Source: Phaeotremella fagi (lineage: Eukaryota > Basidiomycota > Tremellomycetes > Tremellales > Phaeotremellaceae). From it: DNA of 64,000 nt. This document shows positions 1 to 64,000 of the stretch, in pieces. Numbering within the stretch: position 1 is the first letter of the stretch; every line of letters begins with the position of its first letter. The notes beneath the pieces were generated by a model. That model made no database searches. It saw nothing but the letters and a program-made list of their open reading frames with translations, and had not been told where the DNA came from. The position numbers were made by a program, and so were the translations under genes. Location: contig BCHU01000001.1 of assembly GCA_001599715.1 (NCBI GenBank), positions 62,001 through 126,000 on the forward strand. Direction: 5' to 3'.

Positions 1-729
1 CGTGGCTAGTGTTGATTGAATACCGGTTCCTCCTGCTAGGAATGAACTTTGACCAGATTGAATGGCACTCAATCCATCACTTAATTCGTATTGATTGATA
101 CCGGGACAAAGTTGGGGAAGACTATTGCCAGTGGATAGGGATGGAATTAAGAAAGGGTGCCTTGTTAATCTCCATTCTCTAATGTGGTAAATCTAAACCA
201 CTCACATTGACAGATCACCTGAAGCCGCGCAGATATCACATTCAACACTGAGAGATAGAGGATCGGAAGGCTTTCTACAACCAGCAACCAAATTACTAAA
301 CTCATTCATGACCCCCCAAGCCCCACCCATCCAACAATTACAACCCTGACCAGCTGGATAATATTGAATGAATCCTGGAGGTGCGTAAACACCGAAATTC
401 TGTGAACAGGTATGGATGGAATCAGCAACCAATTGCTGATAAGCGCAAGATGAAGCTAGATTCCAACAATCTTGCAGAATACAGGCCATAAGGTTACCGT
501 TGTAGATACAGGAACATTGGGATTGACATAATTCATATTGTGGATCACCGTTGGGACAGAGGTTGGTACTGCAATATTGATAGTCGTATTCGAGGGTGTT
601 GAGACAACTGGTATAGCCTGTTGGATTGACGCAGGTGGCATTGTTGAATAGGAAGTTGGTTTCTGCTGCTGACACTAATTGGACCTTGAGTAAAAGGGCG
701 ATTAAAATGGAAAGACTTTTGAAAAGCAT
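1..729 (-). CDS. Secreted Cys-rich protein, 3' end outside window
   Basis: The ATG at 729 opens with a hydrophobic signal peptide (MLFKSLSILIALLLKVQLVSA), followed by a domain very rich in cysteines, including C-rich runs such as CQSQCSC and GCNCW. The first exon reads to about 202. A short intron near 165-200 then leads into a second open stretch that continues to base 1 without a stop (Ser/Gly/Leu-rich). The exact splice junction is uncertain: the best frame-preserving introns I find are unusually short (27-33 nt). I do not recognise a named family. The gene is probably a cell-surface or secreted protein of the kind common in tremellomycetes, and the C-terminus is cut by the window edge, so a GPI signal cannot be assessed. 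Confidence 0.7.
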
Positions 730-1532
730 ATTAGGCGAGTTCTTTGATTACACAGAATGCAATAAAATGGAATGCTCACGATAGAACGTTTATACTATCT
801 AGTTTTTATTTTTACTTTATTGAGCTATGGCACATTCATCTTGCCACAGGAGTCGCACATTCAATCTAGACCGATGGACATTACGGCAGGTCAAAAAATA
901 GAAAAGCGCAAACCTTCCCAATTCACATCCACCAAAAACCGAGAAGCTTCCGGCCAATGAAAAGTGACGAATCACTGTCTCAGTTGGTCACTAGCTATTC
1001 GGTTGCATGACCAATCCCCTTCCCGTTTCAATGTCCGATGGAAAGTTCACCCCGATTTTCCCAAGAGGGATCAATCTTGTAAGCCAAATTTAGTACAGGC
1101 GTTTACGTTAATTATGATTTCGAATGAACAAAAAGCACTTGACCTTGTTCTTACAAATTAAATCTAATCCAAATTATTCATTTCGATCCTGAATTTTTGG
1201 TTGTCTGAGCGTAAGCTTAATGACCACATTAGCGCTATGATTCGTCGTGAACAGGGTAAACTGTTAGATTTATACTATGGTTCGTGAATGCATTAGACTC
1301 ACTCTATAGACTACTGATGACTTTGATCACCTGTATCCCTTTCCCGGGCTTTAGACAGGTGAATACGATTGCTGTACCTGGGCCAAACTAGTATCCCCAA
1401 TTGCATATTAAATGTTACAAATCATCAATCAAATTAAAAAGAATTTCGAGTAGTTAAATTTCAAAAAGTACATGGCGAAATGAAAATGAAACGATATGTA
1501 CTTATACTAGTATCTACCGGACAGAGAACAAA
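730..1532. other. Intergenic region, no supported gene
   Basis: About 800 bases between the start of the leftmost minus-strand gene and the stop of the aspartyl protease gene. Open frames at 772-960 and 964-1161 on the plus strand are short, lack a recognisable protein pattern and look like chance ORFs. The region should contain the promoter of the leftmost gene and the 3' end of the protease transcript. Confidence 0.6.
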
Positions 1533-3604
1533 TTAAAGGAAAAACAAAACACTAGAAATGACCCCAGCAACAATTGGGATGCAACTGAGATCCAATCTTG
1601 AAGCTGAAGATTTTGTAGCAGTAGTTGCACTAGCACCTGCGGAAGTCGTTGAGATACCAGCTGCACCGGCTGGAGTACTGCTACCGACTCCAAATAAACC
1701 TCCCCCACCTCCATTAGCTGAGGCTTGGAATGGTGTGTTGGAAGGTTTCACCGATGAAAGAATGGGTGCTGGAGAATTGACAGGAAGAGTACTGGGTGCT
1801 GCGGAAGGGACTTGCAATGATGTACTGGACACGGCGGGATTGACGATCTGAGCAAAACCAACTGCTGGAACACCACGAGTTGAATATGAATAAATTGAGA
1901 TTACGTTTTTCAAGAATGTATCACCAATCTAAGAGTTCTGGTTAGTTGTGGTGGAAACCATACCAGTGAAAAGCATACTTACCAATGCGAAAAGTTGGCC
2001 ATTAGTATCTTTCTGATCTTGGGCAACGAGAGTAAGGGCCCATGAGATCCTGGTGCTATCATAGTAGCTGAGAACAAGGTCGTTAAGCGACATCGTGAAT
2101 ACAACTCCTCCAAATGATAATCCAACAACAGTCGAGTCAGTAATACTGGCAAGTGGTACATAGATGTAACCTTGATTATCGATTTTGCCACCCAAGGCTG
2201 TTGCTAACGCTTGAGCTAATGTCGTGGGGATATAAGCATATCTATATAAACAAGTCAGAGTTCTTAACCTTGCCCAAAATCATCTCAGTGTGCTTACGAA
2301 GTTCCAGAATCTATTACAGCTAAGAACTTGTTAGTTCCTGACCAGCAAACAACTATGGTTTTACCCACCTGGAGTTGCTGTACCAGCCAACAATTTTCCG
2401 TTGAGTGAGATACCGTCCATTGGAATTTCCCAATAAGCAAAGGTACTGACATTGACAACTGCGCTGTAGTAAACTGTCAATACTAATTACCAGATGATGT
2501 TGTTGTCAAGAGCACTTACAATGCCGATCCAACAGTCAGTCCCTTTGGAAGAGACGCAATACAACCTAAACAAAGTTGACTGCCGGAGAGTAAACCCGAA
2601 GCTTGGGAGGTGAAATCGGCTGCCCGACTGAGATAAAGCGAGAAGTAAGGTTCAGATAATAGGTTGTCCTCGAGAAGTAGTTCAAAGGGAGTAGCAAGTC
2701 CTACTGTACTTAAGAGGGAAGTTCCGAATGCTGATATTAAGTGTTTCAGTAAGTGATGTATCCATACGCGGTAAACGACCTACGTATAATCCCTGCCAGG
2801 GGTCCAGTTGCAGCTTTATCTGCTACGGTAGATACACCGAAGTACTTCACAAAAGTGAAGTTTGCAAATGTGAACGTGTCTTCTACGATCAACCCTTCTG
2901 CTTCTCCGAGTCCTGGTTATCGAGAAACCGTCAGTAAACCCATCGCCAACTCTGTGACAAAGTTAACTAACCATAAGTATCTTTAAATGTGACATTGGTG
3001 ACTTTGATGGAGGACGATTTATCTGGATCAAACCCTACTTGTGCCTAATTTCTGATCAGCGAAAGCATAGACACATGGCAGTATCCACTGGAGCTTACAG
3101 TTGTTGCGACTTTTGTGTATGTAGTCCACAAATCACCAGAGCCAGCTAAAGACTCTCAGTTCCTTGACCAGCATTTTGAAGACGGTACCTACTATCCACT
3201 TGGAGTAAATTCACTTGAGCAGGTGTTCCAAAACCAACCGGAGCAAGATAGGCATCATCAACCTGTTGGGAGAACACTGAATAAGTCAGATATGTACGAA
3301 TGTGTCAAAGGTATGATGCACCTACAATCATACAGCGTGGCGGAAGAGTTGCCTGGAGAAGTTGCCCGAGCGTTCAAATGGTGTTTATCGAGTTTCTGAG
3401 CTTTCCTCTGAAGTTGACGATGTCTCTCCATCATTTTCTCATCTCTCAAGTTCGCCATGATCGTATCACGACTACGAACATGTCGATCGAGGAATTCTAA
3501 GACAATCAGGACAAGCGGAAATGGAAGAATAAAACGACTGACTCTTTCTGTCTAAGGCCACATCGCTACGGGTGCTGAGAAATCAGTCAGAAACGATACC
3601 TCAT
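1533..3604 (-). CDS. GPI-type pepsin-like aspartyl protease (family A1)
   Basis: A multi-exon protease of the pepsin/yapsin fold. Splicing a short intron just after position 3202 (reading minus) restores the first catalytic motif DTGSGDLW, and the second motif VIDSGTS is read at about 2311-2295. Between them are family-like segments such as GLLSGSQLCLGC (about 2560-2600). The C-terminal exon (1913-1533) is a Ser/Thr/Ala-rich stalk ending in a hydrophobic tail (IPIVAGVISSVLFFL), which fits a GPI-attachment signal. No in-frame ATG precedes a signal-peptide-like segment (FILPFPLVLIVL) unless a ~55-nt intron (3599 to about 3540) is removed, giving a start at 3604 (MSRFILPF...); this start is inferred. 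A basic prodomain (ERHRQLQRKAQK) follows. It likely cleaves surface or wall proteins extracellularly. Confidence 0.8.
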
Positions 3605-4215
3605 GATACCTACTGGATCGATTCTTTGGGCAAATAGTATCCGAAAGTCAGACTCAGAAGACAGAGTCCAACGAGAAAGGCTAGAGGAATCATCGAGATC
3701 GTGTTGTAAGAAGTATGAGGTACTGATGACCAAATTGAGTGAAGCATAGAACGACTTCGAACGTTTTATATGTGTAGATTGGCCGAACACCTCCCGACTA
3801 CAGGACCGCCATCGCACACAGCAACGTTCGATACTGCCCATCGATCACCGAGCAGTTTGACGACTCTTCCGCTGCTGTACAACAAACACCGCCCGAATCA
3901 AAGAGCTGTTCTCGCCAGGTTGCGATAATGCAAATGCATTAGAGCACGACATGGTCTTGAATATCCTTAAAATTCCGCCTTACGGTAGCGATACGGCAGC
4001 GATCAGTTACGTTACAAGGTTAATTGAGAGGCGCAAGCCCTTCTTTCCGCTAGTTGACGACTCCAGATCAAAAAATAGCTTTTTGTTTTACGACTCTTTT
4101 AGCGGGAGACGCCAGCTTTTTGAGGCGATTTGACATCGCCACACTGTGCACATTATAATCTATCGAGATTTTGACTTTGAACAAACATTGTACTCATCAC
4201 AACACATCCAACAAC

Positions 4216-5165
4216 ATGATTCACAACACTCTAGCCAAAATTCGCTTCGGAATTCTGGTGAGTCCGACACACACAGAGTTTCCAGACTGACTGAACATTC
4301 ATAGATTGGACACATCAGCTTCACAGTTCTGTCCGCTATCATCATATGCGCGCTTTTTGCTACTCAATTCGGTTCCCCCAGTGGACCGGTAGCTTCAGTC
4401 TGCCTTGCTCTACTCGTCATGTTAATCTACTGTCCTGCCGCTCTATCCATTGGTCTTCAAGGACGTAAATCACATTATGATCATGCCGGTGGCGAAGTTG
4501 CTTACGTGGTAGTGGAAGCTTGGTTATGGCTAGGTGAGGTTTTGGATAGTTTGACCTGAAACTCGTGGCTCATCATCTCAGGTGTTGCTGTTAGCGGACT
4601 TCCGATCTATCAGAAGTGCTGGTCTACCTATGGCTACTATTATGGGCTCTATGAAAGCTTCTGGGCATGTGGCAAATATGGAAATCTAGGAGCTACAGCC
4701 TTAGGATTCATCCACTTTTTCCTTCTCATTGGCTGGATGATCTGGGACATCATGTGTGTCTATCGAGTGCCCAACATGTCACGCAACAAAGCGTTCAAAC
4801 TTTCAATGTCCAAGATCATGCAGGGAGAGTATGACGAGGTGTCTCAGCAGGAAACCAAACCAACTTTACAGTTGAAATCAATGGAAACCCCTCGACCATG
4901 GGACTATCCACAAGGCGCCCCTCAGTCGAATAGAAACAGCTCTTACGGGCCAACAACTCTTTACGGTCAACATGATCCTTACGCTCAGGCCGAAAGTTAT
5001 CCTTTGAATCCACAAACCTATCCTCAAGATCCTTTCAACTATCCAACCAATGGTCCAGCTTACTATGATCAACCACCACAAATGTTGAACTATGATCAAC
5101 GTACTGGTTCTCGTACCAGTGTATCCGGTGCACCTGTTGTCATGCCAGAAAGATCGATGGCTTAG
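4216..5165 (+). CDS. MARVEL-like four-TM membrane protein
   Basis: Start ATG at 4216 (MIHNTLAKIRFGIL). Introns at about 4259-4304 and 4534-4580 join the exons in frame; the second junction reads WLWLG|VAVSG. The product has four hydrophobic segments: ISFTVLSAIIICALF, VCLALLVMLIYCPAAL, VVVEAWLWLGVAVSG and LGFIHFFLLIGWMIWD. A long cytosolic tail follows, rich in Tyr, Pro, Gln and Asn (repeated YPQDP/YDQ-type elements). Topology and tail resemble fungal MARVEL-domain proteins of eisosomes or the plasma membrane. Function is not determined; the tail could be a trafficking or scaffold region. Divergently placed relative to the protease upstream. Confidence 0.7.
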
Positions 5166-5647
5166 TAGATGTTTAGACCGTTGGATTGCGTTCTGCTACT
5201 TGTAATGAGGCTGACCTTTGTGGTGTTCTGTGGGATAGTCGAGTTTGGAGGCAATGGGACTTCAAGGTTCTTGTACTATTTCGTAGTTTACATTATGAAT
5301 CTGTTTTCCAACTTTCTACCAGTGCACATACACCTAATTTACACGATATCGTTGCGAATACTCAATGGAATTCAAAGATCAAAACGCTTAGGTAAAAAGG
5401 CTTAGGCTGTAACGGTAGAGATCTCAGTGTTTAATTCCTGTTCGTTGAGTAGTGCAGCAGTATGACCGGCTGGCGAAACAAGTGTCAGACAATACATCAA
5501 AATACATAATTAGAAGCCAAACAGCAAGTCACGACAAAAGTACTAGAATAATGGAAAAAGGATACGACCAGAAGCTAAAAGACAATAGAAGGTTCAAATG
5601 GAAGAGGTGATAACCAGGTCAATGAATGGGTTTCTCCTAATGAAGGC

Positions 5648-7327
5648 TCAATGAGTCTCGTCTGGATTATGGGAAGCTTCGACATAAGTCGGAGGTACTT
5701 CCAAAATCGTAGGCTGTTGGTTGACACCAGAAACTCTTCCACCATCGGAGTGATAAACAACATCTGGACTGTTCACCTCACTACCACTGAATGATCCACT
5801 TGATGGACTTCTGGGAGTTGAAGAACTACCGACAATCGGTCCATGGTACACGTCCGACATAGCCTTTGATGACCTTGGTGATGTAACCCGTGGTTCGCTT
5901 ACACTTTGATAATCTGAGCTCTGGGATCTCATATCATGTTCAGCCGCTACTGGCATGTAACCAACAGGGTTTTGTAAGCTTGGTGAACTGGTAAGGTTGG
6001 TGGTCGAAACGTAGGGTATAACCTTAGCTTCATAGTTGGCAGGTGCTGAATCGTAAAGATCCACAGCGGCAAGGTCCGCGTGATCTCTCTTTCGTTTTCT
6101 GAGACAAAGCCAGATTCCCACACCAATGAGGATTAGTGCGGCGGCACCACCACCAACACCACCACCTATAGCTGCAGCGTTGATCGTTGAGGTCGACGTA
6201 GTGGGCCCGGGTGTGGTTGTTGTTGATGAAGCAGCAGTGGTAACTGGTGTAGTAGAGGTGGTAGTCGTAATCCCAGTTGTAATATAACCACTCGGGATCA
6301 CTCTTGATCCAGTAATAACCGAAACTGAAGCTACAAGGGCTGGAACCGTCGAAGGTGTCTCGTTCGCTGGCCATGATGATGTGGGCGAGAACGTGAGTCC
6401 AGATAAGCAGGTTGAACTCGTTCCATTGCCAACTTGGTATATGCCAGCCACACCTCCCCTTCCATAGCCGTTGGCATTACTGAACGCAAACAGTTAGTGA
6501 AGCTCGTACTAGGCGTCAAGTACTCACTTCATCATGACAGTGAATCTTGTACCTGCAGGTAAAGACATGGTAAAATAGTAAGTGGTCGAAGTTTGATTAC
6601 CCATGACTACATCGCCCGGACGGAAGCTGCCGTCTAATGGGATAACTGTTGCACTGTAAGGTCCAATTCCAATAGCATCATTGTAGAAAACATTGGCTTG
6701 TCCACATTGGGTAAATGGACCACCAATGTTGAAATTAAACTCTTGTTTGTCCACAATCACGGCACCCATGCATGTAGTAGTTCCAGGGAGGACGGTTTGA
6801 ATTGGAGTTGCGCCTGTAAGAGTTGGTTCACCGGTGATATACTTTATCAAATGACAATTTACATACCGAATGAATTGTATTCCGCTTGTGAATCGACGAC
6901 ATAAGCAACGTAAGATGTACCAGCTGCTAATTGAAGTGGTATCTAAAATGTATGAGCTTCGATTGTTCACAGTACGCCAAGACGAACTGACCGAAAAGTT
7001 GATTGGTTGCCCAGGTGTGGCAAAGTCGCTTGCTTTGCCCAAATTCCAGATGACAAGCTCTCCGCCGATTGGTCTGCACAAGATTAGGAAGGAAGCTAGA
7101 CTTTCAAAAAACTTACACAATGTACAATCTCCATGGAGCGACACCTCCGGAAATCTGCAACGGTATTGACTGCAGGAGATGTCAGTTGGATAATCTTCGG
7201 TATTAGTCGCTAAGCTTACTTGACATTGGGTCGTGGCATTTGCCCATGTCCACTGGAAATCCCATGTTGCTGACATGACAGACGTTGGCAACAATGCCAA
7301 CATCAAAAATAAAACAGAGTAGAGCAT
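5648..7327 (-). CDS. Single-pass surface protein, signal peptide + TM + cytosolic tail
   Basis: Signal peptide at the start (MLYSVLFLMLALLPTSVMS), then a lumenal region with a duplicated sheet-like pattern, including PLQISGGVAPWRLYIV and a later I-P-L-rich segment, followed by a Thr/Ser-rich stalk. One transmembrane helix (GGGAAALILIGVGIWLCL) is followed by a basic stop-transfer RKRKR, then a ~150-residue Ser/Pro-rich cytosolic tail ending at 5648. At least five short introns are needed; I verified frame through junctions near 7217, 7124, 6871 and 6524. The architecture recalls fungal wall-stress sensors and SKG6/Axl2-type membrane proteins, but no WSC or cadherin-like domain is visible, so function is left open. 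Confidence 0.75.
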
Positions 7328-8297
7328 TTTGAAGATGAAATGTAAGATTAGGTCGCGGAGTAGTTTGAGGGGAAACGTATTTTAGTCTCATGAATGGGTG
7401 CTTTATATTCAGGTAGCTTTCTTTGAATTTTAGGTGTCGCCTAGTTCGGTCTTCCTTTCTAAGAATTCTCATAAGCTGAAGCGATTGCGACGTCAAGCGG
7501 AAGTGATTGTTCTAAGAACAGACCTCAGCTGTGCAGGAATGCAGCGTCCATGATAGGGCCTGAAGATCAGGACTTCGTGACCTGGCACAAGGAACCGAAA
7601 AGCCTACACTGGGATAACGAGAGAACAAAAGTAAAAATTTGATTACGAATATATTAGTCGTTAGTAGGGAGAAACGTGCACTCTTGGTATATTCTAAAAT
7701 AAGCCACAACACTGCATACTAAGTTAAGGATATTGATCTCAGCCTGTTCCTTGCGGGATGCATAAGCTGTTCCGCTATCAAACACAATTAGAGTGCAATC
7801 AATGCCGTCAACAAATGCTATTCGGCCTCAAAAGATTATGACTACTCAAGACTGCCACAAAGATTTCAGTGCTTTTGATTGGCGAAAAAAGTTCCTATCG
7901 CGATCGCGAACAATAAAATGTGATTACATAGAGGTATCTGGGCCATTAAGCGGTTTAAGCTCATACACCCTGCATAGATTGATATTTCAAGCGGTGCGAA
8001 AAGCCCGAAATCTATCTACCCGTCTCTGAAACCTGCGGGTTGCCAGAATCAAGACTGAACAGCTTACACCTGCCATAATCTGTTGTGGCAATTTCTTATC
8101 ATTCTGTGAACGCAATTGCTGTCTTCTATCAGGGTCAGATCTGTTTTCATTACGTCTTCTTAACTTGAACTGTCCTTTGATTGAACGATACTGGCATAGC
8201 TTTACCCCGATGGACCCCTTCTTTCGAGCCTTCTATTCACCGTTCACACATTATTTGTAATCTTTTGTCGTTCTTGCTTTTCTTCAACTTCCACAAG
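7328..8297. other. Intergenic region with no supported gene
   Basis: About 970 bases between divergent genes. Short ORFs here (for example 7512-7712 minus, 7793-8029 plus) have no protein-like pattern. The last ~130 bases share a block with the upstream region of the next gene copy (the CTTTCGAGCCTTC element at about 8222 and 9780), so the duplicated F-box-like genes carry related promoters. Confidence 0.55.
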
Positions 8298-9547
8298 ATG
8301 TTCTCATATTCAGGTCACTACAATTCTACTCACACCGGTCTTTTAGATCTCCCAACGGAGTTGTTGGTCAAGATAATCAAATTTGTACGAAACCCAGATC
8401 CCTCCAAATATCCGGCAGTGATGTCTGATTTTCAACAAAACTCATTGGTCGATCTGATATCGACCCATTCCGTAAGTGCTTCTACTTCCTATGCTTTCCA
8501 AGGTCTGTGATTCCTAACTCTTTGTGACGAAAGGTTCTAAATCATTTGGGCGGCCCCATATTGTACCAGACAATCCATTCTTTCAAATTCGATAAACTAC
8601 TGGTCAATATCTCAGAAGACGGTTCAAAGGCAGTAAAGGAAGGAAAAGCAAGAACGAAAGATAATTTGATATCCTTCACAGAACATTTCCATGTCATCAA
8701 GGAGGTGAGTGAGGTTGATCACTGTTATCGTCCTTGGAGCCTTGAATATAATCGAAATACTCTTAACAAAGACTTTCAAGACAGCTTAGCATGGTATCTT
8801 AAACTTGGTAGACTTCAATCTCAGATGAGTAACAAGTGTTGGGACAGCCTTCGAAGTATTTCTTTTCATTCTCTCAATTTTGTCAAGTCGAGCAATCGAG
8901 CTACGGGGAACAGAGCTTTAGTTCATCCGTTTAGGAGATGGGAGTGGGATTCGGATATGATCGCTCTTGATCAAGCCCGAGACGCTCCATGGGTATTCAA
9001 ACTTCACAACACGCCGCCTACTTTGGAAAACTTTTGTTTTCGACCTTCCTCTCTACCTGCAAACTCGACAATGGCAATTCAAGCGTTATCAGATAGAACA
9101 GGCACAAATGCGACTGTTTACCATCATTGGTCAGAAGAAGAATACCCTTCAGACAATTCGTTTGATCGTTTACTGATCCCAGGTTGTAAGAATGTATATT
9201 TCATGACCCCAGAAGAGGAGAAGTATGTCTCGACGCCGTTACACGATTATGTCATCGCCAAGAAATTGAAGTGTGTGCTTGATAATATCCCTGATGCACT
9301 AGAAACAGCTTGGGAGGATGCAAGCGACGACGACAAATACATCTTTTTCACAAAAATGGTATCGAGAACTTCAATTGTAATATATGCTCGTCGGGTTGAT
9401 GAAGCAATAGAACGTGGCAGAGATGGATGGAGTGTAGATCTGGAGGATTGGCAAATGTCAACTACAACTCCGAAGGAGCTTATACCCGACTCGATTGAGT
9501 TGAAAGCTTGGAAAGGAAGACCAGAATGTAAAGCGTGTGGTCTGTGA
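8298..9547 (+). CDS. F-box-like protein, copy 1 of a tandem pair
   Basis: Exon 1 is 8298-8471 (174 nt), the intron is 8472-8533, and exon 2 is 8534-9547. The joined product is about 395 residues. The N-terminus has an F-box-like leucine pattern (LLDLPTELLVKIIKFV), followed by a ~330-residue region with no recognised repeat. The C-terminus ends in RPECKACGL, a CxxC motif shared with its neighbour. F-box proteins recruit substrates to SCF ubiquitin ligases; that role is inferred from the leucine pattern alone. The longer upstream open frame from 8181 begins at a non-ATG codon, so the ATG at 8298 is chosen. Confidence 0.75.
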
Positions 9548-9872
9548 GATGTTGGTGATGATACAGTAGTGGTCGTATCGTTTTTCAGTGGTTGATATTT
9601 CGTATATTCGTTGAGTGATTCACCATAGTTGACGTCGCAAGAATCCCTCTCGATGCACTATGAGCAAACTGTGTGGATGACCGATAATCAGAGAACACGA
9701 AGCTATGAAAGGTTTGAGGTCTCCCTACAGTATGAAATTGATCCTTTGATCGAACAATACAGCTCCACCTCCATGTCCGTCTTTCGAGCCTTCCTTAACT
9801 TTTAGGACAATCGTTTTCTCACCTTTTTAGCTGAATTTCACTCTTCTAGTCCTCCTCTACAACATTCCAACA

Positions 9873-11094
9873 ATGTGTTCGATTTCATCTTATCAGATGT
9901 ATAACGGAACCAGTCTCCTAGATCTCCCCGCAGAACTACTACTTCAAATAATCAAAGAGGTTCAAAATCCATACCCATCAAAATACCCAGCACAGCCATC
10001 AGAGTTCGAACAGAACTCATTGGCAGCTCTCACCTCAGTCTGTTCGGTGAGTGTTTGTCATGCCTTATCTTCAAGTGGGTTATGTTGACTTTCGGTTCTA
10101 TCAGGTTTTTAATCATTTAGGAGGCCCAGAATTATATGATGAGATTCATGTTCACAAGCTTGACCAGCTTACGGAAGGCATCTCAGAAAGCAACTCCGAA
10201 TCAGAACAAGAACGAAGAGGCAGAACCAAAGACAATTTGATCTCTTTTACGAGACATCTCCATGTCTACACTGGTCGTAAACCTGTTTTCATGAAGGATG
10301 ACGATCGGGTTCTCGACTATATGAAGGCGGTACTAACTGCTGATCACCAAGAGCGCCAATATCTTTTCGACCATATTTCCAAACTTGGAGTTCAAATGAG
10401 TGAGAATCAATGGGGAAGAATTCAAAGCATATCCTTCAATTCAACGGTTTCAGCTTGGGATAAGTTTACCTCACTTCATCCATTCATGCCCACCAGGCAA
10501 ACAATTTGGGATTCGGAAATGGAGGCTTTAGATCGGGAGAGGGATATTTCATGGGTAATGAAGCTTCACAACAACCCTACTCTGGAGAACCTCTGTTTTA
10601 AGGAAAGCTCCCTACCCATAAATATCACTACCTTGATCCATGGGGTCAACCAGAAGACAGGAAAAGTCATAACCGTATATCACCATTGCCGCGAGAAGTC
10701 CTGGAAAACAGATCATTCATTCGATCCTTTGTTGATTCCTGGCTGCAAGAATGTGTACAGTCTTCAACCAACGTGGCATGGGGATGACAATCCTGATGAG
10801 ATGGTGGGTCATAAGTTGGTTTGTTTACTGCTGGATTTCCCTTCTACACTAGAAACGGCCAGCTTGGGATTGACGGATGAAGATAAAAGCTGTTTCATCG
10901 AACAGTTGGTGTCAAAGACTTCGATTGTGTTTCATACTCGTCAAGTAGATAAAGCTATCAAAGAAGGGAAAGACGGGTGGAGTTTCGATCTGAGCTCGTT
11001 GGAGCTAGTCATTGATTCAAAGCTTATACCGGAAATCAGTATGGAAGGTTGGGAGAAAAGGCCAGATTGTCAAGCGTGCGGCCATCGTGACTAA
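9873..11094 (+). CDS. F-box-like protein, copy 2 of a tandem pair
   Basis: Exon 1 is 9873-10046 (174 nt, exactly as long as in the neighbouring copy), the intron is 10047-10104 and exon 2 is 10105-11094; the product is about 387 residues. Shared features with copy 1 include LLDLPAELLLQIIKEVQNP, the exon 2 opening V(F/L)NHLGGP, TKDNLISFT, HHC/HHW followed by FD.LLIPGCKNVY, and a C-terminal RPDCQACGHRD. The copies are clearly tandem duplicates, diverged mainly in the middle. The F-box reading is tentative. Confidence 0.75.
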
Positions 11095-11817
11095 AGTGGT
11101 GTGGGTGTGGTTGACGTACGAGTAAACATGCGATGTGATTCCCTATCGATGACTTTGAGGTGAATCTACCAGCTAGCCTGGATGTACAATAGAAAAGCAA
11201 ATGTCTTGTCCAGTGAGAGGCCCTATGGCGTAGTGTGAAAACAACATGACTCATGGATTGAAATTGTTCTTTTCTATGTGTTGCGGTTGCTCATTTTCGG
11301 TTTTGGTCGGATTAATGCCACATCCAGTTACGGTATGCACTTTTCTGTAATGTTAGAGACATCAATCTAGAAAGTTCAAGTACAGCTAAACTCTAGGAAT
11401 TCAAGCACAGGTATATGATATATGCATAGGAGTGAGACACGAACTATTGGCCAAGTACTGAATCAGAAAAATGAGGCTGACACCAACAATTGTTAGGCTC
11501 ATAACTCGACGTGTTAACGGTAAACTGATTTCTAACCGGTTCATATGTAACCCCAAAAAGGTTGACTTTTTCATTGGTATCCTTTAATTTTATCATTCAT
11601 TTTATGGAAAGGAACAGGTTTGTTTACATCAGAACAGTTGTATCGTATCACCACAACTAAACCAGGGAGGAGTAGACCAACACCAACAACCCTGCGCCAT
11701 CGTCTCATCGCCTCATCCAATATCGAGTCACGGCTGAGTCAGCATTGCTACCGGTGTAATTTCGACTTTTTTCATTGCTATTTATTGGATAGAAAACATC
11801 AGACATAGTGGTCAACC
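11095..11817. other. Intergenic region with no supported gene
   Basis: About 720 bases upstream of the pantothenate kinase gene. ORFs at 11036-11254 minus and 11620-11808 plus are not protein-like. Expected to hold the 3' end of the F-box-like gene and the kinase promoter; no specific site recognised. Confidence 0.5.
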
Positions 11818-13733
11818 ATGTCCACTCTACCTGATATCTCTATACCGCAAGCAAGGAGGATAGTGGTTGATACGACGGGTGCACAGATCGTTCAAGAGGA
11901 ATCACCTCAGGTGAGTAGCTGGTGACAGGATGATAATATCAAGCTGATCATGATATAGACTCGTGATTCTAGAGGAATCTATTTACCCCATTACATAGAG
12001 CCTGTTTCTCATATAGCTATAGACGTGAGTAGCTACTCCACTACCTGAATGAGGATCCAGCTAACCCCTTCCAGATCGGTGGTTCATTAGCTAAAGTCGT
12101 TTACTTCACTCGGTCACCTTTACCACTAGCGAAAACACCACCTGCCTCCCATCCATCTTCCCCCTTCCTAGCTCCATCCACATCAGTCCCAATTCCCCCC
12201 TCAGTCACACCACCCTATTCCGAAACCCTCAACCCCCACTCTCATGCCTTCTTCGATCCATCCCCCATAGAATCCAGAAAACCAGTCGTGAACGGTGCCC
12301 TAACCCCCGGAATCCTAACCACCTCCCCAACCACAACCTTAAAAACTCGTAAAGGAAAGGGATCAAGTTCGTTCAGCTCCCATCCATCACTTCGACGTTC
12401 GTCAGTTCCACCACCCCTTCCAGGTGGACTACTGAATTTCGCAAGATTCGAAACGGAGAATATCGATGATCTGATAGAATTCTTACAAGAACTTATAACG
12501 ACTTCGGCGAAAGCTAACAGAGTCTCTGTGGAACGGATGAAACAAACTGTTAAAGTTATGGCGACTGGTGGAGGAGCTCATTTGTTCTATGACAGGTTGG
12601 TCTCAGAAGTTGGGGTTGAGGTTAGGAAGGAGGAAGAATTGGAATGTCTGATAACTGGATTGGGGTTCGTTGCTAGAGTCCCTGAAGAGGTTTTCTGGTT
12701 CTCTGAAGAACTGGTATACAAAGTTTCGCATCGTGATCCCACAGTGAATATCCCTATTACCATCCCGGCATCGGAATTACCCCGTCCATCACCAACACCA
12801 CCAGCTTATCAGGTTACGTTCGCCCCTACTGAAACTGCAGATTCCACACCCCATTTCCCTTGTTTGGTGGTGAACATCGGGAGTGGGGTCAGTATAGTCA
12901 AAGTAGACGAGGATGGGAGTTTTGAACGTGTCAGTGGAACTTCACTTGGTGGAGGGACTTTATGGGGTTTACTAAGTCTTTTAACAGACGCAAGGAGTTT
13001 TGACGGTATCTATCAATTTTTTCTTGAATCTGAAAGAAAATAAAACTAATCAAAAACCTAGAAATGTTACTACTCTCCGAATCAGGTGATAACTCAGCAG
13101 TCGACATGTTAGTAGGCGATATCTACGGTACCGATTCAGGTCAAAGGATAGGTTTGAAATCGTCAACCATAGCTTCGAGTTTCGGGAAGGTGTTTAGGAA
13201 AGGTGCAGATCCGACCGAGAGGAAGAAGGCTTTCAAACAGGAAGACGTGGCTAGGAGTTTGCTCTATGCGATCAGTAACAATATTGGTCATGTTGCGTAG
13301 GTTGCCTTGTTATTTTGGTTTTTTTGGGGAGCATGTACTGATTTTGCGATAGGTATATGAACGCGGCTAAATACGGTTTGGATAGGGTGTTCTTTGGAGG
13401 TTGTTTCATTAGAGGTGAGTCGTTATATCATCTGGTCATAGCCATGAACAACACTGAAAAGAATTCATATAGGTCACGCAGCAACCATCTCCACCCTCTC
13501 GTACGCTATCAGATTCTGGTCAAAGGGAACGATGCGAGCCTGTTTCCTGCGACATGAAGGGTTTTTGTAAGTCAGCTTCGTCTTTGACTTCGTCCGGAAA
13601 ACGTAGCTGATAGATCGATAGGGGAGCTATTGGAGCTTGGATCAAGAATGTTGAACCTGCTTCAACTGATCATCCTGTTTTTGACGATTTACCTAAGATC
13701 GGTGAATTGAGTATTGACGAGACGAAGGTGTAG
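11818..13733 (+). CDS. CAB1: Pantothenate kinase (type II, eukaryotic)
   Basis: Catalyses ATP-dependent phosphorylation of pantothenate, the first committed step of CoA synthesis, in the cytosol. Short introns separate at least six exons. The N-terminal exons end in HIAID|IGGSLAKVVYF, the phosphate-binding start of the acetate/sugar kinase fold. The central exon carries VMATGGGAHLFYD and VVNIGSGVSIVKVD...SGTSLGGGTLWGL, hallmark glycine loops of this family. Later exons read LVGDIYGTDSGQRIGL, YAISNNIGHVAY and VFFGGCFIRG, also typical. An intron at about 12995-13060 separates SLLTDARSFD from the LLSESGDN exon. A Pro/Ser-rich insertion (about 12120-12420) between the first kinase motif and the rest is longer than in yeast. 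Stop at 13731-13733; it converges on the E2 gene with only ~150 bp between stops. Confidence 0.92.
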
Positions 13734-13886
13734 ATAGGATAGTTGTATCAATCAAAATCGAGTTGGAAGTCAACATTTATTAGTTCATAGATCCAATCAC
13801 ATGCATGTGCATACATCATCACGTTGATCATGGTATAATTGCATAAAACACAAAATATTTTCTCAGCATCCCTCCTCAAACTCCAA

Positions 13887-15865
13887 TCAAAGCATAAAAG
13901 TCAAAGGTTGTTCCAAATAATCCTTGAAAGCCTTCAACCATCTAGCCCCAACAGCACCATCAACAGTACGATGATCAGAACTAAGCGTAGCCTTCATAAC
14001 CTGAACCTCCTTGAATCCTTTCTCACTACCAACATCAATCTCCAATTTAGAACTAGTCTTGCCGATAGCGAGAATACATGATTGAGGTGGATTGATGATA
14101 GCGGTGAAATTGTCTATGCCGAACATACCGAGATTGGAGATTGTGAATGTTCCACCTTGGTATTCTTCTGGTTTCAGTTTACCGTCACGAGCTTTGGCGG
14201 CTAGGGCTTTGGTTTCTGTTGAGATTGAGGTTAGACCGCGGGATCCGGCGTCTTTGATTATGGGCGTGATGAGTCCGTTGGGGGTGGCTACTGCTACGCA
14301 GATATCGGCTTTTTTGTAACTGAGTGAATGCGAGTTAGTGGTGCTACGTTTCTAATAGAGAACTTGAAAACACCACACTCACGTTCTGATGGTTTCTCCT
14401 AACCAGGCTGAGTTGGCTTCTGGGACCTCGGCGAGGGCGAGGGCGGAAGCTTTGACAACTGAGAGGTGTTAGTGGAAGATGACCAATGAGACTGGATATG
14501 ACTCACTGAAATCGTTAACTGATAATTTAGATTTACCCTCGCTAGCTTTGTTGAAGAGTTCACGGAGTTTAAGAACGCGGTCTGAGTGAGTTAGCGCGGA
14601 ATAACATGTTAGATGAGGTGAGTCAAAGGAAAAGAAGTAGCTAGTAGCCATACTAGCTACCTAAGCTCCTTCTCCACCACCTCCCCAACTCACCCATGTT
14701 AACCTCAACAGTCAAGTAGTAATGTGGTAAAGTTTGTTTAGATTCAGTGAGTCTTTTACCGATCGTTCTGCGCATGTTGGAAATTGGGACATCCTCGTAA
14801 TCGGCTGAAGTTGCTGGGGCTGGTTTGCCTGGGACGGCTGTTGCGCCTGATGTTGGGGTTGTTGCGGCTGATGAGGATGATGGTTTGAATTTCTCGATAT
14901 CGGCCTGGTATTCGTCAGTGTTAGTCCAATTTTGGGAAAAGAGAATGGGTTGTCGCCGTCAACACCATTGTTTTTACTGAATCAACCCAAACCCTGACCC
15001 ACCTTGACAATCCTTCCCTCAGGTCCACTACCTTTAACATCACCCAAAGGAATACCCTTCTCCAAAGCCAACTTCCTAGCGAGCGGACTAGCGAAGAATT
15101 TAGGTCTATCAGCACCTAATTCAGGAGCTTTCTGACCCTCAGTTCCAGCGTTACCACTTCCATAACTCTTCTCGTCGGAGGGTGTACCCAAAGCAGAGGT
15201 CGTTTCTGGTTTAGAAGATGATTCGGCTGGTTTGGATTCCTCTTTAGCTGGGGTTGAGGCTGGGGCGGGGGCGGATTCGGATTCGGAGGCGAGGGCGTCG
15301 GCTTTGGAGAGATCGTCTCCTTCTTCACCGATGATTGCGATTGGGGTACCGACTTGGATGGTTTTGGCACCGTCGTTGTGCTATGTGGATGTTAGTATAG
15401 GATGACAGATGAGGTCAAGAAGGATAATAGATATGGAGCGGTATCCCATCTCCAGAGGCGAGCTCCCACACCAACCCATCTCTCCCATTTGACCTTTAAC
15501 TCACAATGATCTTGGCCAAAACACCATCATCTTGAGCTTCAACGTCGATAGTAGCTTTATCCGTCTCGATCTCGACTAAAACATCACCAGCAGCGAATGT
15601 GTCTCCCTCTTTCAATTTCCAGGATGCGATACCACCTTCTGTCATTGTTGGTGACATGGCTGGCATCTGGAATTTCGTGAGTGCAGAGTTGGGAGCTGAT
15701 GTTCGGAGAGCTATATGGTAGTGCCAGATATAGGTGAAGGAGAGAAGTTGATCGTTAACATTCACACTCTCCACATTGTCGATTTTTTCACTTACCCCTC
15801 GAAGCTACGACTTGGGATCTAAGTCCGACGACCTGACGCTTGGCGACTTGAGCGAAGGACATCAT
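13887..15865 (-). CDS. LAT1: Pyruvate dehydrogenase E2, dihydrolipoamide acetyltransferase
   Basis: Mitochondrial E2 of the pyruvate dehydrogenase complex, which transfers the acetyl group from lipoyl to CoA. The start at 15865 ([18 protein letters not shown]) gives an Arg-rich presequence; an in-frame start at 15988 would add a less presequence-like leader. The lipoyl domain contains [18 protein letters not shown] and the lipoylation motif [12 protein letters not shown] Pro/Ala/Ser linker, the E3/E1-binding domain ([16 protein letters not shown]...[10 protein letters not shown]) and the acyltransferase domain follow. The active-site motif SSDHRTVDG is near the C-terminus (about 13950). Several short introns interrupt the catalytic domain (for example near 14330-14380 and 14640-14700). 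The exon near 14650-14770 is hard to place exactly. Confidence 0.93.
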
Positions 15866-16112
15866 TGTGGATGTAGATGTAGATGTGGGTATGGATAAGA
15901 AGAAGAAGAGAATGAAGATGTAAGAAATGTAAGAAATTCGTATCTTGAACTGGCTGCTGAAATTGTGGTATGATGGGGCGGAATCCAATCAAGAAACCCG
16001 TTTCCGAGTGTGCCACATACACGGAGTTATGAAATGCCGATACAATGGTGGAGGTCGTCCATCCTAATCTCTTGAATAACAAATTTATTTTTGCTTTCTT
16101 ACATATATCGAA
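15866..16112. promoter_or_regulatory. Shared divergent promoter region
   Basis: Only 247 bp separate the E2 start codon (minus) from the Csl4 start codon (plus), so both promoters must lie here. No specific factor site is identified. Pyrimidine-rich stretches and microsatellite-like GA/CT tracts occur at about 15870-15920. Confidence 0.6.
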
Positions 16113-17027
16113 ATGAGTTCTGTATTGTTACCTGGCCAACCATTACCTTCAAATCTCACTTTACCACCTCTACCACAATGTGGTGCTGGGTGTTATGAAC
16201 TTGGTGGAAGGATCTTAGCTAGTGTGGTTGGTAAACCGAGGAGGGATGGGGCGGTCAGTGTAGCTACCTCAGAAACTTCCAGCAAGTAGCTAACTCTGGT
16301 ATTGTAGGTTGTCAGCGTCGTAGGTAAAGAGGAGGCACCATCAGTGCCAGATATTGGAACGACGGTAAGCTATCCGATTCTCATTGAAGAGGTTCTAAAA
16401 CAGCTTTCATTTAGGTCATCGGAACGGTAAATAAGATACCTCTTGTAGCCTGAGACCCCATCTGACAACTCCATTAGATATCCCGTCTCGCACCTCAACA
16501 AGCTCATCTGATAATATCCATCGTCAACAACAGACCAGTTCCAGAATCAAGCGAAGAGTATGTAGGTGTGATCAGGATAGGCGATATCCGGTAAGCTATC
16601 ATTTCATTGTGTTTGATGAGAAAGCTTACATCTTTTGGTAGATTAACTGAAAGAGATAAAATAAAAATGAATGAATGTTTCCGACTTGGTGATATAGTAA
16701 AAGCGAAAGTTGTAGGTCAAACCTATCAGCTGATGAACGAACTATCAGAATAAGCTGACCATGTTGACCAACAGCTATCGCTGGGTGATGCGAGGAGTTA
16801 CTACCTCTCAACGGCAGCCAATGAACTGGGTGTAGTCTGCGCGACTTCGGAACAAGGTTAGTGTTATTCATCGATTGCTACCGGCTGTAGTTGGAGGATA
16901 GTAAATAATGGTACCATCCTAACTTCTGTTTAGGCAATTCTCTCTTACCCATCTCTTATCAAGAAATGGAAGATTCAGTTACTGGGACGACGGAAAGAAG
17001 GAAAGTTGCTAAGCCAGAGGGTATTTA
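16113..17027 (+). CDS. CSL4: Exosome complex component Csl4
   Basis: A cap subunit of the RNA exosome (nuclear and cytoplasmic 3'-5' RNA decay and processing). The N-terminal domain reads LPGQPLPSN...CGAGCYELGGRILASVVG, the S1-like domain follows (ISRLAPQQAHLIISIV, YVGVIRIGDIR), and the C-terminal part is LSLGDARSYYLSTAANELGVV, all characteristic of Csl4. The gene has at least seven short exons. One is a 12-nt micro-exon (16415-16426) encoding VIGT, bounded by ttag and gtaa; it is needed to keep frame between DIGTT and ISRLAPQ. The final exon ends at the stop 17025-17027. Confidence 0.88.
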
Positions 17028-17566
17028 GATAATGTAGGTATGGATCAGTTAGTAACGTTGAACCATTGAACACTGACAACTGATTCATATTCAGATGTAG
17101 CATAACTGAATGTAATTGTAATTTGAGCCGTTACAAGAATTTTGTCGTTAATGTTTTCCTCCCAACCACATTAAATACTGGATTTACGCGGAACAATGCA
17201 GCTAGCACAGGTAGATAAACAGTCATTCCACGATAGTATCGGATTACACGAATATGGAATCGGGTCGAGGATGCCTTCTACTAACATCGACATTGCCGGT
17301 GCGATCGCTCCGTTGTTCATCGTGCCACATTCTTTGACCTCATTACTCCACAAATATCTGTACAACGAAGGCAACGAAAATGCTAGAATGTCTACGAAGA
17401 TTGGATCCTTTGTCACCCATCGAGTCGATTTTATGACATCAACGGTAATCCTTTCATTGACGTCTTCCATTTCTTGGACAGCTTACACTGATATACAGCA
17501 GTACTAATTCCCACTCGATTATTCTTTTTCAACCAACTCAACCAACAACTATCAGTTACGTCTACG
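17028..17566. other. Intergenic region before the Cys-patterned gene array
   Basis: About 540 bases. Overlapping open frames on both strands at 17171-17507 mirror each other and have no recognisable protein pattern, so I treat them as chance. The last ~50 bases before 17567 contain the CAACTCAACCAACAACTATCA-type leader that recurs before the next two copies. Confidence 0.5.
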
Positions 17567-18199
17567 ATGTACAGTCCCAACAAAGACGATTCCAACGCCA
17601 CCATCACCAAACTCAAACTCAACAACCAAATCTGGTCAAACAAAACCTACACATGTGCGTGTCAAGACCAACCTTGGTGCCCACCTGCTGCACCTGGAAG
17701 ACTTCACTTCTTAAACTCAACGGAGACAATCTACGATATCGACCCTCAACTCAAATCCACCAGTTCTTTGAAATCAAATTTGGTCTCAGAGTTCTGTTTA
17801 GCTAAGGCTCTCAAATCAGGTCACATGATCTGCACAGATCCAGAGAAACAAGAATGGGTTGAACATCTCAAGAGTACAGATCACTATTCAACAATCCGTG
17901 ATTTTGTCGGTGGAAACTTAGAAGGCAGAAGAATCAACGCAGAGTCACTCTCAACAATCATTCCCGACGTAAAGTATCTGGAATGCATCAACCCCGATCA
18001 ACAATGTCCAGAAGACACCCATATCTCAACACAATATCCTCATACCTATTATGTTCATAAGGAGGTTAAACATCATTCTTCTATGTTCAAAAAGAAGACA
18101 ACAACCGAAGAAGCCTACTGCTGTTTAAAGAGCATGATGAGAATGAAGGAAAGCGGGAAAGCTGTTGTTTTGGAGGGGGATTATACCGAGGATAAATAA
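17567..18199 (+). CDS. Cys-patterned array protein 1 (unknown function)
   Basis: An intronless 210-residue protein, the first of five head-to-tail relatives. It has no signal peptide and no transmembrane helix. Conserved elements, in order: DDSNATITK near residue 6, W..K(S/T)YTCAC at about 26-36 followed by PW, KSNL(V/I)S..CLA(K/R) mid-protein, ECINPD..CP at about 140-150, and YCC..SMMRM.ESG near residue 185, with an acidic end (EDK). The regular cysteine placement in a presumably cytosolic protein suggests metal binding or a redox fold, but no known domain is recognised. Copies 1-3 are closest to one another. Confidence 0.75.
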   Translation: MYSPNKDDSNATITKLKLNNQIWSNKTYTCACQDQPWCPPAAPGRLHFLNSTETIYDIDPQLKSTSSLKSNLVSEFCLAKALKSGHMICTDPEKQEWVEHLKSTDHYSTIRDFVGGNLEGRRINAESLSTIIPDVKYLECINPDQQCPEDTHISTQYPHTYYVHKEVKHHSSMFKKKTTTEEAYCCLKSMMRMKESGKAVVLEGDYTEDK

Positions 18200-18353
18200 G
18201 CTTCTATCGTGGTAAATGCATCGTCTACTTGTGGCTCATGTGCACCTCCCTTGTTGGCTCACTCTTTGTGGAGTAGATTGCATGTATTTGAACACAGACG
18301 TTCTCCAAGTGGCAAGCTGACCCTACTGTACAACCTTTGATACCTATCAACCC

Positions 18354-18472
18354 CCCTTTCATTGTTGCCTTCCATTTTTCTTATCATGGACGCTTGATTT
18401 ACTAGACAGCGCTATTAGTTCTCTCAACTTGTCTTCAACCAACTCAACCAGAAATTATCGATATCACTCACA
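18354..18472 (+). repeat. Duplicated 5' leader of array gene 2
   Basis: A ~120-bp block (cccctttcattgttgcctt... through acttgtcttcaaccaactcaacca) repeated almost unchanged at 19319-19443 before gene 3. Both end just before the start codon, so the promoter and leader were copied with the gene. Confidence 0.7.
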
Positions 18473-19096
18473 ATGAGTATTCATGAGAAAGATGATTCCA
18501 ACGCTACCATCACCAACATCTCTCTCTTCAACAAGACTTGGGTCCATAAATCCTACACTTGTGCGTGTTCAGGGCATCCTTGGGTCGCACCAGCTGCACG
18601 AGATGGACTTCACTTCTTAAGTTTGTGGGAGACAATCCTCGATATTGACTCTCACTTCAAATCCTCCAGTCCTTTAAAATCAAATTTGATCTCAATCTAC
18701 TGCCTAGCAAGAGGTTTCAACGCAGGTAGTATGATCTCTACCGATCCCGAATTGCAAGAACAACTCGAACCACTCAAAAGTGATAGTGTATACAATCTGA
18801 TTCCAGACTTTCTCAGTGAAAATTTCAATGTCAGAACACTCAATTCAGATTATTTATTGTTCGATACACCCAAAGAGTCTCCAGAATGTATCAACCCCGA
18901 TCAACAATGTCCAGATTATCTTCATATCCGAACAGAGGATCGTGAAAGTCACTATGCCCATGAGGTCAGGAAGGAGCATTCTACATTTGGGATACAAAGA
19001 TCAGTAAAGAAGCTTTACTGCTGCATATCAAGCATGAACAGAATGAGAGAGAGTGGGCGGGCTAGTGTGTTGGAGGATTCTGCTGAGGATAAATAG
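18473..19096 (+). CDS. Cys-patterned array protein 2 (unknown function)
   Basis: An intronless 207-residue paralog of its neighbours. Shared blocks are DDSNATITN, W..KSYTCACSGHPW, ILDIDSHFKS, LKSNLISIYCLAR, ECINPDQQCPDYLHI, and YCCISSMNRMRESGRASVLE, ending EDK. It starts 906 bp after the start of copy 1 and 971 bp before copy 3, so the duplication unit includes flanking DNA. The 3' flank (about 19200-19250) also resembles the flanks of copies 1 and 3. Confidence 0.75.
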   Translation: MSIHEKDDSNATITNISLFNKTWVHKSYTCACSGHPWVAPAARDGLHFLSLWETILDIDSHFKSSSPLKSNLISIYCLARGFNAGSMISTDPELQEQLEPLKSDSVYNLIPDFLSENFNVRTLNSDYLLFDTPKESPECINPDQQCPDYLHIRTEDRESHYAHEVRKEHSTFGIQRSVKKLYCCISSMNRMRESGRASVLEDSAEDK

Positions 19097-19318
19097 TCTC
19101 TATCATGATAATGTATTGTATGCTTGTGGCTCATATACCGTATAGTACATCTTCTTTGGTGGCAAACTCTGGAGTCTCTCATTATCGAATCAGTATAATT
19201 TTGAACGCAGATGTTTCCAATTGGCAAGCTGCGCTTACATCCTTTGAGTGGCACACCCTGTCGTTTTTCACCAAAAGGGAAAAGAGCGTCTACGGAAGAC
19301 CATACCATGAATGGTGAG

Positions 19319-19443
19319 CCCCTTTCATTGTTGCCTTCCACTTTTCTTATCTTCGACAGCGCACTTACCTAGACAGCGCTAATAATCCTAAACTTGTCTT
19401 CAGACAACTCAACCAACAACCATCAATTTCAATATCAATTACC
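19319..19443 (+). repeat. Duplicated 5' leader of array gene 3
   Basis: Counterpart of the block at 18354-18472, sharing the cctttcattgttgccttcca element, the gacagcgcta motif and the CAACTCAACCA leader immediately before the ATG. Confidence 0.7.
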
Positions 19444-20100
19444 ATGACTAATCACGACAAAGATGATTCCAACGCCGTCATCCGCAAAGTCTCTCTCAAC
19501 AACAAAACCTGGATCACCAAATCCTACGCTTGTGCATGCCAAGGGCAACCTTGGGCCACACATGTGATCCCTCATTGCTTGGCTAAGTGGAGAAGAATTG
19601 TAGATATCAACTCTAACTTCAAATCCACTCACCCAACCACTCCTTTCAAATCAAATTTGATCTCTGTCAATTGCTTGGCCAGCGCTCTTGAGTCAAATGA
19701 CATGATTTGTACAGATCCAGAAAAACAAAAAGCAATCGAAAAAAACAAGAAAAGTGTTGAACATTCATTTCGATTGATCACTGATTTTCTTTACGAAAAT
19801 TACACAACAAGAGGAATCAATGCAGATTCATGCTCCTCACTCACGACCTACGCAGAATATTTAGAATGTATCAATCCAGATGGAAAATGTCCAAATGCGA
19901 GTCATATCACAGCGGAATCTACGGAGAATTATTGGGTTCATGAGGTTAGTAAGGAGCATTCCATATTTGGAAAAATAATCCCGGCAAAGAAGCTCTACTG
20001 CTGTTCAACGAGTATGAGTAGAATGATGGAAAGTAAGAGGAAAATAAAGAAAAGAGGGGAAGCTGCTGTTTTGGAGGAGGTTTCTACTGAAGATGAATAG
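19444..20100 (+). CDS. Cys-patterned array protein 3 (unknown function)
   Basis: An intronless 218-residue paralog. It keeps DDSNAVIRK, W..KSYACACQGQPW, IVDINSNFKS, FKSNLISVNCLAS, ECINPDGKCPNASHI and YCCSTSMSRMMES. Compared with copies 1 and 2 it has a Lys-rich insertion near the C-terminus (KRKIKKRGEA) and ends EDE. Flanking sequence on both sides matches the other copies. Confidence 0.75.
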   Translation: MTNHDKDDSNAVIRKVSLNNKTWITKSYACACQGQPWATHVIPHCLAKWRRIVDINSNFKSTHPTTPFKSNLISVNCLASALESNDMICTDPEKQKAIEKNKKSVEHSFRLITDFLYENYTTRGINADSCSSLTTYAEYLECINPDGKCPNASHITAESTENYWVHEVSKEHSIFGKIIPAKKLYCCSTSMSRMMESKRKIKKRGEAAVLEEVSTEDE

Positions 20101-20413
20101 TCGCTATCGTGGTAAATGCATCGTATTTGTAGCTCTTGTGCATTCCCTCAGTAGCTCGAAGCTTTTGTGGAGTATCTTCTCATTATTCAGTACGGATGTA
20201 AACAGCTTGGACGCAGACCTTTTGGACATGTAAGCTGTCTCTACATCCTTTGACGAGCTCATTTTTTGCCTTCCCCCGAGAGCAGCTTCTTTAGAGGACC
20301 ATACTGTAGTTCTGGAAGAAATGTCTAGAAATAAGTTGTCTCCCAGGTTTTGTTTGAATTTCAACAAAATACATCTTTTTGCCAAAACGATCGACCACTA
20401 AGTACAAGTCCCA

Positions 20414-21013
20414 ATGTCGTTCAATCCAATCACCCCGACAAGTACAACATTCCAGAGATCCTCCATTGATCCAACACAATTCACAAGAGTCTTTTACGAC
20501 AATCGTGAATGGACTAGAATTCAACAACAACATGAATGTTTATGTTCAATCGAAAACGGATTCGGATTATCGTTGGTACCGCACTACATCAAACCTGATG
20601 AAGAAGTCATCAAAACTTCTAGAGGTGTCATCACAGCGGATTGTTTAACAAACGCGATCCACCAGTTTAAATTTTTCGACGACGACAAACGAAACGATAT
20701 CGATAAACTCAACATGATCAAAAGATTGTCCAAAGGCGATGCTCTGAAAGACGTCCTTCTAGATCATACGCCACCCTACAGCTTCTCTAGTGCTGGCTTC
20801 AAAAGCAAAAAAAATTGGACAGATACGTTCCCATGTTCGAGTGAACACTGTCATCTCAAACCTATAGTCAAGGAATCACCGTTTTATTGGGAAGGTGGAT
20901 TGAGGAGAGAAGAATACTGTGATAGAATGATGAGATTCTGTGATGCCGAGATGTCTTTGTTAATCACGAATGGGATGGCTCAGATTGTTGAGTATGTAGG
21001 TAATTCTCATTGA
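20414..21013 (+). CDS. Cys-patterned array protein 4, diverged
   Basis: An intronless 199-residue protein with the same layout but weak identity to copies 1-3. The ECLCSIE element replaces TCAC, DCLTNAI replaces CLA, CSSEHCHL lies mid-to-late, and EEYCDRMM replaces the YCC block. It starts 970 bp after copy 3, so it fits the array spacing. The cysteine positions, not overall identity, support membership. Confidence 0.65.
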   Translation: MSFNPITPTSTTFQRSSIDPTQFTRVFYDNREWTRIQQQHECLCSIENGFGLSLVPHYIKPDEEVIKTSRGVITADCLTNAIHQFKFFDDDKRNDIDKLNMIKRLSKGDALKDVLLDHTPPYSFSSAGFKSKKNWTDTFPCSSEHCHLKPIVKESPFYWEGGLRREEYCDRMMRFCDAEMSLLITNGMAQIVEYVGNSH

Positions 21014-21593
21014 GCTCGGGAGGAGGCACACCCACTGGTCCAAGACGTAGATCGACTTTTGGCGGTAGAGAAGCTGGTCATACCAGACATTCATCACGGT
21101 CTTCTGCTACTCAACTCGGTTACTTTGATTATCAGGGTTAGCTCGTCGTATTTTGTGATACGACGTTGTTTAGTGGAAGAAAGTCGTGGTTTCATGTTTG
21201 TACATAGGAGATTAAGATGCAGTATGAAGTTGAAATATTGAAAAGCATCTTTAGAAACTTGGATCAAGCTCGCAGTACCACAAGTTGGTCAATCCCATTT
21301 CCCACGATACCTGGGTCTTCTAAAATAAGAACTTTTCGGGGGACGCAGGGAGCTCACTCGTTTACACCCCCTTCTATTGAACGGAAGACATCACTCCATG
21401 TGGCGCAAATCCCGAAGACCCACTCACAATGCGTAAATTACGTGGGCTAGATCCTTTCACGCTTTCAAAACCATTCTTGCTGCAATCATTCACCGACGAC
21501 AATTATCACAGCCCTTCTTTCTTTAAATAACCCTCAACACCCGGATTTGATCTTTCCAACGTCCACTCAAATTTAATCACTTTAGCGAAAGAA
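21014..21593. other. Intergenic region within the array
   Basis: About 580 bases between array genes 4 and 5. Open frames at 21059-21241 and 21217-21450 show no family pattern. The last ~100 bases form the leader of gene 5. Confidence 0.5.
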
Positions 21594-22232
21594 ATGTCGA
21601 TTCTCCAAGAACCCTTATTTAAACTTGATCCGTCAACGGTCACCAAGGTATCGTACCAAGATAGAGTCTACGATCTCATCGAAAATCTTCATGCATGTGC
21701 ATGTTCAAGTATTAAAGGTTCGACCTCAGAACCCCATTATCTTCAGCCAGAAGATTGGGTCTACCAAATAGACACCGATATAGATGATCACGACAATGAA
21801 GTTCCAGTCTTCATCTCACAAACCTGCTTAATCAAGGGTATGATGAAATCAGAAATCTCTTTTGAGGACTACCATGCCTCGCAAGTCATGTTATTCAACC
21901 TAAACCTATACAGTTCAAACGCAATTAAAGACTGGCAGTTGTACAACACATGTAAAGAGATTTGTTCGAAACAGTTCAAATCTTATCGAGTAGGTCAAAG
22001 AATCAGACGAAACGTTTTCGACAGTTACACCTGTTCCGGTATCAAATGTTGTTCTAGAGTCATTCCACTTGAAGCTTCACATTTTTGGCAAGAAGACGTT
22101 GAGAACAGTATTCATAAACGAAGATATTGCGGTCCCTCGATGGATGAGTTGATTTCTAATAGCAAAACTAAGATTCTTGAGAGTGGCGAATTAAAGGTTA
22201 GACATAACGTTATTGGTATCATGGGAATTTAG
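21594..22232 (+). CDS. Cys-patterned array protein 5, diverged
   Basis: An intronless 212-residue protein. It has HACACSS (the CxC element), QTCLIKGM, a CSGIKCC cluster and RRYCGPSMDEL near the C-terminus, so the element order matches genes 1-4. It is more similar to gene 4 than to genes 1-3. No secretion signal. The C-terminal tail (VIGIMGI) is not shared with the others. Confidence 0.65.
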   Translation: MSILQEPLFKLDPSTVTKVSYQDRVYDLIENLHACACSSIKGSTSEPHYLQPEDWVYQIDTDIDDHDNEVPVFISQTCLIKGMMKSEISFEDYHASQVMLFNLNLYSSNAIKDWQLYNTCKEICSKQFKSYRVGQRIRRNVFDSYTCSGIKCCSRVIPLEASHFWQEDVENSIHKRRYCGPSMDELISNSKTKILESGELKVRHNVIGIMGI

Positions 22233-22327
22233 GGGATTGGAAATAATGATTGAATCGGAATTGGTTTTGGTTTTGGTGTCGGAAGCTGAGCCGTAGCTGG
22301 ATAGGGTACCATTTTGTAGTCCGATTA

Positions 22328-22460
22328 AGTTCGAATCATACGTAGATGAAAGGCCCTTTTTGCGAAGTCTCAACTATGAATCGGATATAATTATTCAAGT
22401 ACTTTCACCATATCTGTTTGAATCTAACGACAAAAACTAAGCTAAGTTGTGCCACTAAGC
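22328..22460. repeat. Direct repeat, copy 1 (133 bp)
   Basis: An imperfect 133-bp unit repeated at 22475-22607 with a 147-bp period. Landmarks common to both: agttcgaa, tacgtagatga, a T-tract then gcgaagtctcaact, gaatcgg, catatc, tctaacga, and a terminal gtgccactaagc. No coding potential. Confidence 0.7.
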
Positions 22461-22474
22461 GGGATTCGTGTAGT

Positions 22475-22607
22475 AGTTCGAAATGTACGTAGATGAGGGC
22501 CTTTTTTGCGAAGTCTCAACTAACTTGAATCGGTTGAAATCATCCATGAACTATCGCCATATCCATTTCGTTCTAACGAAAAATATGAAGCTAAAGTGCC
22601 ACTAAGC
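22475..22607. repeat. Direct repeat, copy 2 (133 bp)
   Basis: Second copy of the unit at 22328-22460. The copies have equal length and differ by scattered substitutions, which suggests an old tandem duplication rather than a recent slippage product. Confidence 0.7.
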
Positions 22608-22677
22608 AATCAGTGGGAACAGTGTTAACTCGATTACGAGATCTTCATTCCGATAAGGTTTATACTTCACATTGAAG

Positions 22678-22955
22678 ATGATGATCGTGGGATTTTCGAC
22701 CTTCTATACCATTCCTACAGGTATTATCTCAATACAACTCCCAGAAACCTAAATGAGGTTCTATTCATATCTGTGATAGCTGGGATTCCAGTTCCATATT
22801 ACATCATTCCTTGGGAATCTCATTGCCAACGTCAACCCCTACCGCAACCCACCCCAAACTCCTACTCCAACTCCAACTCCTACACCTCCTCTCGAACCAC
22901 TTTCCCAATTCAAGATCAGTTTGAATTCAATCCAAAGCCCCAAAAACATGAATGA
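22678..22955 (+). CDS. Possible small spliced gene (unknown)
   Basis: A short candidate: ATG at 22678, 15 codons, a ~60-nt intron (about 22722-22780), and a second exon ending at 22955. The join keeps frame (IPT|AGIPVPYYIIPW). The product would be ~70 residues with a Pro/Ser/Asn-rich C-terminus. It matches nothing I recognise and could be chance; its support is the intact splice pair and frame only. Confidence 0.3.
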
Positions 22956-24024
22956 ATAGCTTCGTGACCATCATTCCCATATGCCAGTACATGTGATTTT
23001 CAGTGGCAATGAATTGAAATATCATCAATGCGCGAATAAGGAACACAAGAGCAAAGCAATTGTCGACTGCATATAGCTAGTTCCTTTTTACAATTCTGTT
23101 GGAGATACAATGGTAAGTATTCATGATATGAATGTACCATTCACTCTTCGCATTGATAGAGATGTATCAATGAGTACCTATATATCATTTGTCCCCCTGA
23201 TGATCTCGTGAGGATCCTTTTAACCCTGGATATGAAAACGCCACAACCGGCGCCACATTTAAATTGATTTACGTAACACCACAACGTCATTTTCAATTAA
23301 CATAAATGTCAATGTCCAACATTCATTTTTTATCTACTCTTGACAATACAAATATTCAACAAATGATATTTTCTACCTGTTTTGTTCACTCATTGAAATA
23401 TTGAATGGTTTTCTGCTGGGCAATTTACCTTGTCCAATATCTTTTCTCTAAAGATATCGATCATGGACTTCGCATCGTACCTCGACAACCATTTTAGTTT
23501 CGTCATGATAATGATAATTGATATCAACTCAATAACGTGTCTTGGATCAACAAGATCATTAAACACTGCTCTCCTACCTCTACCACCTCACATCAACACA
23601 TACCTAGACGTAATACCGAACAGAGAAACCTCGGAATCCATGCATCACATCAGCACGTCTCACAGAATCAACCTAAAGAGGAGTTACCAAAAGTTTTCGT
23701 TGCGTAATAAAACAGTTCCTAGAAACTCATATCGGCTCCGACAAAGTTTACCATATATGTCAATCAATCTTTTGTTGATTGTTGATGTCTCAGTGTCTGA
23801 AGCTAAGTGATTGAATGGATTTTTTCCTGTGAGTTATGGACAACTTGAGTGATTGGGTGAGATATAAGTCGACGTTGAGCAGGTGGTTTTTCTTTCTTTA
23901 CCAAGAAATCTTTCCACAAGTTATCACTCTTTCTCCAAAAACCGATCCTATCTCGAACGGCACAATCACTGAAGTTCAATCGTTGTCTGCATCAGAACAT
24001 CAAGTATCGTCTTTACACCCACTT
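22956..24024. other. Intergenic region with no firm gene
   Basis: About 1.07 kb, AT-rich. The open frame at 23430-23810 begins at a non-ATG codon; from its internal ATG (about 23463) it has a mixed composition with no domain. The frame at 23836 running into the next gene is in frame with it but lacks a signal peptide, so I start that gene at 24025. Confidence 0.45.
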
Positions 24025-25244
24025 ATGATGTTTTCGAAATCATTCCTTCTCTATCTTCTTTTAACAATCACTCCCTTCGTCCAGGCATATTCTACGACAT
24101 CCCCTTCCGAAAGAGACTTTCCAGCCGATTGGGAGCTCCAAACCGCCCCCAAGGTGGTTATAGCTTCACGAGCTCCCGATACACCCTCTCGAGCTGGTGC
24201 CCTCCAACCAAGACAGAGTCTAGTCATTCCACCCAGTTTGGCTGGTCTCTCACTCTGTGCACAAGCCGATGTAGTCGTATTAAATATAAGTGTTGTTTCT
24301 GGGTAAGTCAACCTACTTCAATAGGTTTTGCTAGAGGCTGATCATCTCTAGTCTTTGTTTATGCGCTGTAGCTGGTGTTTTAACCGATAGCTCGGTCACT
24401 AAATTGAACGATACTCTTTATGCTCAATCTGGACTTCTGGCTACTATCATAAATTCACTTGGAGGGTTGGCTCAAGCCTTGACGAAAAGTGTCAACACGC
24501 TCGATCCTTTGGTAAGTGTCTTCAAAGTGCAATGTCCAGATTTGAGACTGATTGAATTTATATTTCCTACAGACTGGTACCACCGCACTTCCAGGTTGCA
24601 CAATTCCAGCAAACGGTGTTCCGCAATCATGTGATACCTGTGACTTCAGTAAGTTGAACTTCTCAATCTCTCCAGATACGTTAATAGAATAAATAATTAA
24701 CTCTTTCTAGCTTGCACCAACGGAACCGTCCAATGTGGTGATGTCTGTCTATCATCCTGTCCATCTAACACGGTCACCATACCAAGAAAACGTGATGCGG
24801 TAACAGCCGAACTCAAGTGAGTGTACCATCGATCAGAGCTAGAGTCATTTTATACTAATGTATTCCAGATGTCCAAGAGGTCATTCAGCCTGTATGATCC
24901 CAACAGCTAAGAAGTTTGATGGTAGAAATTTCGAATGTATAGATACAAGAAACAACATTGAGTCTTGTGAGTCACAATTCATCTTACCTTTCTTGAAATC
25001 AACTGATAATCTACCAGGTGGAGGATGTGAATATCCATTACCAAATCGACCAAAAGGTCAAGATTGTACATTGATTCCTAACGTCGAAGGAGTAACTTGT
25101 ATCGATAATCAATGTCAGATTGAAAGTTGTATCCCAGGATACATGGCCAACGGTACAGATTGCGTTCCGAGTTCAACAACTGATTATTTCCATGTTGGAA
25201 ATTATCAAGGCAAGTGGAGTGCTAAATTTGGTCGAAAATTTTGA
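24025..25244 (+). CDS. Cpl1-like secreted Cys-rich protein
   Basis: The ATG at 24025 gives a clean signal peptide (MMFSKSFLLYLLLTITPFVQA). After short introns the C-terminal domain reads CPRGHSACMIP...FECIDTRNNIESCGGC...CIDNQCQIESCIPGYMANGTDC, the cysteine pattern of the fungal Cpl1 domain. The GGC junction only appears after removing an intron at about 24968-25018 (gtgagt...ccag); the unspliced frame obscures it. Cpl1 itself is a secreted Cryptococcus protein known from capsule and host-interaction studies; whether this homolog shares that role is unknown. The mid region has paired hydrophobic heptads (LLATIINSLGGLAQAL). The stop at 25244 follows a short, non-conserved tail. Confidence 0.8.
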
Positions 25245-25476
25245 AAAACTCCTTGTCAACCAGGTCAGTCGGGGGTAGTTAAAGAGGTTCATTTCCGATA
25301 TTCCTTTCCATAGATATACGAATAATTTTGATTCCATGTTTCGCTTTTTCTGTAGCTTTCGATACCGTTCTGTCAAACAAGATAACTGTAACGGACAATT
25401 GTTTTTAATAGTCAGTAATATTGAATAATAAATACACAGACGTTGATCGTCATGCATATTATAATCGTTTTTTTCA

Positions 25477-26912
25477 TTAATAGGCGTCACTTGGATAAGT
25501 GTGAAGTGGAACACCATCTGCTGAGATTCTAGCTAACCACAATTTCTCTCCTGAATGGAAGACTAAGCGGCCTTGTCCACAGAACGCGAGATTTCCAATA
25601 CCGTTATCAGCACCTGTAACGATTTTACCTAGTAGGATGCCAGTTGGTGACCATATGTGTACACCGTCTCCACATGCAGCGTACTATGCAAATCAGCCTC
25701 GAGTATCAAAGATATAGGTAGAAACACGTACAACATTGCCATTAGTGTCGACCTTGATTCCATCGGGGACACCGGTATCAACCCATGCGAAAACTCTTTG
25801 ATTAGCTAAAGTTTGAGATGAAAGATCGTCTCTTCCAGGAATGACTTCTTCTACGACATCAAACGCGTACCTGGAGCCAAAATGAGTCGGATGGTTGGTT
25901 ATAGGGTACTTTCTGAGACATGACTCACACATGGGCACCAGAGGTACTATGGAATCCACCTCGGGCATCACCAGCCGCCGTATCAGTGCTAAAGAGTCGT
26001 TTAGCTTACTTTAGGATTAAACTGACTTACACATAGGCAATTTTTCCATTTGGTGAAAAAACAATACCGTTGGGTGCTCTGACACCATCTGCGACCGCAC
26101 GTATTTGACCGTTTTTTGGATCATACCTCCATACCATGTTAGGGACCTGTTATCAGCGTCAATCCAGAATTGTCACTTACATCACGGTCAGGAGCGAAAT
26201 ACTGCAATTCAGCATAATTTGGATCAGTGAAAAAGATCGCTCCGGAAGTAGGATGAACGCAAAGATCGTTAGGCGAATTGAATCTTCTCCCATAAGCACT
26301 ATAAACAACAGGTGTAACCTTGTAAGGAGGTTTAGTTTCGATCAATGCAACACCACCTGGATAGTTTTCACCGCGTCCTTCACAAGTGAAAAGCATTCGA
26401 TCAGGTCCATAGTTAGTACCACCGTTGATCATTTGGACGTAAGCCGAATCAGGTGTGACCTCCGTAACGAAATCTTGACGTTTGGAACCTGGTTTAACGT
26501 CACTGAGTTTGATTCTGTACATATGATTGTTTCTGTCTGCATCACTGAAGGATCGATGAGGTTGACCAGCCATTGACGCGAAGAACAGTTCATCGGTGGA
26601 GGGGATATACACTCTAGTGCATTCAGTTACAATTCTTTTGCAAGACTTACGGTGCTTCCCAAGCAAATGCATATTCCGGATCTTCAATCAAGAGCTCCAA
26701 CTTAGGATTCTTCCCTAAGATGTCTAAGAAAGCTGGATGATAGATGTGGAAAGGTTGATCTCCAGCCGTGTTGGCTGGAGTGTTCTCTGGATATGGTTTG
26801 AGTGCATTACGAATTGGGTGTTGTTGGACCGCCAAGGTCTTGATGTCGACGTTCTAGTGAAGATCAGTTCTGTCTTACTTCTATGTCTTACCAAGCAATT
26901 TGAAGGTATCAT
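25477..26912 (-). CDS. SMP-30/gluconolactonase-like lactonase
   Basis: A six-bladed propeller lactonase-like protein. The start at 26912 comes from a 7-codon exon (MIPSNCL) joined over a ~38-nt intron to NVDIKTLAVQQHP. Family segments include FNSPNDLCVHPTSGAIFFTDPNY, VRAPNGIVFSPNGKIAYV, DTGVPDGIKVDTNGNV and a final blade ending GVPLHTYPSDAY, with the stop at 25477-25479. The N-D and D-G motifs are the usual metal-ligand and active-site neighbours in this family. Several ~50-nt introns fall between blades. The substrate is not predictable; the absence of an obvious signal peptide suggests a cytosolic enzyme. Confidence 0.85.
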
Positions 26913-27487
26913 ATTTGCTGTGAGATATCGAGATGCTGAAGGAGGAGTTGGGTTGTAACCTAATCACTATCACTCGGACTGTTGATGCCGATACGGCCCG
27001 GTAATTGTCGGTCCAAACTGGTATCAGCTTAGCCATCTTGAAGCTGAATGAACTGGTATCAGGATGCATCCTATCATGACCAAATCCAGAAGCAGCAGTG
27101 CTCCACAAGAATCCATTGTTTTTCAAACTCCGCCAAAATGCAACGTATGCGATGAGAATTGACCGAAAATGCTTTGCCCAAGAATGATCCTTTCAAAAAG
27201 TCAAATCCCGCAAATGTCCGTGTGATTTTTCGAAAAGGATTTCCGAAGGCAATTCGAAGAGTTCCGGATGGATTCCGAAGACTTTCGAGAGCGTTTTTGA
27301 GATTTGCCAAACCTGACTTTTACCGTCGAACAAAGGAAGATGGGTTGTCGTCCTTCCAGGACAGTGCGGAGATTTTTAGGCCTTCTCAGTTGAAATGAGG
27401 GATAACTTCTGGGTTGGTCCTTCATAAATTCAGTATAATTCATTTGAATTCTTGTCTAGTGACGTTCACTTCTCATATTGCTACAAA
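26913..27487. other. Intergenic region with no supported gene
   Basis: About 575 bases. Overlapping open frames on both strands (27074-27443) are arginine/serine-rich reflections of a purine/pyrimidine-skewed stretch and are not convincing. A ~28-bp segment at about 27204-27231 (aatcccgcaa...tccgtgtgatt) recurs at about 43730-43753. Confidence 0.5.
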
Positions 27488-28087
27488 ATGTTTCGTGTAG
27501 ATAGTATGTCATCAATCGCAACCACCACCTCATCTTTATCGAGCTTCCCACCACTCCACCTATCATATTCACCATTCATCAGTACTGTTCCCGTAGGCGC
27601 AAAAACAGCCTGTATGGTAACGATAGTATGGGAACTTCTAGACGACGAAGAAAACGTTAAACCACTTCTCCACCAAACCGAAACTGAAAGAAAAGAGTTT
27701 TTATCAGAGTTATGTTTATCAGGTTATATCGACGAAACAATAAACAACGTTCAACAAGTTCAGAAATCAGTTTTCGATTGGTACAGGAGATATCATCTTC
27801 GAACGTCGTCGAATGGGAATTATCAGGCGTACATGAACGAAGGTCAATGGATCCCTTCTTGTCTTGATCGATATACAGATGGGTGGCTTGATCATTCAAA
27901 CGTTGATAGTTGTATCCGTAGTCATCGTGCTAGTGTTTTGGACTTCTGTTCGAGTTGTGCTGAAATTGTATGTGGTCCCAAAGGAACTTGGCATGTTCCA
28001 ACACCGGTACGTGAAAGTGGCATTGAGGATATCGAGGAGGAGGTTGATTTCGTCAAGTTGGAAGATGCGGTGATGAGTAAACTTTAG
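27488..28087 (+). CDS. Orphan ~200-aa ORF, possibly a distant array relative
   Basis: Intronless; the ATG at 27488 is used because the longer frame from 27452 begins at a non-ATG codon. The product is 199 residues with cysteines at TACMV, SELCLSGYIDE, SCLDRY, DSCIRS and FCSSCAEIVCG. Size, lack of introns and the L-C-L segment recall the Cys-patterned array at 17.5-22.2 kb, but the CxC and YC elements are missing, so the relation is only a suggestion. Confidence 0.55.
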   Translation: MFRVDSMSSIATTTSSLSSFPPLHLSYSPFISTVPVGAKTACMVTIVWELLDDEENVKPLLHQTETERKEFLSELCLSGYIDETINNVQQVQKSVFDWYRRYHLRTSSNGNYQAYMNEGQWIPSCLDRYTDGWLDHSNVDSCIRSHRASVLDFCSSCAEIVCGPKGTWHVPTPVRESGIEDIEEEVDFVKLEDAVMSKL

Positions 28088-28210
28088 ATAGACAGATATC
28101 TAGGTCTCATAACAGAATGAAGTTACATCGTATAAATCTTTCACAAAAGTTATAGTCAAAAGCTTTATCCTACAAGCTCATCGAATTCCAGTATACAAAA
28201 GAGCGGAGCT

Positions 28211-30102
28211 TCATTTCTTCCAAGCCCAATTGTGCCACATAATTGTTGCCTAAAATATATGATATCAGCTCACTGTACTCAATTTCAAACGTGTCAAATG
28301 CCACACAGAAGTACATCCAGGTCGACCAAGGTCGTTCAAGAAGTCTCGAGTTATTTGCGGATATTCGGAAAGAGGAATATCACAAGCGTCGACCAACAAG
28401 AGTCGAACAGCCTACGGAATTTCGTCAAATAATATCATTCACGCACCAACCTCCGGTGACAGCTTTAAATCCTCAATGGCAATATCCCTTTCGAAGCTTA
28501 GTCAGCTAAACCTTATTAATCATGATAGACATGTGAATCTCACCCTGCCTTTTTCAGATGAGGATCTTGACACGTAAGTAATTTCCATCATTGTAACTCA
28601 CCCGAGGACCAACCCCAATGAGGAAAGAGAATGTCTTTTTGGAAAACTTCTCCGAACATCCCACTCTCTCCCATACATTTGACAATGGTAACCTCAGCTG
28701 CTCTCATATCAAATCCTCGTACTTCCATGGCACTACAGTTGCGTTATAAAAGTGTATCTCATTTTGACATAGGAGACTTACCGCCACAGGAGTTCATCGA
28801 ACTTCGAAAATCCAGGAGCTACGATCTCCCTCTGTTCCTTGGGAACACCGACTAGAACGCATGGTCCAGCAAGTTCCACCAAAATGAGTAGTCCACCAGG
28901 TTTAAGAATTCTGATACATTCGTTGATGAAACTTTTCCAATCACGAATCTACCTGTATGTCAGTCATGTAATGTAAGTATTGAGACCCCAGATCTTACCC
29001 CGGCGACAAGAGCCCTTCCGTGTACGACATCAAAGTATGCATCCGGAAATGCCATTGGCTTTGTAGCATCATCAATGACGAATTGAACGTTCTCAGGGAT
29101 GTTGTAGTCCTTTTGAACTGGCGCTAAATCGACACCCTGTGACAATATCAAGCCAATGGTATTTTAATCACTCACAATGAACTCAGCTTTAGGAAATTCT
29201 AAAGCCATTTCAACAAGCCTGTATTTAAAGTTCAGCTTATAATGATGGGAAATTGACAAGTGTCTGGATGGACTAACCAGATACCAGTACCTAAACGTGT
29301 TACCATTTCCCAGTCATCAGGTGAGATAATGACTTACCGCATCCGATATCAATGCATCGTTTCTCGCTACCTTCAAACGGGAGTGCCACTTTAAATGGCG
29401 CCAGATAGTTGACATCACCCTGAGCCTAAAAGTATATTCAGAAAACCATCCATGTTCAATGAAATATTACGAACAGCTTTGATACCGAAATGTTGTATGT
29501 CGAGGCGCTATATATCATAATATAGTTCATATGCATGTTACAGTACACTGTATTTTATGACTTACGTGTAGCTCCGGTTCGTCTGAATACATTTTATGTC
29601 AGTCCTCGACCTAAAAGTTCGTACATCACCTACCCGCTGGTAGCTAAGAGAGGCATTACATAGGTTAGAGAACGATCTCTTTGCCAAATTCCATTTGAAC
29701 ACATACGGCATATTCATCTGAACTTTTGATCAGTGTCCGTCGTAGTACATGAGATGTTAAGCTTTTACCATTTCGCGCTTGATACTTTCTACCCTCGTCC
29801 TCTGATCCAAATGATCAACTCAAATCATAAAGTTTTACCAAATTCCTCACCTCGAAAACTGGTCCATATAAGTGGTTGTATTTAAGGATTAGAAGTTGAT
29901 TCGCATTTTACTCACACTCTAGAATTCATGGTAGTGGTAATTGAAAATGCACCTGTGACAAGAGTGGAAAAGTCAGATACTGTATGAAATTGATCGATAC
30001 AGGTATTGAAAGACGTAAAAAGGATTACTTACTGAACGTGTCAGATGATGAATGTTCAGATTTCACTTCCGAATTAGCAAAGGTCATAGGTTTATCTAAC
30101 AT
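28211..30102 (-). CDS. SAM-dependent methyltransferase, array copy A
   Basis: Fungal LaeA/TAM-type class I methyltransferase. After splicing, the N-terminal half reads VFREDEGRKYQARNDEYALPADEPELH-like sequence (spread over many exons), then RLDIQHFGIKA, QGDVNYLAPF, CIDIGCGTGIW (SAM motif I), LVEMALEFPKAEFIV, an acidic VIDDATKPMAFPDAYFDVVHGRAL block, and FPHWGWSS near the C-terminus, ending MWHNWAWKK at 28211. Tiny exons: 8 nt at 29851-29858, 11 nt at 29707-29717, 10 nt at 29634-29643, 17 nt at 29566-29582, 13 nt at 29278-29290. The substrate is unknown. It is the last gene of a head-to-tail array. Confidence 0.82.
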
Positions 30103-30250
30103 GATTCTTGAGATGTTATTGTAAATTCTTACTCGTAAAATATGGAAGAGATGATGTGAATAAACGGCGTGCATTCAAGTCTGTTTGGCCATAAATCCAA
30201 TCAATCAATCAACCTCCTTTGGAATATATCTGTTAAATCAAACTAATCAC

Positions 30251-30325
30251 GGCGGCCGATGGTCGTTTGAGTTGTTTCATCTCCCATGCCCTTTGGGCGT
30301 TGGAGCGTTAAGCGACATCCGTGAT
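30251..30325. repeat. Promoter block shared with copy B
   Basis: About 75 bp upstream of copy A that matches 32470-32546 upstream of copy B. Common elements are cggc-accg-type start, gtttcatctcccatgcc, ttgggcgtt and agcgttaagcga-atccg. The flanking 3' regions of copies B and C (about 30405-30480 and 32630-32715) also match, so whole units were duplicated. Confidence 0.65.
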
Positions 30326-30466
30326 CGAACAAGACAATGTTCATCGCTTACCGAGCACTAGATCTTCCAATGATACATAAACAGACAATATAAGCATATC
30401 TCTACAAATTGGCTGAGTCGCCCGTCAATCATCCTCCATACATTGATTTTACGAATCGATACAAGA

Positions 30467-32322
30467 TCATTTCTTCCAAGCCCAATTGTGCCACAATGTT
30501 GTACCCTTCATATGTCAGACATCCTTCACAGTGAGAAAACTAAAGTGTCGAAAAATATGACTTACAGAGTGAACACCAGGTCTACCAAGATCGTACAGGA
30601 ATCCATGGGATAATTCTTCGTATTCTGGAGCGGAGATCTGACAAGTATCCGTGATTAAGATTTCCAAAGCCTAACGTAGAAGTCACAGTACGGTATCATT
30701 ACAGTACTTTCCAACCTACCTCGGGTGCATGTTTGATATCTTCGATCATTATATCCCTAGATATCATCAGTTGACCAAGCATGTACGTTATTGTGGATGT
30801 TTCCTACCCAGATTTCTTGATTTGAGGGTCTACAGTCCTTAGTAAACGATTCAAAAATACTTACACCCACCAGAAGACCAACCCCAGTGAGGAAAAATCG
30901 ATTTCATACGGTGGACTTCGTCAAAGTTCTCGTTCTCCTTCATCAGTTTAGGGATAGTGAATTCAGCAGCCTTCCCATCCAACCCTCGAATAGTTAAAGC
31001 TCTGAAACCGACCAATATCAGTTCATACCGGAAAGAACAGCAATGAATTACCTTCCCATATACTCGTTGAACTTTGAGAATCCTGGTGCGACGATATATT
31101 CTTGACCTTCTGGGACATTGAACAGACAACAAGGCAATGTAGCTTCTACAAGAACGAGTAAACCACCAGGTTTCAGGATGCGATTGCATTCTTTGATGAA
31201 GAGGCCCCAGTCTCGAATCTGTAGCGTCTCAACGTTGTAGGATTGCATAGAACTTACGCCAGCAAGTAATGCCCTTGCGTGAACCAGATCGAAGGATTCA
31301 TCTGGGAACGCCATTATTCGGGTAGCGTCATCGACTACGAAATGGACGTTGTCTGGAAGTTCAGAGTCCTTTTGAATGGGGGAGAGATCGACACCCTAAT
31401 CGTCAGTCTGATATATCTTGTAGTCGATACTGACGATAAATTCAGCTTTGGGGAATTCCAGAGCCATTTCGATCATCCTACAGTGTATAGTGAACATTGC
31501 AAGAACTCAAAGCTCACCAAATACCAGTACCTGAGATCGGGTTAGATTTGAATGCCTCTGTCAGTCGTACTCACCGCATCCAATGTCAATACATCGTTTC
31601 TCACTACCTTCAAAAGGGAGAGCTTCTTTTATCGGTGCAAGATAATTAACATCACCCTGAGCCTAATCAAAGTATCACTAAGGATATCACATTTGAAGAT
31701 TAGGTAAATTTACCGCTTTGATACCGAAATGCTGTATATCGAGTCGCTGGAGGGAATCATTCAGCTACTTCTCAAGGATTGCAATAAAGTAACCTACTTG
31801 AAGTTCCATCTCATCTAATCGACTATCAACTTTGAAGCCCTACTCAACAGTTAAATAACTTACCAGCTGGTAACTGAGCGAAAGTGTCGTCAATCGTCAA
31901 CCCAACCGCCAAAAAACATGCGCGACATCTTACAACGCATTCATCTATCTCCTATCAGGATCGAAATATACTCATAAGTTTAAAAGCATACCATTTTGTG
32001 CTTGATATCGCCTCCCATTATCCTCTGGCCACTGAGATTAGTGCGACTTGCCAAATGGCAACGTAACAGATCCTCGTACCTCGGAAACTGTCAAGATCAC
32101 CGTTAACATATTGTACCGTACGTCGAAAGTATTCACAAAACGTATACTCACACTCTATGATCCATAGTCGTGGTGATAGAAAATGTACCTGTGACAGTTT
32201 CATTGATGAGATTCTCGAGATTTGAAGGGATGTAACTATGTTTACTTACTAAAGGCGTCCAGCGAAAGCTGTTCAGATTCTCTTTCCCACCTCTCTTCAT
32301 CATTCTTCAACGAGTTTGTCAT
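30467..32322 (-). CDS. SAM-dependent methyltransferase, array copy B
   Basis: Paralog of copy A. It starts at 32322 (MTNSLKNDEERWERES) and ends LWHNWAWKK. The best-preserved open exons carry MAFPDESFDLVHARALLAG, RDWGLFIKECNRILKPGGLLVLVEATLP and ALTIRGLDGKAAEFTIP. Tiny exons: 8 nt 32080-32087, 11 nt 31918-31928, 10 nt 31864-31873, 17 nt 31798-31814, 13 nt 31518-31530. The 11-nt exon has diverged (D-V-A-H instead of D-E-Y-x) and its donor is gttttt, weaker than in the other copies. SAM motif I remains DIGCGTGIW. Confidence 0.82.
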
Positions 32323-32469
32323 AATGTTTTATATAGATTAGTAGATTAAAGCATAGATAGAGGATCAGTTGGTAGTAGGAGAAGAAGCAAAATGAAGATT
32401 GTGTCCACACTTGTCACATTGGTCTATGCATTTCACCATCAAATGCAATCAATTACAATCCAATCAATA

Positions 32470-32546
32470 TCGGCGACCGTATGATAATTCATTTGAATTG
32501 TTTCATCTCCCATGCCGTTGGGCGTTCAGCGTTAAGCGATATCCGG
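32470..32546. repeat. Promoter block shared with copy A
   Basis: Counterpart of 30251-30325, about 150 bp upstream of the copy B start codon. Its conservation against a more diverged background suggests either recent duplication or retained regulatory function. Confidence 0.65.
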
Positions 32547-32692
32547 ATCATGCGTCACGACAGTATTGCATCAATGACCAAGAACCACACTATCTTCCTA
32601 TATTACATCACCTGGTTGTACAATCATAGCTCTACAAATTGTTGAGTCGCCCCTAAAACTTCCTAAGATTCACTTGACGAATCGCCACAAGA

Positions 32693-34650
32693 TCATTTCT
32701 TGTAAGCCCAATGGTGCCAAATGAGAAACCCCTAACAGAATCCGTCATCTCAGCTCTTCACGGTATCGCATGATCTGATAATTGCAATAACGAAAGGAAT
32801 TACTTACAGAATTACAACCTGGCTTCTCAAGTTCCGATATAAAGTCTTTAGCTAAAACATCGTAGTCTTGACTGGTGATTTGACATGTATCCATTATCAA
32901 GAGTCGGAGCGCCTAAAAACAGTCATATTAACGATTATCTCCGCAGCGCCACAACTCCTAATAACTCACTTCTGGAAAAACTCTCATATCCTCAAGAGCG
33001 ATCTCCCTTATTGACGTTAGCGTCTTACTTCATCCCAGAACGTTTACTCACCCAGCTTTCTTCAAATTTGGGTCTAAATGGCGGCTGGGTCAATTACAGT
33101 GATAACAACAATATCGATTTTACGTACCAGATGACCAACCCCAAGATGGAAAAATAGTTTCATATTGAGATATACCGACAAGGTTATCGTGTTCTTTTAA
33201 ACATCTTGGAATAGTATCGCTTCCAGGTCGAAGATCTAATCCTCTGGTGGAGAATGCTCTGATATCATAAGACTCCTAGCACTAGAAGGTTACGATAGAA
33301 ACACTCACCGGAACAGATGTTGCATAAATCGTGTATGACCTGGAGCAACTCTCATCTGATCTTCTTCTGAGACACCAACAATTAATGCTGGAATAACAGA
33401 TTCAACAAAAACAATCAGTCCACCAGGTTTCAGAATTCTAACACATTCTTTAATGACGGAATCCCAATCTCGAATCTATAACCACTGTCAGTAGATAACC
33501 ACTGTCAGTAGGAGTCATCGAAAATGATGTTGTGGATGATGAGACTGACTCCAGCAAACAAGATTCTAGCATGGACGAGATCGAAGGATTCATCTGGAAA
33601 TGACATGGTTGAAGTAACGTCATCAACGACGAAATGGATGTTGTCGGGTAAGTTGTCGTCTTTTTGGACTGGTGCTAAATCAACCCCCTGGACTGTCAGT
33701 GGATATCTTTCAGGTTACCTACGATCCATTCAGCTTTAGGGAATTCTAATCCCATCTCAATAGCCCTATAGAATTGATCAGAACCGCTGCCTCTTTCCAG
33801 CGACGTAAAACTTGACATACCAGATACCCGTACCTACAGTGAATTGTAGTTAGCTGGTGAAACACTCGGGCATCTATGTATCACCCACCACATCCAATAT
33901 CTACACATCGTTTATCTTGACCTTGAAGCGGGAGAGCTTCTTTGATCGGAGCAACATAGTATACATTACCTTGAGCCTGGTGTTGATTGAGCGACAAAAA
34001 ACATTTCTCGTAGTCGAACTGTCAAACTTACAGCTTTAAACGCGTAATGTTGAATATTGAGTCGCTAAAAACAGTCAGACGCCATATATTATTATCGCAA
34101 TTGCTAACGTACGTTCATTTCCGGTTCATCTCGCTCCAAGTTAATCTCCATTATCTCGTGCCGAAAGAAGAACATACCTGCAGGAAGCTAAGAGGAAACG
34201 AAGAATAACATCAATCTGTCAATACCAATTCCAGCGCTATCGATAAACTTTACCGCGTAATCATCTAATGATGGTAAGTTAATATTACCATGTTGATGTA
34301 TTATTAAACTTACCATTTCTAGCTTGGTATCGCCGCCCGTTATCCTCTTTTCGAAGTCAATATTACTTTCACGAGGTAATTGAGCCCATCTCACCGCGAA
34401 AACTGTTCCAGTCAAATGTCAACATCATATCTTATTAACAGTAACGATCACCTACATTCTAGAATTCATCGTACTAGTAATGGTGAAAGTACCTGAGAAT
34501 ATATGTTAGCTTGATTGTTCGGTATTTGGATAGTTACTTACTCATAGTGTCTATCGACATTGATCTCTCTGATTTAGCATCTGCATTATCCTTATCGTGA
34601 GATGTTTTATTCTCCATGTTGCTTTCCGATATCTCTTTTGAGGGATCCAT
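32693..34650 (-). CDS. SAM-dependent methyltransferase, array copy C
   Basis: Start at 34650 (MDPSKEISESNMENK), with an acidic, Ser-rich first exon. It ends IWHHWAYKK, so the last conserved Trp is Tyr. Tiny exons: 8 nt 34395-34402, 11 nt 34254-34264, 10 nt 34178-34187, 17 nt 34113-34129, 13 nt 33821-33833. Motif I is GCGTGIW with an alternative codon (ACG for Thr). The central exons are recognisable (DVTSTMSFPDESFDLVHARILFAG-type block near 33560-33610). Open in each exon I checked; I did not verify every junction. Confidence 0.78.
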
Positions 34651-34927
34651 ACGTTAACTAATATAGTTATAAGAAGATCAAGAAAGAAGAATGAATCAAT
34701 AATTAGTACTTGACAATGCCCGTTTTGATCCTTTTCAAAGGGGGACCAATTCTCTGGAAAAGTCCTTTGAGTGAATCCAATCCATCAATGACATCAATGA
34801 CTTGAAAACTGCCAATTAACACATGTATTCATCATTATAACACTATACCGTACACATGACTGCATCATTGCAACCTACAGTACATCAAACGGGGATTCCA
34901 ATTTATACAGAATTTTGATCTTCAGTG

Positions 34928-35130
34928 ATTACTTCTTCCAACTCTAACTGTGCCGCGTACGAAATGCCCAAAATAATATGGATCACTTTGCCTATTCGTC
35001 TCCCAAATGCCCCAGACTCTCAGAATTTCAACCTGGTTTACCGAGATCCAGTAAGAAAGTCTCTAGCTATAGTTGCGTATTGTGGAGCGGGAACTTGACA
35101 ATCTACTCGTATACTAATTGGCTACCCCGT
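34928..35130 (-). pseudogene. Methyltransferase remnant (3' exons only)
   Basis: Sequence homologous to the last two exons of the array genes: the segment at about 35015-35100 aligns with the penultimate exon of copy C, and the terminal codons at 34928-34960 align with the W-H-x-W-A-W-K-K end but with Trp codons lost (one is CGG, one TAG). Directly next to it (35126-35152) is a 27-bp element that otherwise sits 73 bp upstream of the copy D start codon (37244-37270, one mismatch). So the body of a former copy was deleted, joining its 3' exons to its own promoter. Confidence 0.7.
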
Positions 35131-35307
35131 TTTGATCCGTTTCATCATCAAACTAGGGGCGCTTTAGCCATCGGAAATTCTCATTGTAATTACAAAAAGG
35201 ATACATTCATTTCTTCTTATGGAAACAGACCAGAGCTCTCACTGACTCTGTTGGACATTGATGTACATCAAGCACCTCACGATTGAAAAGGTGAAAACGG
35301 CATTTTA

Positions 35308-37171
35308 TTATCTCTTCCAAGCCCAAGTGTGCCATATACGAACTCCCTGTCGATAACAAGTTAAAGACCCTCTTGAGTTGAATTATTAGCTTACAGAAGT
35401 GCATCCTGCCATACCCAGCTCACGTAGGAACCCTCTCGACAAGGAATCGTATTGGGAAGCGGTAAGCTCGCACGTATCCATGATGAAAAGCCGAAGTGCC
35501 TAAATGTATCGATTAATGTTTGATCACTTGGGCGTCTCCCACTCACCTCTGGACAATTTTTGATATCCTCAATAGCAATGTCCCTACCTAGTGTGAGAAC
35601 TCTTACAAGCGTTTGACGGAATTTACTCACCCAGCTCGCTTCATGTTCGGATCTAAATGCGTGAACACCAATCAGCCGTGATATCAAACGTACTGCAAGC
35701 AATGTTATTTACCAGAAGACCAACCCCAGAGCGGGAAGAAGGTTTCATACCGAGACACCTTCAATAGTTCCCCACTGCTTCGCATAGTGTTAGGAATAGT
35801 CTTTTCAGCTGCTTCCAGATCGAATCCACGAATGACACAGGCTCTGAAGAGAATTGTCTCAGTCGCTGATGTAGTCTAACGAGTGTTACTTACTGTTTGA
35901 TATATTCTTGCATCTTCATGAATCCAGGTGCGACTCTCATCCATTCATTCTCTGGAACATCGATCAAAACCCATGGAAGATTACCTTCGACGAAAACCAA
36001 GAGACCACCTGGTTTCAAAACTCGTACACATTCCTTGACAACGAAATCCCAGTCCCTAATCTAGTTTTCGTTTGTTCTTAGTGCTATCGTGGCACAATAT
36101 TGTTTAAGAGACTTACACCGAAAACGAGAGCTCTTGCGTGAACCACGTCGAAGTATCCATCAGGGAAAGCCATTGTTTTGCTGACATCTTCGATGACGAA
36201 ATGGACGTTGTTTGGAAGACATGTATCTTGTTGAACAGGTGCCAAATCGATTCCCTAGAGCTTAGTTGTAGAAGCGGATACAGACAACGAACGATGAATT
36301 CAGCATTTAGAAATTCCTTTGCCATTTCAATGGCCCTGTATGGACTTGATGAGTGAAGTGACGGATCTTGCACCCACCAAATCCCACTACCTATCACTCG
36401 ACATAAGTATATGAAAGGAGAAGTATGCTGATCTAAATGACATACCACATCCAACATCCAAACATCTCTTATTCATACCTTGCATAGGCAGTGCGTCCTT
36501 GATAGGCCCAAGGTCATTCACGTCACCTTGAGACTGAAAGATGTCAACGTCAATCACGGAAGTCTCATCCGAACCTTGTACTCACTGCTTTAAAAGCAAA
36601 ATGTTGGACATTCAGTCGCTGAAAGAACAGATTCAGTCTTCATTCACTAACATTTCGTGCACTCACTTGCATCTCTGATTCATCTAGGAGTAATGTTAGT
36701 TTCCTAATCATAAAAGTCACCTACCGGCTGGAAGCTTTGACCATTGAAAAGAAAGTCAGTAAAAGTCCTGAAAGCAAGATTCTTCATACCGGATATTCGT
36801 CTTCATTTTCCCAGTGATTTGTCAGATACTGCATTCAGTACATAAAGAGATACTCACCATTCAGTGCTTGATATCGCCGCCCGTCATCTTCTGCAGATTA
36901 ACGTCAATCACCAACCAAACTAGTCCACATACCTCGAAAGCTTGATGAAAGAGTCATAATTGGATCTGTTAGTACAGTTTAGAAAGGGTTTACAGACTCA
37001 CATTCGCGTCTCTAATGAGGTACCGTAGGAAAAGGTACCTGTAAAGGTACATAAGCGGAGACCACCGTTGATATGCAAGTTACACGTACTGAAAGTGTTT
37101 GGTGACATTGGTCTCTCAAGATCTGTCTCTGAAAGTAGTTGAAGATCTTTACCGATGGGATGGTCAAGCAT
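35308..37171 (-). CDS. SAM-dependent methyltransferase, array copy D
   Basis: Start at 37171 (MLDHPIGKDLQLLSETD), end RIWHTWAWKR at 35308. Tiny exons: 8 nt 36933-36940, 11 nt 36790-36800, 10 nt 36725-36734, 17 nt 36667-36683, 13 nt 36378-36390. The 13-nt exon encodes G-S-G-I-W, so motif I is GCGSGIW rather than GCGTGIW. The post-I acidic block and the DFVVKECVRVLKPGGLLVFVEGNLP-like motif are recognisable at about 36000-36060. Substrate unknown. Confidence 0.8.
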
Positions 37172-37243
37172 TACTGTATATTTGTATCAATGATGAGACT
37201 AGAGAAATGACGATTGATAGACAAGACGAGTCAGATCTCCTTA

Positions 37244-37270
37244 CCCGTTTTGATCCGTTTCATTATCAAA
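37244..37270. promoter_or_regulatory. Conserved upstream element of array genes
   Basis: A 27-bp element, 73 bp upstream of the copy D start, beginning cccgttttgatccgtttcat. It recurs at 35126-35152 (26/27 by eye) and its first half at 34719-34731 upstream of copy C. Possible core promoter or factor site of the array. Confidence 0.5.
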
Positions 37271-37405
37271 GTAATCCATCAAGTCAATTACGGAAATACA
37301 CATCCTATGATAGCACAACCTTCCCGAAACACATGACATCACAGAAAGATCGCATCAATCGACGACACAAAACTGACATCCCATCGACCAGGCAGCATTC
37401 AACAA

Positions 37406-39398
37406 TCAGATATCACCTTTCGATTCCGTAACTGAAACAAGCTTTTTCCAACCCCAATTGTGCCACATTTTGACCCCCTGAAGACGATTCTAAATAAGCA
37501 ACCAAGTCAAGTACGACATGTAAACACTCACAGAATGACACCCAGGTCTACCAAGATCGTACTGATAATCTTCTACTATGACATCATATTCTGCGTCGGT
37601 GATCTCTAATGCGTCAGTGCATAAAAGTCGGGTAGCCTGTGTACATCAGACAGAAAAACGAGATATGAGGAATCGGCTAAAGCTCACTTCTGGCACATTC
37701 TTAGAATCTTCAAGTGCGATGTCTCTAGATCAAATTGAGTTTGGTTAGCGATATCCTGAATCTTAGAGACTAGCTGTACTGACCCGGCTTTCTTCATTTT
37801 GGGATCTGAACGGACAATTAGTTCAGATTATGTCTAATCTGCACAACAAACAGTAGCATACCTGATGACCAACCCCAAAGCGGGAAAAACGTCAATTCCT
37901 TGAAGACCTCGTGCAGTTGACCACTTTCCCTCATGTTTCTACCAATTTTCTCACCGGCAGTTTGAGTATCAATTCCACGAATTGCAAGGGCTCTTTCCAA
38001 ATGTGACAGATCAGCTCTATCCAACATAATAACACAGTATAATGAACTGACTGGGTCAAGATTTCGCAGAACTTGAAACATCCAGGACCGACGACATTCT
38101 TTTGATCCTCTGGGATTCCGATAAGAGAGGGTACTGAGCCTTCAACCGATACGATTAGACCGCCAGGTTTCAGGACCCTCAGCATTTCGTTGACAACAAA
38201 TTGCCAATCTCGGACCTGAAGTATACAGCATTTCAGCTTCCAGTACGGTAGTATCACACCAAAACAAACTTACACCAACAACTATCAATCTAGCATGAAC
38301 GACGTCAAAGTAGTTATCTGGAAACGCCATGCCTTTGCTGACATCGTCTGTAACGAAATGGACGTTCTCGGGAATACCGGTGTCCGCTTGAACTGGTACA
38401 AGATCGACTCCCTACATTCGTGAGCGGTTCCAAACTTGCAAGGGTTGAGAAGGAATAACTAACTATCCATTCTGCTTTCGGAAACTCTTTAGCCATCTCA
38501 AGTACCCTATTCCATATTCCATTAGTTAACTGTTAACAGTGATCCAGATGGAACCCACCAGATACCAGTACCTAAATGTCGATGTAAGCTTGTTGTATCA
38601 ATCAAACAAATTAACTCACCGCATCCAATATCAAGACATCTCTTGTCATGACCCTGCATGGGAAGCGCTTTATTGATTGGTGCCAGATAATTAGCGTCGC
38701 CTTGAGCCTATACCAGAATTGAGCGTGACGTGTGCCGATGCCATATTAAAATGACTTACCGCTTTGATAGCAAAATGTTGGACATTAAGTCTCTGCAGAA
38801 TTGAGTATACTCGTAATCTTTGGGTAATCGGTTCGCCACATCTACTCACACGTAATTCCATGTCGTCTGTAAATAGGATGGCGAGATCAGTTCAAAGACA
38901 ATGAAGAAAGCAGGTCATCTGTGACCTACCTGCTGGTAGCTTTGCGAGGAGAACAATTGTTAGTGATGGTTGACAACGGAAATGTCCTTCATACCGAATA
39001 TTCATCTGATACCATCAGTACTACTGCAATGGACTGTAGTTATTGAATATACCCACCATTCATAGCTTGATAGCGTCTCCCATTATCCTCTAAAGTCTCG
39101 GATGAGCATTCTCCCAACTCTTCAGCTTGCCGACGAACCTCTAAAACTGCTTATGATCAGAGATATGTTGACAAAAGACATGGCATAAGGTAGTTGCACT
39201 CACACCCTGTCCTCCAATGAAGTACCGAACGAAAAGGTACCTGTGAAGATAATGATAATGATTAGGGATCACCAACATCAGTCATATTACAACCGACTTA
39301 CTGAATGTTTGCCGTGATGATGGTCTATCAGAAGCTGAATCTTTGTCTGAGCTTGAAAGCATATCGATTTCGGTATTAATAGGAGCGTCAGGCATCAT
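37406..39398 (-). CDS. SAM-dependent methyltransferase, array copy E (extended C-terminus)
   Basis: Start at 39398 (MMPDAPINTEIDMLSS; a second ATG follows directly). Tiny exons: 8 nt 39139-39146, 11 nt 38995-39005, 10 nt 38930-38939, 17 nt 38850-38866, 13 nt 38559-38571, giving GCGTGIW. The conserved ending M-W-H-N-W-G-W-K-K is followed not by a stop but by about nine more residues (LVSVTESKGDI), with the stop at 37406-37408; the other copies stop right after K-K or K-R. Other blocks: MAFPDNYFDVVHARLIVVG and NEMLRVLKPGGLIVSVEGSVP. Confidence 0.8.
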
Positions 39399-39748
39399 AT
39401 TCACGATGAGGAAGTGTTCAACCCAATAATATTATGCCTATCAGTTGAAAGCGGGGAAAAGTGAGTCGAGAAGAGAGATATAAATGTGGTCATTTTGATT
39501 GATTGCAATCAATCAATCAATCCTCGCCAATCAACCTCTGAAACACTCCTTTGGCACTGATTCATCGGTCATATGCAGGACAATCGCCGACAGGGCAGCC
39601 TTTTCTCCAAATTCCATTATCCAAATATCATTGATTAGAGACAAGCTTGGATTTGAAACTACAAACAAATTCGATATCCCGAGAAGGAGCTACCCAAGTC
39701 ATACATCAAATCTTACAAACAGTAACAATAATACAGTAAATTCCCACA

Positions 39749-41622
39749 TCACTTTTTCCAGGCCCAATTATGCCACAACGGAGAAACCTACAAATTTAGT
39801 GCATGATACTGAAGGTGAGAAGAGATACCTACAGTGTTGCATCCAGGACGACCAAGATCATGTAACCATCCTTGAGCCAGCAGCTCATATTCCTGAAAAC
39901 TAATTTGACAAGCGTCTATGATAAGCAGTTTTGCGGACTTGACAGTATCAGTTTTTCACACAATTTTGTGAGCTTACCTCAGGAAAAGCTATGCAGTCCC
40001 CATACAATATATCACTTCATCTTGATGAGGATAGTTACGTATCGACTTCATCATCTCACTCACCCAGCTTTATTCAAATTCGGATCTTGAAATCTCAGCA
40101 TGGTGTACTCAATCATCAACTATTTTGGGAAAAACATGGGACTTACCCGTGGACCAACCCCAATGAGGTATAATCGTTTGAAATTGAAATACCTCCCCAA
40201 GAGCATCATTGGCTCTCATCTGTTCAGGAATCACTCTTTCCCCAGCTTCACACTCGATACCTCGAGTCTTCAATGCTCTTCCAAAAGTATCAATAGATGG
40301 TTCACAGACTCACACTCACTTCATTAAGAATTCGACGAATCTCGTGAAACCAGGTGCAATCAATTTCCCCTCTTCTTTTGTAACTCCCATGACATAAAGT
40401 GGGAAACTTAGTTCCGCAAAGACAATTAATCCACCTGGTTTCAATATTCTAACGCACTCTTTGACAATGACATTCCAATTTCTTATCTGGAGGGGAAACA
40501 TTTAGCAGACACGATGAATGGATAAAGAGACTTACGCCGACAGCAAGAGCTCTAGCATGAACGACGTCGAAATATCCGTCAGGGAAGGAGATGGTTTTGC
40601 TAATGTCATCAACGACAAATTGGACGTTTTCTGGTATGTCGGTGTCTTTTTGAATTGGGGCTAGATCTAGACCCTAAAGCGTGAGTTTTCCATAATGACG
40701 ATCAACTCACTATGAATTCTGCTTTGGGAAATTCCGTAGCCATTTCAATCAACCTATGTAAGTGGTCTTAATGAGTTCTGAGTCTTGAAATTGCAGACGA
40801 TGAGGGTGACGGACCAAATGCCAGAGCCTGAGTCGCCAAATCGTCAGTGTGCGAATGAGGTGACTTGCTCGAAAAACTCACCACAGCCAACATCGATGCA
40901 CCTTTTATCTTTACCTCCGTCTGGTAACGCCTCTTGGATAGGGGCGAGATAATTAACATCTCCTTGAGCCTTGAATGGATCAGTTCAATCAGTCAATACT
41001 AAAACTAAGCTGTACATACAGCTTTCATACCGAAGTGTTGAGTGTCAAGTCGCTATAGGACATTATCGTTCAGACCTAGTATTCATAATTTACTACTTAC
41101 CTTCATCTCTGGTTTATCTGGAGGATCGTCAATTGAGTCATCAAATAGTCATATATGTCACTTATCACTTACCTGCGGGCAGCTTCAAAATGGAAGACTG
41201 TTAATTCATTTCCGAAACCCTCTCTGAGAAATCAAGGTAACGCACGGAATAATCATCTGTCATGATTTCAATATCTCTCCATATACAACCAGACAGACTC
41301 ACCATTTTGAGCCTGAAATATCCTTCCATTATCTTCTGTGGACGCGTCAGTCCTCACCGACTTTTGTGATGGCAAGAAATAAAACTAACCTCTGAATCTA
41401 AAGAAGTGTCCTTGTCAGCACTTTTAATCGATTGAACGATACTATGACTTACACTCTTGTGTTCATTGTACTTGTGAATGTGAACGTACCTAAAAGATAA
41501 TTCAATGGTCAAATTCACAGCTACTTAATTGTTAATTGATCAAAAGACTGACTGTAGGCGTTTGGTGAACCCGGTCGATCGATTTGTGGTTCTACAGTAT
41601 CTTCATCATTAGCTTGAACCAT
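39749..41622 (-). CDS. SAM-dependent methyltransferase, array copy F
   Basis: Start at 41622 (MVQANDEDTVEPQIDRPG), end LWHNWAWKK at 39749. Tiny exons: 8 nt 41390-41397, 11 nt 41246-41256, 10 nt 41173-41182, 17 nt 41101-41117, 13 nt 40815-40827. Motif I is DVGCGSGIW; the 13-nt exon begins gc rather than gt, so its splicing still gives Gly. The RNWNVIVKECVRILKPGGLIVFAELSFP block is at about 40410-40490. The first and most diverged copy of the array. Confidence 0.8.
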
Positions 41623-42241
41623 CCTTCAATATGACGATTTAATTATTCGTAAGCTCTGGTTCCGGCGAATAGAAGATTGAGAAGCAATACAGCAAGAAGA
41701 CATTGGAGTATTAAATAATTGATTGATGGGCCTAAAGAGGCGTTTCTGCTTGGTTACCATCAATGTCCTTTCTGGAAGCGACAGATTTTACCGAGCAGTT
41801 TTTTATGATCAGATACATCATGATGATAAGTAATAGACTGACGAACGGCACTACGGCACTGATACATAGTTGTAAGTACACTCACTTCATACGTTTTGAA
41901 CGCCAAATGCCACAACCATTAAACCAGTCGCAATTGAGCTGCATCTTTTGCAGAGTTTAGGATCACAATCATGCCCATTGAATAAACGATACATCACATT
42001 CCTACACAGTCTTCCTGACCTTTGGAGCCTCACATTCCATTTGACTACCCTTCAATCTCAACTCTTTGACACACAGCTCAGGGACATACGCATACGCAAG
42101 CACTCCCATTTCTCCCAGTTATTTGCAGTTGACATAGATAGTGGAGCGCAGTAAAAAGAGCCACCGAGAGGTTAATTGCTGTTCCTCAGTTCTCAGCGTC
42201 TCGCTCCTCCTTAATACGTTCACACATATTGCTCATGTAGA
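41623..42241. other. Intergenic region upstream of the array
   Basis: About 620 bases. Short frames at 41763-41960 and 41948-42154 show no pattern. Should contain the promoter of copy F. Confidence 0.5.
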
Positions 42242-42780
42242 TCAATGATTTGAGGCTGAATTTTTATCAATGTCTGTTAAAAACGGCAAGATATCTGACG
42301 CTCACCTTCCTGCAGGGTATTTCCTTCACTTATTTTCCGTAGTTCGATCGAGGAAAAATGACCTAACCAGTCCTTGCTTGCACCGAGGGCTTTGAAATCT
42401 TCTATGAGCTCGAAGACATCTCCAGGCGCTTCTCTACCAGTACGCAAATTTGATTCAAAAGTCTTGATTGTGTCGTAGCTTTTTTTAGACGTTTTGATAT
42501 CCTCCAAAACGCTAAAAGCGGCATCGCGAAGATTTGCAGTTAAGGTTTTGTTGATCTCGGTTGAAAAAATTCCTATAGCAACCTCAAGAGCCTCCTCAAA
42601 TGTGTTTGATACCGTTGACTGAGATGAGTTGTTGCTTTTGGCTATTTTTGACTTGAGAGAGTGCAGGCGCTTTGTTTTGTTGCATTTCAAGATCTCTGCA
42701 GTTATCGGAACCCCTTTGCTGGAAAACCATTCAGATGTTTGATCATGTGAGCTGATCAGATTATACGTATGTATTTCTGT
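42242..42780 (-). CDS. Hypothetical protein, 5' end unresolved
   Basis: A clear open stretch on the minus strand reads ...SEWFSSKGVPITAEIL, a basic segment with KTKRLHSLKSKIAK, and then a helical region (EALEVAIGIF, LIEDFKALGASKDWLGHF). Its 3' end is best explained by an intron at about 42304-42273 leading to a stop at 42242-42244. No ATG lies in frame downstream of the preceding stop, so the first exon must be upstream, perhaps at 42976 (MPFQWSAPLLP) via an acceptor near 42785. No family recognised. Confidence 0.5.
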
Positions 42781-43136
42781 GTCTTGGGTGTATCAGGTAG
42801 GTGAGTGTCTGTTTGAATAGTGAAAGTAGGAGGAAGTCCGGAAGAATGAACTGAAGTGTAGTCCTACGGCAATTTACTGACATGGAGTGGAAGACTACGT
42901 TTTGAAAGGAGTTGATTTTAATATGATGGGCTGGTCTTGAATTTGGCAACAAAGGTGCACTCCACTGAAAAGGCATACTTTACATTCATCAACTTCAGAT
43001 CTGTCAACAGACAAAGAATAATATACTTAATAAGAATCTCCCTGCTATTGAAACCGCCTTTATGCCCTAGTTAATTAGATAGCATTTACGAACACCACTT
43101 CTTCTAAACACCGTGATGTGGCATATTTATTGACAT
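42781..43136. other. Intergenic or 5' exon region
   Basis: May hold the first exon of the minus-strand hypothetical gene (open frame 42761-42976). Otherwise AT-rich with nothing recognised. Confidence 0.35.
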
Positions 43137-43600
43137 TCATTTCTTCCAAGCCCACTTATGCCATAAAGTATAAGCCTACACGTCATGAAAAAGAAGGATA
43201 TGTATCAGGTCAGCTGAAACGATCATTAATGAGTAAGATATCACACTATAGTACTCCCTGGAGGGATCTGGATCATCCAGCCAAGCTTTAGCGAGCTCCT
43301 GGAATTATGAAGCAGTGACTCGGCAGGCATCAGCAAAGTATTTAATAGTCGAAGTGACTGATAACCATATTTCAGTCTCGACACCGGCAGGAAACATTAT
43401 TTACAAACATCAGCTACCCTTTGAAATCTTCGATCATTATTTCACTTCATAACCAGTCGGTGACGGATGGTTCAACACAGTGTGCGTCAGACAGCTTTTT
43501 TAGTAACGGTTCTTGACAAGATAAGTTACAGATAAACATATGTCCACGTACCAGGAGACCATCCTGACAGTGCGACCTGTAGCATCACACGTGGGATATC
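43137..43600 (-). pseudogene. Decayed methyltransferase copy
   Basis: Begins with the array's terminal codons (L-W-H-K-W-A-W-K-K then stop at 43137), followed by recognisable but broken penultimate-exon sequence (about 43255-43330) and a matching FEDLIIE-type segment at about 43425-43450. Further in, an accaggagaccatcc stretch matches the FPHWGWSSG exon region. The frame is lost by indels and upstream exons are absent. It shows that the array once extended further. Confidence 0.65.
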
Positions 43601-43851
43601 TCTAGGATCTGGTATATCTGTCACGTACAAGTCCATTAACCAACACCCTATCAATCAATGCAATAAGAATAAAACTCAAAGAAAGTCATTTGTAACATCG
43701 CCTCAATCCAAAGAATGAAAATAGTCTAATCCCGCAATTCTCCGTGTGATTTAGGTGACGACCGGCCGGTTATTTTCCACGGAATTAGAGTTAATCGAAG
43801 AAAATTGCATTTGTTTTGATTCTTGTTTTACCGTTATTCATTGTGTCGATA

Positions 43852-44436
43852 ATGTCAAAAAGAGAGAAATTGGATGTTGAATCTCCTGAAGAGAGGGATG
43901 CTCGATTAGGTATATTTCCTCATCTACATTGTTCTATCTCAATACTGATGAGGTGTAGGCAATTTATTATCGATAACCGAAAAAAAGACCTTCGAAGTCC
44001 CGCAATCTGATGGTAACTCTCTCTTCCTCCCATCCAATCAAACTAACACTAACCACTAAAGCTAACTATCAACTTAGCCCTAACCAGAGCCCAACTCTTC
44101 TTACCACTCCTCAAAAAATCGAATGACGAACTTCTCCAACGCGCCGCTCAAGATCCTTCATCGGTGAATGTTGAGAATACAATGGGGGAGAGTAGGGTTA
44201 TCGCTATGGATTTGGGGTTGGGGGTTTTTGATGTTCCCCCCGGAGGTGGGAGTGGGGGGTTGGGGGAGGAGATTGTTTTGCCTGAGGGGGGTGGGGAGGA
44301 GGAGAGTGATAGTGGGAGTAGTGAGAGTTCGGAGGAGAGTGAGAGTGAGAGTGAGAGTGACGAGGATGGGGATGGGGATGGGGATGGGGATGGGGATGGG
44401 GAGGGGGAGGGGGAGGGGGATGATGGGAAGGAATAG
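43852..44436 (+). CDS. NOPCHAP1/DUF4598-like acidic protein
   Basis: Three exons: 43852 to about 43909, about 43959-44011, and about 44079-44436. Spliced, the start reads MSKREKLDVESPEERDARLGNLLSI, then KKTFEVPQSDALTRAQLFLPLLKKSNDELLQRA and VIAMDLGLGVFDV. The FLPxLxxxNxELxxR and I-x-M-D-L-G-L-G-V pattern is that of the DUF4598/NOPCHAP1 family, a chaperone-like factor linked to box C/D snoRNP (NOP58) assembly. The C-terminus is a low-complexity Ser/Glu then Asp/Gly tract encoded by a GATGGG repeat. The function here is inferred from the family. Confidence 0.75.
44360..44425 (+). repeat. GATGGG/GAGGGG hexamer tract
   Basis: A coding microsatellite inside the DUF4598-like gene giving alternating Asp-Gly then Glu-Gly residues. 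Likely variable in length between strains. Confidence 0.8.
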
Positions 44437-44719
44437 GTTTACTGGATCTCGACTATATCACGCATTCTTCGATACCCCACCACCAATACGCTTACTCAAT
44501 TCACAACCTCAATACGCGATATACCACTCCGTCTATGCATAAGATGTCAAAAGATCTATCTACACGTTATTCGCTTCTATAAACATCTAAACACACCACG
44601 TCGATTTAAGCAGTATAACTCCAAGCAACTCTATCATCAGCCTCTAATCTAGCGTATCTAGAGGAATCAAATCAGTACCAGTACCAAACGGAAAAATATC
44701 AATGATTCAAAACTTCCAC

Positions 44720-46801
44720 TCACTCCAAAAGTAATCGTAACATGTACGCCTGCATATCTTCCCATCTCCAATGCTCTTCACTAAATCTTCTTCCGGCTTC
44801 AGCGATTTTCTTGGCTATCTCATCATGACCACCGGTATCTTCTGGTGAACCAACGAAGAAACTCATGATATCGTATAAATCTGTGTAATCTACTTTGGCT
44901 GGCTGTAGACGTAGTTTGGTGTTAGGTCAATGTTCTTGGTTGTTTTCGATGGACGATTTGCTTACAACATAATGTACCCATGGTGTTAACCAGTCTGAAA
45001 ACCATTCTGGATAGACGGTCGTTTTGATCACTACGCTGCCTGACATTAGGAGTCTGTGGAACCGCGATGACCATCCGTTACCGTCGACTGTCGTTAGTGG
45101 TCACCTCAATTTTTGTCTTACCATCCAAAACATCTACCAATCAGCGATATTCAGCATTGAAGACATACATTTATATTTAGCCGCCTGTTCGGGTTCAATC
45201 CGTTCAGCCAAAACAATCTCATCCTTCATCTCCTGACAAGTCCCATCTTCATTTTTACACTGATGAATCCCAGTCAACCCAACATCCAAATACTTCTCAC
45301 TCAGCTCCCTCAACTCAAACGATTCTTTCCTCCACCCCTTCCCCCTTGAATCAGGTATCCAAAGCTGTCTAAACCCGTCGAAATTGTTATTAGCGAAAAG
45401 ATGTAATCGAAGTCGATGAGATTTCTTCCAATCATACCCACGTCGATGATCATAGAAATCACCTGTCGTCGTCCCCCTCCAAAAGATCTTATTGATATCC
45501 TTGGAATTCCACGGTGAATAATATTTCAACCCGATCTCAGAGGTAGAATTTTCGTAAGCGTCTAAAGGTGTAGCTAGGATTTCTTGGTTACGTTTGAATT
45601 TTGATAATTGGAAGAAAGGTCGGACAGATGCTTCACGGGCGTTCTCGTAGGAATAGGCACCGTGGGATTTTAGGAGTTCGGGGTTATCACAGAAATCGTA
45701 GGTTAGACGGGGGTCGTGGATGAAGGTTGTCTCTGGATTTGTTCGGGGTGGTCGTCCACCGTCTTGTGAGATCATCATGTTTCGATAGGCTGTTGAGATT
45801 TTCGGACATGCTGAAACTATACCCTTGACATCACCTCTGTTCTTGACTTCGTATGATTCTAATTCTTTTTCTGTGACGTATCGGCCGTCTGTGATAGTGG
45901 TTTGCAGAAAATGGACGGTGTCATCAGCGACTAACCATGAACCTTGATCGTGGTCCGTGACGTGGATCTCGACGTCGTTGGGAAGATGTTGAGCGATTGG
46001 TTCGAGAAGTGATAACATTAATCCTGCACGCCATTGTTTACCACGTTCACCTGCGGTGTATGATTGTGACGTCGGTGAGAGATGGATATGACTTTTTTGG
46101 TCAGTTTTGGGGAGGTTTGATGGTGACTTACTAGGAATATGGAGCTTTTGAAAGACTGTTGGCTCTTTTACGGAATAGTTCGGGGGATAGGGCGAAAAAT
46201 GGTGAGATGTCATGATCGATTTGGTCGTACTTTTGGGTAAATTATTAGTATTTGATTGGGAGATCTGAACTCACATCATCAACTATCTTGACATTGTTGT
46301 CCTTACAGAATTTCCACCATACGTCAAATCCTCTCGGTGGGGGACGTGAATACCGTTGATTATATACTTTTACTGCTTCCTCGAGTGTCTTTGATTGACT
46401 AAATGTGTCAATGATCACGATACATCATACTTGACCTACCGTTCAAGTAAACTTTTCCAACGTCTCTGACCACGATCAACAAGATTCAAAATAGGATGTG
46501 TATCCTTCACACGCTGAGCTTCAGTTCTCTGTCTTGCAGGTAACCCCTTCCCATCGACCAATTGCACACCATCCCAACCCCTAACGAAACCGTCTCTACC
46601 ATATACCAATCCAACTTTTTGATGTTTGATGGGTTGACGTTGGGGTTGATGGAACGAGAATTCTTCTATCGCTTCTTCGATGTATTCCAAGGAGGCTATG
46701 TCGAGGGTTGGTTCGGTGTTGGTGTTTAGGAAGAGGAGGTAGAGGAGGAGGGTTATTGTGGCTACTGTCCAGGTTGCTCTTGACGGTGAGAATCTGGGCA
46801 T
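44720..46801 (-). CDS. GT90 / CAP10-type glycosyltransferase
   Basis: A type II Golgi membrane protein: short N-terminus, TM anchor ([15 protein letters not shown]), then a lumenal catalytic region. The start is 46801 (MPRFSPSRA). GT90 signatures include [28 protein letters not shown], a following [10 protein letters not shown]...C segment, the Y-K-C|...[19 protein letters not shown] block across an intron, and a C-terminal [23 protein letters not shown] ending at the stop 44720-44722. In tremellomycetes this family includes Cap10 and relatives (xylosyltransferase-like) acting on capsule or glycan synthesis; the specific acceptor is not deducible. Introns lie near 46435-46392, 46260 and 45133. 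Confidence 0.88.
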
Positions 46802-47356
46802 GGTGATGAGTGATGGATGTAACTTAGAATGAAAAGAGATAACAGTTATTTTGATCCCTCTTTAATTTGATTGATTGATGTAAAACACCCTCCCCTTCCC
46901 CCCTTTGGTGCTTTGCTCTCTCTTTTACTTACTTGGTGGCACTGCTCCTCATCAAACACAAATGAAACGCCTCACGGCCAGTCCATGATTGGGTTTAACA
47001 TCTTATTTGACTTGACTAGCTCAATTCGATCCATTTGGTTTGTCATCATGATAGGCGACGTTGATTCATGTTCAATCCATACATCTTAACCTATACCTTG
47101 ATATATGCATACATTGGACGATGAAGTTGAAATAACCCACCAAAGTATCAGATAGGCGCGCGAGTGTACTACAATATAATAGGCGCCCAAGTGCCTGATT
47201 GTCACCACTGTCGTCATTCACCACCCTGCAGGTTAAGCTTAGTTTGACACGAAAAAAGAAGATTTGTTTTCATCTCGTCATCTCTCTTCATTCATATTAT
47301 CTTTATATTCATTCAGATACCCAGTATCCACACCCCTCTACCAGCAACTTGCTACC
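46802..47356. promoter_or_regulatory. Divergent promoter region (GT90 / phospholipase D)
   Basis: 555 bp between two divergent start codons. Holds both promoters and the phospholipase leader. The ORF at 46871-47089 is not convincing. Confidence 0.5.
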
Positions 47357-50300
47357 ATGTCAGGTCCAGCAGGACACGGTGGATCCTCAGAATCAGGCAG
47401 TAAATTCGCGAATCTAGTTAGTCGACTACGTTCATCCCAAGACGACAAATCAGCAGCAGAGACCAATGAGGATACAGGTCCCTCCAGGGCACTTCCTTCA
47501 ACAGGTCTAAAGAAGAATACTGAAGAATGGAAAGAGGCTCAGCAGAAGCAGAAGCAGAAGCAGAAGCAGAAAAGACAGAGTAGTAGCAGTAGTATACCGA
47601 GTGATGCTACCGATGGGGAAGACGATCGGACTCAGGAGGAACAGGTGAAGGATCAAGAGGGTGCGGATGGACGAGGACCAGGTCGTCATGAGAGATTGAC
47701 TGGGGATGATGTCCCAATGACTGATTCGCCCTTAAGTGGGTCGTCGGAGGAGAGTGAGGGGAAAAGTTCGAATTTTTTTGGTCAATTGGGTGCAGCTATC
47801 AATTCTGTGGTTTCTTCTAGTACAAATGGGAACTCGAATTCGAAAACTTCTCCAGGTGATCAACCTACTCATAACAAGTCCAATGGGACTTTAAACGATG
47901 GAAAGGATCATACCGACGGTAGCAAAGAAATGAATGGAACGACGCAAGCGGGCGATCATGATGACGAAACCCAAGAGAATGGTTTCGATCCAGAAGAGAA
48001 AGCTCTCAAACACGATTCTCAAAAGTTTAAGAAACTCACCGATGAAGCTGGAAATCGACCTGATGTACTCCCAGCAGTGAAAGACGAAGAGAAGCCTGGA
48101 CCAAGAAATGTGATAGAGTTGAAACCGAGAATAGTCCATTTACACGTAAGACGATTTCTTTTAGTCTCTATAAATCAATCTGACCCGTTTTAGTACCATC
48201 AACAAGAAGAAGACACTATGAAAGGTGTTAAGAAAGGCCCTATACTGAAAGTCACGGCTGACGGAGAAGGTGAATTCCCACCTGGTCAAACGCCTCTACC
48301 TTCTCGTCAACAATCTCGTACTTCTTCCTATCGATCGCAAGATTCAGCAGTATCAAGGGACGAACATCATGATGCTCAGCATCTAGATGCCATCCATCTC
48401 AAACATAAACATCGTGGTGATCGAACGAATCGACCTCGTTCTCAAACAGATGACGAGATTGAGGAATTAGATGATTCGGAGGTAGATACCGTTGGTGGAG
48501 GTACTTGGAGATCAGCGAATGATACCAAAAAACAATCACGACCGAATGGTAGGAATCGATGGAGTTCTTTCCGTGACTCTATCGCTTCAGATAGAGAAGC
48601 TAGTGGACATGAAGGTGATCTGGAGAACGAACATGAAAACGACGACGATCGATCACATCACGCCTCGAATACCAGACACTCATCTATGGATGTAGCCAAC
48701 CCAAACACACCTGATGCTCATGAACATGCTCAAAAGAGATGGTCAACATTACGTTCAAGGGTTCTACCGAATAAATCTGGTAGTGGACCTACACCAACTC
48801 CAGGAAAAGTTTCAGCAATGGCTCATACAGCTGTAGCTTCGATTCCTATCACCACTGAACTTATAGCTGGACAATTACCAGTTATGATTTTGAAAACTTG
48901 GTTGGATAGGGATGAAGATGGGAACAGAGCTGTACCTGTGTTACTTGGAAATTTGAGATTTAGAGTTGGTGATTCAGTTGGATTAAGAGAGGGTGGTCAA
49001 ACTGGGAGAGAAATGTTTAAATTGGAATGCGAATATGGTGATGGTGCGGTTAAATGGGTAAGCACATAAAACTCTCTTTGATTATCTGTACAGAGACCGA
49101 CATGCCACAGGTGATTTATAGAGAATTAAGAGATTTCTTATCCCTACACGCTCATTATAAAGCTGCTAATTTCGGAACTAGAGTAACGAGTTTAGGTAAT
49201 AGTTCTAGAAGAGTTGAGATTCCAGAGTTTCCTAGGATGAGTGAGTGATTTGGTCGACTGTCAGACTGATTTTGTTAGGTATCCCATATTTGAACAAGAT
49301 TGGAGCGAACGGTGGTAGACAAGAAGTTGGCAAGGAGAAACCACATAGTAAAGCCGAATACGCTCAGGCTAGTCGTGATGCCTTACAGCAGTATCTGGTT
49401 GATCTAATCAGGAACGTCGTGAGTTTTAGCTGAAGCTTCACCATTTTCAACTCAGCTAAAAACCTTGCGCCAGCTCTTCCGACCAGAATCGAATCGACTG
49501 TGTAAATTCTTCGAATTATCTTCGTTGACACTTTCCCTCGCTCCTCGAGGTGGTTTCCAAGGGAAAGCTGGTTTCTTGAAGATACCGGGAAGTAACGCTA
49601 GTCGTCGAGCTAATCAACCTGGTCTAACTCCTATGTCTTGGAAGGCTAGTCGTAAACCGAAATGGTTTATCGTTAGGGATTCATATTTCGTAGCTACAGA
49701 TGGACCTGAAGCTGTAAGTGAGATTAAATTGCAGTAAACATGTGGATTTACTTATATAAATTAGACCGAATATTACGATGTCTTTTTGATAGATTCAGAT
49801 TTCACCATTGAAAGACCCAAACGAGCTTATAGAACTGGTTTACATTTACTTTCAGGGAAAGGGGTGGTCAACACCATTCAACATAAAGGCGATTCGAAAG
49901 CCGACGCAGGAGCCAATAACGATGATATCGATACTGAGAATCCAATGGCTCAAGAGATGATCATCCAATCTGGAGAGGGGAAAGGTAATCAGGCTGATGA
50001 GATGCACGATGAAAGTGAACATGACGCTTCGCAACATACGTTCTATGTTGTTAATTCACAACGAAAATTGAAACTTGTTGCTAAGAACGCGGTACGTTTT
50101 GTCTTGTTTACAAGGATAGACCGATCTGATGAAAATCTTTAGCGTCAAATGCATCAATTCATCGTATCCATGGAAAGAGTCGCTGCCCATTGTGTATGGA
50201 CAAGTAGGAATCGATTCGATTCTTTCGCACCTATCAGAGTCAACGTCGCTGCTCAATGGCTTGTTGATGGGGTAAGTTGTCTGGGCAGGGTTGAACTGAC

Positions 50301-53300
50301 AGTAGCGCGATTACTTTTGGAATCTGAGTCGTGCAATTAACATGGCCAAAGACAGGATTTACATTCACGATTGGTGGTACGTCTTAAAGATTAGGATTGA
50401 AATCTGATAACCAGGGTTTCGCCGGAACTTTATCTGAGAAGACCTGGGGATGAGAGGTATCGATTGGATAATCTTTTGAAAAGGAAGGCTGAAGAGGGTG
50501 TCAAGATCTTTTTGATCGTTTAGTGAGTCTCCTGAGGGGAGTTGGACTGATGGATTTTTAGCAATGAGGTTTCAGATAAGACTACACCGACCGATAGTTT
50601 ATATGTTAAGAAGACGCTCACTAAATTACATCCTAATATTATGATTCAACGGTCGCCGTCACATTTCCAGACTGGGACTTTCTATTGGTCACATGTAGGT
50701 GTAATTCTGATTCTAATAGCTGATGGGTGTAGCACGAGAAAATGTGTGTCATCGATGAGACTATCGCTTTTATGGGTGGTTTGGATTTGTATGTCATACC
50801 TTTGGTCCCTACTGATATCCAGATGTTATGGTCGATGGGATACATCCCAACACGTCTTAATCGACGATTCCCATACATCACCCGATGGACCAGACGGACC
50901 AGTCTGGCGAGGAAAAGACTACGCCAACGAACGAGTAGCTGAATTCGCGAATCTGGATAAACCCTTTGAAGACACGTTCGACAGAAACAAAGTCCCCCGT
51001 ATGCCATGGCATGATGTCGGTTTACAAATCGTTGGTCAACCAGCTAGAGACTTGTGTAGACATTTCGTCCAACGTTGGAATCTTTTGATTAGGACTAAAA
51101 ATCATACGAGACGGTTACCGTTCTTGTTGCCTGCTGCTGATTTTACTGATCGGGAATTGGTCGATAGTCAGTTACAGGGTACTTGTGAAGTTCAGATTTG
51201 TAGGAGTTGTGGACCTTGGTCTATGGGTACTTCGACTAAGATTGAGCATTCGATCCAAAACGCTTATTGTAAATGTAAGTGGGGTTTTCGGTGATCGATC
51301 TTTTAAGACTGACGACACCGCCAGCTATCCAACTATCCGAACATTTCGTCTACATCGAAAATCAATTCTTCATCACTTCAACAGTTGTCGATGGTGTAGA
51401 CATCGAAAATGGAATTGGTGATGCCTTGGTTGAGAGGATCATACGGGCTCATAAGGAAGGTACCAAATGGAGAGCTTGTATTGTTATACCGCTATTACCT
51501 GGTTATACTTTCCCTATCGATTCCACGGAAGCTAGTTCTGTTAGACTTATTCTGGAATGTCAGAATAGAACTATTTCACGGGGTACTAATTCTATCTTTT
51601 CTCGGTTGAGGAAGGAGAAAATTGATGTAAGTGAAGGTTGTTGATTTTGGATTATTTTGTTGACGGATTTTTAGCCTGACGACTATATTTCTTTCTTCTC
51701 ACTTCGTGGTTGGGGGAAATTCAAGAATGGATCTTTGACTACTGAACAGGTTTACATTCATGGTAAAACTATGGTTGTGGATGATCGTAAGTCCACGCAT
51801 CACTTCAAAAACTGACATCAGGTCTCGCCATCTGTGGTTCAGCAAATATCAACGAAAGATCACAACGTGGAGATCGAGATTCAGAACTAGTCGCAGTCAT
51901 CCGTGACACAGACATGATTGACGGTACGATGGCCGGTAAACCGTTCAAAGTCGGTAGATTCGCCCATACACTCCGTGTACGACTTATGCGTGAACACGTC
52001 GGTGTGGATGTTGATTCGATCGAGGAAGATCAGTTGATGGCTAGAGGACCTGTGGCTGATGCTGATGAAATCGAAACTTGGGATCCGGATCATGAACAGC
52101 ATAATCAAGATGATCCGGTTAGAGGGGTCACTAAGATTAAACGTCAATCTAATCGGGAGAGGATTATGAGGACGGCAGATACTGCTTTGGGTAGTGGTGG
52201 GTGATAAAATTGTCTACTTTCCCAAGACACCACTGACAAACACTTTTGATAGTATCCAAAGGAATGAGTGAAAACGCCATTTCAAATATCAAAATGGCAG
52301 CCGATAAGATCATCCATCCGTTAGCTGTCGTGACGGGAGGTGAAGTCGTCGCTGCCAAAGCTGGACACGCTGTAGGAGAGAAACATGAAAGAGAAGATTT
52401 CGATAGGGAAGGTGCGAAAACTGCTGGATTCGCTAGTTCCCTTGTACCGACTCTAGAAGAAAAAACGATATTCGAGAGAAGACCTTCGGCAACCCATGCG
52501 AACGGTAAACCGTTGTTTGATGTTATTGAAGAAAACAAACAATCTGAAAATGGCGAGACTGAACCTGAAGAAGCGGAGGTACCAGGTGAAGTCAAGAAAG
52601 ATCAACATTTACTCGATTCGACCAAAGAATCTAAACAGAAAGGCGCACCCACGATTTCAGGCTCACCAGACGATAAAGAAATGTATGGAGCTCCAGCTAA
52701 CGCTGTTGAAGATGATGACGAGGTACCTAATAACGATACTGAACGTGAGGGGGCTAGTAAAGAGGAACAAATGGCTATCGCTGCTAGGAAGACTTTACGA
52801 AAGCATTTATCGGCGAAAGTTGGGAATGATATTTATGCTATGCCGACTGCTACGCCTATTATTAATCCTGATCGATTTCATGATCCGTTGGATGAAACTT
52901 TTTGGAAGGATATGTGGGTTGCGGTGGCCGTTCATAATGTGAGTATTTGTGTCTTCTGCCATTGGTGAAGTACTGATCAGAGATAGACCGAAATCTATCG
53001 AAAGGTGTTCAGATGTATTGTGAGCTGATTCGTTACGACGCTTTGGTGAATGAGAGCTAACATGACCTTTATAGCCCGACGACCTCGTAACCTCTTGGGC
53101 TAGTTACAAAGCGTTCGCGAATCACGCTGAGAAATTCAACAAAACACCTGAAGACGTCTCAGCGCCTGGAACAGCAGAACCAGTGAAGGTAGTGCACGAC
53201 GGTCCAGGAACCCACGGTGCAGGCGGCGGTGGAAGTGGAGGGGGGATCGTCGATCAGGACGGTGGGAATGGAGGGGGAGACGGCGGTTCAAAGAAGAGCG

Positions 53301-53670
53301 ATACTAGAGCCAGTGACGTCGTTGATGGGAAACCTTCGGATCATTCGGGTGAGAGGAAGAAGGATAAGGAGACGAGGGAACGCGTGGCTTCGGGGTTGGA
53401 TGAAGCTTGGCATGATTGGGAGAGGGAGGAGATGGAGAAATTGTTGGCTGAGATTAGGGGTCATTTGGGTATGTCCCCTCCTTTCGATGTGGTCAAAATG
53501 ATGAAGCTGATTTCTGCGGTAGTCGTTTATTCAACTAGATTCCTGGAGGCTGAAGATTTGGCTAATAACTTTTTGTTTAATGTGGGTGATTCTTCAATCT
53601 CTTATTTTGTATTCCTGCTGATTTTGGATTTTAGTCGGACAAGATTTTACCTCTTCCTATTTACGATTAA
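47357..53670 (+). CDS. PLD1: Phospholipase D (PLD1/Spo14-type)
   Basis: A very large multi-exon enzyme that hydrolyses phosphatidylcholine to phosphatidic acid and choline. The long acidic/Ser-rich N-terminus from MSGPAGHGG has a (CAGAAG)n tract giving KQKQKQ at about 47542-47570. A PX-like/PH-like region follows (48218-50142; e.g. VMILKTWLDRDEDGNRAVPVLLGNLRF, PGLTPMSWKASRKPKWFIVRDSYF). Two catalytic HKD motifs are visible: HHEKMCVID at about 50732 (split by an intron) and HGKTMVVDD at about 51758, with the family IYIHDWW, GGLDLCYGRWD, YIENQFF and SANINERS motifs. A C-terminal regulatory region reaches NADKILPLPIYD-like sequence and the stop at 53668-53670. A Gly-rich stretch (about 53215-53290) is unusual. 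Confidence 0.93.
47542..47571 (+). repeat. CAGAAG hexamer tract
   Basis: A short in-frame tandem repeat in the phospholipase D N-terminus encoding alternating Gln-Lys. Confidence 0.75.
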
Positions 53671-53984
53671 ATGTTTATGACCTTTCCTTTCCTCCTTTGT
53701 GTTTGATGATATACACGAATATTTATACGTTTGGTTTCCTTGATTTAGTGCATATGGGTTCATGGTCATCCTTATTAGCGTTTTATAGTTTTATGAATGA
53801 TCTGCTAATCATCTTAATGGTCAAGGTCTTCGAATCTCGTTCGTCTTTATCCTTTTCTGTTGGTGATCGCTTACGATCCTTTGTACACGAAAATGGACAG
53901 AACAACCGTTAGAGGGCACGACAAAATATCAGCTACATGCAACACAGCACTCGAATTCGCCTTCGACTAACTCTGCTCCTTTGA

Positions 53985-54888
53985 TTACGGTTCCGGCTCC
54001 TCCATCCTAGCGAGTCTATTGGAATCCTCCATGGACAACCTCATCATTCTGTCATCAAAATCTGGGATACTCGCCATACCCGATTCCCAAGATGGATAAT
54101 ACATCGAGTCTTGTTGACTTCGTACAACTCGGACGGGATCTTCCATTGGAATCAACTCTTGGGATGGTAATGACCACTCGTTGAACGCTTGAGTTGAATC
54201 GTGATTTCTCTTGGATAGTGGACATTCTGTCTCTGTATGGCCGCAGAAAAATCCGAATGTGGTTCCACAACTTGGATTGATGCTGTGGTTTCCATTTAAA
54301 CCTACCAGTTTGGTTTCAGTGGTTATGGTGCGGTATGCGATAACGCTTGGATTAGGTAGTGGGATTCAAACTTACATGTACATGGTATATTGCGATATAC
54401 ACCTTCTAGAGAACAATTGCTGCATTGAATCACTCCTCTTATGTTGAGTATCTTGGTGGTTGCTCTATGAGATTCTAAAAAGCAAAGAATTTCAGTGAAG
54501 CGTTTGCAACGACAAATGAATGACACGAACGTCTGGATGAGATCTCGGACCCTGGTTTCCAGTCTTTACAGCCAACTATTTCTTAAATTTGTGAGTTAGC
54601 ATTGTTTCTGATCAGAATAACGTAGAAAGCTCACTGGTGATAGGACAGCGAAAGAGTTGAACGCCATCGTGTGATTTTAGAACCTCTGAATATTGATTGA
54701 CACCAGCTCCATCTTCATTCTCTTCGTTTTCTTCTCCATATCTACAACTCTCAGCTATGAAGGCGAGAACAACCAATCAGTCTTTTACGTCTATTATAAG
54801 AATTTAAAACTGGCTTACGTTTACCTATGGAGAAATCAGGAATGTTTTTAAGTGCTTCAGCGTAATCTGGGTGGAAGTCTTGTGACAT
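53985..54888 (-). CDS. Cys/His-patterned hypothetical protein
   Basis: Starts at 54888 (MSQDFHPDYAEALKNIPDFSIGK). Introns near 54820-54757, 54635-54588, 54530-54475 and 54400-54300 join in frame to give, in order, CRYGEENEENED, LFRCPIT, VGCKDW, VIQCSNCSLEG, NPSCGTTFGFFCGHTETECPLS and a C-terminal acidic/Met-rich segment ending at 53985-53987. The CxxC pairs and CGHTETEC suggest a small zinc-binding fold, but no known finger type fits. The gene converges on the phospholipase D gene. Confidence 0.6.
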
Positions 54889-55432
54889 ATTGAATGAGTA
54901 ATACTATACGACACTGGTAAAAAGAATTAGCAGGAGGTATTTTGAATAATTGCAAGTTGACCAAGTGAATCATCCAAGTATAGTAGAAGACCTTTGTGTG
55001 TAGAAGGCTTTGCCATTTATCACAAAGGATAACTCCAAACTCCTCTTGAATCCGATCTCTTCATGTTACTGTGGGAACAAAGGTCGAGTGAGGATGTAAA
55101 TCAGTAGAGTTCGGTTTGGTGGCTGCTGATACGTCACAATCTTGTGAGGTGACTACGACTTTGTTCATGGACAAGCTCTAAAACGTCTCTTCTGTGGCAT
55201 CACTACTGCCACTTGCTGTTGTTGTTGGTAGAGATGCCGATAATAACCGATTTTGACGATCACCTCCACCTCCACTTTTGCGCTCCACCAGAAAGTCATT
55301 CCCCGTTGTCAAGGGGGGAGGTAAAGGTAAGATATAAATAGTCGTGAACGGCATATGAGCGATCGTGTGTCTGACTTTCCTTTGTTATATTTCTTGATTC
55401 AGTGATTGCATCAAAGTTAACTTCCACCAAAA
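54889..55432. promoter_or_regulatory. Divergent promoter region
   Basis: About 540 bp between divergent starts. A TATA-like element (gatataaat at about 55332) sits 100 bp upstream of the dehydrogenase start codon. Otherwise nothing recognised. Confidence 0.45.
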
Positions 55433-56669
55433 ATGCCAAAAGTATTCTTCATCACAGGAACTTCAGTGAGTGTCCCAACATCCGGTAATTTAAGCCACAA
55501 ACCCTAAGTGAAAACATAGACAGGTTTCGGCGCAGAACTAGTTAAAATCGTAATCGCGAAAGGTGACATTGCAGTTGCCACTGCACGTAAACCAGAGACT
55601 CTAAAGTTCGATAATACCACTGAGAAGAATTTCTTGGCGGTGGCATTAGATGTCACTAAGAAGGATCAAATTGATTCTGCTTTCAAGAAAGCTGTTGAAG
55701 TATTTGTAAGTGTAGATTTCCAGTGTTCATACTGCGAAGATCACTTACTAACATTGGTTGTGTCATACTCTGAGGGTCGTGTCGATGTAGTTGTCAATAA
55801 TGCTGGTTATGGTTTAGCTGGGGCTTTCGAGACTTTTTCCGATGAACAGATTAGAACTCAAATGGTAATTCCATTTTACATTTTTTTCTGTATCTTTGTG
55901 TGGTTCTAACTTTGGGATTTCAGGAAGTCAACTTCTTTGGCTTGATAGATGTGACTCGTAAAGGTAAACCCTTGCCCTACTGTCTGAACAACAGTACTGA
56001 TAAACTGTAGCTATGGAAACCATGAGAGAACTCAAAACTGGAGGGCTAATCCAACAAGTCACTTCCATCGGTGGTCAACGTGGTTTCCCCACTTTCTCGA
56101 TCTATTGTGCGTCCAAATGGGCAGTTGAAGGATTTACAGAGGCTGTCTCACAAGAAGTCAAACCTGAATGGGGAATCAAATTCACTTGTGTTGAGCCTGG
56201 AGGCTTTAGAACTGATTGGGCGGGTAGAAGGTCAGTTCTTCTTTGTTTTCCCATCTCGATCTGTTTAGCTGAATCTGACCATCGGATTTACTATACAGTA
56301 TGGACTTCGGTGAATCCAAACCAGAATATGATCATTTGCCGGCTAAAGGTGAGTTTCCCAGTGGTTTACGATGCTAATGAAACAGAAAATATGGGTAAAC
56401 GACACGGTACCCAAGCTGGTGATCCAATCAAAGGCGCGCAAGCTATGTATGAACTGGCTGTTCTACCTGATCCACCGTTACGAGTTGTCATCGGTTCTGA
56501 TGCTTACAAAGCTATAATGGCCAAAATCGAGGCGAGTTCATGTGTTCATTTCCATTCGTCGATTCTAGGGCTGACTTGTATCCTTTGCTTTCAGAGTTAC
56601 AAAGCTAATTATACCAAGTACGAGAAAATTGCTAATAGCACGGATGTTGATGGGTATGTCGCACCTTAG
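55433..56669 (+). CDS. Short-chain dehydrogenase/reductase
   Basis: A classical SDR (NAD(P)-dependent oxidoreductase). Spliced, the N-terminus reads VFFITGTSSGFGAELVKI (TGxxxGxG cofactor loop), then LDVTKKDQIDSAF, the VDVVVNNAGYG motif (NNAG), FFGLIDVTRKAMETM, and the catalytic YCASK (S...YxxxK), with EPGGFRTDWAGR after it. At least five short introns. The small first exon is MPKVFFITGTS. The C-terminal part (GDPIKGAQAMYELA, PLRVVIGSDAYKAI) is typical of fungal SDRs acting on unknown alcohols or ketones. Next to a TauD-like dioxygenase in the same direction. Confidence 0.9.
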
Positions 56670-56952
56670 TTAGAATGATTCTGGGGATTTGGATGATGGT
56701 TTGAAGAGTACTGGTAGAAATAGACGTAGACAGAAGTTGAATTGGATGCAGCATCTCACCTCTCCTCTCTCCATAAGCGGTTAAGACCGAGTGCGATGAT
56801 GGCAACGTTGGTGACTAACCAGTTGCGTGATTGTTGCTACAAGTGGCATCACCAGTCAAAGAACAGCAGATGGACTCTCTCGTGAGAGCTATAAAGATGA
56901 TGCTAGTAGAAAGTATACCTTGAGAACCCAACTCATACACCATTACAATAAA

Positions 56953-58525
56953 ATGGCAACGGCTGTTCAGAATCCAGTTTCAGCTCTTCATGATACCTTC
57001 AAAAACCTTGACATCAGATATGATCAACAAGAAAAATTAGAACTTGATAAGGCTGAGAAACATGTGTGTCTAAGATTATCACTATCACATCATTACTGAC
57101 CATTCACAGCGGCGTGTATATGAAACTTCTTATGAACCAAATCTCGAATGGTGGACATCTAACCAAGCTGAATATGTCAAACCTAATCACGATCCTTTAC
57201 CAGAAGGATTTCCAGAACAGGTCGTATCTTCAACAGCATGGGATGGAAAGGTCTTGTTGAATCAACGTATGTCCCCTTCAGATGTTTAATTTCATCTTTG
57301 CTGACCAAATGATAGCCGAAAAATGGTTATATACATTCACGGAAACTGATATCGAAATCCTCGATGACGCTTATGACTATTTCATAAACCTCAAGAAATC
57401 GTATAACGAAATTTCAAGGGAAACTTTCCCAATCCCAAAAGAATCGGGATTATACCAAGCATTTAAAGTGGTGGTTGAAGAGATTAAGAGTGGATTGGGA
57501 TTCAGGATCCTTCGTGGATTACCTGTAAAAGATTGGAGTAGGGGTAAACAGATTGTTGTTTATGCTGGGATCTCTTCTTATATTGGTGGTAAACGTCAAC
57601 GACAGGCTGGAACTAAGAATATCGTTCATCTAAGGTGGGTTTTGAGTCAGATATTATGGATGACTACTAAGCAAGGTTTAGAGATATTACCAATATTCCT
57701 GCTGATAATAGACCTGCTATTGGTAAGTCATTTCTGTCGCCATTTCAGGAAACAAAATTAACAACAAAAAACCAGTCGTCAAAGGTCAAACTAGCGGAAA
57801 TCAAGGTCAGTAAACATCCTAAATCTCACATGGTGATCTGAACTCACCCCCTTTAGTCTTCCACAATGATAGTAGTGCTGGCATCGTTTCTCTTCTCACA
57901 CTAGGAGCCGCCGAGACAGGTGGTCTCTCCCAATTATCATCAGTCGCACAAACATACAACCAATTAGCACGTACAAGACGAGACATTATTCGTGAACTAG
58001 CCAAACCTGATTGGGTCCAGAAAGCCCATCCGAACGGTAAGTCCTCATACTCTCCCAGTGAAACAAAATAGCTGATAGCAGTGACATCTAGGTCAAGCAC
58101 TACTCTTCAAGGTCGGTGATAATCAGGTTATAACCTCCTACGCCCGTCGACCATTTTTCGGATTTTTTGAAGCAGAAGCTGATTTCCCTCCATTATCTAC
58201 TGAAAAGCATCTGGCTCTGGATGCTGTCCATTTCACAGCTGAGAAATTCAGTTTCGATTTAGATCTTCGTCCAGGTGATTTAGAATATTTCAATAACCAA
58301 ACTGTCTTCCATGGTAAGTCGTGTCTTCTACTTTCCAGTCTCCTTTTTGATGATCCTGTGGTAGCTCGTACATCTTCCGAAGATTCTGAAGAAAATTCAA
58401 GACATCTGATAAGACTTTGGACTGAAAATGAGTTTCAAGAATTACCGCCTGTTTTGGAAGAGTTGTTTGGGAAGTTGAACAGTGGTGAGCCTACGGACTG
58501 GCCAGAGGAGGCATGGGATCCATAG
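56953..58525 (+). CDS. TauD/TfdA-like Fe(II)/2-oxoglutarate dioxygenase
   Basis: A fungal TauD-type dioxygenase. Start at 56953 (MATAVQNPVSALHDTF). Visible elements: GFPEQVVSSTAWDGKVLLNQ, FRILRGLPVKDW, then VFHNDSSAGIVSLLTLGAAETGG with the HxD iron ligands, and the distal FHAR (His rebuilt across an intron at about 58314-58364) followed by RHLIRLW, whose Arg binds 2-oxoglutarate. It ends EEAWDP at 58523-58525. Usually ~370-400 residues in fungi, which fits here. The substrate is unknown; it lies 284 bp downstream of the SDR, which might be functionally coupled, though fungal neighbours often are not. Confidence 0.88.
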
Positions 58526-58629
58526 AGATTCAGTATTATTGGTTGTTGCCGTTATGAACTATCACTTCACTACATCCTGAAAACTACATCTTATATACTA
58601 TACTCTACTGAAGTCTTAGCCAAAGTACT

Positions 58630-59871
58630 CTACCACGGTTCAAGAGCTGGACCTTTACCTTTGTCTTCCCTTGTATGGCCTGGTTCTGGTCTTTGAATCT
58701 CCCGAGTTTCAGCACTCATACTTGCGCTTCCTTCTGATAATGCACCGGACATGAGGTCACCTTCGTTGGTTTGTCTCAATGACACCTGGATTGCCTTTCG
58801 CATTTCATCTTCATCCCATTCTTCATCCATAATTGACTTATTGAGCTCCATCTTGGCACCTCCTCTCTTTGGTAGATCACGTTGGTTTGTGGTTTCGTCC
58901 TCCCTTCGTTTCATCCATCTTATATTCGCTTCTTCTTCTGACTTTCTTCTCTGTCGGTCTCTAGCCAGTTCTTTAACATAACGGACATCGAAGGGGTACT
59001 TGGCGTGATCTTCATCCTCGCATAACTCATAACATGATCCTTCGATTTGAGAAGTCGTTTGATGCATACATCTCCTGGATCCGTAATATTCTTTACCTTT
59101 GTTTGAGGTTTCAGCTTGATAGAATCTGGTGAGGAACGCTCCTCGCTCTCTAGCATTTGAATAGAGAATATCGGCTTTGTAATCAAGATTTGTAGTGTGT
59201 TCTGAAATTAATCGAAGAAGATCTCTATTATTGAGAAGCTGTTCAACAGCGTAACTCCTCCATGGCGATTGGTCGATCTCTTTATCTAATATTTCTGAAT
59301 ATGATTGGGAATCATCTTTTGAGTGAGCACCGATTTCTTGCAATCTTTTCACCTCTTGTTTCAACCCATAATTGTCTTGATAAGTAGTTTCTTTCAATAA
59401 TGAAAGGAGGATTGTGTCGACAGTAGCCTTCTTGGAGGTCTTTGGGAAAGCGGCCAAGAACATGTTTGGTCTTTTCATATCCATCAACCCCCCAATACTG
59501 TGATGAAATATGATCATCTTTGACCAAGCATCACCAACATCAGTTAGTGATTTGAGACTACCTGACGTCCTTAGTTCTTGGATTTTAAATTGCTCATAGG
59601 AAGATTCACCGTCACTTTGAGCTCGTGACTCTTGAAGATCCATTACCAGCTTAGAAATCATCTTGTGTTTGGTCTCTGTGTATAACAAAACATTGTCAAT
59701 GAAAGAAGAACATGTGGTCTTCCAAGGTTGCTCACCTGGGGAATTCTTGAACTCGTAGTTTTCTCGATCCTCAATCTCTTTGCCTTGTTCATCATCTTTG
59801 ATTGATGATTTTGGGTTTGACTTAGAATCTTGAATATGAAGCTTACCTAAAACTTTTGAGAATGTAGACAT
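58630..59871 (-). CDS. Hypothetical protein with UIM-like motif
   Basis: An intronless 413-residue protein with no signal peptide. Predicted mostly helical. Near residue 355 it has DEDEMRKAIQVSLRQTNE, fitting the ubiquitin-interacting-motif pattern (acidic run, then A-x-x-x-S). The C-terminus ends KGKGPALEPW. The mid-region FHHSIGGLMDMKRPNMFLAAFP is shared with the neighbour at 60142-61244, so the two are diverged duplicates. The UIM suggests ubiquitin binding (endocytic or proteasomal); the rest is unrecognised. Confidence 0.7.
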   Translation of the reverse strand: MSTFSKVLGKLHIQDSKSNPKSSIKDDEQGKEIEDRENYEFKNSPGEQPWKTTCSSFIDNVLLYTETKHKMISKLVMDLQESRAQSDGESSYEQFKIQELRTSGSLKSLTDVGDAWSKMIIFHHSIGGLMDMKRPNMFLAAFPKTSKKATVDTILLSLLKETTYQDNYGLKQEVKRLQEIGAHSKDDSQSYSEILDKEIDQSPWRSYAVEQLLNNRDLLRLISEHTTNLDYKADILYSNARERGAFLTRFYQAETSNKGKEYYGSRRCMHQTTSQIEGSCYELCEDEDHAKYPFDVRYVKELARDRQRRKSEEEANIRWMKRREDETTNQRDLPKRGGAKMELNKSIMDEEWDEDEMRKAIQVSLRQTNEGDLMSGALSEGSASMSAETREIQRPEPGHTREDKGKGPALEPW

Positions 59872-60141
59872 TTTATCGATTTAAGAAACAATATGGAGAA
59901 GAACAGAATGTCTGCATAACTGTGTGGGATATATGTATTTTCAATTTTGCTTGGAAGTCAAGGCTGAAAGGATGCATTCGGCTTCTGCTGGAAGGCAATC
60001 AACAAGTTGTGTTTTTGAAAACTACTGACCGAGAAAATCACGAGCTTTTGCCACTCCTCCTTTCACAGAGTAACTTATAGGTGTCGCATGTTTACAGTAC
60101 ATTTAGTGGACATTAGCTGACGATATTAGAGTAGCTAGCTA

Positions 60142-61244
60142 TCACCATGCTATAGCAGCGGGCTCTTTCCCCTTCCCTTTCCCTTGATATGTCGGAGCCG
60201 GCTGAGTGACCTCCGCCAATGAGATCTTAGATTCCAAAAACTCTTGCTCTAATTTCATCTGTTCTTCCAACTTAGCTCTTTCCCCATTCTCTATCGATAG
60301 CAACCAAGCATCTCCAAGTGGGCCCCCTATGGAACATCCATATCGAAGTCGTCGTGTGTTCCCCATATGCAACCAAAGCCTGTATTCAGAGCCTTCGACT
60401 TCGTTGATCATTTCATGAGCGTCTACCCAGCTGAAGCCCCCACGACTTTTGTTGGTGGGGTGAGAAATTTCAGCTTCCATCATTCGACTTACGAGATTCT
60501 CTCTTTCTCTTGCATGGATATAAAAGACATCGGACCAATAATCGGAATGGGAGGTTTCTTTGGCGATATCATACATGAGGGCGTTTATCTTCGAGAGCTG
60601 TTGAACCGCTTTTACTCTCCATGTCGAGTTGTTGATACTACTCTCCAAAATGTTGTAATACGTGTTGAGAACATTCTTTTGACCCTTACCAATCTCTTGG
60701 AGCCTATGATACTCTTTCTCTAACTCATGGATATCACCCGATGAAAAATCATGGATCAAACTTGAAATGGTTGAGTCTAGAGTTTTTGAGTTAACGGTAG
60801 TGACCTCCGGGAAAGTAGCTGTGAAGGTATTCGATCGTTTCGAGTCGAGCAGTTTACCGATACTGTGATGAAGAATGATTGATTTGGACCACTCGTCATG
60901 GATACTAACTAGCATTCCCAGACTACCTGTTGATCTTTGTTCTTGGAGATCTTTGAGGATTGGATTTTCGACCTCTGATAAAGGGATAGATGATTCTTTG
61001 CAAAGGGTTTGAAATTCTTTCAAAAGAGTGATTTGTTCTTGGAGACCTTGGACGTAGCTTTCTATGAGACCATTAGCCAGATTAGTATATGAATGACTTT
61101 TAGGAACACACCATGCGCTTGGACTGTGGGAATTGTCCCCATGTCTTGCATCTCTTCGTCGCCAGTACTCCGTGTGATTCTTTCCTTGATAGAGAACCAT
61201 TTATTCGAAAGGAATTGATCCATGAGATGAGAGACGTTCGACAT
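60142..61244 (-). CDS. Paralog of the UIM-like protein, one intron
   Basis: The open frame from 61200 has an unlikely start; a better model begins at 61244 (MSNVSHLMDQFLSNKWFS), removes a 50-nt intron (61062-61111, gtgtgt...ctaat...catag) and continues in the long frame as AHESYVQGLQEQITLL. Shared with the neighbour: SIILHHSIGKLLDSKRSNTFTATFPE, EYHRLQEIG, YIHARERENLVSRM and a C-terminal GKGKGKEPAAIAW. No UIM is visible here. No known domain. Confidence 0.7.
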
Positions 61245-61529
61245 GCTGTGTATTAAGGACGTTGTTAGGAGAGAAAAAAGATTTTGGGGGGAGACATAGA
61301 CAATTCTATCTTATTTTCGCACTCCTACTGAGAAGACCTTGGATCAAAGGTGATTGGGAAGAATACAAGCTTCAGAAGAAAGGACGCTTGGGTGTACTGG
61401 TACTGTATTGTGGCAAGACCCAACTGCCACTTTTCATCTTAAAACAAAATTTGCATGCAAACAAGATTAGGATATGCTAAAACCACTACAAAAATTCCAA
61501 CACCATAAAAAACATAACCCCAAAACAAT

Positions 61530-64000
61530 CTAAATAACTCTAGGAGCTCTAAGATCGAAAACACCCGTACCACTTGAACTTGGTATACCCAAAACGATCT
61601 TTGCAGCTGGTGATCGCAAATCATCGAAATCACCATGTAAAGTAGCTTCCGATAGGAAAGCTACTGTAGTTTCGAAAGATGCTTTGAGGAGTGGTGATGA
61701 TTTTGACGAGATACCTGTTCTGTTGAATGGTTTGTAGCCACCAGCGTGGGTCTGAAATGATTTTATTAGTATTGAGATCAGATGTAATTTGAGGGGACGT
61801 ACCATGTAATCTGCGATTACTGTTAAATGCCTATAATCGACTCCGATACCATAGGCTCCGAAGACACCTGACATTTCTTCAATGATTGATCTTCTAGCAG
61901 CTTCCACGCCGTATGTCTGCAGAATGGCATAGATATCATTAGATCCTAGGCGGTCGAGATCGACGAGTTCATCGGCTAAAGCCCACATTCCTTGAAGATT
62001 GGATCCTTCAGTTATCAAAGAGCGCTAAAAGGGATGTCAGTTGTATTTCGAATTCAATATGGATAGAACCTACAGTGAACTCTCCCTTGTCTGAGAAGAT
62101 CTTCATACATCGACCGATGTTTTCAACTTCATGGACAACAGCAGATCGACATGTTCGTTCAACAATATCAACCAACAGTAGTTTTTGGGCACTTCCAGGG
62201 AACTGAATTCAAGCGTTAGCAACCAGTCCAATCGTTTCCGTAAAATCAACTACTAACCTGAAGATCGAACTGGGCAGATTTACCACCATGAACATCAAAG
62301 CTGAAACTAGTAGCGAATTTACTAGCAGCTTTGAAAGCTTCAGCCAAAAGGTCAGCTTTAGCTTCAGCCTGAGCTTTGTCCAAAGGATCAATATCCCCAT
62401 CTTCATCCTCGTCCTCTTCCATTTGTTTCTCAACGTAATCCTCCAAATCAGCCGCACCACCTTCATCATCTGAATCATCACCCCCATATTCATGTTGCGT
62501 AGCTTGAGCCTTTCTCTTCAACTCATAAGAATCCTCATCGTCGTTATCCAGTTCATCGTCTCTTCCTCTTCTTACGACCTTTCCATCATCTTCTTCACCA
62601 TTGTCCTCACCACCGTCAACTTCACCACGGACTTTCAAGCCTTTACCGATACCGCTCAAATCTTGTTCGTGACTCTTTTGAGCGGCTCTGATTTCAGCTA
62701 CGATTTCTTTCTTCAATTTAGCCGCGAAGTTGAATGCTAGACTTTCGTGTAGTTGTTCAGTTGTGATCTGGTATTCGGAGGTGTATTCTTCAGGTGGATA
62801 GAAATCGATGAGAACAGTGTAATTCCTTAAACGGGAATTTCCAGCTTCAGCCGTCTTTCCACTTAATCTCTCAGTGACTGTTACACGTTCAACGACTTGA
62901 GATAAAGTAAGCTTCGAAACTTGTTTGACGAATGATTCAATGGTATCGTCGGGTATCGATTCTCGAAGAGGAAGCTTCATGGTAGGAGTCATCGGTTTTG
63001 CGGAAGCTGTCATGACAATTTCACGAAGACGGGGAATACCAAGAGTGACGTTTGCGGCACCGTGACCTAGAGCGTGTTAGCAAGTATTGATGCTTTCAGT
63101 CGTTGGATACTCACCAGCCAAATGGAAAGTGTTCAACGTCATCTGTGTGGAAGGTTCACCAACACTACATGAATCATCAGCTGAGCACTTCAAAAAAATG
63201 GATGATTACTTACCCCTGAGAAGCCAGCAAACCAACAGCTTCACCTGGTTCGACCAAACTCCTCATATACATAGTTCTAGCCAATTGCAAGAATCCCTTC
63301 TCCCCAACACGTTCTGAACAATAAGGACTTGGCGTCTTAACACCCTTCTTCGAAGAAATCAAACCCTGAGGGTTGTTTGAAGTGTAATCGTTCAATTGTT
63401 TAGCGAACGCTTCAGACATTGAACCGAAATATCTCGAAGGTGAATAGATCGATAAAGCTGGATCGTATTTATGAGGTTTCTTCAAAGCTTTCTTCATGTG
63501 ATCATACGCTTCGTCCATTTCAACTTTTCCCTCCAGATCGGTTGGTCGATATTTGTTAACTAATGATACATGATTTCTAGCTGAGAATTCGAATTTGGAA
63601 AGATGTTTTTGTTTGGTTACGTCAAGCGAATCTTCCCCATACATGAACTGTAAGATACTTTGATCAGAATCTCTAACCGTGTGATCGTAGTGTACACGAA
63701 CACCTTCAAGATGTTTGATAAGACAACGTTGCAAGTAACCGGAACGTGAAGTCTTGACGGCAGTATCGATTAAACCTTCTCTACCTGCCATACAATGGAA
63801 ATAATATTCTTGAGGTCTGATACCAGTCAAGAATCTGTTGGCTACATAACCACCAGCTCTGGCAGCTGTATCGAATGGTTTGAACGAAGGTAACGTCTTC
63901 CCAGAAACCATCGTCGGTACACGACGACCTTCCAAAGCTTGTTGACCAAGAAGTGTGGAAATTTGTGTAGCATTGACTTTGGATCCTTTGGCACCAGATA
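61530..64000 (-). CDS. RPA190: RNA polymerase I largest subunit, C-terminal part
   Basis: The 5' part lies beyond the window. The bridge-helix/trigger-loop region reads FKPFDTAARAGGYVANRFLTGIRPQEYYFHCMAGREGLIDTAVKTSRSGYLQRCL and, across an intron, [31 protein letters not shown]. Between trigger loop and C-terminus is a large acidic insertion (DDGKVVRRGRDDELDNDDEDSYEL, then EEDEDEDGDIDPLD), typical of Pol I. The C-terminus HGDFDDLRSPAAKIVLGIPSSSGTGVFDL matches the Pol I end. Stop at 61530. Introns near 63204-63156, 63064-63012, 62246-62203 and 61802-61754. Confidence 0.93.

Follow-up and report, generated by a model that had tools for sequence, protein, structure and literature searches.

Micro-exons shared by six tandem predicted methyltransferase genes of Phaeotremella fagi: a probable inherited architecture

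Six predicted methyltransferase genes lie side by side on the minus strand of a 64,000-nucleotide stretch of Phaeotremella fagi DNA (the window), and each carries the same series of very small exons, which raises the question of whether these micro-exons form a regulated switch or belong to an architecture that the genes have inherited. The coding exons occupy 28211-41622 (Table 1), a span proposed in an earlier note and matched to the base by the exon models of the six copies. These models come from a protein-to-genome search without an exon-length prior, and the spliced alignment, to which no exon lengths were supplied, gave 18 exons in 6/6 copies. It recovered in every copy the micro-exons of 8, 11, 10, 17, and 13 nt that the note had listed, together with its 37-nt exon 2 and 33-nt exon 4; the five named exons thus stand, but the list was incomplete, as the 22-nt exon 15 had been overlooked. 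From 5' to 3', exons 2-17 measure 37, 8, 33, 11, 10, 17, 33, 88, 13, 43, 138, 167, 131, 22, 37, and 105 nt. The last exon (exon 18) has 39 nt, save in copy 5, which has a last exon of 72 nt and an exon 13 of 164 nt, and exon 1 varies in length between the six copies (the start of copy 1 was set at the most upstream in-frame ATG; alternative starts give an exon 1 of 70 or 55 nt). Internal coding exons within the 1-15 nt definition used for plants (PMC8831610) are those of 8, 11, 10, and 13 nt, present in all six copies, while the 17- and 22-nt exons count as micro-exons only under a wider limit, up to 51 nt being in wider use. Each gene has 17 introns, a coding-sequence density of about 16-17 per kb. 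The introns are 35-80 nt long (median 51), and all 102 of them are GT-AG, in agreement with the ag/gt flanks that had been read by eye.

Table 1. Coordinates of the predicted genes, their micro-exons, and the family relics (positions in the window)
Feature	Position	Strand	Basis
Copy 1, predicted methyltransferase gene, 18 exons	28211..30174	-	protein-to-genome search
Copy 2, predicted methyltransferase gene, 18 exons, 334 aa	30467..32322	-	protein-to-genome search
Copy 3, predicted methyltransferase gene, 18 exons	32693..34650	-	protein-to-genome search
Copy 4, predicted methyltransferase gene, 18 exons	35308..37171	-	protein-to-genome search
Copy 5, predicted methyltransferase gene, 18 exons	37406..39398	-	protein-to-genome search
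Copy 6, predicted methyltransferase gene, 18 exons	39749..41622	-	protein-to-genome search
Family relic (3' end of further copy), between copies 3 and 4	34927..35118	-	best blastn piece E 2.3e-5
Family relic (3' end of further copy), beyond copy 6	43136..43446	-	blastn pieces E 6e-7, 9e-5
Exon 3, 8 nt, copy 1	29851..29858	-	
Exon 3, 8 nt, copy 2	32080..32087	-	
Exon 3, 8 nt, copy 3	34395..34402	-	
Exon 3, 8 nt, copy 4	36933..36940	-	
Exon 3, 8 nt, copy 5	39139..39146	-	
Exon 3, 8 nt, copy 6	41390..41397	-	
Exon 5, 11 nt, copy 1	29707..29717	-	
Exon 5, 11 nt, copy 2	31934..31944	-	
Exon 5, 11 nt, copy 3	34254..34264	-	
Exon 5, 11 nt, copy 4	36790..36800	-	
Exon 5, 11 nt, copy 5	38995..39005	-	
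Exon 5, 11 nt, copy 6	41246..41256	-	
Exon 6, 10 nt, copy 1	29634..29643	-	
Exon 6, 10 nt, copy 2	31864..31873	-	
Exon 6, 10 nt, copy 3	34178..34187	-	
Exon 6, 10 nt, copy 4	36725..36734	-	
Exon 6, 10 nt, copy 5	38930..38939	-	
Exon 6, 10 nt, copy 6	41173..41182	-	
Exon 7, 17 nt, copy 1	29566..29582	-	
Exon 7, 17 nt, copy 2	31798..31814	-	
Exon 7, 17 nt, copy 3	34113..34129	-	
Exon 7, 17 nt, copy 4	36667..36683	-	
Exon 7, 17 nt, copy 5	38850..38866	-	
Exon 7, 17 nt, copy 6	41101..41117	-	
Exon 10, 13 nt (SAM-binding motif I loop), copy 1	29278..29290	-	
Exon 10, 13 nt (SAM-binding motif I loop), copy 2	31518..31530	-	
Exon 10, 13 nt (SAM-binding motif I loop), copy 3	33821..33833	-	
Exon 10, 13 nt (SAM-binding motif I loop), copy 4	36378..36390	-	
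Exon 10, 13 nt (SAM-binding motif I loop), copy 5	38559..38571	-	
Exon 10, 13 nt (SAM-binding motif I loop), copy 6	40815..40827	-	
Exon 15, 22 nt, copy 1	28544..28565	-	
Exon 15, 22 nt, copy 2	30808..30829	-	
Exon 15, 22 nt, copy 3	33052..33073	-	
Exon 15, 22 nt, copy 4	35631..35652	-	
Exon 15, 22 nt, copy 5	37784..37805	-	
Exon 15, 22 nt, copy 6	40064..40085	-	

The array proteins are predicted class I SAM-dependent methyltransferases (Methyltransf_23/11/25). Copy 2 exceeds the Pfam cut-offs for PF13489 (68.2 bits; cut-off 27), PF08241 (65.5; 21.2), and PF13649 (60; 27), and the class I fold is present, with motif I after the first core strand and ahead of the helix. Among the NCBIfam matches listed (the best 25 of 30 and the best 25 of 26), nothing lies above cut-off. 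Two LAE1-named proteins occur among the 120 matches listed (E 1e-30 and 1e-26), a similarity that is distant only. LaeA proper is a velvet-complex regulator, with velvet partners and a role in the control of secondary metabolism. The LaeA-like methyltransferases described from Pleurotus ostreatus have a class I SAM methyltransferase domain, as here, but their genes have 5-6 introns each (PMC9502681), in contrast to 17 in the array genes. The loop of motif I is encoded by the 13-nt exon 10, so that a micro-exon encodes an essential motif; its reading as G-(T/S)-G-I-W holds, except that the end codons are split, the exon completing the codon of G104 and starting that of W108.

When each copy was used as query on every other, exons 2-17 were all returned exactly in 25 of the 30 ordered pairs; the five failing pairs missed exon 2 every time, and one of them exons 3 and 4 too. 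Exons 5-7 and 10 were recovered in 30/30 pairs and exon 3 in 29/30. Across nine paralogs (the six array copies and three on contig C5, designated d1, d2, and d3), the micro-exons show identities of 0.76/0.91/0.44 at codon positions 1/2/3 and the other exons 0.70/0.80/0.43 (exons 13, 14, and 18 were scored on 8/9 copies, one copy being of different length), and intron interiors stand at 0.27-0.28, which is chance level. This per-position conservation shows that the predicted micro-exons are translated. Of 729 frame assignments for the six micro-exons, the modelled one ranks first, which bears out the phases and coding content first ascribed to them. dN is low (0.23-0.44) and dS is saturated. 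Donors are GT in 150/152 cases and acceptors AG in 152/152; the two non-GT donors (one GC, one GA) are both in d3. For this comparison, d1 was given a manual exon 13/14 border of 167/131 in place of the aligner's 140/161, and d3 was scored with the family borders of exons 6 and 7 (10 and 17 nt), where the aligner's own best model had 16 and 11 nt.

The equal length of each micro-exon across the copies, put forward as a peculiarity of these exons, is observed, but it does not mark them out: exons 2-17 are equal in all copies (bar exon 13 of copy 5), and the pattern is therefore not specific to micro-exons. Equal length was thus rejected as their hallmark. Since the equality is nearly universal and includes long exons, it reflects shared descent.

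The three C5 paralogs carry the same small-exon series as the array, and intron positions are common to the nine paralogs; some of these introns are absent in two paralogs. In d2, exons 9 and 10 (88+13) are merged into a single 101-nt exon that holds motif I, and d3 has a mutated donor (GA) after the 10-nt exon 6. A more distant tenth gene, e1 on contig C6, has the 8- and 33-nt exons merged into 41 nt, the 11- and 10-nt exons merged into 21 nt, and motif I inside a single 98-nt exon. Of the ten introns in the modelled part of e1, nine lie at array positions by reading of the alignment; with intron 1 of e1 left out of the comparison, the array and e1 differ at introns 3, 5, and 9 (gain or loss). 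As judged from the gene models, the differences in d2 and e1 are ordinary intron turnover. The claimed dependence of cofactor binding on a micro-exon is not supported: in d2 and e1 the same residues lie in one larger exon, an outcome that the note had itself named as refuting. Motif I does not require a micro-exon of its own, and the enzyme can do without these small exons. A divergent C5 homolog with an uninterrupted 328-aa frame was set aside as too distant for comparison (29% over 97 aa, E 0.001). P0096, a contig of 1489 bp, carries a frame of 313 aa and may be either a spliced transcript or an intronless gene. D5KY51 (P0090) is an AdoMet-MTases entry from Tremella fuciformis.

The reading that we favor, with a probability of roughly 85%, is that of a family of class I SAM methyltransferases, old and dense in introns, that was tandem-duplicated in the lineage of this tremellomycete, its micro-exons being inherited architecture that is spliced largely constitutively. 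Upon tandem duplication, each copy would have inherited the 17 short introns, and where introns are closely spaced, in a conserved protein region, micro-exons would be left between them. Splicing at the array junctions, as predicted from the models, would presumably proceed by intron definition, with introns removed singly, so that an exon of 8-13 nt would never be recognized as an exon; after splicing of either flanking intron, the micro-exon would be the end of a larger exon. Removal by intron definition would make largely constitutive splicing the expectation, and missed splicing would mostly yield frameshifted or stop-containing RNA. Exon lengths would be held constant by the rarity of shifts in intron position and by the low tolerance of this conserved protein region for indels.

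Similar architectures have been described elsewhere. Cryptococcus neoformans is likewise a tremellomycete with dense short introns (CDS median 55 nt) and tiny exons, the smallest of 1 bp, and its micro-exons were hard to identify automatically, the annotation being based on RNA-seq (PMC3990503). Its genome, however, averages 3.35 introns per kb of CDS, with a median exon of 194 nt (PMC3990503), as against about 16-17 introns per kb in the array, where each of six tandem genes has six exons no longer than 22 nt; this roughly 5-fold density is described by inheritance but not accounted for by it. In the P450 families of Phanerochaete chrysosporium, which are clustered basidiomycete genes as well, micro-exons occur in about one third of the genes (PMC1184071), with exons down to 6-8 nt, some in catalytic motifs, including an 8-nt exon inside a conserved motif (PMC12940212). 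These encode another enzyme, and a fixed-length run of five or six micro-exons in all members is not among the features described in that account (PMC1184071). Plant micro-exons, which can be adjacent, also keep their position, size, and phase across families, and some copies have lost them by intron loss, as may be the case in the present family; the plant exons were confirmed by RNA-seq and RT-PCR (PMC8831610), whereas those of the array are predicted from sequence. The array micro-exons are a striking further case of an already known phenomenon.

On the other hand, the arrangement had been proposed as a checkpoint or switch, in which conditions would control the inclusion of micro-exons (the 13-nt motif I exon in particular) or the retention of introns, thereby turning enzyme production on or off. 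Skipping of exon 10 would, as claimed, remove motif I, shift the frame, and introduce an early stop in 6/6 copies, and 94 of the 102 introns would shift the frame or add a stop if retained. There are also precedents: condition-regulated intron retention is known in C. neoformans (PMC5006051), and in Trichoderma Xlr2 a 20-nt exon acts as a switch (PMC11121469). Like the array micro-exons, the Xlr2 exon encodes part of a key motif, was missed by annotation, and shows a third-position substitution pattern. RNA-seq showed the Xlr2 exon to be condition-dependent (PMC11121469); the array family, for its part, has a paralog that dispenses with the motif I micro-exon. Against the proposal, motif I is encoded without a micro-exon in one C5 paralog and in the C6 paralog. 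Furthermore, in fungi including C. neoformans, intron retention predominates and exon skipping is rare (PMC2397502, PMC5006051), the reported cassette-exon fraction in C. neoformans being 0.02 (PMC2397502). Over the 17 introns, no clear shared elements were found near the micro-exons (mean identity 0.49-0.58 vs. 0.46-0.57 in shuffled sequence); intron interiors of different copies are at most about 0.03 above shuffled identity, and thus no shared intronic control element shows. The motif CTRAY, which we take to be the branch point, is found in 66/152 introns vs. 28 +/- 5 after shuffling, with no clear difference between introns beside micro-exons (36/80) and other introns (22/56; d2 excluded). 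Donor scores are slightly reduced after micro-exons (7.7 bits, vs. 8.4 at other donors; p = 0.025; d2 excluded), which speaks for the proposal in so far as splicing could be inefficient there. Taken together, a dedicated checkpoint is unsupported, and regulated micro-exon switching in the array genes is unlikely.

A related and marginally less probable idea is that the out-of-frame run would act collectively as a splicing filter: all of the close-set introns would have to be removed for enzyme to be made, a condition-tuned efficiency would set the output of all copies together, and the 11+10 and 10+17 pairs would give shorter isoforms in some relatives.

In a tree of 33 hand-chosen sequences, the nine P. 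fagi copies (six array, three C5) are united with support of 98/94 and nine Kwoniella proteins form a separate clade (100/100); the tree did not fix how Kwoniella, Tremella, and the genes of the window branch relative to one another. Of these nine Kwoniella protein models (from 19 compared; indels before residue 24 excluded), six have a gap, insertion, or truncation at micro-exon junctions, and three lack any core indel of at least 4 aa. Exactly seven residues, corresponding to exons 5+6 (21 nt), are missing from three models, and exactly nine, corresponding to exons 6+7 (27 nt), from one; the latter gap, in P0092, is placed there by the multiple comparison, the pairwise aligner putting it three residues earlier. 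In two models, extra residues are inserted at the exon 3/4 junction (one of these models also lacks the seven residues), and one model departs at the exon 14/15 junction. Lesions at the junctions are the expected result if the orthologs share the micro-exons; from these protein gaps, we infer that they do, and the lesions fit an older architecture that is poorly handled by gene predictors.

The frame-neutral pairs (11+10 and 10+17) could instead be real alternative cassettes and the shorter Kwoniella proteins true isoforms, given that three models lack exactly exons 5+6 and one exactly exons 6+7. This is improbable: loss of exons 5+6 would remove Y67 and P70 of P0088, positions with at least 90% invariance among 80 aligned fungal and related sequences chosen from the matches listed, gene predictors commonly miss micro-exons (PMC8831610, PMC11121469), and at least the 2025 Kwoniella gene set was predicted automatically, with manual correction described for mating-type genes only (PMC12510652).

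As a null for the exon calls, three of the six copies were used, and the bases of each micro-exon and of both flanking introns were shuffled. Only 14 of 225 such runs gave an exon of matching length (per 45 runs: 8-nt 4, 11-nt 3, 10-nt 4, 17-nt 3, 13-nt 0). That the micro-exons are fitting artefacts, the genes being pseudogenes or using other junctions, is very improbable, for although the array contains one relic fragment of the family and has another next to it, and the aligner called an exon of whatever length in 100/225 shuffled gaps, this rarity of right-length calls stands against it, as do six open frames with canonical splice sites, the codon-position signal within the micro-exons, and the low dN relative to saturated dS.

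Within a single genome, the family amounts to a natural experiment on micro-exon splicing with built-in replication, with nine paralogs that carry the same series and with natural variants in which the motif I micro-exon is fused (d2), a micro-exon donor is mutated (d3), or two pairs are fused (e1). The Kwoniella models illustrate how ordinary gene predictors can go wrong and, since lesions occur in six of nine, protein databases of intron-rich fungi may hold many enzymes clipped of conserved motifs.

On its minus strand the window carries six methyltransferase genes in tandem (copies 1-6). A gene model for copy 2 was made by hand, and its protein served as the query for a dynamic-programming protein-to-genome search in which introns of 30-160 nt were permitted in any phase and exon lengths were not supplied. 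Each of the six copies was resolved into 18 exons (an additional first exon in the copy 1 result was judged spurious), and the 8-, 11-, 10-, 17-, and 13-nt exons that the earlier note had read in every copy were recovered at the same lengths in 6 of 6, with no length prior. Copy 5 deviates in having an exon 13 of 164 nt and a last exon of 72 nt once extended to its stop. In a reciprocal test of each copy as query against every other, all internal exons were exact in 25 of 30 pairs; in the remaining five exon 2 was missed, together with exons 3 and 4 in one case. As a null, the bases of a micro-exon and its introns were shuffled, using three of the six copies (225 runs). The search called an exon of correct length in 14/225 runs (8 nt, 4/45; 11 nt, 3/45; 10 nt, 4/45; 17 nt, 3/45; 13 nt, 0/45), and an exon of whatever length in 100/225, so a single micro-exon call is weak evidence. 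An identical length in all six copies is not expected at the null rate, the kinship of the copies notwithstanding.

Predicted gene structures and other features of the methyltransferase family and the window
Feature	Location	Description
Array exons, in order	minus strand	exon 1 variable; exons 2-18: 37, 8, 33, 11, 10, 17, 33, 88, 13, 43, 138, 167, 131, 22, 37, 105, 39 nt (protein-to-genome search)
Paralog d2	C5:464.6-466.5 kb (L037)	middle of three C5 genes
Paralog d3	C5:466.8-468.8 kb (L037)	third C5 gene
Paralog e1	C6:153.2-154.7 kb (L038)	more distant gene
3'-end relic	window 34927-35118	between copies 3 and 4
3'-end relic	window 43136-43446	beyond copy 6
Five successive open frames	window 17492-22232, + strand	~200-260 codons

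Codon-position identity indicates that the micro-exons are coding. Among nine paralogs (the six copies and three array-type genes on contig C5), pairwise identity at codon positions 1/2/3 is 0.76/0.91/0.44 in the micro-exons (at most 22 nt) and follows the same pattern, 0.70/0.80/0.43, in longer exons, while intron interiors lie near chance (0.27-0.28). The frames modeled for the six micro-exons (exons 3, 5, 6, 7, 10, and 15) give the strongest codon signal among all 729 possible frame assignments. Between pairs, dN is 0.23-0.44 and dS is saturated (1.3-3.7 or undefined); the copies are thus old and constrained, and despite this age every intron is still in place across the six window copies. 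Two 3'-end relics of additional family copies suggest that the array was probably once larger.

Equal length is not a peculiarity of the micro-exons, as long and short exons alike are nearly all equal between copies, which is attributable to common descent, fixed intron positions, and a protein with few indels. The striking feature of the array is instead its intron density. Copy 2 has 17 introns in 1.005 kb of coding sequence, and the six copies together have 102 introns in 6.2 kb (16-17 per kb), compared with a reported 3.35 per kb in C. neoformans, where the median exon is 194 nt long (PMC3990503). The window has 31 stop-to-stop frames that reach 150 codons or more, all of them outside the array, so the neighboring genes are less finely split. 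Elsewhere in the window, at least the first three of five successive open frames seem to be tandem duplicates of a gene for a small protein.

Among the best candidates scored, a whole-genome search with copy 2 returned the three-gene C5 cluster and one more distant gene, e1, on contig C6. The array's exon series 37, 8, 33, 11, 10, 17, 33 recurs in the C5 genes. The earlier note had made cofactor binding dependent on inclusion of the 13-nt exon encoding motif I, the SAM-binding loop; this does not extend to all homologs, two of which carry motif I within one larger exon. In d2, intron 9 is missing while introns 8 and 10 are kept, which merges 88 and 13 nt into a single, ordinary 101-nt exon. 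The modeled part of e1 has ten introns, nine of which, by our reading, match array positions 2, 4, 6, 7, 8, 10, 12, 13, and 14; the tenth lies one codon off array intron 11 and has either slid or arisen independently. Since e1 is without introns 3, 5, and 9 (as well as 15, 16, and 17), it has exons of 41 nt (8 + 33) and 21 nt (11 + 10), and motif I falls in a 98-nt exon. Introns 3, 5, and 9, which delimit the 8-, 11-, 10-, and 13-nt pieces, thus belong to the six that differ between the array branch and e1. A natural splice-site mutant is found in d3, whose 10-nt exon is followed by a GA donor in place of GT. Here the model favored by the aligner splices from a weak donor site (GTCTCA) to give exons of 16 and 11 nt, with the total unchanged from 10 + 17; this gene is either damaged or spliced differently.

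The family tree places the nine array-type genes in one group (support 98/94) and nine Kwoniella orthologs in another (100/100). Six of the nine Kwoniella models carry a gap, insertion, or truncation, every one at an exon junction of the window genes. P0003, P0004, and P0094 are each short of exactly the seven residues encoded by exons 5 and 6 (21 nt), and P0092 is short of exactly nine, corresponding to exons 6 and 7 (27 nt), the gap position being taken from one of the alignments. Exactly at the exon 3/4 junction, P0093 and P0094 have 27 and 19 extra residues, respectively, resembling a retained intron, and P0097 diverges where exons 14 and 15 meet. Core indels of four or more residues are absent from P0088, P0001, and P0002. 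The simplest reading of these protein models is that the Kwoniella orthologs share the micro-exons, which automatic predictors mishandled, and the six are likely misannotations. The 2025 Kwoniella annotations, which may not cover all nine models, are described as made with BRAKER2 or Funannotate, with manual correction at mating-type genes alone (PMC12510652). Conserved plant micro-exons are reported to be pervasively misannotated (PMC8831610).

Micro-exons are already known from fungi. An RNA-seq-based annotation of C. neoformans includes exons as small as 1 bp (PMC3990503), and nearly one third of Phanerochaete P450 genes are reported to have micro-exons of 2-10 codons (PMC1184071). Published cases also include an exon of 1 nt in Fusarium CYP621A (PMC12940212) and, in Trichoderma, one of 20 nt that is regulated (PMC11121469). 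Our literature search, with most subscription-journal papers outside its scope, found neither the methyltransferase family of the array nor a comparable micro-exon run in a tandem array. The array is an unusually dense and well-replicated case.

Introns of the six copies are 35-80 nt long. Over the nine paralogs, 150/152 donors are GT, position 5 is G in 143/152, and CTRAY occurs in 66/152 introns, compared with 28 ± 5 in shuffled sequence. Short introns, these donors, and excess CTRAY suit recognition across the intron, the most likely mode of splicing here; under such intron definition, introns would be recognized as units and a tiny exon would pose no obstacle. Between copies, intron interiors share hardly more than shuffled sequence does. 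Donors after micro-exons are slightly weaker than elsewhere (7.7 vs. 8.4 bits, p = 0.025), which leaves room for inefficient splicing. Exon skipping is reported to be rare in fungi, with a cassette-exon fraction of 0.02 in C. neoformans (PMC2397502), where intron retention is described as dominant and in part condition-dependent (PMC5006051). As the earlier note had proposed, skipping the 13-nt exon shifts the frame, and in all six copies it also brings an early stop, so that skipping would lose the product and not yield an isoform. Because only 8 of 102 introns would be in frame and open if retained, intron retention is a better bet than exon skipping for whatever regulation the array may have.
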